Shown here piece by piece: positions 1 to 64,000 of a stretch of 64,000 nucleotides of DNA (positions within the stretch are counted from its first letter, which is position 1; every line of letters starts with the position of its first letter). Origin of the DNA: Sphaerolaimus hirsutus (Eukaryota > Nematoda > Chromadorea > Monhysterida > Sphaerolaimidae). Under the pieces are notes generated by a model, which saw only the letters and a program-made list of their open reading frames with translations, had not been told where the DNA came from and did not search any database. The stretch is taken from the NCBI GenBank assembly GCA_964036195.1, contig OZ038460.1, positions 17,673,504-17,737,503 of the forward strand, written 5' to 3'. A program made the position numbers and the translations under genes.

Positions 1-199
1 ATACATAGCAGTGTAGTTACTTTATAAATATGTCCCACATTGAATTTTCATAAATACATTTTCCGTACGCGTACGCTTTGGAAGTGTACGTGTACAAGTG
101 CGTACGGTATTTTTTTGAAAAGTATATGTAAATGTATTTACCGCGTACTCGCGTACGCGTATTTTTTGAGTAAACGTACCTACCTTTTAACAACTCTGC
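1..199. repeat. Family T TIR element, right part
   Basis: This is AT-rich DNA ending in TTTTAACAACTCTG, the right end of a family that recurs across the window (for example 10205-10610, 12471-12967 and 29211-29693). Complete copies begin CAGAGTTGTTAAAAGTAC and end GTACTTTTAACAACTCTG. The interior has runs of GTAAAYGTA and CGTACGCGTACG. No coding sequence is seen; it looks like a non-autonomous TIR element. The left end lies outside the window. Confidence 0.6.
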
Positions 200-204
200 A
201 GAGC

Positions 205-358
205 TGAGGGCGCATAAAGCATGACAAAATGCTCGATTTGCCTGTTTATCTTGTGCCCATAGCTGACTGATGTTTCAACACGTTTGATTTATTGCAATTA
301 TAAAAGCAGTGGGTAGAGTCGGCTCTTTTGCACCGACATTTTCCTAAAAAATACTTAT
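205..358. repeat. Dispersed repeat, second copy at 53886-54022
   Basis: The stretch from GACAAAATGCTCGATTTGCC to the end of AAAAAATACTTAT recurs almost unchanged at 53886-54022, with one short internal indel. Both copies lie beside family T sequence. No coding potential is seen. Confidence 0.7.
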
Positions 359-426
359 GCCTCGCACATTTTCGAGGCCTTGCACATTTTCGAGTTAGTA
401 AGTAAAACGCACTGCAATAATGATAT

Positions 427-693
427 AATTGAGGCGTCTAATTCTAAAAGTCGACAAGTCCACAAAATGCGATTTTGAGTAAATCGCATTTTAAGTTTCA
501 TTTCCAATTCCAAGTCCGAGTTTTTTCCCAAAAATGTCAAATTTGGCACTTTGCCATATGGGCATGTGAGGTCAAAAAATTTATGGAAAATTATGAAAAA
601 TGTGTGAGAGTAGCCCCAGATGATGTTTCCGGGTCTAACTCAAAATTGTCATATTTTGGTCTTGTAGACTTTTAGAATTGGACGCCTCAATTT
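427..693. mobile_element. TIR element AATTGAGGCGTC
   Basis: Both ends carry an inverted repeat of about 30 bp: AATTGAGGCGTCTAATTCTA at the left and its reverse complement ending CGCCTCAATT at the right, with two differences. The same left end reappears at 63967-64000 at the edge of the window. It is a non-autonomous MITE-like element with no ORF of note. Confidence 0.7.
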
Positions 694-930
694 CATTTTT
701 TTTGTAATTTCAACACGATTTCCGGCAAGTGCAAAAAAATTTCCATTTCCGATTCCGTTTTCCGTAAAAAATATTTGCTGACACCCTAATCGCAGTTGCT
801 ATGGCTTCTGAGATCTGACGCGTCTGAGATTCATCCTATTTTCCTGGCGAGCGTGTTTGCATTTCGTTCGCATTTTCTATGGTGGGCACAACTGCGATTT
901 GATCCCCCAGTGCGTTATAGTGCAATTTGC

Positions 931-1052
931 CAGAATTTTCATTCGCAGAGCCCCCAGAATTTTCATTCGCAGAGCCCCCAGAATTTTCATTCGCAGAGCC
1001 CCCAGAATTTTCGTTTGCAGAGCCCCCAGAATTTTCATTCACAGTGCCCCTT
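931..1052. repeat. 24-bp tandem array, about 5 units
   Basis: The unit AGAATTTTCATTCGCAGAGC plus CCCC is repeated about five times with few changes. Because 24 is a multiple of 3, several frames stay open and produce repeat peptides; these are not genes. Related TTTTCRTTCGCAGTGC words occur at 8218-8340. Confidence 0.85.
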
Positions 1053-1197
1053 CATTTTCCTTCGCAATTGCCTGTATTTTTGATCGCAAATGCTATGTGA
1101 GCAATGTGAAAAAAATGTGAGTATTTTCTTCAAGATGGAAAGAAACCGCAATCATCTAGAATATTTATATTTGTTTTTGTTGTCTGTTTTTTTTTGC

Positions 1198-1412
1198 ACA
1201 AAAGCATTGTAAAACATGTTATGGAACATTTTTGAACAAAAGTAGCCTTGGCGCCAGCATTTTTCTGTATTTTGCAAACATTTTGCCATTGTGTGAAAAT
1301 AATTGCACAATAAATTTGTTTGGAAAATACTTACAGAACTGTTGGCACCAAGTCTACTTTTGCTCAGAAATGTTCAATAACATGTTTTTCAATGCTTTTG
1401 TGCAAAAAAACA
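1198..1412. mobile_element. TIR element, AAAGCATTG...CAATGCTTTT family
   Basis: An inverted repeat of roughly 40 bp (AAAGCATTGTAAAACATG and its complement) encloses a region with GGCGCCAGCATTTTTCTG and TTGGCACCAAGTCTAC. Further copies at 2915-3110, 3832-4030 and 5229-5430 delimit the higher-order satellite units; partial copies lie at 1490-1560, 1640-1705 and 9497-9600. Non-coding. Confidence 0.65.
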
Positions 1413-1741
1413 AGAACAGCAAACAAAAAGTAGATATAATTATTTTAGTCGGATTGGTTTTTCTTCCTGACTTAAAGAAAATACACACAAAAATGCTGGC
1501 GCCAAAACTACTTTTGCTTGGAAATGTTTCATGACATGTTTTTCAATGCTTTTGTGCAAAAAAACAGACATCAAAGATAAAAATAAATATTTTAGTCAAC
1601 TGCCATTTCTTTCCGCCTTGAAGAAAATACTCACAAACATGCTGGTGCCAAGTCTACTTTTGCTTGGAAATGTTCTATGACATATTTTTCAATGCTTTTG
1701 TGCAAAAAAACAAACAACAAAAAATAGGTAGATAAAAATAT

Positions 1742-1990
1742 ATACCGTATTTCCTCGAAATACCACCCCCCTTGTTTGACCACCCCCTCTCGAGACCATT
1801 ATGAAAAAATCACCCCCCCCCACTCGAAATACCCCCCCAGATTGAGTGTAAAGAGAACGTACATGACAAATACTGCAGTTTGTGTTCTGCGTAGTGCAGA
1901 ACACATGTTAAAACAATGTTGGAATCACGTGAGAACAGTGTTTATACCATCTACGTACTAATATTAGTATACAGGAGTCTATACATGTCA
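1742..1990. mobile_element. Family P MITE, left part
   Basis: It begins TACCGTATTTCCTCGAAATA followed by C-tracts, then a conserved core (GAGTGTAAAGAGAACGTACA ... CTGCAGTTTGTG). Complete copies are at 58712-59163 and 62636-63101. Here the right end is missing. The TA at the TIR tip fits a Tc1/mariner-type element; this is an inference. Confidence 0.75.
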
Positions 1991-2249
1991 GTTATTGATG
2001 CATTTTTCTATACAAGTGTACATCACAAATGACAATCTTGTACTAGGCACCAGCATTTTTCTGTATTTTGCAAACATTTTGCCATTGTGTGCAAATGTAG
2101 CACAATAAATTTGTTTGGAAAATACTTACACAACTGTTGGCACCAAGTCTACTTTTGCTCAGAAATGTTCAATAACATGTTTTTCAATGCTTTTGTGCAA
2201 AAAAACAAGAACAGCAAACAAAAAGTAGATATAATTGTAGTTTCTAAAG

Positions 2250-5200
2250 TTAAGGATTGTGCTGGCTCTCACATTTACCATTTTGCTCAGTCTCACATTT
2301 GCAGAGTGAGCAAAATGAAGTAATTGAATTTGCACACTTTCACATTTACAATTTTGCTCACTCTCACATTTACCATTTTGATCACTGTCACATTTACCAT
2401 TTTGCTCACTCTCACATTTACCATTTTGCTCACTCTCACATTTACCATTTTGCTTGCTCTCACATTTACCATCTTGCTCGCTCTCACATTTACCATTTTG
2501 CTCACTCTCACATTTACCATTTTGATCACTGTCACATTTACCATTTTGCTCACTCTCACATTTACCATTTTGCTCACTCTCACATTTACCATTTTGCTTG
2601 CCCTCACATTTACCATCTTGCTCGCTCTCACATTTACCATTTTGCTCAGTCTCACATTTGCAGTTTCGCACACTCTCACATTTCCTGCTTCATGCACTCT
2701 CACATTTACAGTTTACACTTACTATTTTGATCACTCTCACATTTACCATTTTGCTCACTCTCACATTTACCATTTTGCTCACTCTCACATTTACCATTTT
2801 GCTCACTCTCACATTTACCATTTTGCTCACTCTCACATTTACCATTTTGCTGGCTCTCACATTTACAATTTTCCTCACTCTCACATTTACAATTTTGCCG
2901 TATTTTGATTGTAAAAGCATTGTAAAACATGTTGTGGAACATTTTTGAACAAAAGTAGCCTTGGCGCCAGCATTTTTCTGTATTATGCAAACATTTTGCC
3001 ATTGTGTGCAAATGTAGCACAATAAATTTGTTTGGAAAATACTTACACAACTGTTGGCACCAAGTCTACTTTTGCTCAGAAATGTTCAATAACATGTTTT
3101 TCAATGCTTTTGTGCAAAAAAACAAGAACAGCAAACAAAAAGTAGATATAATTGTAGTTTCTAAAGTTAAGGATTGTGCTGGCTCTCACATTTACCATTT
3201 TGCTCAGTCTCACATTTGCAGAGTGAGCAAAATGAATTAATTGAATTTGCACACTTTCACATTTACAATTTTGCTCACTCTCACATTTACCATTTTGATC
3301 ACTGTCACATTTACCATTTTGCTCACTCTCACATTTACCATTTTGCTCACTCTCACATTTACCATTTTGCTTGCTCTCACATTTACCATCTTGCTCGCTC
3401 TCACATTTACCATTTTGCTCACTCTCACATTTACCATTTTGATCACTGTCACATTTACCATTTTGCTCACTCTCACATTTACCATTTTGCTCACTCTCAC
3501 ATTTACCATTTTGCTTGCCCTCACATTTACCATCTTGCTCGCTCTCACATTTACCATTTTGCTCAGTCTCACATTTGCAGTTTCGCACACTCTCACATTT
3601 CCTGCTTCATGCACTCTCACATTTACAGTTTACACTTACTATTTTGATCACTCTCACATTTACCATTTTGCTCACTCTCACATTTACCATTTTGCTCACT
3701 CTCACATTTACCATTTTGCTCACTCTCACATTTACCATTTTGCTCACTCTCACATTTACCATTTTGCTGGCTCTCACATTTACAATTTTCCTCACTCTCA
3801 CATTTACAATTTTGCCGTATTTTGATTGTAAAAGCATTGTAAAACATGTTGTGGAACATTTTTGAACAAAAGTAGCCTTGGCGCCAGCATTTTTCTGTAT
3901 TATGCAAACATTTTGCCATTGTGTGAAAATGTAGCACAATAAATTTGTTTGGAAAATACTTACAGAACTGTTGGCACCAAGTCTACTTTTGCTCAGAAAT
4001 GTTCAATAACATGTTTTTCAATGCTTTTGTGCAAAAAAACAAGAACAGCAAACAAAAAGTAGATATAATTGTAGTTTCTAAAGTTAAGGATTGTGCTGGC
4101 TCTCACATTTACCATTTTGCTCAGTCTCACATTTGCAGAGTGAGCAAAATGAATTAATTGAATTTGCACACTTTCACATTTACAATTTTGCTCACTCTCA
4201 CATTTACCATTTTGATCACTGTCACATTTACCATTTTGCTCACTCTCACATTTACCATTTTGCTCACTCTCACATTTACCATTTTGCTTGCCCTCACATT
4301 TACCATCTTGCTCGCTCTCACATTTACCATTTTGCTCAGTCTCACATTTGCAGTTTCGCACACTCTCACATTTCCTGCTTCATGCACTCTCACATTTACA
4401 GTTTACACTTACTATTTTGATCACTCTCACATTTACCATTTTGCTCACTCTCACATTTACCATTTTGCTCACTCTCACATTTACCATTTTGCTCACTCTC
4501 ACATTTACCATTTTGCTGGCTCTCACATTTACAATTTTGCTCACTCTCACATTTACAATTTTGCTCACTCTCACATTTGCAGCTTTGCGCACTCTCACAT
4601 TTAATTAACTTCACTAATTCACTTTGTACAAAATTAGGCCAAAAATTATTTGCAAATAATGATATTTAAATACTATTTTGCGCACTCTAACATTCACAAA
4701 TTGAGCTTTTACGGTTCACTCACTCTCACATTTCAAGATCTGCTCACTCTCACATTTACCATTTTGCTCACTCTCACATTTACCACTTTGCCACCCCTCA
4801 AACAACTCCCCCTCATGTTTACCATTTTGCTCACTCTCACATTTACCATTAAGCTCAGTCTGACATTTGCAGTTTTGCGCACTCTCACATTTGCAGCTTC
4901 GCCCACTCTCACATTTACCATTTAGCTCAGTCTCACATTTGCAGTTTTGCGCACTCTCACATTTGCAGCTTCGCCCACTCTCACATTTACAATTTACACT
5001 TAGTATTTTGATCACTCTCACATTTACCATTTTGATCACTCTCACATTTACCATTTTGATCACTCTCACATTTACCATTTTGCTCACTCTCACATTTACA
5101 ATTTACACTTACTATTTTGATCACTCTCACATTTACCATTTTGCTCACTCTCACATTTACCATTTTGCTCACTCTCACATTTACAATTTTCCTCACTCTC

Positions 5201-7284
5201 ACATTTACAATTTTGCCGTATTTTGATTGTAAAAGCATTGTAAAACATGTTGTGGAACATTTTTGAACAAAAGTAGCCTTGGCACCAGCATTTTTCTGTA
5301 TTATGCAAACATTTTGCCATTGTGTGAAAATGTAGCACAATAAATTTGTTTGGAAAATACTTACAGAACTGTTGGCACCAAGTCTACTTTTGCTCAGAAA
5401 TGTTCAATAACATGTTTTTCAATGCTTTTGTGCAAAAAAACAAGAACAGCAAACAAAAAGTAGATATAATTGTAGTTTCTAAAGTTAAGGATTGTGCTGG
5501 CTCTCACATTTACCATTTTGCTCAGTCTCACATTTGCAGAGTGAGCAAAATGAATTAATTGAATTCGCGCACTTTCACATTTACAATTTTGCTCACTCTC
5601 ACATTTATTATTTTGATCACTCTCACATTTACCATTTTGCTCACTCTCACATTTCCTGCTTCACGCACTCTCACATTTACAATTTACACTTACTATTTTG
5701 ATCACTCTCACATTTACCATTTTGATCACTCTCACATTTACCATTTTGCTCACTCTCACATTTACCATTTTGCTCACTCTCACATTTACCATTTTGCTCA
5801 CTCTCACATTTACCATTTTGCTCACTCTCACATTTACCATTTTGCTGGCTCTCACATTTACAATTTTGCTCACTCTCACATTTACAATTTTGCTCACTTC
5901 ACATTTGCAGCTTTGCGCACTCTCACATTTTATTAACTTCACTAATTCACTTTGTACAAAATTAGGCCAAAAATTATTTGCAAATAATGATATTTAAATA
6001 CTATTTTGCACACTCTAACATTCACAAATTGAGCTTCTTACGGTTCACTCACTCTCACATTTCAAGATCTGCTCACTCTTACATTTACCATTTTGCTCAC
6101 TCTCACATTTACCACTTTGCCACCCCTCAAACAACTCCCCCTCATGTTTACCATTTTGCTCACTCTCACATTTACCATTAAGCTCAGTCTCACATTTGCA
6201 GTTTTGCGCACTCTCACATTTGCAGCTTCGCCCACTCTCACATTTACCATTTAGCTCAGTCTCACATTTGCAGTTTTGCGCACTCTCACATTTGCAGCTT
6301 CGCCCACTCTCACATTTACAATTTACACTTACTATTTTGATCACTCTCACATTTACCATTTTGATCACTCTCACATTTACCATTTTGATCACTCTCACAT
6401 TTACAATTTTGCTCACTCTCACATTTGCAGCTTTGCGCACTCTCACATTTAATTAACTTCACTAATTCACTTTGTACAAAATTAGGCCAAAAATTATTTG
6501 CAAATAATGATATTTAAATACTATTTTGCACACTCTAACATTCACAAATTGAGCTTCTTACGGTTCACTCACTCTCACATTTCAAGATCTGCTCACTCTC
6601 ACATTTACCATTTTGCTCACTCTCACATTTACCACTTTGCCACCCCTCAAACAACTCCCCCTCATGTTTACCATTTTGCTCACTCTCACATTTACCATTA
6701 AGCTCAGTCTCACATTTGCAGTTTTGCGCACTCTCACATTTGCAGCTTTGCCCACTCTCACATTTACCATTTAGCTCAGTCTCACATTTGCAGTTTTGCG
6801 CACTCTCACATTTGCAGCTTCGCCCACTCTCACATTTACAATTTACACTTACTATTTTGATCACTCTCACATTTACCATTTTGATTACTCTCACATTTAC
6901 CATTTTGATCACTCTCACATTTACCATTTTGCTCACTCTCACATTTTTTACCATTTTGCTCACTCTCACATTTGCAGTTTCGCGCACTCTCACATTTACA
7001 ATTTACACTTACTATTTTGATCACTCTCACATTTACCATTTTGCTCACTCTCACATTTACCATTTTGCTCACTCTCACATTTGCAGCTTCGCGCACTCTC
7101 ACATTTGCAGCTTCACACACTCTCACATTTGCAGCTTCGCGCACTCTCACATTTGCAGCTTCACCCACTCTCACATTTGCAGCTTCGCGCACTCTCACAT
7201 TTGCAGCTTCACCCACTCTCACATTTGCAGCTTCACGCACTCTCACATTTGCAGCTTTGCGCACTCTCACATTTAATTAACTGC
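2250..7284. repeat. 24-bp satellite with 917-bp higher-order units
   Basis: The basic unit is CTCACTCTCACATTTACCAT plus TTTG, repeated well over a hundred times with variants (GATCACTG, GCAGCTTCGC, GCTTGCTC). Larger blocks are duplicated: positions 2087, 3004 and 3921 start the same segment exactly 917 bp apart, each including the TIR element described at 1198-1412. A diverged block repeats at 4650-5230, 5978-6450 and 6498-7280. All six frames stay open because the unit is a multiple of three with no stop; the resulting HSHIYHFA and NGKCESEQ peptides are artefacts. Confidence 0.95.
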
Positions 7285-7469
7285 ACTAATTCACTTAAAA
7301 ACATTTTGTGAAAACAGTTTTCCTGCGAAACGGGTCTAAAACGATGAAAATGAAGATCCTATAAAAGATTCCATCAAAAAATTCATCAGAGAGTCAAACA
7401 TTTCGATCAAAACTGTGCAAATATGCTAGTCGCAGGTAGTGATGTAAAGGCACCAGGGCACCGGCAAAA

Positions 7470-7600
7470 ACTCATAAATCAGCTTTGAATACATTGGAGT
7501 TTTCTAGAACGAGGTCAACCACAGTTGATAGATATCATGAATGACTCACACTAGAAACATAAAATGTGTTCAAAGCTGATTTTTTAGTTGATTATGGAAG
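7470..7600. repeat. AAACTCATAAATCAGC dispersed repeat
   Basis: Similar sequence with ACTCATAAATCAGCTTTGAA, an internal CAGTTGA and a mirrored GTTCAAAGCTGATTT tail is found at 21060-21180, 32425-32570 and 33365-33510. It is a short inverted-repeat element without coding sequence. At 7438 it is preceded by AGTGATGTAAAGGCACC, the tip of an intron-forming family 3 element. Confidence 0.5.
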
Positions 7601-7627
7601 TGGAAGTGGAACAGTGGAAGTTATGGA

Positions 7628-8142
7628 TTGGTTCCCAATCAAATTGGAGTTTTGGATCTGTTCCCAATCGAATTGGAGTTTTGGATCTGTTCCCAATCGA
7701 ATTGGAGTTTTGGATCTGTTCCCAATCGAATTGGAGTTTTGGATCTGTTCCCAATCGAATTGGAGTTTTGGATCTGTTCCCAATCGAATTGGAGTTTTGG
7801 ATCTGTTCCCAATCGAATTGGAGTTTTGGATCTGTTCCCAATCAAATTGGAGTTTTGGATCTGTTCCCAATCGAATTGGAGTTTTGGATCTGTTCCCAAT
7901 CAAATTGGAGGTTTGGATCAGTCCCAATCGAATTGGAGGTTTGGATCAGTCCCAATAGAATTGGAGTTTTGGATCTGTTCCCAATAGAATTGGAGTTTTG
8001 GATCTGTTCCCAATCGAATTGGAGGTTTGGATCAGTCCCAATCGAATTGGAGGTTTGGATCAGTCCCAATAGAATTGGAGTTTTGGATCTGTTCCCAATA
8101 GAATTGGAGTTTTGGATCTGTTCCCAATCGAATTGGAGGATT
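7628..8142. repeat. 29-bp tandem array, about 17 units
   Basis: The unit GTTCCCAATCGAATTGGAGT plus TTTGGATCT is repeated about 17 times. Every unit holds the hairpin CCAAT-CGA-ATTGG. Variants that change CGA to AGA or shorten the spacer (GGTTTGGATCAGTCCC) cluster in the right third and occur as a duplicated block. A 29-bp unit is not a multiple of three, so the 29-residue repeat peptide uses all three frames and is not a gene. Confidence 0.95.
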
Positions 8143-8370
8143 CAACGTGGGACATATTTATAGAGTGACTACACGGCTATGTATTTACAGAAGTGGTTCC
8201 ATTGAATATTAAAGATTTTCGTTCGCAATTTGCGTGCATTTTCGTTCACAGTGCACCTGCATTTTCGTTTGCAGTGCTACTGAATTTTCGTTCGCAGTTT
8301 ATTGCCTGCGTTTCGATTTCAGTGCGCCTAGGTTTTCGATCGAAATTGCCATTGGCTGTGCAATATGTGA

Positions 8371-8456
8371 AAAGACAACAAGGCACTTCCAGACCTTGTA
8401 AATCACACTGTAAAATGTATTGAACCCTGTAAAGTGTAAAAGACCCTGTAAAATGT
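8371..8456. mobile_element. Introner family 1 fragment
   Basis: GGCACTTCCAGACCTTGTAA, then repeated ACCCTGTAAA words, match the left end of family 1 elements (compare 23000-23341). The right end is absent; family T sequence follows at 8462. No adjoining exon is seen. Confidence 0.5.
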
Positions 8457-8461
8457 TATCA

Positions 8462-9200
8462 CTGTTGTTAAAACATATTTACGTTTATACAATAAGTACA
8501 TATACTCGAGTACCGAGTAAATACATTTATGTATACTTTGAAAAAAGTAGCTGTACTCGCTTTTACATATACCGTATTACCTCGAATTATCCCCCCCTTG
8601 AATTAACCCCCCCCCCCCCCTCAAATACCCCCCCCCCCTAAAATTCGGCTGAGGAAATAATAAACCCCCCCTCGAAATACCCCCCCCCCTAAAATTGAGT
8701 GTAGAGAGAACGTACATGACAAATACTGCAGTTTGTGATCTGTACACTGCATAACACATGTTCAAAGTGATGATCAAGTGATGTTAGGGAAGGGCTTATG
8801 TGTATATACAGTTATATATGCCTATAAACACATATACATCTACGTAATTGTTCAGATTTTTACGTCTGCGTATGGGGAATTTCCGAAAATTTCTGGCGAA
8901 ATAAAAGACCCCCCCTCGAATAAACCCCCCCTCGAATCACCCCCCCCTCAAATTTTGCTGGCGTTATAATAAACCACCTGGGGTATTTCGAGGTAATATG
9001 GTACTTTTTGTAAGTAATCAAATACAGAATACATATTTCAGATAGGCTTTTTACAAGCTTTTTCAAGGCATAGATGGAGGAAAGAGGGCGAAAAAGCGAA
9101 AAATTGGTAAAAATTGCTAAAAAATAGGCACATAACACATCTCTGATGAATTTGAAAGTCGAAATGGTCAAAAAAGGTATGAAAACTTATATATATTTTG
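8462..9200. repeat. Family T copy interrupted by a P-type MITE
   Basis: GTTGTTAAAACATATTTACG with GAGTACCGAGTAAATAC words begins a family T copy. It is interrupted at 8570-9003 by a separate TACCG...GGTA element and resumes with TACTTTTTGTAAGTAATC and the usual CATAGATGGAGG core. Confidence 0.55.
8570..9003. mobile_element. P-type MITE (TACCGTATTACCTCGAAT)
   Basis: The ends are TACCGTATTACCTCGAATTA and its imperfect complement TTTCGAGGTAATATGGTA, with a TA at each tip. Long C-tracts flank the core GAGTGTAGAGAGAACGTACA. It is non-coding and nested in a family T copy. Confidence 0.75.
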
Positions 9201-10204
9201 CCCGCCGCAACACCTGCACACATACAAATAAATATAAATATATTCCGTTGTGTGCAAACGTAGCACCATCGTTAGCGCTTGGAATGGCCGGCTGCCCCCA
9301 GCCCCAGTGCGTTACTCACCTGAACTTGCTTGAGCACCCGCTTTCAGATGGGTTATGGTAGTTTCTATACTAAGTAAAGGGTCAAAAGTCATGTAAAAGT
9401 AGACTTGGTCAGCATGTTTGTGAGTATTTTCTTCAAGACGGAAAGAAACCACAATCATCTAGAATATTTATATTTGTTTTTGTCTGTGTTTTTTTTGCAC
9501 AAAAGCATTGTAAAACATGTTATGGAACATTTTTGAACAAAAGTAGCCTAGGCGCCAGCATTTTTCTGTATTTTACAAACATTTTGCCATTGTGTGCAAA
9601 TGTAGCACAAAAATTTGTTTGCAAAATTCAAACTTATAAATTTTTTTGCCATCGTTAGCGCTTTGGCGTTAGCGTTAGCCTGCTCTGAATAGGCCAAAAG
9701 CATATGAATGAATGAATGAATCATAGCGTTATACACTTACTTTGCATACGTGGTATTTGTATTTATTGAGTAAAAGTAAATACATTTTAACAATGATGCT
9801 CTAAATTTGAAAATGATCATTATGTGCGAATGTAGCACACATTTAGAAGTTCTATTTTACCTCTGATATTTTAATTGCCGATCTTCCATGAAATAACAAG
9901 GATTTTCTATTTACCTTCTTTAATGTAAAATTCAAAAAACAAGTACCCAAATACAAATACAAATAACAAATTTATTGATTAGTTATAATTTTTTTTACTA
10001 AAAGATACTCACTTAGTTCATTTTATGTGGAAAAGTTATTTCACTCACATTTGTCATGGAAAATTCATCAATATTCGCAAATACCATTACATTTCATCGC
10101 TATTATTCCATGAAATATCAATGGTATTTTGCCTTCTTAATTGAAAAAAAACGTTTAAAAAACATGTAAAAAGTCACACTTATTCACTAGTTTACGGTAA
10201 TCCA

Positions 10205-10610
10205 TAGTTGTTAAAACATTTTTATGTTTACTCGATAAATATGTGTACTCAAGTACTGAGTAAATACGTTTACGTATACTTTGGAAAAAGTACCTGCACT
10301 TGCTTTTATGTGCACTTTTTGAAGGTACTCAAGTACAGAAAACGTATTTCAGATATGCTTTCTATATGCTTTTTCAAGGCATAGATGGGAAGAAAATGGA
10401 GAGAATAGCTAAAAAATAGGAAAAAAGTTGCCAAAAATAGGCACACGAACTAGTGAATTTTAACGTCACAGTGATCAAAATGGTACAAAAATGAGTGATT
10501 TCGAGTGAAAATTGGGCAAAAATTCTCAAAAATACGTTTTCTCAAGGGATAAATACCTAAATAAATGTTTACATATATTTTGAAAAAAGTTTGGTACTTT
10601 TAACAACTCT
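10205..10610. mobile_element. Family T element, near complete
   Basis: Starts ATAGTTGTTAAAACATTTTT and ends TACTTTTAACAACTCTTC. The interior carries ACTCAAGTACTGAGTAAATA and TTTTCAAGGCATAGATGGGA as in the other copies. No ORF of coding quality is seen. Confidence 0.65.
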
Positions 10611-10699
10611 TCAGTAATCTCGCACTCAAAAATGCAATCAATATAAATAAATGACAAATATATTCTCATGTCGGCGATGAAAATACCTCAATGCCGAAA

Positions 10700-11036
10700 T
10701 ACCGTATTTGCTTGAATAGTTCCCCCCTTGAATAACTCCCCCTCGAATAATTCCCCCCTGTCAGACGAGTGAGGAAATAATAATTCCCCCCTCGAATAAT
10801 CCCCCCCTTAAGAGATTTGCTCAATTTATTGTGCCCAATTTGAACAAAAATGGCACGTTTTTGTGTGAATAAATCATATTTCATCAAATGAGTTGATAGA
10901 AACATGGTTGAAATTGTTGACGAAATAATAATTCCCCCCTCGTATAATTCCCCCCTCGATTAGTTCCCCCCCTCAAAAAAGTCTGAAGAGTCTGAAATAA
11001 TAATCCCCCAGGGGGATTATTCAAGCAAATATGGTA
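10700..11036. mobile_element. P-type MITE (TTGCTTGAATA variant)
   Basis: TIRs are TACCGTATTTGCTTGAATAG and TATTCAAGCAAATATGGTA, with alternating CCCCCCTCGAATAA tracts inside. Three internal inverted TTCCCCCCTCGAATA blocks suggest nested insertion of the same family. Confidence 0.75.
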
Positions 11037-11039
11037 TGT

Positions 11040-12470
11040 AAATATCTAAATATGTCATGTCAAACGATGAAATCTATAAATGTATTCCCTATTTTTACAA
11101 AGTTTTTACAAATTTTGCAATATTTAACTCATTTATATTTCGAATTAAATTGAGATGGGAAACAAAAGAATATTTTAATGATGTTTACGAGTTGATCTTG
11201 AAAAATGTCTGTATAAGTTTACGCACCATGTTCTCTCTAGCACAAAGCACCGTTGAACCCTGCGACGACTGCGGAAGGCACAATTTTTGTGCACACACTA
11301 ACACATATATGGGGTGCTGAATTGCACATAAGGCATAGACACCTTTGACCGATTCAGCACAAAAGCTGCTTTTTTAAAATACAGCGACAGCGCGGCCCAG
11401 ATCTGGGCTCGGCTGTTGCTTTGCAAGTGAAGATATCGTACTCTTTCATCACTCGCTCCAGCTCGCGCGCAACATTTATGATATTTATGATCATTTATGA
11501 TCTTTTGTACTCACCCCCCGTCTGGCACAGCCAAGGCAGGGCAAGCAGTGTATTTCTCCATGTAAACTGCCCCCTGTGCACAACACCCAGGGCGTTGCAC
11601 AGCTTTATATTGTACATATTGTTTCATGCTAGTGCCTTTCATTTCCACGAGCTTAATTAATCGCCTCTGTATTTTAACTAATTAGCATTAGTTGTAAGCT
11701 TAGATTAATTGTCTAATTACTTGTTAGTTTGATTTCCTATAATAATTTATGACGCCGTATTTGCCTTTAGCCATATTTCATTCATTCCCGTTCTTTGTAA
11801 ATATGCATTGCACTGCGTTATTATTTGTTTTAGATTGTATTGGATTAAGTAGGGATTTGTAGGTAATTATGGAAGTAAGTAATTATTGTACTAAGTAAGC
11901 CCGTAATTAATACATTAAGCTCCATGTCGCACGAAGCTTTTTAATTGTCATTTATAAGCTAATCTTAATTGTTACCGCCCATTTTGTTAGCTTAATTAGT
12001 TGCGCTTCTCATAAGTAGTTGTATGTTAAGATTCTACTAAGTATTTGCATCAGAGCTTATGTGATTTAGAAGTGATTCTGTACCTTTACAATTTTATGCC
12101 TTTTTTAGTTTTTATTCACATCAATTATGGTAGTTTCATTTGCCTTATAAGTAGCTGAAATTGTTGTTTTTTCCCCAGTCCTTTGACTTAGCGAAAATTG
12201 AATTTCACAAACATTCAAATTTTTGTAAAATTTTACTAAAACTTTACAAAATTTGAATTTTGGTACAATTTTGCTTAAAAAAATTACAAAAATTTTAATT
12301 TTAGTAAAATTGTATTTTTATTTCATTAATTTTATTTTATTCTTCAATTTTCCATCTTATTTTCATTTTTTTTCTGAGATTTTGCCATCCCTAGTAATAG
12401 TATACAATATAGAGCCACAGTGCCCCCACAATTCTACAGTGTGAAACGTCACTGCCAATGTATTAACCAG
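11040..12470. other. Gene-poor AT-rich stretch
   Basis: No exon, TIR element or tandem array is convincing here. TTAATTAG-like words are common at 11650-12010. One detail stands out at 11522-11550 and is listed separately. Confidence 0.4.
11522..11550 (+). pseudogene. Zinc-finger exon relic
   Basis: GGCACAGCCAAGGCAGGGCA, continuing AGCAGTG, is identical to part of the zinc-finger gene A exon at 20021-20048 and nearly identical to gene B at 57001-57027. The sequence on either side does not match, so only about 28 bp of a zinc-finger paralogue survive. It is too short to be functional. Confidence 0.5.
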
Positions 12471-12967
12471 AGTTGTTAAAAGTACTGAAGTTTTTTAAAA
12501 GTATATGTAAACATAATGTATTTATTTTTTACTCACCCCTTGAGTACAGAAAACATAAAGTAAATTTATTTACTTTTACTCTTGAGTAAACATGAGTAAA
12601 CATACTTTTCTCCTGGAAAACATAAATGTGAGTATTTTTGAGCAAATGTCGCCCCAATTTTCAGTAAAAATTACAACTTTTCACAACTTCTTGCATATTC
12701 TAAGCAACTTTTTGGCTAGATATGGGCTTGTATATTCATTTTTGTCTATTTTCACTATTTTTAGCATATTCTCCCATTTTTTTCCTTCTGTGCCTTCAAA
12801 AAATGATATAAAAGCCTATCTGGAATACGTTTTCTGTACTCGCATACTTTCAAAAAGTATACATAAAAGCAAGTACTGGAACTTTTTTCAGAGGAAACGT
12901 AAACGTATTTACTCAGTACTTGAGTATACGTATTTAGCGAGTAAAAGTAAATATGTTTTAACAACTA
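12471..12967. mobile_element. Family T element, complete
   Basis: Begins CAGAGTTGTTAAAAGTACTG and ends TATGTTTTAACAACTATTG, with GTAAAYGTA-rich interior. It is about 0.5 kb and non-coding; the short minus-strand ORF inside is an artefact. Confidence 0.7.
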
Positions 12968-13430
12968 TTGTATTAACCATTCTTTTGTAACCTAATTTAA
13001 ACACTATTCTGTGCCCAACTTCACTTGCAGTCATGAACATTTGAAAAAAAATGATATGCATAAGTCTGCAAAGAATAAGTATATTTGACAGAAATCACCA
13101 CTTATAATGTCATTCCATGGCTCCACATCCATTCTATGGCCATATATAACATCACAAATTACTACCATGTGTCTAATAAAACCTTTTTATGTAAACTCAT
13201 AAACTATGGGTCTGGGAGCTTTTGAAAAACAAACAGTTTTATTTAAAAATGGAATCATTGAAAAAACGTTTTTTCCATCCCCACTGAGTACTCGTGTATA
13301 TGTATTTATCCAGTAAAAGTAAATATGTTTCAACTATGCTGCCAAGTGCAAAGGTATCACTAAAAATCTCTATTTTTCATACCTTTTTGATTATTTTCAC
13401 CTTCAAATTCACTAGTTAATGTGTAATTTG

Positions 13431-14246
13431 CAGAGTTGCGAAAACGTATTTACGTTTACCTGAAATACACGGTTATTTGGGTATTTATACTTACGTTTAC
13501 GTTTACACTTTCCAAAAAGACCGTTACATTTTGTTACGTTTTCCTGGCACAATTACCTGGGTACCAGCAAAAATCTAAAAAATATGTGAACGGAACCTTA
13601 TTATTTGACAAATGTAGTGTTATATGGTCAGTTCAACATGCTTAAATGTTAAGAGGTTGCCAATTCCGCAAGTGGAGAACTAGAACGATTTATCAGTGAG
13701 AAGTCAAAGTTGAGAGAGTCATCAATTTATTAGTGAGAAGGCAGGTAAAAAGAGAAAACGTTTTTAGTGTTTTCTTGTGACCTTGCCACTTGCCACTTAT
13801 AAATTTACGTTTTTTTACTTATCACTCGCCATTCAACTTGTCATTACCTCTCACCTATAAATTGTTGTTTTTTTTAGTTCCCCACTTAAGGAATTGACAC
13901 ACTAGTTCACACTTAACTACACCCACTAGTTGACAACAACGCCAAATGTCAACAGGTTCCGATCCAACTCAATATCCCGATCCCATCATTCTGTTTAAAA
14001 TATAGGTAATATCAATGTCAATGACGATAATAGGAACGTAAATAGATAATGTTGTAAAAATGCTGTTTTTATATTAACTGATAGTGGTAGCACTTGATAA
14101 AATTTTTTTACGTTTACGTTTTATTTTACGTATTCCCAGGTATTTAAAAAATACCTTACGTATTAGTATTTATACTCCAAAATTTGAAAACGTATTTACG
14201 TTTACGTTTACGTTTTCCAAAAATACCAGTATTTGAACAACTCTGG
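13431..14246. mobile_element. Family T-like element carrying a nested family 2 copy
   Basis: The outer ends are GCAGAGTTGCGAAAACGTAT and CAGTATTTGAACAACTCTGG. The interior has TTTACGTTTACGTTT runs. A family 2 introner copy is nested at 13656-13901. Confidence 0.55.
13656..13901. mobile_element. Introner family 2 copy, non-exonic
   Basis: Starts GTTGCCAATTCCGCAAGTGG and ends CCACTTAAGGAATTGACAC, a diverged version of the TIR GTGCCAGTTCCGCAAGTG. The centre holds the CACTTGCCA and ACTTATCACTCGCC words typical of the family. No coding sequence flanks it. Confidence 0.5.
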
Positions 14247-15464
14247 TTATTTGTCTACTTTCAGCTGTTTTTGAAAAAAAAATTCTCCTATTTTTTGCGT
14301 TTTTCTTAATTTTTTCCCATCTATGCCTTGTAAAAGCCTATAACAAAGTCTATCTGAAATACGTTTTCTGTACTTGAGTACTTTCAAAAAGTATGCGTAA
14401 ATGTGAGTACATTTTTCAAAGAATACATAAACGTATTTACTCAGTACTCGAGTACAACTTTTTGAGTAAACATAAATACGTTATACTCGGTGTACATGAT
14501 ACTATACAATGAGTTGCATGATGTCATATCATGCCCGCTGTATCCAACCCGTAGAACTCTGTTTTGGTGACTCGTGCTTACGCATATACGGAGTGAAACT
14601 ATTCAATTGTGCCCGGCACAATTCAGACCCCCTGTCAAAGTGTAGTTGAGTTTTTTGGCATGATGCCATCCAAGCGTCGTCTGGATGGACAGCATCTGAA
14701 TAAATACAAAGCGGGAACGTTTTCCGAATTCAAAATTTTGAACGTAACAAGTTTTCTTCAAAATGAATCGATAGCATGTAATTTTCTAAATATGAATTAG
14801 ATTAAACGTAGGTAAACGTACAATCAAAAATTTGCAGCACCTATTGGCACAAAAATTGGAGTAAACGATTGCGTAAAGAACCGCACATTTTTATTTTCCT
14901 TTTAATCATTTTTATTTTACTTTTTCTTTTTTAATATTTTCATTTCTTGTTCGCTCCACACAAGAACAAAATATAACTTTCCAATTTTGTAGAATGATAT
15001 GTCCATCGACTATACATATTGACATATTTACGACCCACTGTGCACCGTTTTTCTACCGTATTTAAGATGTATCGCACTTCGCTGTTCAGTAAGATGTTGA
15101 ATTTCATTGACGCTCAGCGAAGCGAGACGGGGAGGGGTATTTTGAGGAAATACGGTGTATAAATACACGCCTGGGTAAAAACTGTTTTTTTCCTACTTCA
15201 TTTGGTCCATTTTGCCATTTTTTTTTTTTGTCGGTTTGGGTCTCGTTAACGAGACCCGAACCGACAAATCGAGCAAAAACGCGGACAGTTGTGTGCGTCT
15301 TGTGTCAGTTTGTTGGCACATTGCCGTCACAAGCTGTGAACGTGTTTTTATATTTTATTGTGCCAACATTTATCATTCCAATGGAAAGGCAGGTTTTGCA
15401 CATTTTTACACACAGGTTTTGCACACAAAGCAATAGAATGGTAGGTAGATATTATCAGGGTGTA

Positions 15465-16270
15465 AACTAAGTTTCTTATTTTTTGCCATCTCATACAAAT
15501 ATTTACACATTCCTGCATTCCATTCTGTTGTACATTCACCTGTTTTGATGCCCTTCGAGTATGTTTGGGTTTGGGGTCTGGGCTTTGACGAAAAAATTTT
15601 TTTCCTTGAATATTCCCCCAGTCCTGAGATAAGGGGGGTCTATAAAAACACGGTCATTTTGCATGGCCGATCAATTCGGAGCTTAATAACTCGTCCATTT
15701 CTGGGCCGATTCTGACCGTTCAACATTTAAAATGATCGGCACAACCTGTATAGTACATTTTTGAGGTCGGCTTAGTGATGTCAACATCCCTTATGCCGAT
15801 TTGACCCAGTTTTTCAATGCAAAAAATGTTTCTGAACATGCTATCATATAGTTTAGACGACGAGAATTCATACCGGAAAAATTATCTCAACATCTCTTTC
15901 CAATAAAACATTGTAACACTTCAAACTTCCGCTTCAGAACTTCAAAAATCACTAATCCAACTTCAAAAACGGCATCTACAGGTCGTGCCAATCATTCTGC
16001 CAAGTGTTGAATCAGCAAAATCAGCCCAGAAATGGCCGAGTTATTGGCCTTCAAATTCTAGCGACCAGATCAGCCATGTAAAATGACTATCCTTTATTAG
16101 ACCCCTTTTATCTCAGGACTGGGGGATTATTTGAGGAAACAAAAAATTTTTGTCATAGCCCAGACCCCAAACCTGAAGATACTCGAAGGGCATCAAAATC
16201 AACCAACGTACAACAGAATGGGAATATTCATTTCTGATATTGCAAAACATATAAGAAACATAGTTATCCA
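15465..16270. mobile_element. Foldback element, ~800 bp palindrome
   Basis: Left and right halves are inverted copies: GTTTGGGGTCTGGGCTTTGA, CCCCAGTCCTGAGATAAGGG and GGCCGATCAATTCGGAG each have complements in the right half. The centre is near 15870. A longer relative is at 54785-55972. No convincing ORF is present. Confidence 0.75.
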
Positions 16271-16459
16271 GAATGATTTACATCATGTATACAATGTGCA
16301 TGATGTATTTTTTACTGCTTATTTGTATTGCAGCTGCACATAGACTTGTTTGTGTAGCAATCTACATTTTTTATCCAAATACATCCTGTTTGCACACATT
16401 TATTACCTGTTTTGGGTATGAAAATGCCAACTTTTGACTACTATCGTTATGAAAATTTC

Positions 16460-16735
16460 TGTTGAAATAATAAAGGCCCCTCGAATAGACCCCCCTTGAA
16501 TTAACCCCCCCCCCTCAAATTTTTCTGGCGAAATAATAAACCCCCATGGGGGTATTTTGTGGTAATATGGTAAATAAGTATGTAGCTAGTATATACCCTG
16601 ACATTTTACAGGGTCTTTTACATGACACATGACATTTTACACTTTGCAGGGTCTTTTACATGGTCTTGAACTGCCCCCTGGGGGTATTTCAAGGAAGGTA
16701 AATTCAATGGGGGGATAATTCGAGGTAATACAGCA
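16460..16735. repeat. P-type MITE fragments around an introner fragment
   Basis: C- and G-tract segments (CCCCTTGAATTAACCCCCCC, GGGGGTATTTTGTGGTAATA, GGGGGATAATTCGAGGTAAT) are P-type MITE pieces. Between them, 16597-16683 holds repeated TTTTACAGGGTCTTTTACAT and ends TCTTGAACTGCCCCCTGG, the right end of a family 1 introner. Confidence 0.55.
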
Positions 16736-17203
16736 TATGCATTCCCCTCTATCACTCACTACACCACTCCCTCATACACTTTTATAAGCAACTGCGGTAA
16801 AGCCGGTGTCGTCACAAAAAATGACGAAAAAAACACGTTCGCAGCTCGTGGCGACAATCAACAACAAAAACCAGGCTCACATGAAAACATTTTTTTTCTT
16901 GTGACGACAAGCGCTCAATGTCACATTGTCGCCAATCAAAAGCTTGTGCCGACAACAATATTTTTTCGATCAAAAAAAGCGAACCGACAACGTGAAATTT
17001 TTAAAATGCTTATAACTCTGGAACAAAACGGCCGATTTATCTGAAATTTGGCATGTGAGTGCACCTAACTAGTGAGTATACTGTCCTGTTTTTTCTCGCA
17101 GATATGGAACTTTATTCTGGATTTATGGAACTTTTTCACTTTTCGAATTGTCGGCACATTTTGCAGTGTAAACGCCGCTTAAAAGTTTTCAACACTTTTT
17201 TGA

Positions 17204-18601
<1,398 letters not shown>

Positions 18602-18857
18602 TGATCACTTAGTAAAAAGTTTTTACACTCAGAAACTTAAATTTTATCGTTTTTTTTATTTGTTACTTTTGTTTGCATTTGTCAGTGTAGCACCAAACAA
18701 AAAACGCAAGTGAACCCTTGAAGCTGACTTTAATAGAATCGTGTTTCACATCTTCACCAGATTTGTCATTTCGGTGGTATCCAAAAATTATTAGATTTAA
18801 AAAAGAAACCGATCAACTGTGCATGTGTTGTAACTACCACGGTGGTTTGGAGTTATT

Positions 18858-19330
18858 ATCCTTTGCCTTGATATAGAAAGTGGGCTTCTGTCATACAAGT
18901 TTGTTTGGCCCATTTACATAGGGGTGCATCATTTCACTTCTCACTTCACTACTCTATTCATTTCCAATGCTCATGAAGTTCATTTTAGTGCCGCAGATGA
19001 GCAAGCATGAGATGATTGAATGGTAGCATAATTACTAACTGTAGGTAGCTGTCGCATTACAGCATTTGAAATGATGCACTACAGCATTTGAAGTGAGCGT
19101 TTTTGGCAGCATTTGAAGTGACTGGCATTTGAAGTGGTCTGGGCTCATTTACATATTGAGCTTGACGGGTTTGGCGCTGCACACAGTAGTTTACTAACGG
19201 TAAACTGAGAATTTGGTAAACTCAGAATTTTTCAGCTTCTGAGCACATCTGAGTTTACCGGATCTCAATATGTAAATGGGCCAAAACTAATTTGTATGAC
19301 AGACGCCCACTCTGAATGTCAAAGCAAAGG
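18858..19330. mobile_element. TIR element GTGGGCTTCTGTCATACAAG
   Basis: About 60 bp at each end are inverted: TGGGCTTCTGTCATACAAGT with TTGGCCCATTTACAT at the left, complement ending GACAGACGCCCAC at the right. A smaller inverted pair (GTAAACTGAGAATTT, CTGAGTTTACCGG) lies inside. Non-coding. Confidence 0.7.
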
Positions 19331-19598
19331 ACCACATCCTGGACTGATTTTTCTGATCCTGAAGTCTGTTGAAAAAAAATCCGTAAGGCGCAAGTTCTTT
19401 CAGTGCTGCGGTCGGTGGGCGAGAGTGTTTAGCTGCGACATTGCATCCGGCCGCTGGCGCCATGCCAACTCGTAGTGAGTACTTACAGCCATAAGTGTTT
19501 CCAAATATTGTAACGAAAGATATAACAAATTTTGTCAATCAGTCTCCTGTCATTTTGTCTCCTCAGTCAATTTTGCATTAAGTGCGAATGTTGAAGCT

Positions 19599-20366
19599 GT
19601 GCCAAGTCATGTTGCAAACGCTGTTTACCTCCACATCTCGGGTAGGCGGAGCTTGCGGCGCGTGGCGGGCAGCCATTGGCCAGTGAAGCGGCGCGGCAGC
19701 AACGAGCAGAGCGCAGGGGTGAGTGCCCGCGGCCGTGGCTGCAATGCAACCAGTTATGGAGTGGCGCCATTGGCGCTTGATGCCCTTTTTCTGTGGCGCC
19801 ATTGGCACCTGGCCAGTGGCCACCCTTCTTTTGGCCCGTTGTTACCTTGGCGCCAGTGGCGCCTGGCGCTCTCTTCCTGAATGGCGCTTGGCGCATTTTC
19901 CTGGTGCTTTACCATCACTGGCAAAGCCATTCCCTCGCAGGCGGCGGGGGCGGCGGGGCGGGGCTGCGAGCGGCTCAGCGTGCTCGTGCAGCTGATGCAC
20001 CCGCGCACTGCACGGCGCAGGGCACAGCCAAGGCAGGGCAAGCAGTGCACTCTCTGCGGCAAGACATTCCCCACACAGTCACAGATGGACGAACACATGC
20101 GCGTGCACACGGGTGAGCGGCCGTACAACTGCACTCTCTGCGGCAAGAAGTCGTCTACACAAGGAAATCTGAAGGTGCACATGCGCGTGCACACGGGCGA
20201 GCGGCCGTTCACATGCGACCACTGTGGCAAGGCGTTCTCTCAAAGTGGCGGTTTGAAGAAACACGTGAATGTTGTGCACGTTGGCCTGCGACCACACAAA
20301 TGTACTCTATGCGGCAAGGCATACTGGTCACAAGCAGATCTGGATGTGCACGTGCGTGTGCACACC
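19599..20366 (+). CDS. C2H2 zinc-finger gene A, 5' part, truncated
   Basis: A probable nuclear DNA-binding protein of unknown target. Exon 1 (to 19718) encodes a segment ending RGSNEQSAG; its true start is not seen. The GTGAGT donor at 19719 and the TCCCTCGCAG acceptor ending 19940 join it in phase 0 to AAGAAGRGCERLSVLVQLMH and then four fingers: CTLCGKTFPTQSQ, CTLCGKKSSTQGN, CDHCGKAFSQSGG and CTLCGKAYWSQAD, with HTGERP linkers. Gene B has the same two-exon opening. The coding sequence stops being finger-like after VHVRVHT at 20366, where a family T element tip (AGTTGCTTAAACGTATTT) enters and supplies a stop at 20376. Gene D (49480 on) begins at the same linker codons and may be the missing 3' part. 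Confidence 0.75.
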
Positions 20367-20587
20367 ATAGTTGCTTAAACGTATTTGCATTTACTCGCTT
20401 TTACGTATACTCAAGTACTGACTAAATGAAGGGTGTGCTTCTAAAAGTACCGATCTACAAATTTTTCAAATTCGAGTTGGCCCATTTTTGGGGTCCCCAT
20501 AAAAACGCGCTTCAAAAAATATATAATATGTGGGGGGTGCGAAATTCAATTTTGAGATATGGGGGGCCGAAAAATGCAAAAAAGCAA

Positions 20588-20787
20588 NNNNNNNNNNNNN
20601 NNNNNNNNNNNNNNNNNNNNNNNNNNNNNNNNNNNNNNNNNNNNNNNNNNNNNNNNNNNNNNNNNNNNNNNNNNNNNNNNNNNNNNNNNNNNNNNNNNNN
20701 NNNNNNNNNNNNNNNNNNNNNNNNNNNNNNNNNNNNNNNNNNNNNNNNNNNNNNNNNNNNNNNNNNNNNNNNNNNNNNNNNNNNNNN
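20588..20787. other. Assembly gap, 200 N
   Basis: Exactly 200 undetermined bases, a scaffold placeholder. The ORFs that span it are meaningless. Confidence 0.99.
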
Positions 20788-20796
20788 TCCACACAG

Positions 20797-23700
20797 TTTC
20801 TGAGTCGATTTGACCAGATCAAGGAGCAGATTTTGTCCGGAATCAATAAACAATCAGGTAAAAATTATTATAACTTTTAAGTTTAAAAACTAGTGATGTT
20901 AAAAGTGCTGCAACTTAAAAAATTTTAGAAGCGTTTGCCATTGTTCAGCGACCAATGCTAGGCACCTTTACATAACTTCTCCAGTGACCAATTTTTTGTA
21001 ACCTAAAGTCCCCACACAATAGTTTTCTACAAAGTTTTTTAAAAAAGTTTGAACACTCATACATTAGTTTGGAATGCATTGGAGTTTAAATCATATGAGT
21101 CTTTTTCATTTCTAATCTCCATCAACAGTAGTTGACAAACTTCATTCCGGTGAACTGACATGGGCTCTTAGCTGATTTATGAATTTTCCAATTTTCTTCA
21201 GAAATTTCAGTGCAAAAGTAGGTAGTGTAGTGTGTGCAACGATGGGTGAGTTCTCAAAATAAAAACACTTTCTGTATTTTGAGTTTTTCAAAAATGAATA
21301 TCTGTGTTTTGAGTTTTTTTCACGAAAAAAACTTGAGTTTCTGTGTTTTATTTCTGTGTTTTTTGAAAAAACTTGAGTTTTTTGGTAAAAACTCAAGTTT
21401 TTTGATAAAAACTTGAGTTTTTTGATAAAAACTCAAGTTTTTTTAGTAAAAACTCAAGTTTTTTGATAAAACTCAAGGTTTTTGATAAAAACTCAAGTTT
21501 TTTTTGTGAAAACTCGAGTTGTTTTACAAAAAGTTACATTTTACAGCATTTTACTGTTGAAACAGTGGTTTTCTTATCAAACATGTGTTTTGCATACGTT
21601 TTGGCGTGTATTGGAAAAATTTTCATTACCTGGTTCACTGGAGGTAGTTCCAAATGGGTGACCAATACCTTTGACAGCTTGGAAGGTGAGGAGCCCTCAG
21701 CTCAATTGTGTGAGCTAGCAGACCTTGGTGGACACTCCTCAACACTTCAATCGCAGTCCCTAATATTGTCGAAACCACCAGGAGATGTGGACACCATTAT
21801 ATTTTGGATACTTATTTCAACTTGTTAAACTTGGATACTATGTACATATTCACACACTATACATACATGCATACCTTATGTATGCACATACACACATTGT
21901 TCAGATCAAATTTTGTGCCTTCGATTGCTTTGATAAAAAACTCAGAAAACATTTCCGTATTTTCCGTGTTTCCGTGTTTCCGTGTTCTCCAAAAAAGAAC
22001 TCATTTGAGTTTCCATGTTTTTCAAAATTGTTGAGTTTCCGTGTTTCCGTGTTAAACAAAAACACGGAATCTCAATGAGTTTCCGTATTTAATATGTGTG
22101 TTTTTGCCATCGTTGAGTGTGTGTGTAGTGCAAAATAGTATCCAAAAAACACACGTCCTAACAGGCAAAATATCAGAGTCTCTTGTAAAACGCGAATGTA
22201 ACCACAACATAGATGAAAGCGATTCCCGATTTTCGGACGCAATTGACAATAATCCTATGTGGGCCGATGTTATGGTGAGTAGAGAATTAATTGTGCAATA
22301 TTTTGGTCTATGAATATAATTATGTGGCTACACATACTACATAGTTGACTGTTACTGAGCAGTCAACTGAAAAATCTATTTTGAAAGCAGTTCGGTTAAC
22401 AGTTGACACTTAATGTTTATCTCGAAAAATTGATCTCGATCAACTATGTCGTAAATAACTACCTATGTAATTTTGTGTTTCCGTCAACCAATGCGTGTTG
22501 AAGATAGATTTTTTAGTTGACCACTCGCCGATTGTCAACTAAAGGATGTAGCTTTTTGAGAAACTGAAAAAGCTAGAATAAAACGTTGCAGCCACCCCCA
22601 CCAGTTGCTGAAAGCAGCTGCAGTTTATCACCGGCGGAACAATACCAAGTGTTAATGGAAAATGCTCGTCTGAAGAGCGCACTCAAACAAAGGTATATTT
22701 ACTTCTCAGGTCCAAAGTACTTTATGCCAATTCCGCAACTGGACAAGTGTCACAAAAGTGGTAAGTGGCAAGGAAAGTGTCATGTGACTGTCACTTAGAT
22801 CACCACTTACAACCACACCTACCTACAACTTTTCTCAACACTTCTCTAGTTGTGGAACTGGCACCTGAACAAAAACAAATAAAAAACAACAAAAGTCCCC
22901 CAATAGTTCCGCGAATGCAAAACAATGGGAAAAGGAGCTGCACCGTTTGCAATTGGCCAATGAGCACTTAGCCACGCTGGCGCGCATGGGCTACATCAGG
23001 TGCCACTCCCAGACCCTGTAAAAGACCCTGTAAAGTGTCAAAGACCCTGTAAAATGTCATTTGTCATGTAAAAGACCCTGTCAAATGTCATGTGTCATGA
23101 TAAAGACCCTGTAACGTGTTATGTGTATCCAAATCTTATTTTATCGTATCACAATTTTATGTTTTTGTATCCAAATCTTACTTTTTGACATAAGATTGGA
23201 TACAAAAACATAATATTTGGATACGATAAAAAATGATTTGGATACACATGACACTTTACGGGGTATTTTACATGACAAATAACATTTTACAGGTCTTTTA
23301 CACTTTACAGGGTCTTTTACAGAGTCTGGGAGTGCCCCCAGACTGGACCAGAACCACGCGCAGCTGCAGGGCAGAAGCGCCAGCGCCAGCCCGAGACACG
23401 CGGCCGCTGGCGGCGCCCCTGTGCACCTGGTGGGCGGAGTCGGCGCTGGGCTGCTCATTGGTGGGGCCAGAGGTGGGTAGGTTTATTTGGTGGTGAAGTG
23501 TGGTTGATTAAAAATGTGTATGTATTGTTGAAACTTTATTTGGAATGCCAGCACACACACTAGTTTACCAACACGAAATGCTCGACCATTTTGGTAAACT
23601 GTTTTGATAAAACAGTACGAAGCACCGTACAAATCTGTACTGTGTTTTGTCCTGTTTTGTCAAAACAGTTTACCAAAATGGTCGAGCATTTTGTGTTGGT

Positions 23701-25802
23701 AAACTAGTGTGTGTGCGCCCAATAGATCCAGCAATGTCCATTATCAAACGATGCCAGTAGTGTGTTCAGAAAATACCCCTGGTGCCAATCCCAAGCCCTG
23801 TAAAGTGTAAAGTAAAGTGTCAAACGTAAAGTCAAATGCAAAGTAAAGTGTCAAATGTAAAGTCAAATGCAAAATAAAGTGTCAATTGTCATGCAAAGTT
23901 CAGTAATAAAATCTTTTTTTGATTGACACTTTACTTTGCATTTGACTTTACATTTGACACTTTACTTTACACTTCACAGGGCTTGGGACTGCCCCCTGAT
24001 TAACTTGCATTTGAAACAGACTTAAATGTCGCAGACAGAGCTGCGCATATATTTATCTGCATGTAGGCGGACTGATCGCTACCATTTGGCATTTTCAGAT
24101 TTGTAATGCTGTTTACCAGAGATTTTAAGTTTTTGCATACGGTTTACCGCAAATTCTAAGTTTCACAATCCCGCACTGTTTGCTAGAATACATTTTACAT
24201 ACTGTTGCTGTTCACCGCAAATCTAAGATTTACTGATGCCATACTGTATACCAGAAATTTCCATTCTTGCCTTACTGTTTACCGCAAGGCGCAAATATAC
24301 GATTTACCAATATCGTACTGTTTCTGCAAATTTCAGTTTAAATCGTACTGCTACCGCAAAAATTGAAGATTTATCGTATTACACATAGGTTACCGTTTAG
24401 CACCCGAACGCAGACCACGCGAACACCGCACCAAATTCAGCCAGGTACCAGCACCAGGACGCCAGCACCAGAAACATGTCAGAAAGTGCAAATAGTTTGG
24501 AAGAGTTGCTGAGTAGACTCAGGGAACTGATCACCCAGGCTGGAAACAGACAAGAACAAAAAGTTGATATGCATGAAGTTTGTTGGAGGGTTATTTCTGG
24601 CCTCTGGGGCTAATTGCAGTTTGCCAGGTGGTAAGGAAGTGACCAGAATATTCCGATTTTTCAGAAGTTTTAGTGATACTGAGAAGTGATGAAGTTTTAC
24701 TTGTCATTTCACATGGCACTTAAATGTATGCATTGTTGTCACTTGTAATGTGGAAGTGGCCCTTTGTCAGGTTTACTAAAAGCGTCAAGAGACAGAAAAG
24801 TTACAAAGAACATCTTAGTCGAGTGACAACCAAAAGTGTGACATAACGTGGCAAACGGTTGATGAATATTTTGGAGACGATCTCAATTTATATTCAATTT
24901 TTCGCATTCAGTGCATCACAACATTTAAAAAAAAACAATCAACCCAATTAACCCCCCCTCAGGTGCACAGCGTGCTATGCGAGCTAGAATCGCACCTGGT
25001 GCTGCCCGTGGGCACCCCCCTGCACAGCCCCCAGCACACGGCAGACACCCCCGAGCACCACGTGGGCGCCACCCCAACCAGGTGCCAATCCTGGACCCTG
25101 TAAAATGTCCTGTGAAATGTAAAATGTCATGCAAAGTGTCTAAAGTAATGTAAAATGCTCTGGGAAATTGCAAACTACCTAGTTTGCCATTTTCCAGGAC
25201 ATTTTACATGACTTTTGACACTTTCCATGAAATTTCACATTTACAGGGCATTTTACAGGGTGCGGGATTGCCCCCAGCAGCTCAGCGCGCTCATTGGGGC
25301 ACCAGATACATGGCGCATCTAAGCGCACCTGCCAGTGGCCTTTGGTAGCCGCCAACTGCGCGTGTGGAGTTTGCGAAGCGATGGGTAGAAGGTCGGTGAG
25401 GGAAACATGTGGCTCTCTGTGCAAGTAAACCCGCTGTGCAAGTAGTAGCAGTGGGTTAGTAATTGAGACAGCTCACCGTGCACCCTGTAAATGTCATACT
25501 TTGGCAAAAAAATCTGTAAAAAATGTTATGTTGGTTTCGGGTCCAAAAAATCGGGTCGGGTATCTATACCCCCCTGTCAAACACAACCCCCCCCCAGTTC
25601 TCCGCGGCACCCATCACTCCAACGAGCGGCCTCCAATCTGTCGCGGCTGCACTTGCGCGTGGCCGCCTGCCTGTGCGAACTGCACGCCGCAGTGGCAGCG
25701 GCCAGCGGCGACCGCAATCAGAACACTGACGACATTGGTCTGGGCGGCGCGGCGGCGACTTCAAAGTGCAACGATGATAAGACGCCCACGCGGGAGAGTT
25801 GA
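20797..25802 (+). CDS. Coiled-coil gene with introner introns, partial
   Basis: I do not recognise the family. Exons that join in phase: 20797-20857 (FLSRFDQIKEQILSG...), 22129-22274 (...DNNPMWADVM), 22592-22692 (AEQYQVLMENARLKSALKQ), 22907-22999 (QWEKELHRLQLANEHLATLA), 23342-23472 (LDQNHAQLQGRSASASPRHA...). Heptad-like leucines suggest coiled coils. Later exons 24963-25081 (VHSVLCELESHLVLPVGTPL), 25278 to about 25402, and 25598-25802 (RLHLRVAACLCELHAAV..., ending TPTRES, stop) have strong splice sites and GC-rich third positions, but the phase between 23472 and 24963 does not match, so an exon is missing or two genes are present. Introns 23000-23341 and 25082-25277 are family 1 introners. 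The 5' end is lost in the gap before 20788. Confidence 0.65.
21180..22085 (+). repeat. Dispersed repeat, inverted copy at 48103-48835
   Basis: It contains alternating AAAAACTCAAGTTTTTTGAT blocks (21360-21520), a conserved CTTGGAAGGTGAGGAGCCCT ... CCACCAGGAGATGTGGACAC segment with a short ORF, then ATACATACATGCATACCTTA and TTTCCGTGTTTCCGTGTT runs. The reverse complement occurs at 48103-48835. Both copies lie beside scaffold gaps. It sits in an intron of the coiled-coil gene. Confidence 0.8.
22724..22867. mobile_element. Introner family 2 copy inside an intron
   Basis: ATGCCAATTCCGCAACTGGA at the left and TTGTGGAACTGGCACCTG at the right form the family 2 TIR. It lies within the intron 22693-22906 of the coiled-coil gene and ends in TG, so it does not supply the acceptor; CCCCCAATAG at 22906 does. 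Confidence 0.6.
23000..23341 (+). mobile_element. Introner family 1 forming a whole intron
   Basis: The intron starts GTGCCACTCCCAGACCCTGT and ends ACAGAGTCTGGGAGTGCCCC plus CAG. The two ends are inverted repeats, and nested TATCCAAATCTTAT palindromes fill the centre. Removing exactly this segment joins ATC AG with A CTG GAC, giving ...MGYIR-LDQNHAQLQ with the frame kept. Element and intron therefore share both boundaries. Confidence 0.85.
23548..23718. mobile_element. Short hairpin element ACACACTAGTTTACC
   Basis: CACACACACTAGTTTACCAA with ATGCTCGACCATTTTGGTAA is followed after about 50 bp by an almost perfect complement ending CTAGTGTGTGTGCGCC. It is a foldback MITE, intronic in the coiled-coil gene. 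Element 28943-29186 has a related tip (CTACACACACTAGTTTTCAC). Confidence 0.75.
23782..23998. mobile_element. Introner family 1 copy, non-exonic
   Basis: Starts GTGCCAATCCCAAGCCCTGT and ends TTGGGACTGCCCCCTG. The flanks are CCCCTG on the left and CCCCTG at the right tip, so this copy ends in TG and has no AG acceptor. It belongs to the AAAGTGTCAAATGTAAAGTC subfamily and lies in an intron. Confidence 0.75.
24476..24613 (+). CDS. Possible small exon, 45 codons
   Basis: ATGTCAGAAAGTGCAAATAG opens a reading frame for MSESANSLEELLSRLRELIT..., a leucine-patterned helix, ending at a TAA after ISGLWG. It lies between exons of the coiled-coil gene and might be an alternative exon or an unrelated short gene. 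No splice sites prove it. Known family: none recognised. Confidence 0.3.
   Translation: MSESANSLEELLSRLRELITQAGNRQEQKVDMHEVCWRVISGLWG
25082..25277 (+). mobile_element. Introner family 1 forming a whole intron
   Basis: Starts GTGCCAATCCTGGACCCTGT and ends GGGTGCGGGATTGCCCCCAG. It is flanked by ...CACCCCAACCAG and CAGCTCAGCGCGC. It belongs to the subfamily with TTGCCATTTTCCAGGACATT at the centre, also seen at 37273-37467 and 61359-61548. The downstream frame is open in two phases, so the protein consequence is less certain than at 23000. Confidence 0.75.
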
Positions 25803-25988
25803 AACCTGTAGCTGCACATTTAACTGACAGTCGAGAAGAGGTCAACTGAACCACGTTTTATACAAGTTTTGAGGTGAATGAGAGATGTTTACAATGCTTT
25901 TTCAGTTGATCGATACACGACTGTCAACTAGGTAGTGTGTTTGGCGCTATTACATAGTAAGCGTTAATCGTGATTCGTGACACACATA

Positions 25989-27477
25989 AATAAACACCTT
26001 CCCGGTCACGTCCGGCAGCCATTTTTTGATGTTACTTCTTATATCCTATCCCCAGTTCTAGGGCGCCCCCGAGGCTGAAACTTGGGGGAGCTATTGGCGC
26101 AACCCCCCTCTACTTCGCATGAATTGGGGGGGTCGCGGCGACCCCCTACAGGGTGGGTCGCCGGGTGCAAAAAAATTTTGCAGCTTTTTTAGTGTCCCAC
26201 ACAGGTCCGGCCCCCACTGATTTCTTTCACTGCGGGTGCCGTACCTCCACCTGTGGGAGGGGTATAAATCTAAAATTTTGGGGATGTGTCGCCAACACCC
26301 CTCCCCTACTATACACTGGCCAGGCGGTCTATGGCAACTCACCACAGTGTGGGGTGCAAAGTTTAAAATTTATTAAAATATTACTGTCCCACACAAGTCC
26401 AGCATCCAATTGAATTTCAAAAAATGAACACTTGTGTTGTTTTAACAATAATGTGGTTGACAATGTGAAATAAGCATGAAATATCCTCTAAAAAATAGTG
26501 TATCCAACCTAAAACTGCCCACCACATGAACCCCTCCTCCCAAGTGGGTGACAAAAAAATCACTTTTTACAATTTTTCATTAGACACTTGAACTGCTGGT
26601 TTACAATGATTTAAAGAGGAGGGTCTATAGGTATATATATCAAATTGTGTAAAAAACCTTACCTCAAAAATGCCTTCATAAGAAAATTTGCTGGGGGTAA
26701 ATTTAAAATTGTAAATTTGGCCTATTATTGTTCCTGCAATGATGTCATTTTTACAATTTGAAATTCACCCTCAACAAATTCTCTTATGAAGGCATTTTTG
26801 AGGTAAGATTTTTTACACAACTTGAGTCCTTTAACCCTCCCCTATAAATTATTGTAAACCAGCCATTCAAGTGTCTAATAAAAAAGTTGTAAAAAGTGAT
26901 TTTTTTGTCACCCACTTAGGGGAAGGGGTTCATGTGGTGGCCAGTTTTAGTTCAAATAAGATATTTTTTAGAGGATATTTCATGCTTATTTCACATTGTC
27001 AACCACATTAGTGTTAAAACAACACAAAAGTGTCCATTTTTTGAAATTCAATTGGATGCTGGACTTGTGTGGGGCAGTAACATTTTAATAAATTTTAAAC
27101 TTTGCACCCCACACTGTGGTGAGTTGCCAAAAACTGCCTGGCCAGTGTATAGTAGGGGAGGGGTGTTGGCGACACATCCCCAAAAATTTTAGATCTATAC
27201 CCCTCCCTCAGCTGGAGATACAGGACCCGCAGTGTAAGAAATCAACCGGGGGCCGGACCTGTGCGGGACAGTGAAAACGCTGCAAATTTTTTTCACGTAT
27301 ATGGCGACCCCCTCTATAGTGAGTCGCCGCTGCCCCATTTATTCATGCGGGGTAGTGGGGGGTTGCGCCTATATACCACCCAAGTTTTAGTTTTCCACGC
27401 CTCCCACAACCGGAGATATGGCCTACAAAGTGAAAAAAAATAGGCGGCCGGACTTGATCGGGAAGGTGTTTATTTTA
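25989..27477. mobile_element. 1.5-kb foldback (snapback) element
   Basis: The ends are AATAAACACCTTCCCGGTCA and its complement TGATCGGGAAGGTGTTTATT. The two arms, about 700 bp each, are inverted along their whole length (for example GGTGGGTCGCCG, CACACAGGTCCGGCCCCC and GAACCCCTCCTCCCAAGTGG all have complements on the right), meeting near 26720. Arms differ at roughly one base in ten. No coding ORF is credible. It lies just downstream of the coiled-coil gene. Confidence 0.85.
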
Positions 27478-27479
27478 TC

Positions 27480-28130
27480 TGCATTCTATTTTACATTAAA
27501 AATAAATGTAGTTTTTATTTTCTGATATATTCTATGTCGACGAAAATAATCGGCCAAATTCGAGACCACCCGTACACCTATTTTATTATAATTTTTATTC
27601 AGGCAAGCGAGTATTATAGGTAAAAGAAGAAATTACATTTTTAGAAGTGTTGAATGGCGTTTCACATATTTACCGTAAATGCTTTAATGGAGTCGCAGTC
27701 GCAGTGTACCATTTGTTCATTAGGATGTGCGCGGGGATTCATTTGAAGCAGCCATTCATTGGAAAAATGCCAATTTTGATGATTCAACACCAACAAACAT
27801 TGCTTTGTATACAATAATAGCATGAACATGCCTAAATGTGTAGAATTGGAATGAAAAGTGCACATTCTGTAAAGGAGACGTATGTATTCAAACAGGTGAA
27901 TATAATTGAAAGGTATGCGTTGTTGTTATTTACATCAATTTCAGTTTTACAGTATAGCATAGGTAGATAGCAAATAGGGTAGTGTGCATACCTATATATA
28001 TTTTATTACATTCTGACATTGAAATGCTAATTGACCTCAGCTTTAATGTCTGCTTTGATTTGCTGTGATACTAAAAATGGTAAATAAGAGAAGTTGTATG
28101 TTTTTCATTTTGATATATTTTTAGTACATA
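27480..28130. other. No gene seen
   Basis: AT-rich sequence with GGTAGATAG-like words. No repeat partner in the window, splice-bounded exon or RNA gene is apparent. The minus-strand ORF at 27662-27865 has no supporting features. Confidence 0.4.
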
Positions 28131-28349
28131 AAAATCAGGTAATACCTTCTTGCGTCCGCCACAAACCCATCAGTGTATTTTTTATATTTTGAGATGGAAA
28201 CATATCCAATCCAGTGACATCATATTCATTATAGCCATACTCGCATTTAATGAAGATTTACAGAATTTCACAATTCTCACACGCGAAAAAACTTGAAACG
28301 AAACCGGGGGCTCTAAACCTTCAGAATTTTAAGTATTTTGATAATTTTT

Positions 28350-28610
28350 TCTTCAGACTTTTTTGAGGGGGGGCTATTCGAGGGGGAATTATTCAAGGGG
28401 CAATAATTTTTCATCAACATTTTCAAGCATACTTTATGAACTCATTTGATGGAATTTGCTTCATTAACAACATAAAATCATTTTCATTTGAATTATACAC
28501 AACAAAATTTATCATTAACCTAAAGAAGGGAATTATTCGAATTTCCCCTATCGTCTAACAGGGGAAATCATTCATGACGGGGGGTCATTCCAGTAAATAC
28601 GGTAATTAAT
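28350..28610. repeat. P-type MITE remnant
   Basis: GAGGGGGAATTATTCAAGGG to AATACGGTA near 28604 resembles the element at 10700-11036. The partner region of the second duplication copy (36470-37090) carries a related remnant, so the insertion predates the duplication. Confidence 0.5.
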
Positions 28611-28690
28611 AACCTCAAAATTTACCAGTAATCTAAAACCCTACAAAAAAATCATCCAAAAACATCAAATGAATCAATCAGCCATCAAAA

Positions 28691-28852
28691 TCAAGCGGCG
28701 GACATTTCTTCCCACCCCTCCACAGGGGCGCACATGAGCATACCATCAGGCATGTCAGCGAGTTCCTTGTCGCCTGGGGAGTCTGCTTTCAGCGTAGAAC
28801 CGTAGAAGCACATGAGGGGTGCCCTCGTGGGGGTTTTGGTGGGAGACACCAT
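28691..28852 (-). CDS. Small coding exon MVSP..., intron-less paralogue
   Basis: On the minus strand, ATG at 28852 to TGA at 28691 gives 53 residues: MVSPTKTPTRAPLMCFYGST, then a KADSPGDKELADMPDG core and the end EGWEEMSAA. Family unknown; it could be a complete small protein or a last exon (a CCCCACAG acceptor lies 14 bp before the ATG). Its value is the comparison with 37190-37531, where the same core is split between KAD and GDK by a family 1 introner. Here the site reads GACTCCCCAGGCGAC, uninterrupted. Confidence 0.6.
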   Translation of the reverse strand: MVSPTKTPTRAPLMCFYGSTLKADSPGDKELADMPDGMLMCAPVEGWEEMSAA

Positions 28853-28942
28853 GGTGGGTAGATTTTGGGGCTGTGGGGTGGGGGGGGGGGTTTGTTTGAT
28901 TGGAATTGTGTTTTATTTGGCAATTTTGCTGTTAAAATGGGT

Positions 28943-29186
28943 CTACACACACTAGTTTTCACCGTGACTTCTGTGAAAACTGAAATGGCGACATGGTGAC
29001 ATCCAGCCTACTCTTTTTGTGTGCTATAGGTGTTGCAGTTTTAAAAAATTTCAATTTTAACATTCATTAATTTAAATTCCAATTAAAATTAAATAAAAAC
29101 ATTCAACCGTGTTCATTTATTTGCATTTAAAAAAATTTCAGTTTTCACACGAAGTCATTGTGAAAACTAGTGTGTGTAGACACGAT
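28943..29186. mobile_element. Foldback MITE CTACACACACTAGTTTTCAC
   Basis: GTCTACACACACTAGTTTTC at the left is matched by GAAAACTAGTGTGTGTAGAC at the right. The interior is AT-rich with AAAATTTCA inverted pairs. It has no counterpart in the second copy of the segmental duplication. Confidence 0.75.
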
Positions 29187-29210
29187 GACTTTGGCTTTGC
29201 AGCAGAGTTG

Positions 29211-29693
29211 TTAGAATTACTGAACTTTTTTTAAAGAGATATAAATGAAAGTATTTATTTTTTACTCACCAAAAAGTATAGAAAATGTAAAATACTCTTT
29301 ATTTACTCGTATTCATGCGTAAATGTGAGTAAAATACTTTTTCCCATGGGAAAATGTAAAATCGAGTATTTTTCCCCGAAAAACGTAAAAGCTACTACTT
29401 TTTTACATGTGAGAGTGAGTTTTACACTGGAAGACATAATGGATGTCATTCTTTAGTGATTATTTAGTCTTGGTTAAAAATATTATATGATTTCTTCAAA
29501 ATTTTCGTATTTTAGCAACAGAAAATAGTGATTTAGCAACAAAAAATACATTTTCTCTGTACGCGAGTACTTTTAAAATGTACGCGTAAAAGTGAGTACA
29601 TTACTTTTTTGAAAAGTATATGTAAATGTATTTACCGCGTACTCGCGTACGCGTATTTTTCGAGTAAATGTACGTACATTTTAACAACTGTGC
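29211..29693. mobile_element. Family T element, complete
   Basis: Starts CAGAGTTGTTAGAATTACTG and ends GTACATTTTAACAACTGTG. The right 110 bp match 115-199 almost base for base (GAAAAGTATATGTAAATGTA, CGCGTACTCGCGTACGCGTA). Absent from copy 2 of the duplication, so inserted later. Confidence 0.75.
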
Positions 29694-30347
29694 TTTACAG
29701 TTACGATGTGGTAATCCAGTCAGGAAGGAAGGAAAACTATTAGGTTGCGTTTTGCGTATTTTTAGGGGTTTTAATTCTGGCCAATTTAGACAAAAGAACT
29801 CAAAAAGAATGCTAAAAATACTCTTCGATAAGTTTAACATGATTACACTTAGCATTGGAAAATTGGTGATACTCGGAGAACATTATCAACTATAATCTCA
29901 GAAAATCTTATTTATTCTGATATTTAGAAAAACGCCAGAAATTACTTTCAATGCTAATTGAATCATGGTTTAGAGTTAAACATCTATAAACTTTGGAAAT
30001 TGTCACATACTTCAAAGTTCAAACAGGCTGCACAAACTAATCATATCAACCTTCAAATCTATTCAAATTCTAACCAACTTGGTGGGTTGATTTGAAGATG
30101 GAAAACTGACTTTTTTTCTGCACTGCGATTGGCAACTGATTGGATATTTTTTCTCGAAACGGGTGACTTTTATCTATTTCCACTCACACTTTTGTTACAC
30201 ATCACCTCCAACAACAAAATTCCATTGAAATTTTAGTCTATTAATAGTGGTGGAATATTGATGTCGACATTGGTGGCAAGGTCGATCAAGTTTAGTTGAG
30301 TGCGTTCTGCACATGGTGGCAAAACTTTTGTCGTTTTTCGAGCAGAT

Positions 30348-30618
30348 AGCGCCAGTATACCCGGTGGACCGCAAAGTATGCGCCCAAAATTATTTATGTC
30401 TCAGTCGATAACACGCGAGCAGGATACTTATGTACCTATTCGCTTTCACAAAATAGAAAAATATTTTAAAGATAAAAGGGTGGAGTCATGCACATGTGAA
30501 AAATGTTTTTTCCTGGACCGTTTTTCTTTTTTACTGGAACAATTTTTTATTTTTTAAACGATGACGTCATGATGGAGTGTTTCCTTCAGAAAAATACATA
30601 GCGTGCGGTCCGCCGAGT
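30348..30618. mobile_element. TIR element CGGTGGACCGCA, inverted partner at 38755-39008
   Basis: Ends are CCCGGTGGACCGCAAAGTAT and ATAGCGTGCGGTCCGCCGAG. In the second copy of the segmental duplication the same sequence lies in the opposite orientation (38755-39008), so it has either flipped or inserted twice. No full ORF. Confidence 0.6.
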
Positions 30619-30619
30619 A

Positions 30620-31590
30620 CTGTGGTTATTTATTGTGCGTGTGCACACACTTATGTTTGCACTGGCAGTGTGCCAAATGTTACTCATGCTATTATAAAAT
30701 CGTTTGCCGCTGTTCAATCATTTACAAGCGACAAATATTCTCATAATTTTTCTTGAAAGTTGCATGTGTGGGTAACAGTTGGCAAGAATCACTGTCCTCC
30801 CTCAGCATCAGGTCACCGGACTTTCTATGTTTATTGGAAATATTAATTATTCTCTACATTTAATATTTACCTTTTCTTTTGCATTTAGTCAATCTAAACT
30901 AAATACCGTATTTCTTCTGATAGAAGGGCAGGACTCCAATAGAAGGGCGTTCCACTAGAACGTACACTTTTTGGACTTAATTTGGGCCACGAAATAAATA
31001 GAAAGGGCGGTCTCCGATAGAAGGTACACAAGTGTTGGAATTGTGCCAAATGCATGAAAAATTAAAAATATCAGTGGACACTGTGTTTTAGTGGATTTAG
31101 TCCATTGATTTGGTGCTATTTTAACATCATAAACTCTATAAAAGAATCATTCTATGAGCTGTCTGTGACGTAACACTTTGAAAAACTTTGGCATAACGTG
31201 AAAAAAATTCGTTGAAAAATTGAAAATTCGTTGGTAGTTTTTAGCTGTACTCAGTAGCGGCATTTAGTCACCTATTCTAAAATAATCTTTCATCATTTCA
31301 TCCTACTCAAATTCATTTGATATTCCCGCACATTTTATATTGCTGATGTACGCAGCGCCAGTTGAAACGCCATAATATTTTTCAGGTTATTCCCATCACA
31401 CTTAATTTTCACATCACTGTTTCGCGGAGATTTTTCGTTTAAGTCTTAATTTGCAGTGTTGTTTTTCTCACGGATTTATGCATTTACGACTTTGCGTCTG
31501 CGCCATCAAAATCTGGGTATTTCTGTTAGGGCATTCAGAAAGTTTGTGGACAGCACACTGGACTCATAATTTCTGTAGATAAATAGTGTA
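30620..31590. repeat. Duplicated non-coding DNA with Y-type MITE piece
   Basis: At 30904, TACCGTATTTCTTCTGATAG with AGAAGGGC begins a copy of the MITE family complete at 56406-56805; it extends to about 31250 (ATTCTATGAGCTGTCTGTGA) without its right end. The remainder pairs with 39010-39560 in the duplication. Confidence 0.55.
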
Positions 31591-32211
31591 TACCGTAAAT
31601 TCTCTAATAATACGACAGTCGTACTATTTTTTTCAGCACTTTTTAGGTGTCGTACTATTGGAGATGTCACATTATTAGAGAGTGTCGCATTATTGTTTTC
31701 ATCAAATCAACAACTTCATTGTCCACATAACTCAAATATGAGCATGACATAATAAAGCAATGAACATCGTAAAGCAAAAAAAACCGTAAAGCAGTGAATG
31801 AAAGTGTGGCAAAATTGGCTACTTAATGCTCAAATTCAACGATGGACGAATGGCTAATCTTGTGCCGCAGAGCCACCGCACGCTTCGATGTGTGCTCAGC
31901 TTTGTCAACCAGCCGCAGCTTCTCGGCCAGTGAATAGTGGCGGTTGTGACGGCGCCCTTGCGAACTGCCGAGCGACTCTTGCGAACTGCCACCAGCCGCC
32001 GCTGTGTCCAAAAGCGCCGAATCCGCAGTTTCCGCAGATTGCCACATCGTTACCTCGCTTTTTCTTTTTCTTTCTCACGTGTCGCACTATTGAAGAGTGT
32101 CGTGTTATTGGAGAGTGTCGGATTATTTTCACACAACGTGCCCAAACCTGTCGCACTATTGGAGATGTCGTATTATTGGAGACCTGTCATATTATTAGAG
32201 AATTTACGGTA
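31591..32211 (-). mobile_element. Pogo-like MITE with a transposase HTH fragment
   Basis: TIRs are TACCGTAAATTCTCTAATAA and its complement TTATTAGAGAATTTACGGTA, with TA tips as in Tc1/mariner/pogo elements. On the minus strand, ATG at 32047 opens a 74-residue ORF containing RHNRHYSLAEKLRLVDKA and SKRAVALRHKISHSSIVEF, the pattern of the N-terminal helix-turn-helix of pogo/CENP-B type transposases (family knowledge). It then stops, so no DDE catalytic part remains and the element needs an enzyme from elsewhere. A shorter copy is at 36604-37026. Confidence 0.7.
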
Positions 32212-33600
32212 GTATCAATAGTAAATATACTAGAATAAATAGACTCACCATTGATAACACTGGATGCACGTAAAATAAGGAGCTGGATAAATCTAAAATA
32301 AACAAACTGGTTGAATATTAATTAGTTCAATACATAAACTAGTTGAACCCTAAAAAACTTGCAGGATACTTAAAATTGTATGTCTGGCATATTGGCACTG
32401 TGCACGCTGCTGGTAAATTTGGATTTGTAAACTCATAAATTGGCTTCAGCTTTGAATGCATTACTGTTTACCGGAATGAGGTGTCTGTTAAAAACAGTTG
32501 ACAAAGATTTAAAATAGCTCATTCTGGGAAATTCAAAAATGTTCAAAACTGAATTATGTGCACCCAATTTGAGTTTGACTTCTGTTGGTAAATTAATGTT
32601 TGTGTGGCAACGTTCTTTAATGGAACATATTTTCTCTGCATTTTATCAGACTGATTTTATTTTATTTATGTGTTTTAGAACTTTTCTGAGATTATTATTC
32701 AATTATTTTTTTCTGAAAAACATCAATATGTCTTGAAATGCTAACAGAATTGTATCCTGCACACGCTACTTTACTAACACCAGTAAACTCAAAATTGAGC
32801 ACTCCTGCATCAAAGTTGTTAAAAGGTACATACGTTTACTTAAAAAATACACGTAGGCAAGTACGCGGTAAATACGTTTACATATACTTTAAAAAAAGTT
32901 CAGTAACTCTAACAACTCTGTCATGAATCAGTTCTGAATGTATTTGATTTTTATTCTGAGTTTGCTTTTTTATCTCCAGTTGACAGATGTAAACTGGTAA
33001 AGTCAAAATTAAACTGAAATAGATTGAAAGCTTATTTATGAGCACTCAATTTTGAGTTTACTGGTGTAAGTTGTGTACCATTGTATGCATTTTTGTTCAG
33101 TTTGGACTTATGTCATGAAACGTATGACTTATGCAAAAAGAAAACGCTCTGTCTCAGAAATTTTTGAACAAAAGTAGAAAACTTTTAAAAGTGACTCATG
33201 AAAAACAAAATTTATCACCGGCATAAATGGAAGATGCACCGGGATAATTGATGAGACACAAATTTTTTATGGCCATGGGTCATACGCATGTCTCACACAA
33301 GAACTGCAATAGAAAATTGAATCGTTTTTATGGTAGTTCGAATGTTTAAAAGTTCGAAAAGTTCGAAAACTCACAAATCAGCTTACCTAGAACACATTTG
33401 AGTTTACTACAATAAGGTGGCTGTCAACTACAGTTGACGGACATTAAATATGACTCATCGTGGGAAACTCAAACACGTTCAAAGCTCATTTATGAGTTTT
33501 TGAAATCTGGTGTAAGAAGTAGTGTGCGCAGCGCAGGGCCAATGGTTGTAATGTGCATTTCACGAATTTGGTCTGCCGTGGAACCAAGTCAAGTGTGTGG
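32212..33600. repeat. Non-coding duplicated DNA and small repeats
   Basis: Contains two AAACTCATAAATCAGC-type repeats (32425-32570, 33365-33510), a family T tip at 32815-32912 and, at 33000-33340, DNA paired with 39600-39960. No exon with splice support is seen. Confidence 0.45.
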
Positions 33601-33601
33601 T

Positions 33602-33790
33602 TAGGGTTCAAACGGGATCCTGATCCCGATCCCGGATCCCGTGAAATTCCGGGATTTAGCAGTCCCAATCCCGATCCCGATCCCAAAATCCAAAAATACC
33701 AATCCAGATCCCGACCCTGATCACGAGAACTTTCAAATCCCGATCCCGATCCTGAGAATCTCCCAAGTCCGGGATCCCGATCCTGGAAAA
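33602..33790. mobile_element. GATCCCGATCCCG element, left part
   Basis: Starts GGGTTCAAACGGGATCCTGA and continues with many GATCCCGA repeats. A complete relative with both ends is at 50702-51078. The minus-strand ORFs rich in Gly-Ser-Gly are repeat artefacts. Confidence 0.6.
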
Positions 33791-33975
33791 AATAGTGAAA
33801 ATTAAAAAAAAGTGAAAAAATGACATTTTTGCATGCAAAAATGTGAACGCAAACCCCCAGCGTCCGTTTTATGTCACTTTTCTGGCATCCAACAGTGTTT
33901 TCAGACCTTTATGAAAACCGTGAATGAATTAATGTCTGTGACAATTCGTGAATGAATTAATATCTTAATAAAAAC

Positions 33976-36303
33976 ATTCACTGATGGGTTTGTCGCGGAC
34001 GCAAGAAGGTATTGCCTGATTATAATGTATAATACAAAAAAAAGATAAACATTCTACCGTATTTCCTCGATTTACCCCCCTCGAGATACCCCACCTCGAA
34101 ATACCCCCCTCAAAATGGACATTATGAGTTTATAGCCCCCCAAAAATAGTGTATAGAGAACGTAAATGACAAAAGCTACTGTTTGTGATCTGGGAAACGC
34201 AGAACACACATTAAAAACAATGAATGTCTATGTGTGAATAGCATTGAAAAATTTTCTGGGAGATTTTTATCAAAAAATTTCAGAAAATCTCAGAAAATAT
34301 AAGATTTTCTGAGATTTATATTTTTTCCATGATTTTCCAGAGAGGTTTAATAATATTTTCTTCTGATTGAGAAAATCTCTCGAGAAAATCTCTCTATATT
34401 TGCTTACTTTCACCTTCAAATTCACAGTTCATGTGCTTTTTTTTGTCAATTTTCACACATTTGAATGGTTCCAACACCTTAAAATATCGATTGAATCATA
34501 CGTTAAGTTGAGAGATTTTATGTGATTTTTTTAACTGCAAGAGATTTTCTCAGAGATTTAATTATATTTTTGAAAATGACCCAAGAGATTAAATTATATT
34601 TTTTCTTGGAATATTTTCTGAGATAATAATTAATTATATTTTCTCAAAATTGGTCTTTTTTTCAATGCTAACCGTCATTCAATGAACTGTCTGTGATGTA
34701 ACACTTTGAAAAACCTTGGCAGAACTTGAAAAAGTTTGGCTGAAAAGTTGAACTGTCGAGTTGCGATTACAGCTTGGGCGTAAAATCAACCGGGCGTAAA
34801 ATTGATTACCCCACCTCGAAATAGCTCCCTCAAAATGGACACTATGAGTTTATAGCCCCCCCCCCCCAAAAAATAGTGTATAGAGAACGTAAATGACAAA
34901 AGCTACTGTTTGTGATCTGGGAAACGCAGAACACACATTAAAAACAATGAATGTCTATGTGTGAATAGCATTGAAAATATTTCTGGGAGACTTTTATTTA
35001 AAAAATCTCAGAAAATCTCAGAAAATATAAGATTTTCTGAAATTTATATTTTTTCCATGATTTTCCAGAGAGATTTAATAATATTTACTTCTGATTGAGA
35101 AAATCTCTCACGCCCATTGAATTAATTTTACGCCCAAAAATCAATTTTACGCCCGGTCGATTTTACGCCCAAGCTGTAATCGCAGCATAACAGAGGCCGC
35201 TTCCACACACTTCTCGAACATTTTTCTCGCAGTGATTGACGCTTGGGGCCACAACGGCGAAAAGCACCATGACAGTGTGGACTTTCGACGCCGCTTGGCA
35301 TTATATGACACCAAGAAAAAAAGCCTGGTGCTCTTCCCTCGTGGTGCATAGAAAAGCAATGTTCAAATGTGAATTATCCGAAAACGATCAGCTGAGAATA
35401 TACAATTTATTCAATATTTTAAGAATGGGTGCTACCGTTTTTCTTCTAATAGAAGGGCGCCCTTCTATTTTTTGTCAACTTTTTACCTGCCCTTCTATTG
35501 GAGACTGCTCTTCTATTTTTCGTCAACTTTTCAGGCAAACTTTTTCAAGTTCTGCCAAGGTTTTCAAAGTGTTACATCACAGACAGTTCATTGAATGACG
35601 GTTAGCATTGAAAAAAAGACCAATTTTGAGAAAATATAATTAATTATTATCTCAGAAAATATTCCAAGAAAAAATATAATTTAATCTCTTGGGTCATTTT
35701 CAAAAATATAATTAAATCTCTGAGAAAATCTCTTGCAGTTAAAAAAATCACATAAAATCTCTCAACTTAACGTATGATTCAATCGATATTTTAAGGTGTT
35801 GGAACCATTCAAATGTGTGAAAATTGACAAAAAAAAGCACATGAACTGTGAATTTGAAGGTGAAAGTAAGCAAATATAGAGAGATTTTCTCGAGAGATTT
35901 TCTCAATCAGAAGAAAATATTATTAAACCTCTCTGGAAAATCATGGAAAAAATATAAATCTCAGAAAATCTTATATTTTCTGAGATTTTCTGAAATTTTT
36001 TGATAAAAATCTCCCAGAAAATTTTTCAATGCTATTCACACATAGACATTCATTGTTTTTAATGTGTGTTCTGCGTTTCCCAGATCACAAACAGTAGCTT
36101 TTGTCATTTACGTTCTCTATACACTATTTTTGGGGGGCTATAAACTCATAATGTCCATTTTGAGGGGGGTATTTCGAGGTGGGGTATCTCGAGGGGGGTA
36201 AATCGAGGAAATACGGTAGAATGTTTATCTTTTTTTCTGTATTATACATTATAATCAGGCAATACCTTCTTGCGTCCGCGACAAACCCATCAGTGAATGT
36301 TTT
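33976..36303. repeat. 2.3-kb imperfect palindrome
   Basis: Left arm 33976-34740 and right arm 35540-36303 are inverted copies with very few differences: AAACATTCACTGATGGGTTT / AAACCCATCAGTGAATGTTT at the outside, and TTCAATGCTAACCGTCATTC / GAATGACGGTTAGCATTGAA inside. The 800-bp spacer repeats part of the left arm directly (34795-35110) and holds the coding-like exon 35229-35350. Both arms include P-type MITE tips and sequence that matches the start of duplication copy 2. Confidence 0.85.
35229..35350 (+). CDS. Possible terminal exon VIDAWGHNGEKHH
   Basis: After the acceptor TTTTTCTCGCAG the frame reads VIDAWGHNGEKHHDSVDFRR, then LALYDTKKKSLVLFPRGA and a TAG stop. The duplicated copy at 40273-40380 keeps VIDAW but has small indels that change the frame afterwards, so that copy is probably broken. 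No family recognised; the preceding exon has not been found. Confidence 0.35.
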
Positions 36304-36603
36304 TATTTTTGAGATGGAAACATATCTAATCCAGTAGTGACATCAGATTTACATATAGGTAGTCATACTCGCATTTAATATAGATTTTCTGAATTTCGCA
36401 ATAATCACACGCGAAAAAACTTCACGCGACTTTTCACACGCATTGTTCTTCAGTTAAGACTTTTTTGAATGGGGGGAGACTATTCGAGGGGGGATTTGTG
36501 AAGGGATTCATCAAAATTATCAAGCATATTTCTATCCACTCATACAAGGGGAACTCACACTATGAACAACCATGCCAGAAAGATGCCGTTTTTCTTTTAA
36601 TCA

Positions 36604-37026
36604 TACCGTAAATTCCCTAATAATACGACAGTCGTACTATTTTTTTCAGCACATTTTTAGGTGTCGTACTATTGGAGATGTCGCATTATTAGAGAGTGTC
36701 GCCTTATTGTTTTCGTCAAATCAACAACTTCTCCGCCAGTGAATAGTGGCGGTTGTGAGGCGGCTGGCGCTTTTGTGAACTGCCGAGCGACTCTTGTGAA
36801 CTGCCGCCAGCCGCCGCGTTGTCCAAAAGCGCCGAATCCGCGGCTTCCGCAGATTGCCACATCGTTACGTCGCTTTTTCTTTTTATTTCTCAGGTGTCGC
36901 ACTTTTGAAGAGTGTCGCATGATTGGAGAGTGTCGGATTATTTTCACACAACGTGCCCAAACCTGTCGCACTATTGGTGATGTCGTATTATTGGAGACCT
37001 GTCGCCGAATTAGAAAATTTACGGTA
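36604..37026 (-). mobile_element. Pogo-like MITE, shorter copy
   Basis: TACCGTAAATTCCCTAATAA at the left and AATTTACGGTA at the right; same family as 31591-32211. It keeps the Ser-Gln-rich N-terminal coding part but has lost the helix-turn-helix stretch after SLAEKL. It lies in the MVSP region of duplication copy 2. Confidence 0.65.
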
Positions 37027-37189
37027 CACAACACATTATTTAATCATTTACTTTTTAATTGGAATCATTCAAGGGGGCGGATTATTCGAGTAAATAAGAC
37101 AATTATATACCTCAAAATAACCCAGTCCTATCCAAAAACACTTCAAAAAAAGAAATCAGCTAAAAAATCAAATCAATCAGTCATCAAGA

Positions 37190-37531
37190 TCAAGCAGTGG
37201 ACATTTCCTCCAACTCGTCCACAGGGAAGCACATAAGAGCTTCATCGGGCATATCAGCGAAGTCCTTGTCACCTGGGGGCAGTCCCAGACCCTGTAAAAT
37301 GGCCTGTAAAATGTCAAATTTCATGCAAAGTGTCTAAAGTCATGTAAAATGCACTGGAAAAGGGCAAACGTATGTTTGCCATTTTACCGGGCAGTTAACA
37401 TGAATTTTGACACTTTGCATGACATTTGAACTTTTACAGGGCATTTTACAGGGTCTGAGTTTGCCACCATCTGCTTTCATCGCAGAACCATACATGCAAA
37501 ACAGGTCTGGTTTTTTGATGGGAGACACCAT
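37190..37531 (-). CDS. Small gene MVSP..., paralogue split by an introner
   Basis: On the minus strand, exon 37531-37468 encodes MVSPIKKPDLFCMYGSAMKAD plus one base, and exon 37272-37190 completes GDKDFADMPDEALMCFPVDE..., ending LEEMSTA and TGA. Together 48 residues, in frame. The intron-free paralogue at 28691-28852 reads KADSPGDKELADMPDG at this point, so the intron sits exactly where two residues (SP) differ. Function unknown. Exon conservation with an acidic C-terminus suggests a real coding region rather than chance. Confidence 0.6.
37273..37467 (-). mobile_element. Introner family 1 forming a whole intron
   Basis: Read on the minus strand it starts GTGGCAAACTCAGACCCTGT and ends CAGGGTCTGGGACTGCCCCC plus AG. 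Removing it joins GCA GAT G with GT GAC AAG. The uninterrupted paralogue at 28780 reads GACTCCCCAGGCGACAAGG, so CCCCAGG on the acceptor side was already in the target. Confidence 0.85.
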
Positions 37532-38312
37532 GGTGGATGGATTTGGAGCTGTGCGGGGGGGGGGGCATTTTTGTATGATTAGAATTATGTTTTATTTGGC
37601 AATTTTGGTTCAAAATGGCTTTGGATTAGGCAGTTATGATCTGGTGATCGAGTCAAGAAGGAAGGAAATATATCAAGTTGCGTTTTGCGTATTTTTCTGT
37701 TGGGAGTTTTTGGGAATTTTGGCCAATTTAGACAAAAGAATTTAAAAAATGCTAAAAATACTCTTTGATCAGCTTAACTTAATTACACCTAGTATTGAAG
37801 AATGGGATATTGAGAGAATATTTTTATTTCAACTATAATATAATATCAGAAAATCCTGAAGAAGATATTGTGATATCCAGAAAAATACCAGAGCTTTTAT
37901 TTGAATGCTTTGGATCATGGTTTAGGATTAGAAAAATCTATAAACTTTGGAAATTGTCACATACTTCAAACAGGCTGCACAAACTAATCATATCAACCTT
38001 CAAATCTTTTCAAATTCTAACCAACTTGGTAGGTCGATTTGAAGATGGAAAACTGACTTTTTTCTGCACTGCGAGACGATCGGCAACTGATTGAATATTT
38101 TTTCTCGAAACGGGTGACTTTTACACTTTCTCCTCACAGTTTTGTTACACATCAACTTCAATAACAAAATTCCATTGAAATTTTCGTCTATAGTGGTTTA
38201 ATATTTAAGTCTGCGATGACAAGGTCGTTCAAAGTTTAGTCGGGTGCGTTATGCATAATATGGTGGCAACACTTTTACCGTTCTTGAAGCAGATAGCGCC
38301 ATTGTTCCACTG

Positions 38313-38734
38313 GTGGCAATCCCAAGCCCTGTAATGTGTAAAGTAAGTGTCAAATGTAAAGTCAAATGTCAATTTTCGTGCAAAGTGTCAAATGTAAAGT
38401 AAAGTGTCAATTGAATATCCAAATCTTATTTTTGTATCCAAATATGATGTTTTTGTATCCAAATCTTATATCGAAGAATAAGATTTGGATACAAAAACAT
38501 AAGAGTTGGATACGTAAATCCTAATATTTGTATACACAATTGACAATTAACTTTACATTTGACACTTTGCATGACATTTGACACTTCACTTTTCATTTGA
38601 CTTTACATTTGACACTTTACTTTACATTTGACTTTACATTTGACACTTTGCATGACAATTGACATTTGACTTTGCATTTGACTTTACATTAAACACTTTA
38701 CTCTACACTTTACAGGGCTTGAGACCGCCCACTG
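38313..38734. mobile_element. Introner family 1 copy, non-exonic
   Basis: GTGGCAATCCCAAGCCCTGT to CAGGGCTTGAGACCGCCCAC plus TG. It is flanked by CCACTGGT on both sides (38309-38316 and 38729-38736, overlapping the tips). It carries two subfamily cores, TATCCAAATCTTAT and TTGACTTTACATTTGACACT, so may be a composite. It ends TG, not AG, and no exon adjoins. Confidence 0.75.
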
Positions 38735-39009
38735 GTATATTGTGGTATACCTAATAGGCAAACCGCACGCTAAGCATTTTTCTGAAGGAAACACTCCATC
38801 ATGACATCATCGTTAATAAAATGAAAATTGTTTCAGCAAAAAAAAAAGAAAAAACTTTTTGGGTTCAAAACATTTGTCGCTTGTACGTGACTCCGCCTTT
38901 TTCTTTTAAAAATTTTTTTTGAAGCTGCGTACACATAAGTCTCTTGCTCGCGCATTGTCGACCGAGACATAAATAACTGTGGGCGCATACTGTGCAGTCC
39001 GCCGAGTAT

Positions 39010-40230
39010 ACCACATACACTTATCTTTGCACTGGCAGTGTGCCAAATGTTGCTTAAGAAAGTTGACGTTTACACCGTTCAATCTTTTAAAAGCGACAAA
39101 TCTCTAAAAAAATTTGAAAGTGTTAGGTAATAGTTGGCATGTCGCCAATAAAAATTGTGTTTGCTCAGACTGAATTACATCGCCATTCTTTATCAGGTTT
39201 ATTGGAAACTTTGGTTATTCTTCACATTTAGAATTCAATCTAAATAGTTATCCTTCAATGGTGATTAAATAGATTGAGCAATGGCATTTAGTTATTCAAA
39301 TAATCTTTCATAATTTCTTCTATTCCTAGTCATTTGATATTTCTGCACAATGGTGTCAGCAGCGCCATTTCAAACGCCATAATATTTTCAGGGTATTCCC
39401 ATCACATAATATTCTAGTTAACGTTTCGCGGAGAAGATATTTTTGTCTCTCAATTTGAAGTTTTGTTTTTCTCACGGATTTATGCATTTACGACTTTGCG
39501 TGTCTGCGCCGCCAAATTCGTTAGTTCCTGTTAGGGCATTCAGAAAGTTTGTGGACAGCACACTGCCAGAGATAAACTGGAGGGCACAGTTTACACTCAT
39601 AAACTGGTGGACTGAAAATTAAACTCAAATACATTAAAAGCTGATTTATGAGCACTCAACTTTGAGTTTACTGGTGTAAGTTGTGCACCTTTCTGCTTTC
39701 GTTTTCAGTTTGGACTTAATGTCATAAAAAGTATGACTCATGCAAAAAAGAAAACGTACTGTCTCAGAAATTTTGGAACAAAAGTAGAAAACTTTTGACT
39801 CATGAAAAACAAAATTTATCACCGGCATGAAGTGTAAGGTGGCATTAATGGAAGATGCACTGGGAAAATTGATGGGGGGCCAATATTTATGGTTTTTGGC
39901 TCTGACGCATGTCTCACACAACTAATGCAATATACAATTGAATCGTTTTTATGGTAGTTGTTATAAAGATTTTTCACCGTTTGTATCTTGTAACTAGGTA
40001 GTGATGGAAAAGTGCCAGAAAAAGAGTGAAAGTAAAAGCACTGTTGGCATGAAGACACTTCACTTCGCCGCCGTACGCGCTTCGCGACACTTCACGAATC
40101 ATGCAAAGTATGCTGCAAGGGTTCGTGAAGTGCACTTCACGAATTTTTTTTGTTGTGAAGCCAGGTGATGTGTGTGGAAAACACTTCACTTCAAATCTCG
40201 TGAAGAGCGTGGTAGCATGTGGAAGTGTCT
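39010..40230. other. Duplicated non-coding DNA
   Basis: Pairs with parts of 30620-33340. Also holds a GAAGTGNNCTTCAC-rich inverted repeat at 40050-40260 (CACTTCACTTCGCCGCC, TCGTGAAGTGCACTTCACGA). A TAGTGATGG word at 39996 resembles the family 3 tip. No gene is convincing. Confidence 0.45.
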
Positions 40231-40865
40231 TCACAGAGGCTCTTCGACCCACTTCACGAGCCTATTTTTTGCAGTGATTGACGCTTGGAACCACGTGCTA
40301 AAAACACCATGGCAGTGTGGACTTCTGGCGCTGTTTGACGTTACGACACAAAAAAGCCCTGTGCTCTTGGTGCATAAAAAAGCTATGTTCAAATGTGAAT
40401 TATCCGAAACCGACCAGCTGAGAATATACAGTTTATTAAATAAGAATGGGTGCTATTTATGTAAAAAATACTATCACTTTGTACTCGATCAATAGAAATT
40501 AATATCACGTGAGGTAATGATTGGCATAAATGTATGTATGTCAAGTATAGAATGTAAACATACTACAAAACTTAAGAAACTTTGAAAATTACCAAAATTG
40601 TTTTTTGAACATACAAATGTCTTTTTTGCATGTAAATCAAACCTTTAAAAAATTATTTTTGTAGCATATATATTTACATATTTGGCTCTTACATTTATGT
40701 AGATTCTTTCCAATTTTCAACATCTCATTTTAGCATCGCATCACAATAACATAAATACGTAATTGACAAAATGGCAATATGAATATATATTGGAATGATC
40801 ATTAGTGTGCAAAACGATGAACATAAGCTGTTCGCTTGGAAATTTTCAAAAGAAATTCATATCAT

Positions 40866-41085
40866 CGGGGGTCAAATCCGCGAGTGGAGAAGTAAAAAAA
40901 GTCATTTGAGAAGTGAGGAGTAACATGAGAAGTGAAAGGTAAAATGAAAAATGAGAAGTAAAGCGAGAAGTGAAATGAGAAGTAAAACGAAGTTAAAAAA
41001 ATAAAAAATAAAAAGTAATTTCTCTTCGCTTTCGTCAGATCACTTGCCAATTCACTTGCCGTTTCACTTGGGGGTGCACTGATAT
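40866..41085. mobile_element. Introner family 2 copy, diverged
   Basis: TCAAATCCGCGAGTGGAGAA at the left, GAGAAGTGAAATGAGAAGTA repeats inside, and TTGCCGTTTCACTTGGGGGT at the right resemble family 2 (compare 52848-53092), but the tips are worn. No exon is recognised next to it. Confidence 0.45.
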
Positions 41086-41119
41086 GCACATCTGCCCGTT
41101 ATGTGGCGATTACAGCTCG

Positions 41120-41520
41120 GGCGTAAAATAGACCGGGCATAAAATTGATTTTTGGGCGTAAAATTGATTTACAGATGAATGGATAAAGATATGACGTTGT
41201 AATTTCAGTCAAAGATAGGTTAGATGCAGACGTTTCTTGTGCCCAAAGCTCATCAGTTTTTTTGAATCGTACTGGGAGTTATGAATTTTCGCACAAATTT
41301 TTCCCATTATGCACCGGAATTTTGCGCTCGAATTTTACGCGGGTGTGTATTTTACGTCGGTGAAGTTTGTATTTTCAGTCGGAGTTTTACGCCAAGTAAG
41401 ACGCCGCGTCACGCGCTGGCGTAAAATATACTGTATATGGAAGGAGTTTTACGCTGACTGAGTTTTACGCCCGAGCTGGGGCCACGTTTTTACCGACGTA
41501 AAATCGTGTTACTCTAAGAA
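41120..41520. repeat. GGGCGTAAAATTGATTT-related DNA
   Basis: GGGCATAAAATTGATTTTTG and TTTTACGCC words relate it to 34770-34810, 35110-35175 and to the 18-bp array that follows. No coding sequence. Confidence 0.5.
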
Positions 41521-41524
41521 TTAT

Positions 41525-41935
41525 GTTGGAATTACATTTTACGCTGTGTTGCATTACTCCGGGAAGTATTTTACGCTGGGAAGCATTTTACGCTGGGTTG
41601 CATTACACCGGGAAGCATTTTACGCCGGGAAGCATTTTACGCTGGGTTGCATTACACCGGGAGGTATTTTACGCCGGGAAACATTTTACGCCGGGAAGCA
41701 TTTTACGCCGGGAAGCATTTTACGCCGGGAAGCATTTTACGCTGTGGAGCATTTTATGCTGGGAAGCATTTTACGCCAGGAAGCATTTTACGCTGGGTTG
41801 CATTACGCCGGGAGGTATTTTACGCCGGGAAACATTTTACGCCGGGAAGCATTTTACGCCGGGAAGCATTTTACGCCGGGAAGCATTTCACGCCGGGAAG
41901 CATTTCACACTATGGGTAGGAAATTTACACTGGGA
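41525..41935. repeat. 18-bp tandem array, about 22 units
   Basis: The unit GGGAAGCATTTTACGCCG is repeated with variants (GGGTTGCATTACACCG, GGGAGGTATTTTACGCCG, GGAAACATT). A longer period, ATTACACCGGGAGGTATTTT, occurs about twice. A unit of 18 leaves frames open and gives KHFTPGS peptides that are not genes. Confidence 0.9.
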
Positions 41936-41939
41936 GTAA

Positions 41940-42440
41940 AATTACCAGCACCTGTAATTCACACATACACCACAAGAACTAATTAGTACTGTTAAATTGC
42001 TTCAAATAAAAATCACAGGTGTACACTGCTTGTTTCAACTCCAACTGAGGTATTGTTAAGTGCATACTGCTGTTTGCATAAATCAGCTTATGTACCAACC
42101 ATGGAACAGTTGATGGAAAATTTTCAGGTTATATTGAGAGTATACTGCATTAGATAAATGTTTAATGTATTTATTAAATGTTACATAAACTACAATTTAA
42201 ACTCTGTTGTATAAAATCTGTTATATAAAATTATTTAAATGATTGATTGTGTTAATTTAGAACATATATGTGTTAACGTGAAGTCAAGTTGAAGTGTTCA
42301 CGTTTATTCGGCTGTCGCATCGTGCTGATTACTCGAATGTTACATTTAAATAGATCAGATCAAGGAAGATTCATATCGAGAAGCGATATCACTCAACATG
42401 GGATTAACACATTCAACCCTTAAATTTTCAAAAATGACTT
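41940..42440. other. No gene seen
   Basis: AT-rich DNA between the 18-bp array and the minus-strand gene. No repeat partner or exon was found. Confidence 0.4.
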
Positions 42441-42547
42441 TTAATCCGAATTATCAGACTCTCCGCCCGGCGGTGCCTCCATGGCAGTGGTGCAGGCGCG
42501 GCCGTTGTCGCCATCGTCGTTGGAGCGGCTGTTCTGCTGGGGAAGAT
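42441..42547 (-). CDS. Acidic C-terminal exon, unassigned
   Basis: After the minus-strand acceptor CTTTCTCTCGTAG the frame reads LPQQNSRSNDDGDNGRACTT, then AMEAPPGGESDNSD and TAA. GC-rich third positions support coding. It needs an upstream exon ending with one extra base; no such donor fits the neighbouring gene, which has its own stop and AATAAA signal. It could be an alternative last exon of that gene. Confidence 0.4.
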
Positions 42548-42764
42548 CTACGAGAGAAAGGAGAGATTGTTTGAAAACACTAGAATTAGGTAATCAGTGA
42601 GGAAGGAGCTATGACAACTGTGACACACAAAATAAAGTTTAGAATGGAATTTTGTAAAATTGTGTAATTTTTAAATGAAATAGTTTTATGGTTGTGTCAC
42701 TTTATTTTGAAAATGAAGAGTCGAACCCTGAAAACAGTATTGAAACAATGTTTTTTAAACGAAT

Positions 42765-44063
42765 CTAACTGCTTAATGGAGACAATGGTGCATCGGGCAT
42801 TTGGCCCAGAAAACTCGAAACATTCCCCATAGTGTGGTCCCCTGCATCTGGTATTTCGGAACCCAAAAAATTTGCAATGTTTGCATTGGTTTCATCTCCA
42901 GCATTTGGCAATGTGAAGACCGTTTGACCTCCAGTTTTTATGTTCATTTTCGTCATCTTGTTTACTACTGATGTTCCCGTAGTGTTTGCCATGGATGTCT
43001 GCATTTTCTCCTCAATGCGTCGGGTTGCCTCCTGAATTGCCTTTTCAAACAAATCGGGATTTCGGGACCCATTTCCATCTTGAGTTGTGTTGGACGGGGA
43101 CGGTGTGGATGACGCCAGGGGTGCCCTGTCCAGTCCTTTCAGCTGAAAGTATTAATGCTTGATTGAATGTTTTATTGATCACTATGAATTTGATGTTCCA
43201 TAGAAGATACGACATTTATGTAAGTTTTGTATTCAGATTTTCCAGATTCAGATATTCAGATTCAGAAAGCATGAAAAATTTGATGGGTTTTATGGAAAAT
43301 TTGATGGGTATGTAGTAGATTTTACGTCCAAATTTTGTGTATCTAACATTCGTGACATTTTCTGCCCAAAATTTCCCCCTTGGGTATCCCTTAGGGGCTG
43401 TGCGACCCGCGCCCCTATTTCCCCGATGATACGGCCTAGGGCGGTGATCGTGGTAGCGGCCTCTGGGGTGTCTGAATTGGCCTTCTTCATTCCGGTGAAC
43501 TAGTTCCCCGGAGATGGGTGCTTTTTTCAGTTGGTCCGTCTTGGTTAGATAGTCCAGAACCCCTTTTTGTGTCTCCGGCAGGTGGTCGGTTACTCCAAAG
43601 TCCTTTAACTGTTGTAGTGCTTTGCAATGCAACACCTGTGTTATTAGTTATTACATATCCATTTTGTTTTAAATTCAACCATTGTTTTATAAAATTTTTT
43701 CGGTTTTTTTTAGAAATTAATATTGGGTATTTATGTACTACAAGGTGTTGGTGGTGAATTCAACACAAAGTTAGAGACATTGGAAATCATGTGTTGACAC
43801 ATGTGTTCTATTTTTCTTCCCATTAATTTTCTTCATTCAATTAATTTATGCAATAACTGGCAACTTGAGTTAGTGACCTGTAACTCTGCGTATTTCTGGG
43901 TCAATTCTCGGTAATCTTGTTCCGTTTTTGACACCGCGTTGGCTAGCCCTTCCAAGTGTGCCGTGCAAATGGTGCAGCGACGCAGAAAATTTGCATGGTA
44001 GCCGCAAAAACCCTGGAACAGCTTTTTCAATAGTTCGGTGGCTACTCGGCAGGCTGCGAACAT
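42765..44063 (-). CDS. Unknown three-exon gene, 283 aa
   Basis: Exon 1 44063-43878 (MFAACRVATELLKKLFQGFC..., with a Cys-rich stretch FLRRCTICTAHLE), exon 2 43635-43348 and exon 3 43142-42765 join in phase 0 at both junctions. Exon 2 carries an Arg/Gly/His/Tyr-rich segment (PRGRYHDHRPRPYHRGNRG), an RNA-binding-like composition; exon 3 begins with a Ser/Pro linker, then a helix (EKAIQEATRRIEEKMQTS) and a twice-repeated motif NIANFLGSEIPDA / NVSSFLGQMPDA. Donors are GTCACT and GTTAGA; acceptors TAACACAG and ACTTTCAG. An AATAAA signal lies about 60 bp after the stop (42706-42701). It faces the 377-aa gene across 378 bp, which may be a shared promoter. I recognise no family; the function is unknown. 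Confidence 0.75.
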
Positions 44064-44441
44064 GTTGATGGTGTTTTGTCGATTTGCTGGGCTTTTCGGT
44101 GTTCCCAGTTCATTTTCTGTTGTTTAAATACGATATTCGTGGAAAGAATATCTCGTTTGTATTTCCCGGATATGTGTTCGAATTTTTCTGGCGTATCCAA
44201 TACCCATTTTGGCACGAAAATAAAAAAAAATTCGAAATTCTTCTGACCATTTGCTGTCACGTTTGTTGGAACGCCGCCAACTTTTCGAACCGTGTTTGCA
44301 CTGATGTAAGCTACATTTTTCTGTTCGAATTTCGAATGAGATAACTTTTACACCGATGAACTTTGAAAGCTATTTGAAATATTATGCGATGTGCGTGCGC
44401 GGCAATGTTTATTACAACATAAATGTTTTCTCATTTTCAGA
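44064..44441. promoter_or_regulatory. Likely bidirectional promoter region
   Basis: 378 bp separate the two divergent start codons and no transposon is visible in it. A pyrimidine-rich TTTTCTCATTTTCAG directly before the + strand ATG suggests a 5' UTR intron. No TATA box could be assigned with confidence. The promoter role is inferred from the gene arrangement only. Confidence 0.45.
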
Positions 44442-46470
44442 ATGGATGCTTCTAGCGTGCCTGAACGTCCCCGGCCGTATCAGTCGCGATTCGATCATCG
44501 GGCGTCGGTTATTCGCCCGTTTGTCATGCCGGACATTAATGTGGTTAGATTTTGTCATTTTGGCAGTGTTCCAACTTTGAAAAATATGGCTGATGCCGCT
44601 CTTTAATTTTGCAGACCGAGTTCCACCAGACATTCGACTTCACCGGCATGCTGGAAGATCGTCAGTGGTACCAAGTGGAGGAGAAATTATTTGGACACAT
44701 CAATGCGCTCATTTTTTCGTTTGGGCACAGGGCTTGTCCTCCCGAGATAATTTTGCACTCGGACGGCAGGGTGGAAAGGCCCGAGCACCACCAAATATTG
44801 GTAATGTTTTTTCTTTCATTTGTTTATCTTTTTGGATAGTTTTTTTCTTATTTGGTGCCTAGACTAATCACTCGATTCCACGGTGTTTTTCTCATTTTGT
44901 CGGAACGTCGTTTTCCCGTTGTTTGTTGTTATTTATCGAGTTGTCAAGTAATTTTATCATTTTTGTCAATTTGTCAGTTTCTCCTCAGTCATCTTTACCT
45001 CAGGTGTATTATGAGAGCGACGATCATGAAATGATGCGGTTCCGCGCTGAAAACAATCTGCCGCCCTTTTTGCCTGGGCAGCTTTTGTTTTCCATTTGTG
45101 AGTGTGAGGGCTGTGACAAAGACAATTCGCAAAGGGTTTACGACTTTGTCAAGAACATTCGTTTGGGCACAGTGGGCTTGCGCACCCCCGAAAATGATTA
45201 TGAGCGAAACGGTGCCCTTGTTAGTTTGCTCAACATTTGCTTTTATTTTTCGAAATTTATTTTTTATATTTTTAGACAGTTTTCTGTGTTGTTTATTTTA
45301 TTTATTTTTTACTGGTGCCCTTTCCACAGTTATCGATTGTCCGCGACTCGCTGCCCGGTGAGCTGGCGCCTAACACTGTCAGCGCCATTCTGGAAGCCTT
45401 GAATGCTCGTCGTGAAGTCGGCATTCACGATGAAATTGACAATGTAAAGATGTATGGCATTAAAATTTTTGGAGATCTGTGAGTTGTCTCTTTTTGTTGG
45501 AAACTTTTTAGCGTTTTTCAGTGTCCTTAAGGTCTGACATTTTAATGTGCTATAGTTGTGACACATGTGAAAAATATCTATGTCTTGACATTTTTGTGAC
45601 ATCGTTGTGACGAGTGTGTCATTCAATTCCACTGAATTTTTCATCACACTTGTGACATGTGTGACGCTATAGTTACCTAATATAGGATTTCGAAAGATTT
45701 CGATAAATTTTATGAACTATAAATTTTGCTTTATAGTTCGCGCGCACTATTCAATCGTGGCCGCTGCCGCCCGCCGCTCAGCAAGGCGGCGTACGCTTCG
45801 CTGGAAATGCTGAGTTTGGAGCGTAATGCTGAGGGCGGGTCCAAATTGTGCGTGGATTATGAAGATGTTCAGCAGGAACCGTTAGCGGGTCGATTCGAGG
45901 GTTTGCTCCGCGAGAATGGGCGCAGCGTGCCCGGCGGACATGAGGAAACACCGGTAGCGGTTGGTGACGCTTGTTTATGGATGTTTATTGATACCTCTGT
46001 GTACATTTTACGTGTAGATTCTGGCCCTGAATTTTTCATAGATCCGTATCCGCGGCTTGGCCATGTTTCCATTCATTCAAGAGGCACGTGCTAACCGGTG
46101 TTGGGACACATTGCCCGATGCTGTGGCTAACCCTTCCGGTGAGGGTATCTGATTAATTGCGATTTGTAAGGGCTTTTGAGCGTAGAAATTTCAGTTTCTT
46201 ACAATTTGTAGATTATCCGTACTACGGATCCATTCGGGGCAAGGTCCTGGTATCCGGAAATTCCTGCATTAGCAGCAGTGTGGCTGGACCGTCGAGGTGA
46301 ATTTGAGGTGATTTTGCAGGGTACAGTTTGGTTAGTTTGTTTGTTCTTAGGTTTTCGTTTTTTACTTCCGTACTTTGTGTTTTACCAGAGGCCTTGTAAA
46401 TATACTCTGCGGATCGCATGCTATGCTTTTTTATGTGGGGCGGAAATCTCAAATGATTTGGGGTTTGTAG
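44442..46470 (+). CDS. Unknown eight-exon gene, 377 aa
   Basis: Exons 44442-44543, 44615-44800, 45004-45219, 45330-45478, 45737-45953, 46042-46138, 46212-46296 and 46389-46470 sum to 1134 bases, exactly 378 codons with stop; all seven junctions are GT-AG and in frame. Start MDASSVPERPRPYQSRFDHR; then GMLEDRQWYQVEEKLFGHIN, a Cys-containing SICECEGCDKDNSQRVYDF, AILEALNARREVGIHDEIDN, GLAMFPFIQEARANRCWD, and the end AMLFYVGRKSQMIWGL. No signal peptide or clear membrane helix is evident. Introns are 71-258 bp and contain no introner. It pairs with the 283-aa gene, divergently. I do not recognise the family. The alternative exon 6 acceptor at 46015 would hit a stop at once, so 46041 is preferred. 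Confidence 0.8.
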
Positions 46471-46569
46471 AAAAGTAACTTTTTTTTATAAAATTGTTCT
46501 TTGTTTCGTTTAGAGTTATTTTACTGTCTTGTATTGTTGTAAAAGTGAAAAAACTATCTTGGTTGGCAG

Positions 46570-47103
46570 TTATTTTTCTGCGGGTAGTTTATAGAGGTGT
46601 TCTAAACGCGAATGATTTTCACCTAAATTGCCTTGACCTGTTGCGTTTACCTTGCTTTTTTCTATTTCCGTGGGTGTTTTGGCCATTTGGTTTATTGGTT
46701 GAAGAACAGCTAAATTATTTTTAATTGAAATAATTTTGTACGGTCCATTATAGATTGGCTCTAATTTTTGCCTATTGAATTGTTTTTTTAAAACAATATC
46801 TGAAACTTGGAATTTATCTGTAATGGCAACTTTTCTAGAATTATTGAACCATTCAGTATATTTCTTCTTAGCGTAGTCTGTCAATAATTTGGCTGTTCGC
46901 CAATTTTTTTGTGGATTGTCAGTTGCGAATAAAGACGCAGTAAATCTATTGAATTTGGGCAACCGGTGAAACACCATGAGAAATGGGGGTTTTTGTGCAA
47001 TTGTATGCACTTTCATGTTTAGTTTCAAAGCTGCTAAAGAAGCGAAATGGGGCCAGTCTTTGGAGTCATTTTCTTTTAGAATAATTTGTAGCAGTGTACA
47101 CAA
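46570..47103 (-). pseudogene. Gypsy-type retroelement, integrase C-terminal part
   Basis: A 177-residue minus-strand ORF. The N-terminal half resembles the last part of a retroelement integrase core; the C-terminal half has VSDIVLKKQFNRQKLEPIYN followed by GPYKIISI, the typical integrase tail pattern (a basic segment, then Y-x-GPYxV). Protease, reverse transcriptase, RNase H and the integrase catalytic residues are missing. It lies directly after the Gag ORF on the same strand and just past the end of the 377-aa gene. It is a dead element. Confidence 0.7.
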
Positions 47104-47123
47104 TGTTCTGATTGTTCGTTTGG

Positions 47124-47902
47124 CTATACCATTTTACGTGTAGATTCGTGCGACCCGCGCAAATCTTCATTTTGCGACGTTTTCCTCGGTGCAAATTTTG
47201 TACTGGAAACCTTCTGTTCTCGTGTGAAGTGATGTTTTTCCTTATACCCCAAGCGTTCCAGATTAAAGAGATATTCGTCTAGCATTTGTGCTGCGTGTCT
47301 TGGCTCTGTTACTTCCCCATTTTGAATCTTCAGATGCAAGTCGAAAATTATGGCTTTATCGAATCGTTGCAACTGTATTCCCCTTAGTAGACACATTAGA
47401 ATCAACGTTTTTCTCTGTTCACTGGGCAGCAATTTTATATATTCATGTGGGACTTTACTCATGATGCGTGTGCAAAACTTGATACATGATTCATCGTCGA
47501 ATTGAGCCAACTTTTCCCACTTATCCACGGGAAGTCTCAAACCATGTGTTTTGTAGGTAGTTTCCAACTCCGCTAGGACGAACTCATAGTCACTTTTCTG
47601 GTCTTTTGTAAATGACTTGAAGAGCTCTTTAGTGGACCCTTCCAATTTCACCCGGAAGATGATGTTCCAAAATTGGGTTATACTTCCCTGTGGCAGCATA
47701 AACAGATGCTGGTCTACGGTTTCCTTCCAATCTTTGAAATGCTGCTTTTCACCTTTAAACACGGGGATGGTGTGTAACAATGTTGGTAAAGTTGTACCGA
47801 CAATCATTGCGTTGTCTGAATTATGAGAAATTGTCTGGGTGATTTCGCTTTGCGCGGTGGGAGGAGTTGGTGGGTGTGTAACATTATCGTAAAATGTAAA
47901 AC
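47124..47902 (-). pseudogene. Retroelement Gag-like ORF, truncated
   Basis: About 255 residues of minus-strand ORF up to the scaffold gap. Its pattern (FKGEKQHFKDWKETVDQHLF, YEFVLAELETTYKTHG, IKFCTRIMSKVPHEYIKLLP) is that of Gag proteins of LTR retrotransposons. The N-terminus is in the gap; the C-terminus breaks off at GSHESTRKMV, perhaps the start of a zinc knuckle, where an internal deletion joins it to the integrase end. No LTR could be identified. Confidence 0.65.
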
Positions 47903-48102
47903 NNNNNNNNNNNNNNNNNNNNNNNNNNNNNNNNNNNNNNNNNNNNNNNNNNNNNNNNNNNNNNNNNNNNNNNNNNNNNNNNNNNNNNNNNNNNNNNNNN
48001 NNNNNNNNNNNNNNNNNNNNNNNNNNNNNNNNNNNNNNNNNNNNNNNNNNNNNNNNNNNNNNNNNNNNNNNNNNNNNNNNNNNNNNNNNNNNNNNNNNNN
48101 NN
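47903..48102. other. Assembly gap, 200 N
   Basis: Exactly 200 undetermined bases. Confidence 0.99.
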
Positions 48103-48835
48103 TTTTTGGAGAACACGGAAACACGGAAACAGAAAATACGGAAATGTTTTTTTGAGTTTTTTTATCCAAGCAATTGAAGGCACAAGATTTTAACTGAACA
48201 ATGTGTGTATGTGCATACATAAGGTATGCATGTATGTATAGTGTGTAAATATGTACATAGTATCCAAGTTTAACGATGAAATAAGTATCCAAAAAAATAA
48301 TGTGTCCACATCTCCTGGAGGTTTCGACAATATTATGAACTGTGATCGAAGTGTTGGGGTGTGTCCACCAGGGTCTGCTAGCTCACACAATTGAGCTGAG
48401 CGCTCCTCACCTCCAAGCTGTCAAAGTATTGGTCACCCATTTGGAACTACCTCTAACGAACTAATGAAATTTCTTCCAATACACAACAAAACATATGCAA
48501 AACAAATATTTGATAAGAAAACCACTGTTTCAACAGTAAAATGCTGTAAAATGCAACTTTTTGTAAAACAACTCAAGTTTTTCCAAAAAAACTTGAGATT
48601 TTATCAAAAAACTTGAGATTTTATCAAAAAACTTGAGTTTTTATCAAAAAACTTGAGTTTTTATCAAAAAACTTGAGTTTTTATCAAAAAACTCAAGTTT
48701 TTTCAAAAAACACAGAAATAAAACACAGAAACTCAAGTTTTTTTCGTGAAAAAAACTCAAAACACAGATATTCATTTTTGAAAAACTCAAAATACAGAAA
48801 GTGTTTTTATTTTGAGAACTCACCCATCGTTGACT
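48103..48835 (-). repeat. Inverted copy of repeat 21180-22085
   Basis: Reverse-complement copy with the same order of blocks: TTCCGTGTTTCC runs, TAAGGTATGCATGTATGTAT, GTGTCCACATCTCCTGGAGG and many ATCAAAAAACTTGAGTTTTT units (48560-48700). It starts directly at the scaffold gap. Confidence 0.8.
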
Positions 48836-49480
48836 GCAGAACACACGTTAAAACAATGTCGGTGTCACGTTAGAACAGTGTACATACCATCTACATACTA
48901 ATATTAGTCCACAGAACCTTATAAATGGCGGTTTTTGTTGCATTTTTCGACGTCTGCGTACGTTTCAGACGACAATTTCGTACTTGGTTTTCAAAAATTT
49001 TCTTGTGAAATAATAACCCCACCCCTCGAAATACCCCCCCTCGTTTAACCCCCCCCCCCCCTCTCGGGACCACTATGAAACAATCACCCCGCGGGGGTAT
49101 TTCGAGGAAATACGGTATATAAGGACATAAGAGGGATGTAAACGTACATAACTACACAAACTAGCGTATATGTAAAATGGTCGCAATAAATACATCATGT
49201 TCCTTGCGTACATGATGTACCTTATTCCAGAGGGGGGGGGGGGTATTTCGAGGGGGGTTTATTTTTTTCTCAGCTCGAAAACACCTGGGGGTATTTCGAG
49301 GGGGGTTAATTCAAGGGGGTATTTCGAGGAAATACGGTAATTTAGTAATTTACTTACCTTTTATGCAGTGTAAACATAAAAATCTTACTAAACGTTTCCT
49401 GTACTCCGTGGTGAGTAAAGTAAAAATACTTCATGTTCACGTTTACTTTGAAGAATGTTCAGTACTTTTTACAACTCTGG
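48836..49480. repeat. P-type MITE pieces and a family T right end
   Basis: 48836-49118 is the right half of a P-type MITE ending GGTATTTCGAGGAAATACGG; 49220-49341 is a second, G-rich piece. 49341-49479 is family T sequence ending TACTTTTTACAACTCTG, immediately followed by zinc-finger coding sequence. Confidence 0.65.
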
Positions 49481-50463
49481 TGCACACGGGGGAGCGGCCC
49501 TACGGCTGCAAGTACTGTGGCAAAACTTACGCTACACAGGGTTCATTGAAAAGACACGTGAATGCTATCCACCTAGGTCTGCTACCACACGATTGCACCC
49601 ACTGCGAGAAGACATTCTACACACAATCAGAGCTGAAAGTGCATATGCGCGTGCACACGGGCGAGCGGCCGTACGTCTGCGAGCAGTGCGGCAGGGCATT
49701 TTCTTTACGCGGTGAATTGAACAATCACGTGAATGCCGTTCATTTGCGCCTGCAGCGGGACAAGTGCACCCACTGCGGCAAAACATTTCGCTGGAAGAAT
49801 TCGTTGGCTTTGCACTTCGCGGCGGTGCACCTGGTGCCACTCCCAGACCCTGTAAAAGACCATGTAAAGTGTCATGTGTCATGTAAAAGACCCTGTGAAA
49901 TGTCGTGTGTATCCTAATCTTATTCGATCATATCGAAATAATATTTTTTATATCCAAATCTTATGACAAACATAAGATTTGGATACAAAAATGTTAGATT
50001 TGGATACCATAAAATTTTATTTGGATAGACATCACACTTTACTGTGTCTTTTGTTTGACACATGACATTTTACAGGGTCTTTTACAGGGTCTGGGAGCGC
50101 CCCCAGGGTGAAAAGTCGCACGAATGTCAGCTTTGCGGCACGGCTTTCAACCAGAAATACCGTTTAGCTGGACACATCAGAACTGTGCACTTGGGTGAAA
50201 GAAAGCACGAGTGCGAGCATTGTGGCAAGGCGTTCAGCAGCAAACCAATGTTGATGAGGCATGTCAACTCAGTCCACCTAAAGCAGCGCACACACAAGTG
50301 CGGTCAGTGTGGCACGGCTTTTCCTGATAAATGTACTTTGGCCAGGCATATCAGATCAGTTCACTTCAAGCAGAAGCCGCACAAATGTGTGCACTGTGCC
50401 AGCTCGTTTCGGTCGCGCACGCACCTGAAAAGACACGTACTTTCACTGCATGAGGATGAGTGA
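49480..50463 (+). CDS. C2H2 zinc-finger gene D, 3' part
   Basis: A probable nuclear DNA-binding protein. Exon 49480-49833 and exon 50107-50463 (TGA) encode eight C2H2 fingers: CKYCGKTYATQGS, CTHCEKTFYTQSE, CEQCGRAFSLRGE, CTHCGKTFRWKNS, then after the intron CQLCGTAFNQKYR, CEHCGKAFSSKPM, CGQCGTAFPDKCT, CVHCASSFRSRTH, ending SLHEDE. The first codons, VHTGERPYGC, follow a family T element with no start codon, so the 5' part is missing. Gene A stops at the same linker. The intron 49834-50106 is an introner in a finger linker and splicing restores HLGEK. Gene B is uninterrupted at this point. Confidence 0.8.
49834..50106 (+). mobile_element. Introner family 1 forming a whole intron
   Basis: Starts GTGCCACTCCCAGACCCTGT and ends ACAGGGTCTGGGAGCGCCCC plus CAG, with a TATCCAAATCTTAT core. 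Removing it gives CAC CTG GGT GAA AAG (HLGEK), which matches the uninterrupted gene B sequence CACCTGGGCGAAAAG at 57713 without gain or loss of a base. Confidence 0.9.
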
Positions 50464-50479
50464 TGACTGACCGGACTAG

Positions 50480-50663
50480 GTGCCAGTCCCAAGCCCTGTA
50501 AAGTGTAAAGTAAAGTGTCAAGTGTAAAGTCAAATGCAAAGTAAACTGTCAAATGTCATGCGAAGTTCTGTAATTCAATCTTTTCTATTTTGTATTGATT
50601 GCACTTTACTTTGCATTTGACTTTACATTTGATACATTTTACAGGGCTTGGGACCGCCCCTTG
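50480..50663. mobile_element. Introner family 1 copy, non-exonic
   Basis: GTGCCAGTCCCAAGCCCTGT to CAGGGCTTGGGACCGCCCCT plus TG, 16 bp after the gene D stop codon. It ends in TTG rather than CAG. Subfamily with TTGCATTTGACTTTACATTT. Confidence 0.75.
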
Positions 50664-50701
50664 GGCAGTTGGTGCAGCTATGCCTTGCCACGACCACGAG
50701 T

Positions 50702-51078
50702 AGGGTTCAAGCGTGATCCCGATCCCGAATCCCGATAAGTTTTGGGATTTTGAGGCACGATCCGATAATTCCCCCAATGCCGATCCCAAAATAATGATCC
50801 TCCCTAATACCAATCCCAGAAATATGTACCAAATTGGCCAAATGACTTTTTTGCACGATGAAATGTGAACGGAAAGTTACGTTGTACATTTGGAGCCACT
50901 TTTCTGCCATTCAAGAATGTTTTTCCAAGCAGCCTACTTTGTTCAAAATCCCGATCCTGATCACGGAACGGAACCCTGATCCTGATCCCGACCCCAAAAA
51001 TTCAAAGAAACGAGTTCCCGGTCTCGAAAATTAAAAAAATTGCAGTGACAAAAAGTCGATCCCGTTTGAACCCTAGCC
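50702..51078. mobile_element. GATCCCGATCCCG TIR element, complete
   Basis: TAGGGTTCAAGCGTGATCCC at the left and GATCCCGTTTGAACCCTAG at the right form the TIR; the interior is full of GATCCCGA words. Partial relative at 33602-33790. Confidence 0.75.
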
Positions 51079-51158
51079 ACCAGTCAGTTGGAAGATATGA
51101 AGTGATACCAGCTTTGCAGATATCGCCAGTGATCATTATTGATACGCCGCTAACCAAA

Positions 51159-51398
51159 TACCGTATTAACTCGAATTAACCCCCCTTAAATAACCCCCCC
51201 CCTCTCTAGCTATTTATCTATGTTTTTGTGTACAAATATATCCAGTTTGGACGCATTTATTACCTGTTTTAGGTACGCAAATTCCTACTCTTTACTAGGA
51301 TCTTTGCAAAAATTTCTGACGATATAATAACTCCCCCCCCTCAAAGTTTGCTGGCGAAATAATAAACCTTCATGGGGGTATATCGAGGTAAGATGGTA
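51159..51398. mobile_element. P-type MITE (TACCGTATTAACTCGAAT)
   Basis: TIRs TACCGTATTAACTCGAATTA and TATATCGAGGTAAGATGGTA with TA tips. C-tract interior. The GCATTTATTACCTGTTTTAG core also occurs at 16400. Confidence 0.7.
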
Positions 51399-51654
51399 CC
51401 TACTGTATTTACATTGTATTTATACATATAGGTAAGTTGATCGGGGAGTTGTTTTTCAAGAGTCTTTTGACTCTGGAGTTATTTCAGGGGGACTATAATT
51501 TCATCGGAATTTTTGCAAAACTTCACCATCAATTTAATGTTCCTTCCTATTCAAGCAGGTTTTTCCCTCATTTGGATCAATGGGGCGAATAATTCAAGAG
51601 GGTAATCTAATGCAACTTTTTTGAGGATCTGTGGTATTTTAGTTTCAATAGGTA

Positions 51655-52075
51655 GTTACCATGACGTAGGCTCATCCCACATCTAAACCAATCCCACATC
51701 TAAATCTACTTTGTCTCTCAAATAGACTGGATTAGGGAATTTCAAAAAAAGTCATGATGACACAATGTAATCAATCTAATATAACATGTTAGAGTGTTTT
51801 AGGGCAATTTGACACCACATGTGTTTAAACTTGACAGTTGACAACTCATGAGTGCAGTCAGTGTTATTGAGTACAACATTGATCTACGAAATCACCGAGT
51901 CATCGAAAGTGGCTCTTAATGTAGCACTTTTTAATCATCAACATTTTTTTGCATCCATTATCCACCAAAAATGTTAGGAATACGCATCAAATATGGCAGG
52001 CATCCAATTTCTGGGCCAGGATGTGGGATGGGTTTAGATGTGGGATGGCACAGACCCGTTACCATAAGATCATTA
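51655..52075. mobile_element. TIR element CATCCCACATCTAAACC
   Basis: Left tip GTTACCATGACGTAGGCTCA with TCCCACATCTAAACC; right tip GGTTTAGATGTGGGATGGCA followed by CAGACCCGTTACC. Non-coding, about 420 bp. Confidence 0.65.
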
Positions 52076-52079
52076 GCTG

Positions 52080-52847
52080 ACATTAGGTTATCGATTCCTT
52101 GTTCTATCTAGGTAAATAGTAATTTAGACATTGGTTTGTGACCACTTAATTTATATACCTAGCTATATATTTTATTCTCAATGCAAGATATGTCTGATGC
52201 ATAAAGTGTTTTAAATGAAGCTGAAGATAAAAAATGATTACATCAAAAAATGTGTGACCTGCGATGTGTCGTTCAATTTTTAAAACGTCTTTAACTTTAC
52301 TCGAACGGTACGTATGTATACCAACCGAGTAATGAGTAAATACGTTCGTTTCCTGCAGAAAAATACCAGTACTCCCCTTTAAGCGTACTTTTTGAGAGTA
52401 CGTGAGTACAGAAAACGTAAAACGAAAATTTATGGGCTGCATAAAAAACAAGTGACTCAAACGATTGGAACGTGTAAAAATGGCAGCGGAAATGATCGAA
52501 GTTGCGATGGGTAGGTAAAACGATTTGGACTTCTACTCCATTTTACTCCTGGGTAGAAAATCGAAAAATACTCACGTTTTCACTGAGTAAAATGCAAGTA
52601 TTTACGTCTACTCACTTTTTAGGCAGTGCAAAAGTAAAACCTTACATTGAGTTTGCTTTACTTAGGTGTGAGTAAAAATATAGTACTTTACATACATGTT
52701 TACTTTGAAAACAGTACGGTACTTTAACCACTCTGCATTCAATTAAAATAGGCGTGATGCGAAGCGATGAAATCGTCAAATTTGTGCACCAAGATGTGTC
52801 GATTTCAAATAGTCGCGGATTGAATCACTCGAACTTCACCCGACCTG
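52080..52847. repeat. Family T DNA
   Basis: TTTACTCGAACGGTACGTAT through TACGGTACTTTAACCACTCTG (52734) is a worn family T copy. No gene is seen. Confidence 0.45.
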
Positions 52848-53092
52848 GTGCCAGTTCCGCAAAATGAGAAGTGAGAAGTGAAATGGCAAAGGTGAAGTGA
52901 AATGGCAAAGGTGAAGTGAAATGGCAAGTGAATTGGCAAGTGAAATGGCGAAAGCAAAGAGAAATTACTTTTTGATTTTGATTTTATTACTTCGCTTTTG
53001 CCAATTCACTTGCCGTTTCACTTGGCCTTTGCGCTTCTACTTCGCCTTTGCCATTTCACTTCTCACTTCTCATTTTGCGGAACTGGCCCCTG
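52848..53092. mobile_element. Introner family 2 copy, non-exonic
   Basis: GTGCCAGTTCCGCAAAATGA to TTTTGCGGAACTGGCCCC plus TG, the best-preserved family 2 TIR pair. CTG precedes the left end and CTG closes the right end, so no AG acceptor. The interior repeats AAAGGTGAAGTGAAATGGC. Confidence 0.75.
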
Positions 53093-53159
53093 GACCATTC
53101 TGCTTGGCTGTGCTACAACTTCCAAGTGTTTCATGTGCTGCAGTTGTGATGAAATGCGC

Positions 53160-53370
53160 CACGGCGCTGGTGACGCTTTAGGGCGCCAAAAAGTGCCATT
53201 GTGCTTGGCGCCTTTTTCTGTGTCGGCCGGTGCTCCTTTTCTGCGACCATGGCCCCATTGGCGCCTTTTTGTTCCGGCGGTTTTCCAGTCCCTGTCCGCA
53301 GTCGGCGGCAGGGTGGTTTGGCTACGGCGTTAAATTTGGCACAATGCCAGGACAATGTGAGTCGTTACGG
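53160..53370. repeat. GGCGCC-rich element
   Basis: TTTAGGGCGCCAAAAAGTGC and TGCTTGGCGCCTTTTTCTGT resemble the GGCGCC-rich part of the gene A intron (19752-19915). Several overlapping ORFs here have no family match. Confidence 0.4.
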
Positions 53371-53709
53371 AATGACGTTCATAAAAGGAATGGGTTTATG
53401 CCTGCGCAGCTTAAAGTGTTTTCGGTTGCAGTATTTTGCGTGTCTGCGACATTGCAAAAAACTGCAGCAACATATCAGTGGTGGCATTCCAACTGCCAAT
53501 CAGTGTGTGTGTGTATTATTGTGACAGAGTGTCATTTTTACATCCAGCGACAGAAAAATGGCCCATAAGTATAATCACAGCTGTATCACACGCCTCGCAG
53601 TAATTCAGTCGATTAGATTTAAATGTTAGAGCAACCGACGCACTGGCGTCATGCCAATTACGTCATAAAAAAATTGTTCGAGGAAAATATTCACGCGAAG
53701 AAAAACCAG

Positions 53710-53848
53710 TGCGACTAGTATCCAAAAGTGATGTCGTTTTTCAAAAAGGGGAGGGGTCAACCTAACGCACTTTCGAGCGGCACCGAGAACTTGTCACGAT
53801 TGCAGAAAAGAACCTGTTTGCAGCGGGGCCTGGCACAACATGACAGGT
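53710..53848 (+). CDS. Possible first exon MSFFKKGRGQ
   Basis: ATG at 53731 gives MSFFKKGRGQPNALSSGTEN, then LSRLQKRTCLQRGLAQHDR, and a GTATGT donor at 53848. Only one exon is visible; transposon repeats follow. No family recognised. Confidence 0.3.
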
Positions 53849-53885
53849 ATGTGCTTTTACACACTTTTTTACTGAGCGGGGGTTC

Positions 53886-54022
53886 ATCTAGCACGACAAA
53901 ATGCTCGATTTGCCTGTTAATCTTGTGGCCATAGATGTTTAAACACGTTTGATTTATTGCAATTATAAAAGCAGTGGGTAGAGTTGGCTCTTTTGCACCG
54001 ACATTTTTCTAAAAAATACTTA
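53886..54022. repeat. Second copy of repeat 205-358
   Basis: GACAAAATGCTCGATTTGCC through ATAAAAGCAGTGGGTAGAGT matches the window start. Confidence 0.7.
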
Positions 54023-54326
54023 TCAGGAGAAAAAACACATCCTTGATGTATTCTACAACAAGAATTGATGAAATTTCTGACTTTCACGTTTTCTGCAAGA
54101 AAAAATACTCACTTACACTCTGTCTGTGAGAAAAATACTCATTTTTATGTTTTCTGTGAGAAAAATACTCAGTTTTATGTTTTCCCAGAAAGAAAGTATA
54201 TTACTCACGTTTTACACAGTGTAAAGGTAAAAGTTTAAGGTAACGTTGTTACTCTAAATTTTCTGTACTCAGCCGAGAGTAACAAAAATACTCTACGTTT
54301 AGGCCACATTTACAGCTTTTTTTTGT

Positions 54327-54705
54327 GACAACTCAACAACTCAAAAAAGTTCAATAAGCTGGGTAAAAATCTTCCATAATCATGAGAAAAAGTGATCAAC
54401 TACACATTCTACCTAGGCAGATTTGCATGTCAAATTGCAGAATTGTGCTTGTAAAAGCTCAAGTGTTATTAGCTGTTGGATGAATTTTGCCATTGTCGCT
54501 GGTTGTTGCCGGCTCTCGTGTAACTGTCCGACAATGGCAAACTTTTCCAACATTCATAACTTTTGAGCTGAAAGTATGATTCTACAATTTGACATGCATA
54601 TTCACCTAGATAGAATGTATGGTTGACCACTTTTTCCCATGAATATGGCACCTATTTACTCAACTTATTGACTTTTTTGTGTTGTCAAGTTGTCACAGAA
54701 AAAAC
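54327..54705. mobile_element. Foldback element GTGACAACTCAACAACTC
   Basis: GTGACAACTCAACAACTCAA at the left matches the complement of TTGTGTTGTCAAGTTGTCAC at the right; inside, TTGACATGC/GCATGTCAA and AGTTGATCAC pairs continue the symmetry. It is nested in family T sequence (54030-54740). Confidence 0.65.
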
Positions 54706-54784
54706 CTTTTGAAAAAGTTCAGTACTTTTAACAACTCAGGTAAAATTGCGCACTTTCTTGCCAAAAATGCAAAGTAGGTATTAG

Positions 54785-55972
54785 GTTGTAAACTAATGAA
54801 GTGTCTTTTTTCGCCATCTCATACAAATATACATTTGTGCTTTCCATTGTGTTGTACGTTGACCGATTTGAGTATGTTGTGGTTTGGGGTCTGGGCTATG
54901 ATGAAATGTTTTTGTTTGCTCAAATAATCCCCCAGTCCCGAGATAAGGGGGGTCTATAAAAAGGTGGTCATTTTACGTGGCCAATATGCACATTGACTTT
55001 GAAGCTTGATAACTCAGCCATTTCTGGGCCGATTCGGATCGTTCAACACTTAAAATAACCAGGACAATCCGCAGATTCAATTTTTGTGGTCGAGTTAGTG
55101 ATGTTTTAATCCTGTATGCCGATTTGACCCGGTTTTTGAACATGAAAAATAATCGTAATTACAATTTTTCAAGACGATTTTGTTGAAGTTGCTATCATAT
55201 ACTATATACAAAAAGAATAAATCTGGCTCAAAAATTATTTCAATATCTCTCTCCAGTCAAAAGTTATATCACTTTAAACATTCGCCTCCCAACAATAAAT
55301 AGAAAAATCTGCATGACGAGCAAATGCATGTGACTTCAGAAATCCATATCTCGGCCATTTCTCAGCCAGTTTCCACCAATGAACACTTAAAATGATCAGA
55401 AAAACCTGTAAGTTTCATTTTTATGCTCAGGTTATGTGTATTCATCGTTCTTGATTAGTTATTTACATGTATGGGAGGCGGAAGTTAAAAGTTATATTAC
55501 TTTTGATTGGAAAGAGATATTGAAATAATTTTTTTGGTATATGAATCCCTATTGTCTAAAGTATATGATAGCATGTTTCGAAAAAAATTTTTTTGGTGTT
55601 TAAAAACTGGGCCAAATTGGCATACGTAATTTAGACATCACTAATCCGACCACAAAAATGGAATCTACTGGTTGTGCTGATCATTTTAAGTGTCGAACGA
55701 TCCAAATTGGCCCAGAAATGGCTGAGTGAGTAAGGTTCAAAGTGAATGTGTAGATCGGCCATGCAAAATGACCACCTTTTTATAGACCCCCCTTATCTCG
55801 GGACTGGGGGATTATTCGAGGAAACAAAAACATTTCTTCATAGCCCAGACCCCAAACCCCAACATACTCAAATGGCAACAAAATCGGTCAACGTACAAAA
55901 GAATGTGGAATGCACAAATGTATATTTGTATGAAATCGAAAGAGACACTTCATTAGTTTACAACCTAATATA
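54785..55972. mobile_element. 1.2-kb foldback element, relative of 15465-16270
   Basis: Inverted arms carry GTTTGGGGTCTGGGCTATGA, CCCCAGTCCCGAGATAAGGG and GTTGTAAACTAATGAAGTGT with complements on the right. Central arm sequences ACACTTAAAATGATCAGAAA and TTTGACCCGGTTTTT recur in the smaller copy and inside the family 3 element (17730-17760). Confidence 0.8.
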
Positions 55973-56107
55973 ATACTCCGGCAATGAGCACTAAAGTTTT
56001 GGCTCTTGTTTAAAAAACGTGTGGTTTTCATGTTTGCATTTTTAAAGCTTCGTTGTGCGGTGGTTCTCCGATGTTCTCCATTGTGTCTGGGAATCCTTTG
56101 TCATCAA

Positions 56108-58168
56108 ATGGTTTCAATCACTCATCATTTTGCAAACACTGTTTACCTCCATGACTCAGATGGGCGGAGCTTGGGGAGCGCGGCGAGCGGCCATTGGCCA
56201 ATGGAGCAGCGCGGCAGCAGCGAGCGGAGCGCAGGGGTGAGTGCCCGCAGCCGTGGCCTCTGTCGCAGCTCACAGCTGGGGCAGGACCAGTGCACAAGTA
56301 AACGCGGTGCACAAGTAGTCCCGGTGTACAAGTTTTTATACCCCATGCACAAGTTTTTATGCCCTGTGCACAAGTCGTCTACCCGGTGCACAAGTACGGG
56401 CACTATACCGTATTTCTTCTAATAGAAGGGCAGATCTCCAATAGAAGGGTGTCTCCAATAGAACGTACACATTTTCTACTTAATTTTGGCCACAAAATAA
56501 ATAGAAGGTGGTCTCCAATAGAAGGTACACAAAAAAGGGGTGTAATTGTGTTAAATGCATAAAAAGGAAAAAATGTCAGCGAATGTTGTGATTTAGTGGC
56601 TTTGGTCCATTGATTTGGCGTCATTTTAACATAAATCTTGAATGAACTCTATCAATCGTCATTCTGTGAACTGCCTGTGACGTAACGCTTTGAAAAACCA
56701 CGACAGAAAGTGGAAAAATTGGCTCAAAAATGACGGAAAATAGAAGGGCGGGTAGAAAAGATGACAAAAAGATAAGGCCGTCCTTATATTAGAAGAAATA
56801 CGGTACTTGTGCACCGGGTATACTTATGCACGGGGTATAAAAACTTGTGCATCCGGGCTACTTGTGCACCGGGTTTACTTGTGCACCGACACACACCTCT
56901 CACAGCCATTCCCCTCGCAGGCGGCCGGGGCGGCGGGGCGGGGCTGCGAGCGTCTCAGCGTGCTCGTGCAGCTGATGCACCCGCGCACTGCACGGCGCAG
57001 GGCACAGCACAGGCAGGGCAAGCAGTGCACTCTCTGCGGCAAGACATTCCCCACACAACAAAGGGTGAACAAACACATGCACGTGCACACGGGCAAGCGG
57101 CCGCACTCGTGTGACTACTGCGGCAAGACATTTACCGGACCTTCGAAATTGAAACTGCACACGCGCGTGCACACGGGCGAGCGGCCGCACAGCTGCGACC
57201 AGTGCGGCAAGGCGTTCTCTCAGCTGGTTCACCTGAAGACACACGTGAATGCTGTGCACCTCGGCCTGCGACCGCATGCGTGCGTTATCTGCGACAAGAC
57301 ATTCAGCACGCGCGCACATCTGAGCAGCCACAGGCGCGTACACCTTGGCGCTCGGCGGCCGTACGTCTGCGACCAGTGCGGCAGGGCGTTCTCTTTACGC
57401 GTTGTATTGAACAATCACGTGAATGCTGTGCATTTGCGCCTGCAGCCGGGGGCAGTCCCAAGCCCTGTAAAGTGTAAAGTAAAGTGTCAGATGTAAAGTC
57501 AAAGGCAAAGTAAAGTGTCAATCAAAACAAAAACGAAAAGATGTTATTACTGAACTCTGCATGACAATCGACAGTTTACTTTGCATTTGACTTTACATTT
57601 GACACTTTACTTTACACTTTACAGGGCTTGGGACTGCCACCAGGAGAAGTGCACCCACTGCGGCAAAGGTTTCAGCCGGAAAGATTCGTTAGCCTTGCAC
57701 ATCCGTACGGTGCACCTGGGCGAAAAGTCACACAAATGTGAAATTTGCGGCGCCGCTTTCACCCAGAAACACCATTTACTTGAACACATCAAGGCTGTGC
57801 ACTTGGGCGAGAGAGAGCACGAGTGTCAGCATTGCGGCAAGGCGTTCAGCAGCAAACAAACGTTGTCGATGCACGTTGATGCAATCCATCTACAGCGGCG
57901 GACACACGAGTGCAGTCAGTGTGACAAGGCATTTGCTCTAAGGCGTGGATTGACCACGCACATCAGAATGGTCCACCTGCAAGAAAAATCACACGAGTGT
58001 GTACACTGTGGCAAGGCATTTGCATCGAGGATGCTCGTGAAAAGGCACGTGCGGGCAGTGCACTTGGGCGAACGGCCGCACAAATGCCCCCAGTGCAGCT
58101 ACGCCGCCGCGCATCTGGGAAACTTGAAGAAACACGTTTTGCACGTGCATCCAGTGCATTCAGAGTGA
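56108..58168 (+). CDS. C2H2 zinc-finger gene B, 11 fingers
   Basis: A probable nuclear DNA-binding regulator; targets unknown. Exon 1 56108-56236 (ATG inferred; ends RGSSERSAG), exon 2 56921-57454, exon 3 57644-58168 (TGA). Exon 2 opens AAGAAGRGCERLSVLVQLMH, then fingers CTLCGKTFPTQQR, CDYCGKTFTGPSK, CDQCGKAFSQLVH, CVICDKTFSTRAH, CDQCGRAFSLRVV; exon 3 has CTHCGKGFSRKDS, CEICGAAFTQKHH, CQHCGKAFSSKQT, CSQCDKAFALRRG, CVHCGKAFASRML and CPQCSYAAAHLGN, ending HPVHSE. Linkers are HTGERP early and HLGEK/HLGER later. Intron 1 holds a Y-type MITE and GGTGCACAAGT tandem words; intron 2 is an introner. It is the most complete of the four zinc-finger loci. Confidence 0.85.
56285..56895. repeat. GGTGCACAAGT array split by a Y-type MITE
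   Basis: Units of about 20 bp such as CGGTGCACAAGTAGTCC occur at 56285-56405 and, inverted or direct, at 56806-56892. The complete MITE 56406-56805 lies between the two parts. All is inside intron 1 of zinc-finger gene B. Confidence 0.7.
56406..56805. mobile_element. Y-type MITE (TTCTAATAGAAGGGC), complete
   Basis: TIRs are TACCGTATTTCTTCTAATAG and TATTAGAAGAAATACGGTA with TA tips, 400 bp. The interior has GTGACGTAACGCTTTGAAAA. Relatives are at 30904-31250 and, in the palindrome, 35433-35640 and 34665-34750. Confidence 0.85.
57455..57643 (+). mobile_element. Introner family 1 in reverse orientation as an intron
   Basis: The left tip is GGGGGCAGTCCCAAGCCC and the right tip GGGCTTGGGACTGCCACCAG, so relative to other introner introns the element is flipped. 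The usual GTGCCA donor is therefore absent on the left; the first GT is inside the TIR (GGCA-GTCCCAAG). Using it and the CCACCAG acceptor gives LQPGA-EKCTHC in frame, one residue longer than gene D (LQRDKCTHC), which has no intron here. Loss of one residue instead would need a non-GT donor. Confidence 0.75.
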
Positions 58169-58294
58169 TACTTTTTGTGTATGTCTTAGTGGTACTCTGT
58201 GGTTTACGTTGCATGCACATTACGTTGCACACTGTATTATTTTGCAGTGAGCACACTCTGGTGTAGCTCACTGATTGTACCGCACCATTTCTAC

Positions 58295-58660
58295 TTACCG
58301 TATTTCCTCGAAATACCCCCCCCCTCTCGAGACCACTATGAAACAATCACCCCCCCCTCGAAATACCCCCCCCCAGATTGAGTGTAAAGAGAACGTACAT
58401 GACAAATACTGCAGTTTGTGTTCTGCGTAGTGCAGAACACACGTTAAAACAATGTCGGAATCAAGTTAGAACAGTGTTTATACCATCTACGTACTAATAT
58501 TAGTCTACATACCGTATTACCTCGAAATACCCCCAGTGGGTTTATTATTTCGCCAGCAAAATTTGAGGGGGGGATAATTCGAGGGGGGGGGGTTTATTCG
58601 AAAGGGGGTCTATTATTTCGCCAGAAATTTTCGGAAATTCCCCATACGCAGACGTAGAAA
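58295..58660. repeat. Two P-type MITE pieces
   Basis: 58295-58507 begins TACCGTATTTCCTCGAAATA and carries the CTGCAGTTTGTGTTCTGCGT core; 58508-58660 begins TACCGTATTACCTCGAAATA. Neither shows its right end, and the second sits where the right half of the first should be. Confidence 0.65.
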
Positions 58661-58711
58661 AATCGAACAATAACATAGATTTATATGTGTTTATAGGCAT
58701 ATATTACTGTA

Positions 58712-59163
58712 TACCGTATTTCCTCGAAATACCCCCCCCCTCGAAATACCCCCCCCCCTCGTTTGACCCCCCCCTCTCGAGACCACTATGAAACAATCAC
58801 CCCCCCCTCGAAATACCCCCCCCAAATTGAGTGTAAAGAGAACGTACATCACAAATATGGCAGTTTGTGTTCTGCGTAGTGCAGAACACACGTTAAAACA
58901 ATGTCGGGATCACGTTAGAACAGTGTACATACCATCTACATACTAATATTAGTCTAAAGAACCTTATAAATGGCGGTTTTTGTTGCATTTTTCGACGTCT
59001 GCGTACGTTTCAGACGACAATTTCGTACTTGGTTTTCAAAAATTTTCTTGTGAAATAATAACCCCCCCCCTCGAAATACCCCCCCCCCCTCGTTTGACCC
59101 CCCCCCTCTCGGGACCACTATGAAACAATCACCCCCCGGGGGGTATTTCGAGGAAATACGGTA
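58712..59163. mobile_element. Family P MITE, complete (452 bp)
   Basis: Both TIRs are intact: TACCGTATTTCCTCGAAATA and TATTTCGAGGAAATACGGTA, with TA target bases. Interior order: C-tracts, GAGACCACTATGAAACAATC, GAGAACGTACAT core, TCTGCGTACGTTTCAGACGA, a second C-tract set. ORFs across it are artefacts. Confidence 0.9.
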
Positions 59164-59509
59164 TACACAAAAACCTTTCCCTAACGTCACTTTATCATCA
59201 GTTTTAACGTTTGTTCTGCATATACTCGGCGTACGTGATACTCTGCCCTCGCACTGATTTATGTCTCGTGTTGGAAGCGTGCCAATGACTATTAAATCAT
59301 GCGATTTCCGTAAAAATATGTAAAACATTCATCGATGTGAATATGTTAATGAATAACATTATAACAACAATCAATTTTGTCATCTTTTTATGAAACTCGG
59401 ATGCGTTAACCATCGTTGGCACACTTCCAGCGGGAACCACGCGTGCAGGGTGTAAAGTAACCGGAGTATAGTACAGATCACAAACTGCGGTATTGTCATG
59501 TACGTTCAC

Positions 59510-59965
59510 GTTACACTCAATTCTAGGGGGGGTATTTCGAGGGGGGGGGGGTATTATTTCCTCAGCCGAATTTTAGGGGGGGGGGGTATTTCGAGGGGGG
59601 GTTAATTCAAGGGGGGGATAATTCGAGGTAATACGGTAAACTTATAAATGGCGGTTTTTGTTGTCTTTTTCGACGTCTGCGTACGTTTCAGACGACAATT
59701 TCGTACTGGGATTTAAAAAAATTTCTTGTGAAATAATACCCCCCCCTCGAAATACCCCCCCCCCTCGTTTAACCTCCCCCTCTCGGGACCACTATGAAAC
59801 AATCACCCCCGGGGGGTATTTCGAGGAAATACGGTACCCTAAATCCTCGAATAACACCCGATGGGAGTTATTTTTTCCTCAGACGTACCGGAAGGGGGAG
59901 TTATTCGAGGGGGGTTATTTTTTTGCCTCGCCAGAGAGGGGAGTTGTTTGAGGATTTGCGGTAAA
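59510..59965. repeat. P-type MITE right ends, stacked
   Basis: 59520-59639 ends ATAATTCGAGGTAATACGGT; 59640-59837 is the right half of a family P copy ending GAGGAAATACGGTA; 59838-59963 is a small copy between CCTAAATCCTCGAATAACAC and TTGAGGATTTGCGGTA. Confidence 0.65.
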
Positions 59966-60524
59966 TCTACCAAGTTGAGACTGAAAAGTGAACAAAAGAT
60001 TGTTAATCTTTTTCCAACTGTATTATACATTGTTATCGTTGTAAGTAGGTAGTTTATCACAGACTTTTTCACATCATTTTCTCACCTAAGTATGGAAGCG
60101 TTGTGTGTTAAACGTGCTGTCTTTCAGTATTCTTTAACTGCTCGGGTTATGCCTAAAATTGGATACAACACCGCCTTATCGTTTTCCTTGGGTCTGTTAT
60201 ATTGATCAATTCTCTTCCATCCAATTTTTATATTCAGTTTGGTGCCAGAATAAAAGTTTACATTGAACTCATTTTTTGTGGAGTTGTTTGAAGTACTGAA
60301 CCGTTTTCAAAGTACCGTATTTCCACAAAAACCCTCAAAATGGACACTATGAACTTATAAACCCCCCCCTCGAATTACCCCCCCCCAAATTTAGTGTATA
60401 GAGAACATAAATGACAAAGGCTGCAGTTTGTCATCCGGGCAATGCAGAACACACGTTAAAAACGATGACTCTGTTATGTGAGAACAGTGTTTATGCGTCT
60501 GCACACTTATACAAGTCATACTGG

Positions 60525-60615
60525 AAAAAAAATGGCACTGCCACCAGCAGGGCACCCCGAAAAATGGCACCGCACCACACCCAGCACCGATGCCCTGGTG
60601 CCTTTCCATCACTCA
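60525..60615. mobile_element. Family 3 right-end fragment
   Basis: AAAAAAATGGCACTGCCACC through CTGGTGCCTTTCCATCACT matches the right part of the family 3 element at 18180-18362. No exon is next to it. Confidence 0.5.
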
Positions 60616-60680
60616 AGACTCGAGACTTTTGCTGAGACTCGACTCAATTTAACAGACTCACCCGAGTCGACTCGTTGACT

Positions 60681-60880
60681 NNNNNNNNNNNNNNNNNNNN
60701 NNNNNNNNNNNNNNNNNNNNNNNNNNNNNNNNNNNNNNNNNNNNNNNNNNNNNNNNNNNNNNNNNNNNNNNNNNNNNNNNNNNNNNNNNNNNNNNNNNNN
60801 NNNNNNNNNNNNNNNNNNNNNNNNNNNNNNNNNNNNNNNNNNNNNNNNNNNNNNNNNNNNNNNNNNNNNNNNNNNNNNNN
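60681..60880. other. Assembly gap, 200 N
   Basis: Exactly 200 undetermined bases. Confidence 0.99.
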
Positions 60881-60909
60881 ATTTTTTCGAGGAAAAACAG
60901 TAATCTAGG

Positions 60910-61010
60910 TACCGTATTTCCTCGAAATACCCCCAGGGGGTTTATTTTTTCAGAGTGAGAATTTTGAGGGGGGGTTAAAACGAGGGGGGGTATTTCAAGG
61001 AAATACGGTA
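60910..61010. mobile_element. Minimal P-type MITE (101 bp)
   Basis: TACCGTATTTCCTCGAAATA to TTTCAAGGAAATACGGTA with only C/G tracts and one AT core between; the shortest complete copy in the window. Confidence 0.8.
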
Positions 61011-61232
61011 TTTATTTAACAGTTCAACAACAAAAGCAAGGTATTCATGCTTAATCTGCTTTCTCCAGCGTCCAAATCATAAAAATACACAATGTGGATA
61101 CACATACAAAATAACTAGAGGGGGGAGTTATTCAAGAGAGGGGTAATTCATTCTCACCTCGCCTCACCTCACCTCACCTTTTGCCATTTTAGGGTGGAGT
61201 TATTCAATGATATGCAATATATTAACTAGTAC

Positions 61233-63902
61233 CTGCATCCTCAAAAACTACATGTGTGTCCTTTACACCATGCAACCTCAAAAGTGGTGTTTTTATCTTG
61301 TCAGCCTTGAGTATATCGGACCGCTCTTTGTACCACTGTGCTCCCTCGGGGGGTTTTCCTGGGGGCAGTCCCAGACCCTGTAAAAGCCCTGTAAAGTGTC
61401 AAATGTCATGCAAAGTTTCAAAAGTAATTTTGCCATTTTGCCAAAAGTTAACCGGATTTTGCAGGGCATTTTCCATGGCTTTTGACACTTTGCATAACAT
61501 TTTACATTTTACAGGGCATATCACAGGGCTTGGGATTGGCATTGGCACCAGTCGGTCCCGTTCCCATCCATTAATAAATCCCACTTCCACATGACCGAAT
61601 TAGGATTCAGTCCCTTGTATTCCGGAGCTAACAGCAAATTTGCGTAAAAGTCAAATAATCCGTATTTTATCACGGCGCACTTTAGCAGGTCTGCGGCCAG
61701 TTCCGCAAGTGCAGAAGTGAAACAGCAAACTGCGAAAGCCAAGTGAAATGGCAGGTCAAGTTTAAAAACAAAAGTGCCATTTCATTTCCCACTTCTCATT
61801 TCACTTGGCTTTTGCCATTTCACTTGGCTTTTGCCATTTCACTTGGCTTCATTTGCGCTTTCACTTCTCTGGCGGAACTGGCACCTGGTTCTTCGGTGAC
61901 GATGTATGCCATGGCTATGCCGCCGGAGCTGCCCCCTGCGAAACGAATCGTGTCGTTTTGTCAGTGTTTATAGCGAGCCCAATGTCATATTGGGAATTTT
62001 GTGTCGAATGATGGATTCCGACGACAATGTTTTGATGATTGTGTTTGATGAGGATAATGGGATAAATGAATGGAATGATCAGTAAATTCATCTAAAAGTG
62101 AAAGGAAGGGTGTTGTCTGATGCTCAACAGCAAGAGCACTCTCTTAAAAAAATTTTACACTTACACTTTTTTACACTTTCCTAGGTATTTTAAAAATACC
62201 TTATGCTTACAGTATCCATACTCAAAATTTGGAAAGTGTATTTATGCTTACACTTACACTTTCCAAAACTACCAGTATTCTAACAACTCTGGTAGGAAGA
62301 TGACATTTCCGGATATATGTATGGAAGAAAATTTTGAGTTTCTGTGTCTGTAGATTCCAAATCCATGATAAAAAGGGGAGCAAAATTTTATACTTAAATG
62401 TGCATTTTTGTATGACAGCACCCTTCCAAATTATGTTTTATAAAAGATGGAGGTATACAAATGAAAGACCATGAAAAAATAACATGAGTTAATGATGAAA
62501 ACTTCTTTCATAAAACTGCATCTGAGTCTTCAGAGTGGGATTGTCTGTGATGTAGAAATCAGTGTTGGGCTGTTTCAAACTGCTGTGGAAGAAAAGTGCA
62601 GGCATCGTTTTTTGATTTTTTTTTTTGAATACAACTACCGTATTTCCTCGAAATACCCCCCCCCCCCCTTGAGATACCCCCCCCTCGTTTGACCCCCCCC
62701 CCCCTCTCGGGACCACTATGAAACAATCACCCCCCCCCCTCGAAATACCCCCCCCCCAAATTGAGTGTAAAGGGAACGTACATGACAAATACTGCAGTTT
62801 GTGTTCTGTGTACTGCAGAACACACGTTAAAACAATGTCGGTGTCACGTTAGAACAGTGTACATACCATCTACATACTAATATTAGTCTACAGAACCTTA
62901 TAAATGGCGGTTTTTGTTGCATTTTTCGACGTCTGCGTACGTTTCAGACAACTATTTCGTACTTGGTTTTCAAAAATTTTCTTGTGAAATAATAACCCCC
63001 CCCCCTCGAAATACTCCCCCCCCCTCGTTTAAACCCCCCCCCCCTCTCGGGACCACTATGAAACAATCACCCCCCGGGGGGTATTTCGAGGAAATACGGT
63101 ATGCAATTGAGCACAGTTTTTGTATAATTTGCTAAGCTTTGACTTCAAAACTGAAAATTTGGTTCCATTTTCAAAATTTCAGTCATGATTTTCAGTGAGA
63201 GAAAAAAGGCTGATGAAGTTTGTTTGTATGGGCAAATTAATCTCCAAAACTCTCTTGACAAAAATCCAAAATACTGATCTGATAGATTATATCATGCAAA
63301 AGTTATGAATTTCCCAAAAAAAAACAGCCTGAAAAATGATAACTTTTGACTTTGATCAATTTTTTCAGTAGGAAGATGACGTTTCCTGATATTTTTATGG
63401 AAGAAAATTTTGAGTTTCTATAAATACAAGTAGATTCCAAATCCATGATAAAAAACGCCAAAAAAATTTTTGTGACATAGCAGGGAATCGTTAACTTCAC
63501 GTTTCCCCCCATGGACTTCTTCCCCCAATGGTGTGATGCATTAGCGTTATGTGCCGACATAACGCTAATGGAACACGACAAAACGCTAATGCAACACGGA
63601 CAAAACGCTAATACAACACACTCCGGGGCAAGTTGTCGCAGTACCTGTAATCGCAGGGAATGGGCATGTTTGGTTCTTGATCTTGGGTAAAGCGAGTCTT
63701 AAGGTGTTACCAGGGTAAATATGCGCAATGTAAACAGCGTGAACTTACCATAGCCGCATATCGTGTCAGGATCAGTCAACCCTTGCTGAATGGCCCACCT
63801 GGCCGAATCGACCACATCTTTGTAAACTGAGCCGCGGACACCCTGACCAAAGCCAGCCACCCAGTAATCGTTGCCATTTTTTATTGACCCTCTATAGTTG
63901 CA
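61233..63902 (-). CDS. S9 (prolyl-oligopeptidase family) serine peptidase, partial
   Basis: Predicted alpha/beta-hydrolase peptidase that cleaves peptides or acyl-peptides. Minus-strand exons: 63902-63749 (CNYRGSIKNGNDYWVAGFGQ..., ending GLTDPDTICGYG), 61935-61885 (GSSGGIAMAYIVTEEP), 61690-61549 (DLLKCAVIKYGLFDFYANLL...) and 61358-61233 (KPPEGAQWYKERSDILKADK, IKTPLLRLHGVKDTHV). The NYRGS motif, the nucleophile elbow GGSSGG (catalytic Ser) and the HG-x-x-D segment (catalytic Asp) are all in family order; the catalytic His and the N-terminal propeller lie outside. The first two junctions keep frame exactly. The third (intron 61359-61548) shifts frame if spliced GT-AG, so the gene may be damaged or spliced unusually. 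Intron 1 (63748-61936) holds a MITE; introns 2 and 3 are introners of two different families. Confidence 0.8.
61359..61548 (-). mobile_element. Introner family 1 as intron in the peptidase gene
   Basis: On the minus strand it starts GTGCCAATGCCAATCCCAAG and ends GGTCTGGGACTGCCCCCAG. GT-AG removal joins GAC TG with G AAA ACC, which leaves the S9 frame. Removing two bases fewer (TGCC...CCCA) would give GAC TGG GGA AAA CCC, that is DWGKPPEG, which fits the family pattern. Confidence 0.75.
61691..61884 (-). mobile_element. Introner family 2 forming a whole intron
   Basis: On the minus strand it starts GTGCCAGTTCCGCCAGAGAA and ends TGCGGAACTGGCCGCAG. Removing it joins GAA GAA CCA G with AC CTG CTA, giving EEPDLLKC in the conserved stretch after the catalytic serine. 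The ends are inverted repeats of the same family as 52848-53092, and the intron contains nothing else. Confidence 0.85.
62120..62295. repeat. Family T-like right part
   Basis: TTTTACACTTACACTTTTTT through CAGTATTCTAACAACTCTGG is close to the right end of 13431-14246. It lies in intron 1 of the S9 peptidase gene. Confidence 0.5.
62300..62635. repeat. Short repeat also at 63368-63465
   Basis: GGAAGATGACATTTCCGGAT through AGATTCCAAATCCATGATAA recurs at 63368-63450 with few changes. Intronic in the S9 gene; no exon seen. Confidence 0.55.
62636..63101. mobile_element. Family P MITE, complete (466 bp)
   Basis: Perfect TIR TACCGTATTTCCTCGAAATA / TATTTCGAGGAAATACGGTA. It is more than 90% like 58712-59163 by eye. 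It is inserted in the first visible intron of the S9 peptidase gene. Confidence 0.9.
63535..63625. repeat. 19-bp short tandem repeat
   Basis: Four units of about 19 bp, AAAACGCTAATGCAACACGG and variants, partly inverted (TTAGCGTTATGTGCCGACAT). Intronic. Confidence 0.7.
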
Positions 63903-63966
63903 CTGTGCGGCACATGTGTTTGCTTGTAAATAGCGTTTTTGAATGTATTTACATCTCGTTAGAATA

Positions 63967-64000
63967 ATTGAGGCGTACGATTCTAAAAGTCGACAAGTCC
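63967..64000. mobile_element. TIR element AATTGAGGCGTC, left tip
   Basis: AATTGAGGCGTACGATTCTA with AAAGTCGACAAGTCC matches 430-465; it continues beyond the window. Confidence 0.65.

Follow-up and report, generated by a model that had tools for sequence, protein, structure and literature searches.

Introners are a leading explanation for bursts of intron gain, and the cases known from animals are few. In the parts of the study by Gozashti et al. 2022 (PMC9860276) compared here, they were reported in 175 of 3,325 genomes, copepods being named, and in two animal groups only. According to the same parts, one introner of Chrysochromulina brings its own 5′ splice site and obtains the 3′ site from a duplication of 4 bp. 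The family described below resembles the introners of that study, as far as the parts compared go, in forming repeated introns that are similar to near the splice sites, many with terminal inverted repeats (TIRs) and/or target duplications; those parts contain no family with a 3-bp CWG duplication, and the present one may be in the per-family tables (PMC9860276). The logic of carrying a donor and recruiting an acceptor is thus already known.

The passages compared from the description of the NuwaI transposons (PMC4482050) give them CWG target duplications, tips that are usually GGG, TIRs of 12–61 bp and exclusively animal hosts: bony fish (12), a beetle, a crustacean, a mollusc and an anthozoan. 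Most of the autonomous candidates of NuwaI encode a DDE transposase and a Myb/SANT protein, PIF/Harbinger proper makes a TWA target duplication, and no link to introns is drawn in those passages (PMC4482050). The hairpin introners of Amoebophrya, in the parts of their description compared (PMC7789003), have inverted repeats that fold to hairpins, like the copies studied here, and show direct repeats of 3–5 nt across the exon/intron borders. They differ in their mostly non-canonical motifs, their inverted repeats of 8–20 nt and their dinoflagellate-parasite host, whereas the present copies have GT..AG ends, with the exception of copy E7 (see below), and fold to near full-length hairpins. In the copepod Eurytemora affinis, about 12% of the donors are GA or GG, preceded by an obligate exon-terminal AG, in recently gained introns (Robertson 2017, PMC5714493). 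The likeness to the present case lies in a recent burst of intron gain in an animal and in an exon-terminal AG such as a CAG duplication would give; the difference is that no transposon origin was proposed (PMC5714493). A link between introners and CWG elements was not found in the literature searched, which covered few subscription papers or preprints. The locus was analyzed within a window, that is, the whole stretch of DNA considered, 64 kb in length, and all the counts and statistics given below refer to this one window.

The insert at 49834–50106 and its empty site

The features of the locus are as follows:
49363–50462, + strand: C2H2 zinc-finger gene 1, ORF pieces flanking the insert (zf-H2C2_2 1.3e-24 for the 140-aa joined piece)
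49831–49833, + strand: 5′ target copy CTG, end of the upstream exon and Leu of HLGEK; the empty site of the paralogue is also CTG
49834–50103, + strand: the transposon itself (copy E5), 270 nt, GTGCCACTCCC...GGGAGCGCCCC, a foldback MITE as judged from sequence and arms
50104–50106, + strand: 3′ target copy, now CAG, the predicted splice acceptor according to the comparison of target copies
49834–50106, + strand: predicted intron of zinc-finger gene 1, 273 nt, GT..AG, made of E5 plus the 3′ target copy
57719–57721, + strand: codon right after the E5 empty site in zinc-finger gene 2 (site between 57718 and 57719)

The original prediction placed an insert with inverted-repeat ends in the linker between two zinc fingers, and it is found there, the fingers being of the C2H2 type: 273 nt, GT...AG, with GTGCCACTCCCAGACCC as first and GGTCTGGGAGCGCCCCCAG as last letters. 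The arms, at 49830–49939 and 49998–50107, are 110 nt each and 78% complementary, the inverted repeat being imperfect at the tips (5′ GTGCCA; 3′ GGGGCG on the other strand). Excision joins CACCTG to GGTGAAAAG, which reads HLGEK. The further claim that this takes place with no base added or lost agrees with the paralogue, zinc-finger gene 2 at 56.8–58.2 kb, which has no interruption at the same codon (GTGCACCTGGGCGAAAAG at 57710). There the empty site reads GTGCACCTG followed directly by GGCGAAAAG, as compared with GTGCACCTG and GGTGAAAAG at the two sides of E5; the insert adds exactly 273 nt, with zero bases lost or gained. Around the junction, gene 1 and its paralogue align ungapped with 53/68 identical nt on the left and 255/350 on the right.

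Two other claims needed correction. Transposon and intron were said to share exactly the same boundaries, and they differ by three bases, as the predicted intron takes in the 3′ target copy in addition to the element. The element was also said to carry its own splice sites; it does bring the GT, but the AG lies in the duplicated target. The 3′ target copy of E5 (CAG) differs from the 5′ copy and from the paralogue by T to A alone. Because the latter two are both CTG, the comparison indicates that the target was originally CTG and that the 3′ copy changed T to A, the sole change that creates the predicted acceptor.

Concerning the reading frame, the flanks of E5 are open over 100 + 100 codons, which is the ceiling of the 300-nt flanks examined, while random joins open over at least 90 codons on both sides amounted to 261/38152. 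Open frames are strong evidence at E5 only.

Copies of the element in the window and its probable transposon affinity

The terminal motif GGKGSCANTCCCARRCCCTGTAAA, allowing up to 3 mismatches, has 18 matches in the 64-kb window and 0 in 100 shuffles, so that the ends do recur elsewhere, as had been predicted. The matches correspond to both ends of eight copies, one end of E8 and an isolated end at 16655–16678. The catalogue, made by eye and by script, contains nine two-ended copies of a first family (E1–E9) and two more, F2a and E11, of a second family whose tips are related; left out of these counts were a 3′ half copy at about 17190–17269, the single end at 16655–16678, a weak partial match at 8384–8459 and a possible second-family end at 22867 (− strand), whose partner end was not located. 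Besides E5, the copies and the S9 peptidase gene that holds two of them are the following, with sequences given as 5′ target copy, tips of the element and 3′ target copy:
22997–23341, + strand: E1, between two coding-like stretches; CAG, GTGCCA...TGCCCC, CAG
23779–23998, + strand: E2, non-exonic; CTG/CTG, no AG
25079–25277, + strand: E3, in an exon-like stretch with no decidable frame; CAG, GTGCCA...TGCCCC, CAG
37273–37470, − strand: E4; ATG, GTGGCA...TGCCCC, CAG
38310–38734, + strand: E9, non-exonic; CTG/CTG
50477–50668, + strand: E6, just beyond the stop codon of gene 1 and in the same orientation; 3′ tip degraded (CCCCTTGGGCAG)
52845–53092, + strand: F2a, non-exonic, second family; CTG/CTG
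57446–57643, + strand: E7, in zinc-finger gene 2, reversed with respect to the gene; CCG, GGGGCA...TGCCAC, CAG
61233–63928, − strand: fragment of an S9 prolyl-oligopeptidase gene, exons 63928–63749, 61935–61885, 61690–61549 and 61358–61233
61359–61551, − strand: E8, in the S9 peptidase gene; CTG, GTGCCA...TGCCCC, CAG
61691–61887, − strand: E11, second family, in the S9 peptidase gene; CAG, GTGCCAGTTCCGC...GCGGAACTGGCCG, CAG

Most copies start with GTG(C/G)CA and end with TGCCCC. The 5′ tip is GTG, and thus has GT, in 11 of the 11 copies. The opposite tip has G at position 2 in all 11 as well (the end of E6 being read, with uncertainty, as AGGGGC) and begins with GGG in eight, the deviating ones being E6, E9 and E11. 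The target duplication, of the type CWG, measures 3 bp, and the flanks take the form CNG. Both target copies are CTG in the non-exonic E2, E9 and F2a, and both are CAG in the exonic or exon-like E1, E3 and E11; they are unequal in 4/7 exonic copies, namely E4 (ATG/CAG), E5 (CTG/CAG), E7 (CCG/CAG on the sense strand) and E8 (CTG/CAG). Leaving out E6 for its degraded 3′ tip, the two target copies are identical over 3 bp in 6/10 cases and share the final G in 10/10. Alternative boundaries, with N, NG or CCWGG as the duplication (1, 2 and 5 bp), were also considered by eye, and fewer copies fit them than fit CNG with GTG...CCC.

Among inverted repeats flanked by identical trinucleotides, 95 pairs were obtained in the window, seven of them with CAG, CTG, CCG or CGG, and these seven comprised E1, E2 and F2a together with four pairs that look like chance. 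The search, which was non-exhaustive (it missed E3, E9 and E11), brought up no other convincing family with CWG. The terminal motif had 0 exact matches in IMG/VR and a prokaryotic genome collection, as expected for an element of eukaryotes.

The original prediction did not recognize the family. The family can be placed with some probability in the NuwaI group of the PHIS/Harbinger-like elements, with which the CWG duplications and, in part, the GGG-type ends agree. The window elements have the 3-bp CWG duplication of NuwaI, and GGG stands at the 3′ tip in 8/11 copies; they differ from it in their aligned arms, which run from 51 to 147 nt across copies as compared with TIRs of 12–61 bp, in the GTG of the 5′ tip and in having no evident gene. 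No transposase match was obtained with the three window ORFs run against Pfam. Judging by the shared sequence traits, the window elements likely belong to NuwaI. PIF/Harbinger proper was excluded, the duplications being CWG and not TWA.

Predicted behavior of the copies as introns and competing explanations

Counting the TIR copies against introns over the whole genome had been proposed as a check, and within the 64-kb window the outcome was in favor of the prediction. A sense-strand AG is present at the 3′ end of 7/7 exonic or exon-like copies and of 0/3 copies that lie outside exons and whose duplications can be read (Fisher p = 0.008), the exonic class including E1, E3 and E4, which were called exonic partly because of the element itself. 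At the sense 5′ end, GT is found in 6/7 exonic copies, the exception being E7. The same proportion, 6/7, lies in sense orientation (p = 0.06), a bias that is suggestive only. Four of the 11 two-ended copies (E5, E7, E8 and E11) lie in zinc-finger or S9 exons, which cover 4.2% of all positions in the window (p = 0.0008), this share depending on hand-set exon limits and on zinc-finger exons of which one piece of gene 1 was run through Pfam and the others were called by eye. Reading through the element meets an internal stop in 5/5 copies tested (E1, E4, E5, E8 and E11).

Introners are recognized by shared sequence that reaches both boundaries in unrelated genes, and this is seen in the predicted introns E1, E3, E4, E5, E8 and E11; of the genes that hold these copies, with GT..AG at their tips, one encodes zinc fingers, one an S9 peptidase, and another two or three are unnamed. 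Mobility is indicated by the TIRs, the target duplication and the presence of copies outside introns. Exact removal leaves the coding sequence intact at E5, by comparison with the empty paralogue, and at E11, by comparison with Peptidase_S9 and solved structures. As to the remaining copies, E1 and E4 can be judged by frame only, E8 is not clean, E3 is undecided and E7 has no GT. The flanks of E1 are open over 43 and 46 codons, mutually in frame, and exact excision of E4 gives a 48-codon open frame, MVSPIKKPDLFCMYGSAMKAD joined to GDKDFADMPDEALMCFPVDELEEMSTA, with no family match in Pfam. Random joins were open on both sides in 4050/38770 cases (10.4%) at 40 codons and in 7479/38912 (19.2%) at 30, and the frames of E1 (43 + 46 codons) and E4 (48 codons in total) are weak evidence on their own.

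The S9 peptidase gene has three predicted introns in the fragment. The first, 63748–61936, starts with GTAAGT and is without element tips, the second is E11 and the third is E8. When exons 63928–63749, 61935–61885 and 61690–61549 are joined, they match Pfam Peptidase_S9 with 6.6e-16 and 58.9 bits (cutoff 22.6), as well as solved prolyl endopeptidases/peptide cyclases (best 1.1e-8). The junction left by E11, TEEP/DLLKC, is gap-free nearby in three alignments to these solved proteins. It is the best independent junction of the set and is confirmed by protein homology. The catalytic-serine region, of which the motif is what we take to be that of S9 peptidases, is retained across E11. The exon that follows E8 (61358–61233) has a weak S9 match below cutoff (E = 0.0033) and is one base out of frame. 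Early in this exon there is a C6 run at 61348–61353, a likely spot for an error that would explain the one-base frame problem, polymorphism or decay being also possible. E8 is consistent with the introner model without being a clean case.

Copy E7 presents on the sense strand a 5′ tip GGGGCA after an exon that ends in CCG and not in AG, so it has no GT donor; identity on its right-hand side is 60/78. Either it needs a GG donor, which would make it a non-canonical intron, or it breaks the gene. Donors of the GG kind exist in Eurytemora affinis, although A stands at intron position 3 in nearly all the donors there, with AG preceding the intron, which sets them apart from the CCG/GGGGCA of E7 (PMC5714493).

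Restoration of the frame does not by itself demonstrate splicing, since it follows whenever an element is taken out along with one of its target copies. The telling point is that the predicted cut coincides with GT..AG, at E5 and in other copies. It seems reasonable to interpret that the copies of this kind are introners, each of them a non-autonomous foldback MITE with a 3-bp CWG duplication that probably depends on a NuwaI-type transposase from elsewhere, and we regard this explanation as likely. What stands of the prediction of an introner is, accordingly worded, a TIR element that appears to make introns, in view of the AG and GT counts of the exonic copies and of E11 by homology. By its sequence, the element inserts at C-A/T-G sites, and the 3-bp target is duplicated. 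In an exon, the 5′ target copy (NNG, ideally CAG) would become the exon end, the first two bases of the element, GT, would serve as donor and the 3′ target copy CAG as acceptor, and splicing would remove the element plus one target copy with the protein unchanged. With a CAG target, both splice sites would be present at once; a CTG target would require its 3′ copy to turn into CAG, a change that has taken place at 49834. The GT donor would have been gained by one substitution of an ancestral GGG tip to GTG, because the 5′ tip has T, and the other tip G, at position 2.

It could be argued, instead, that ordinary MITEs broke these genes, that the zinc-finger copies are decaying pseudogenes and that frame restoration is automatic, given that taking out any insertion plus its duplication brings the frame back by definition. 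The lack of a GT donor in E7, in the adjacent gene, would fit this, as would the frame break after E8 and the interruption of a third zinc-finger gene at 17429–18362 by a transposon whose duplication measures 8 bp and whose ends are not splice-like. The presence of the sense 3′ AG in all the exonic copies and in none of the three others speaks against it, and so does E5, where the single difference of the 3′ copy from the 5′ one, and from the paralogue, is exactly the change that gives rise to the AG, and where the frame is otherwise open on both sides to an extent that random joins seldom reach. The retention of the catalytic-serine region across E11 is equally against gene decay. We consider this explanation unlikely.

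Another explanation, which we rate as similarly unlikely, accepts the introns but gives them an internal donor (GTAAAA, or GTGATA in E8) with the terminal CAG or an internal TTTTACAG as acceptor, so that extra codons stay in the mRNA. The internal donor together with the terminal AG does keep the frame, GTAAAA lying after 18 nt in E1, E3, E4 and E5, and GTGATA after 24 nt in E8; it adds six or eight codons, stop-free in E1, E4, E5 and E8, and E3 is stop-free in any frame. In E1 and E5, the internal donor combined with an AG located 9 nt before the intron end is also frame-keeping. Acceptors of the TTTACAG type are present upstream of the terminal AG, two or three in each of E1, E3, E4, E5 and E8, and E11 has one TTTCGCAG. 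The internal motifs are presumably closer than the tips to the animal splice consensus, and the donor GTGCCA is, on the same assumption about the consensus, poor beyond +3. Codon-adding introners have been described from Aureococcus, in the parts of PMC9860276 compared. On the other hand, use of the first internal donor of E11 would retain 20 nt, with a frame shift at a place where the protein aligns gap-free. The internal sites nearest to the tips, GTAAAA and TTTTACAG, would leave 37 nt, with a frame shift in E1, E4 and E5, and an internal donor fails to explain why the GT of one tip is kept in 11/11 copies while the other tip keeps G. Given that the combination of internal donor and terminal AG is frame-keeping as well, the reading frame is no proof of a donor at the tip. 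It is better evidence for the acceptor at the terminus than for that donor, which is argued for by the family-wide GT (11/11) and by E11.

That these are old host introns later hit by TIR elements near their ends, or merely having similar terminal sequence, is extremely improbable: transposons are common within introns, but these tips are also found on copies that lie outside exons and have target duplications (E2, E9 and F2a), the uninterrupted paralogue is without an intron altogether, and the similarity extends to the splice sites at both ends.

Returning to introners with splice sites at the tips, RNA folding was also considered. E5 with 10-nt flanks gives −144.2 kcal/mol (z −16.2), and E3 and E4 give −112.9 and −111.8 kcal/mol (z −13.9 and −14.0 versus shuffles), all of them as near full-length hairpins. 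In the five exonic GT..AG copies of the first family, the pairing of the internal motifs is 0.7–1.0 and that of the terminal GT/AG goes from 0 to 1, the terminal sites being partly paired in most folds and not clearly open. It may be speculated that such a hairpin, in pairing GTAAAA and TTTTACAG, hides the internal motifs and perhaps steers the spliceosome to the tips. This stays an idea only, because any inverted repeat would pair internal motifs likewise.

Wider reading and surroundings in the window

A broader possibility, which we put forward tentatively and regard as rather doubtful, is that CWG transposons of NuwaI type are pre-adapted as intron makers, that reversed or unmutated tips give GG (or GA) donors, and that the donors of Eurytemora affinis are transposon tips. 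If this were true, the preferred exon end as well as the acceptor would come from the CAG duplication, the change of GGG to GTG at one tip would complete a frame-neutral, self-installing intron, and the foldback RNA would hide internal splice motifs. The obligate exon-terminal AG before the GA/GG donors of Eurytemora affinis would then be accounted for by CAG-duplicating tips. The window offers two related families, an empty site within the same window and intron-like beside non-intron copies, and with them a concrete recipe in which the target preference of a transposon can supply splice sites. It leads to the predictions that exonic copies have CAG rather than CTG, that a transposase of NuwaI type exists and that reversed copies yield GG donors.

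Concerning the rest of the window, four C2H2 zinc-finger loci were recognized by eye on the + strand, at 17270–20378 and 49363–58168, apparently forming a cluster of paralogues. Such zinc-finger clusters, together with the intron-bearing genes, suggest that the genome is that of an animal. The third locus (17421–18370) is interrupted at 17429–18362 by a 934-bp element, TAGTGATG...CATCACTA, flanked by the 8-bp duplication GCGGCAAG. This element has no GT..AG ends and provides a contrast, within the window, to the introner-like copies; we take it to be hAT-like. The 3′ half copy at 17190–17269 ends in TGCCAC CAG, flush with a zinc-finger exon, and has no 5′ partner within the 4.2–5.2 kb searched upstream. 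Around the S9 peptidase gene, the segment 58292–63100 contains many copies of a low-complexity repeat, GAAATACCCCCC / GAGGAAATACGGTA, in both orientations. On the reverse strand, at 46570–48161, there is a remnant that resembles an LTR retrotransposon, with an integrase-tail-like ORF (weak Pfam match, E 0.02) and, by eye, a gag-like ORF. Positions 2329–7275 are occupied by a tandem array of about 5 kb with a 24-bp unit (TTTGCTCACTCTCACATTTACCAT) and long repetitive ORFs, in places on both strands, and positions 7619–8138 by a 29-bp tandem repeat with 18 copies, 95% matches and an open repetitive frame.
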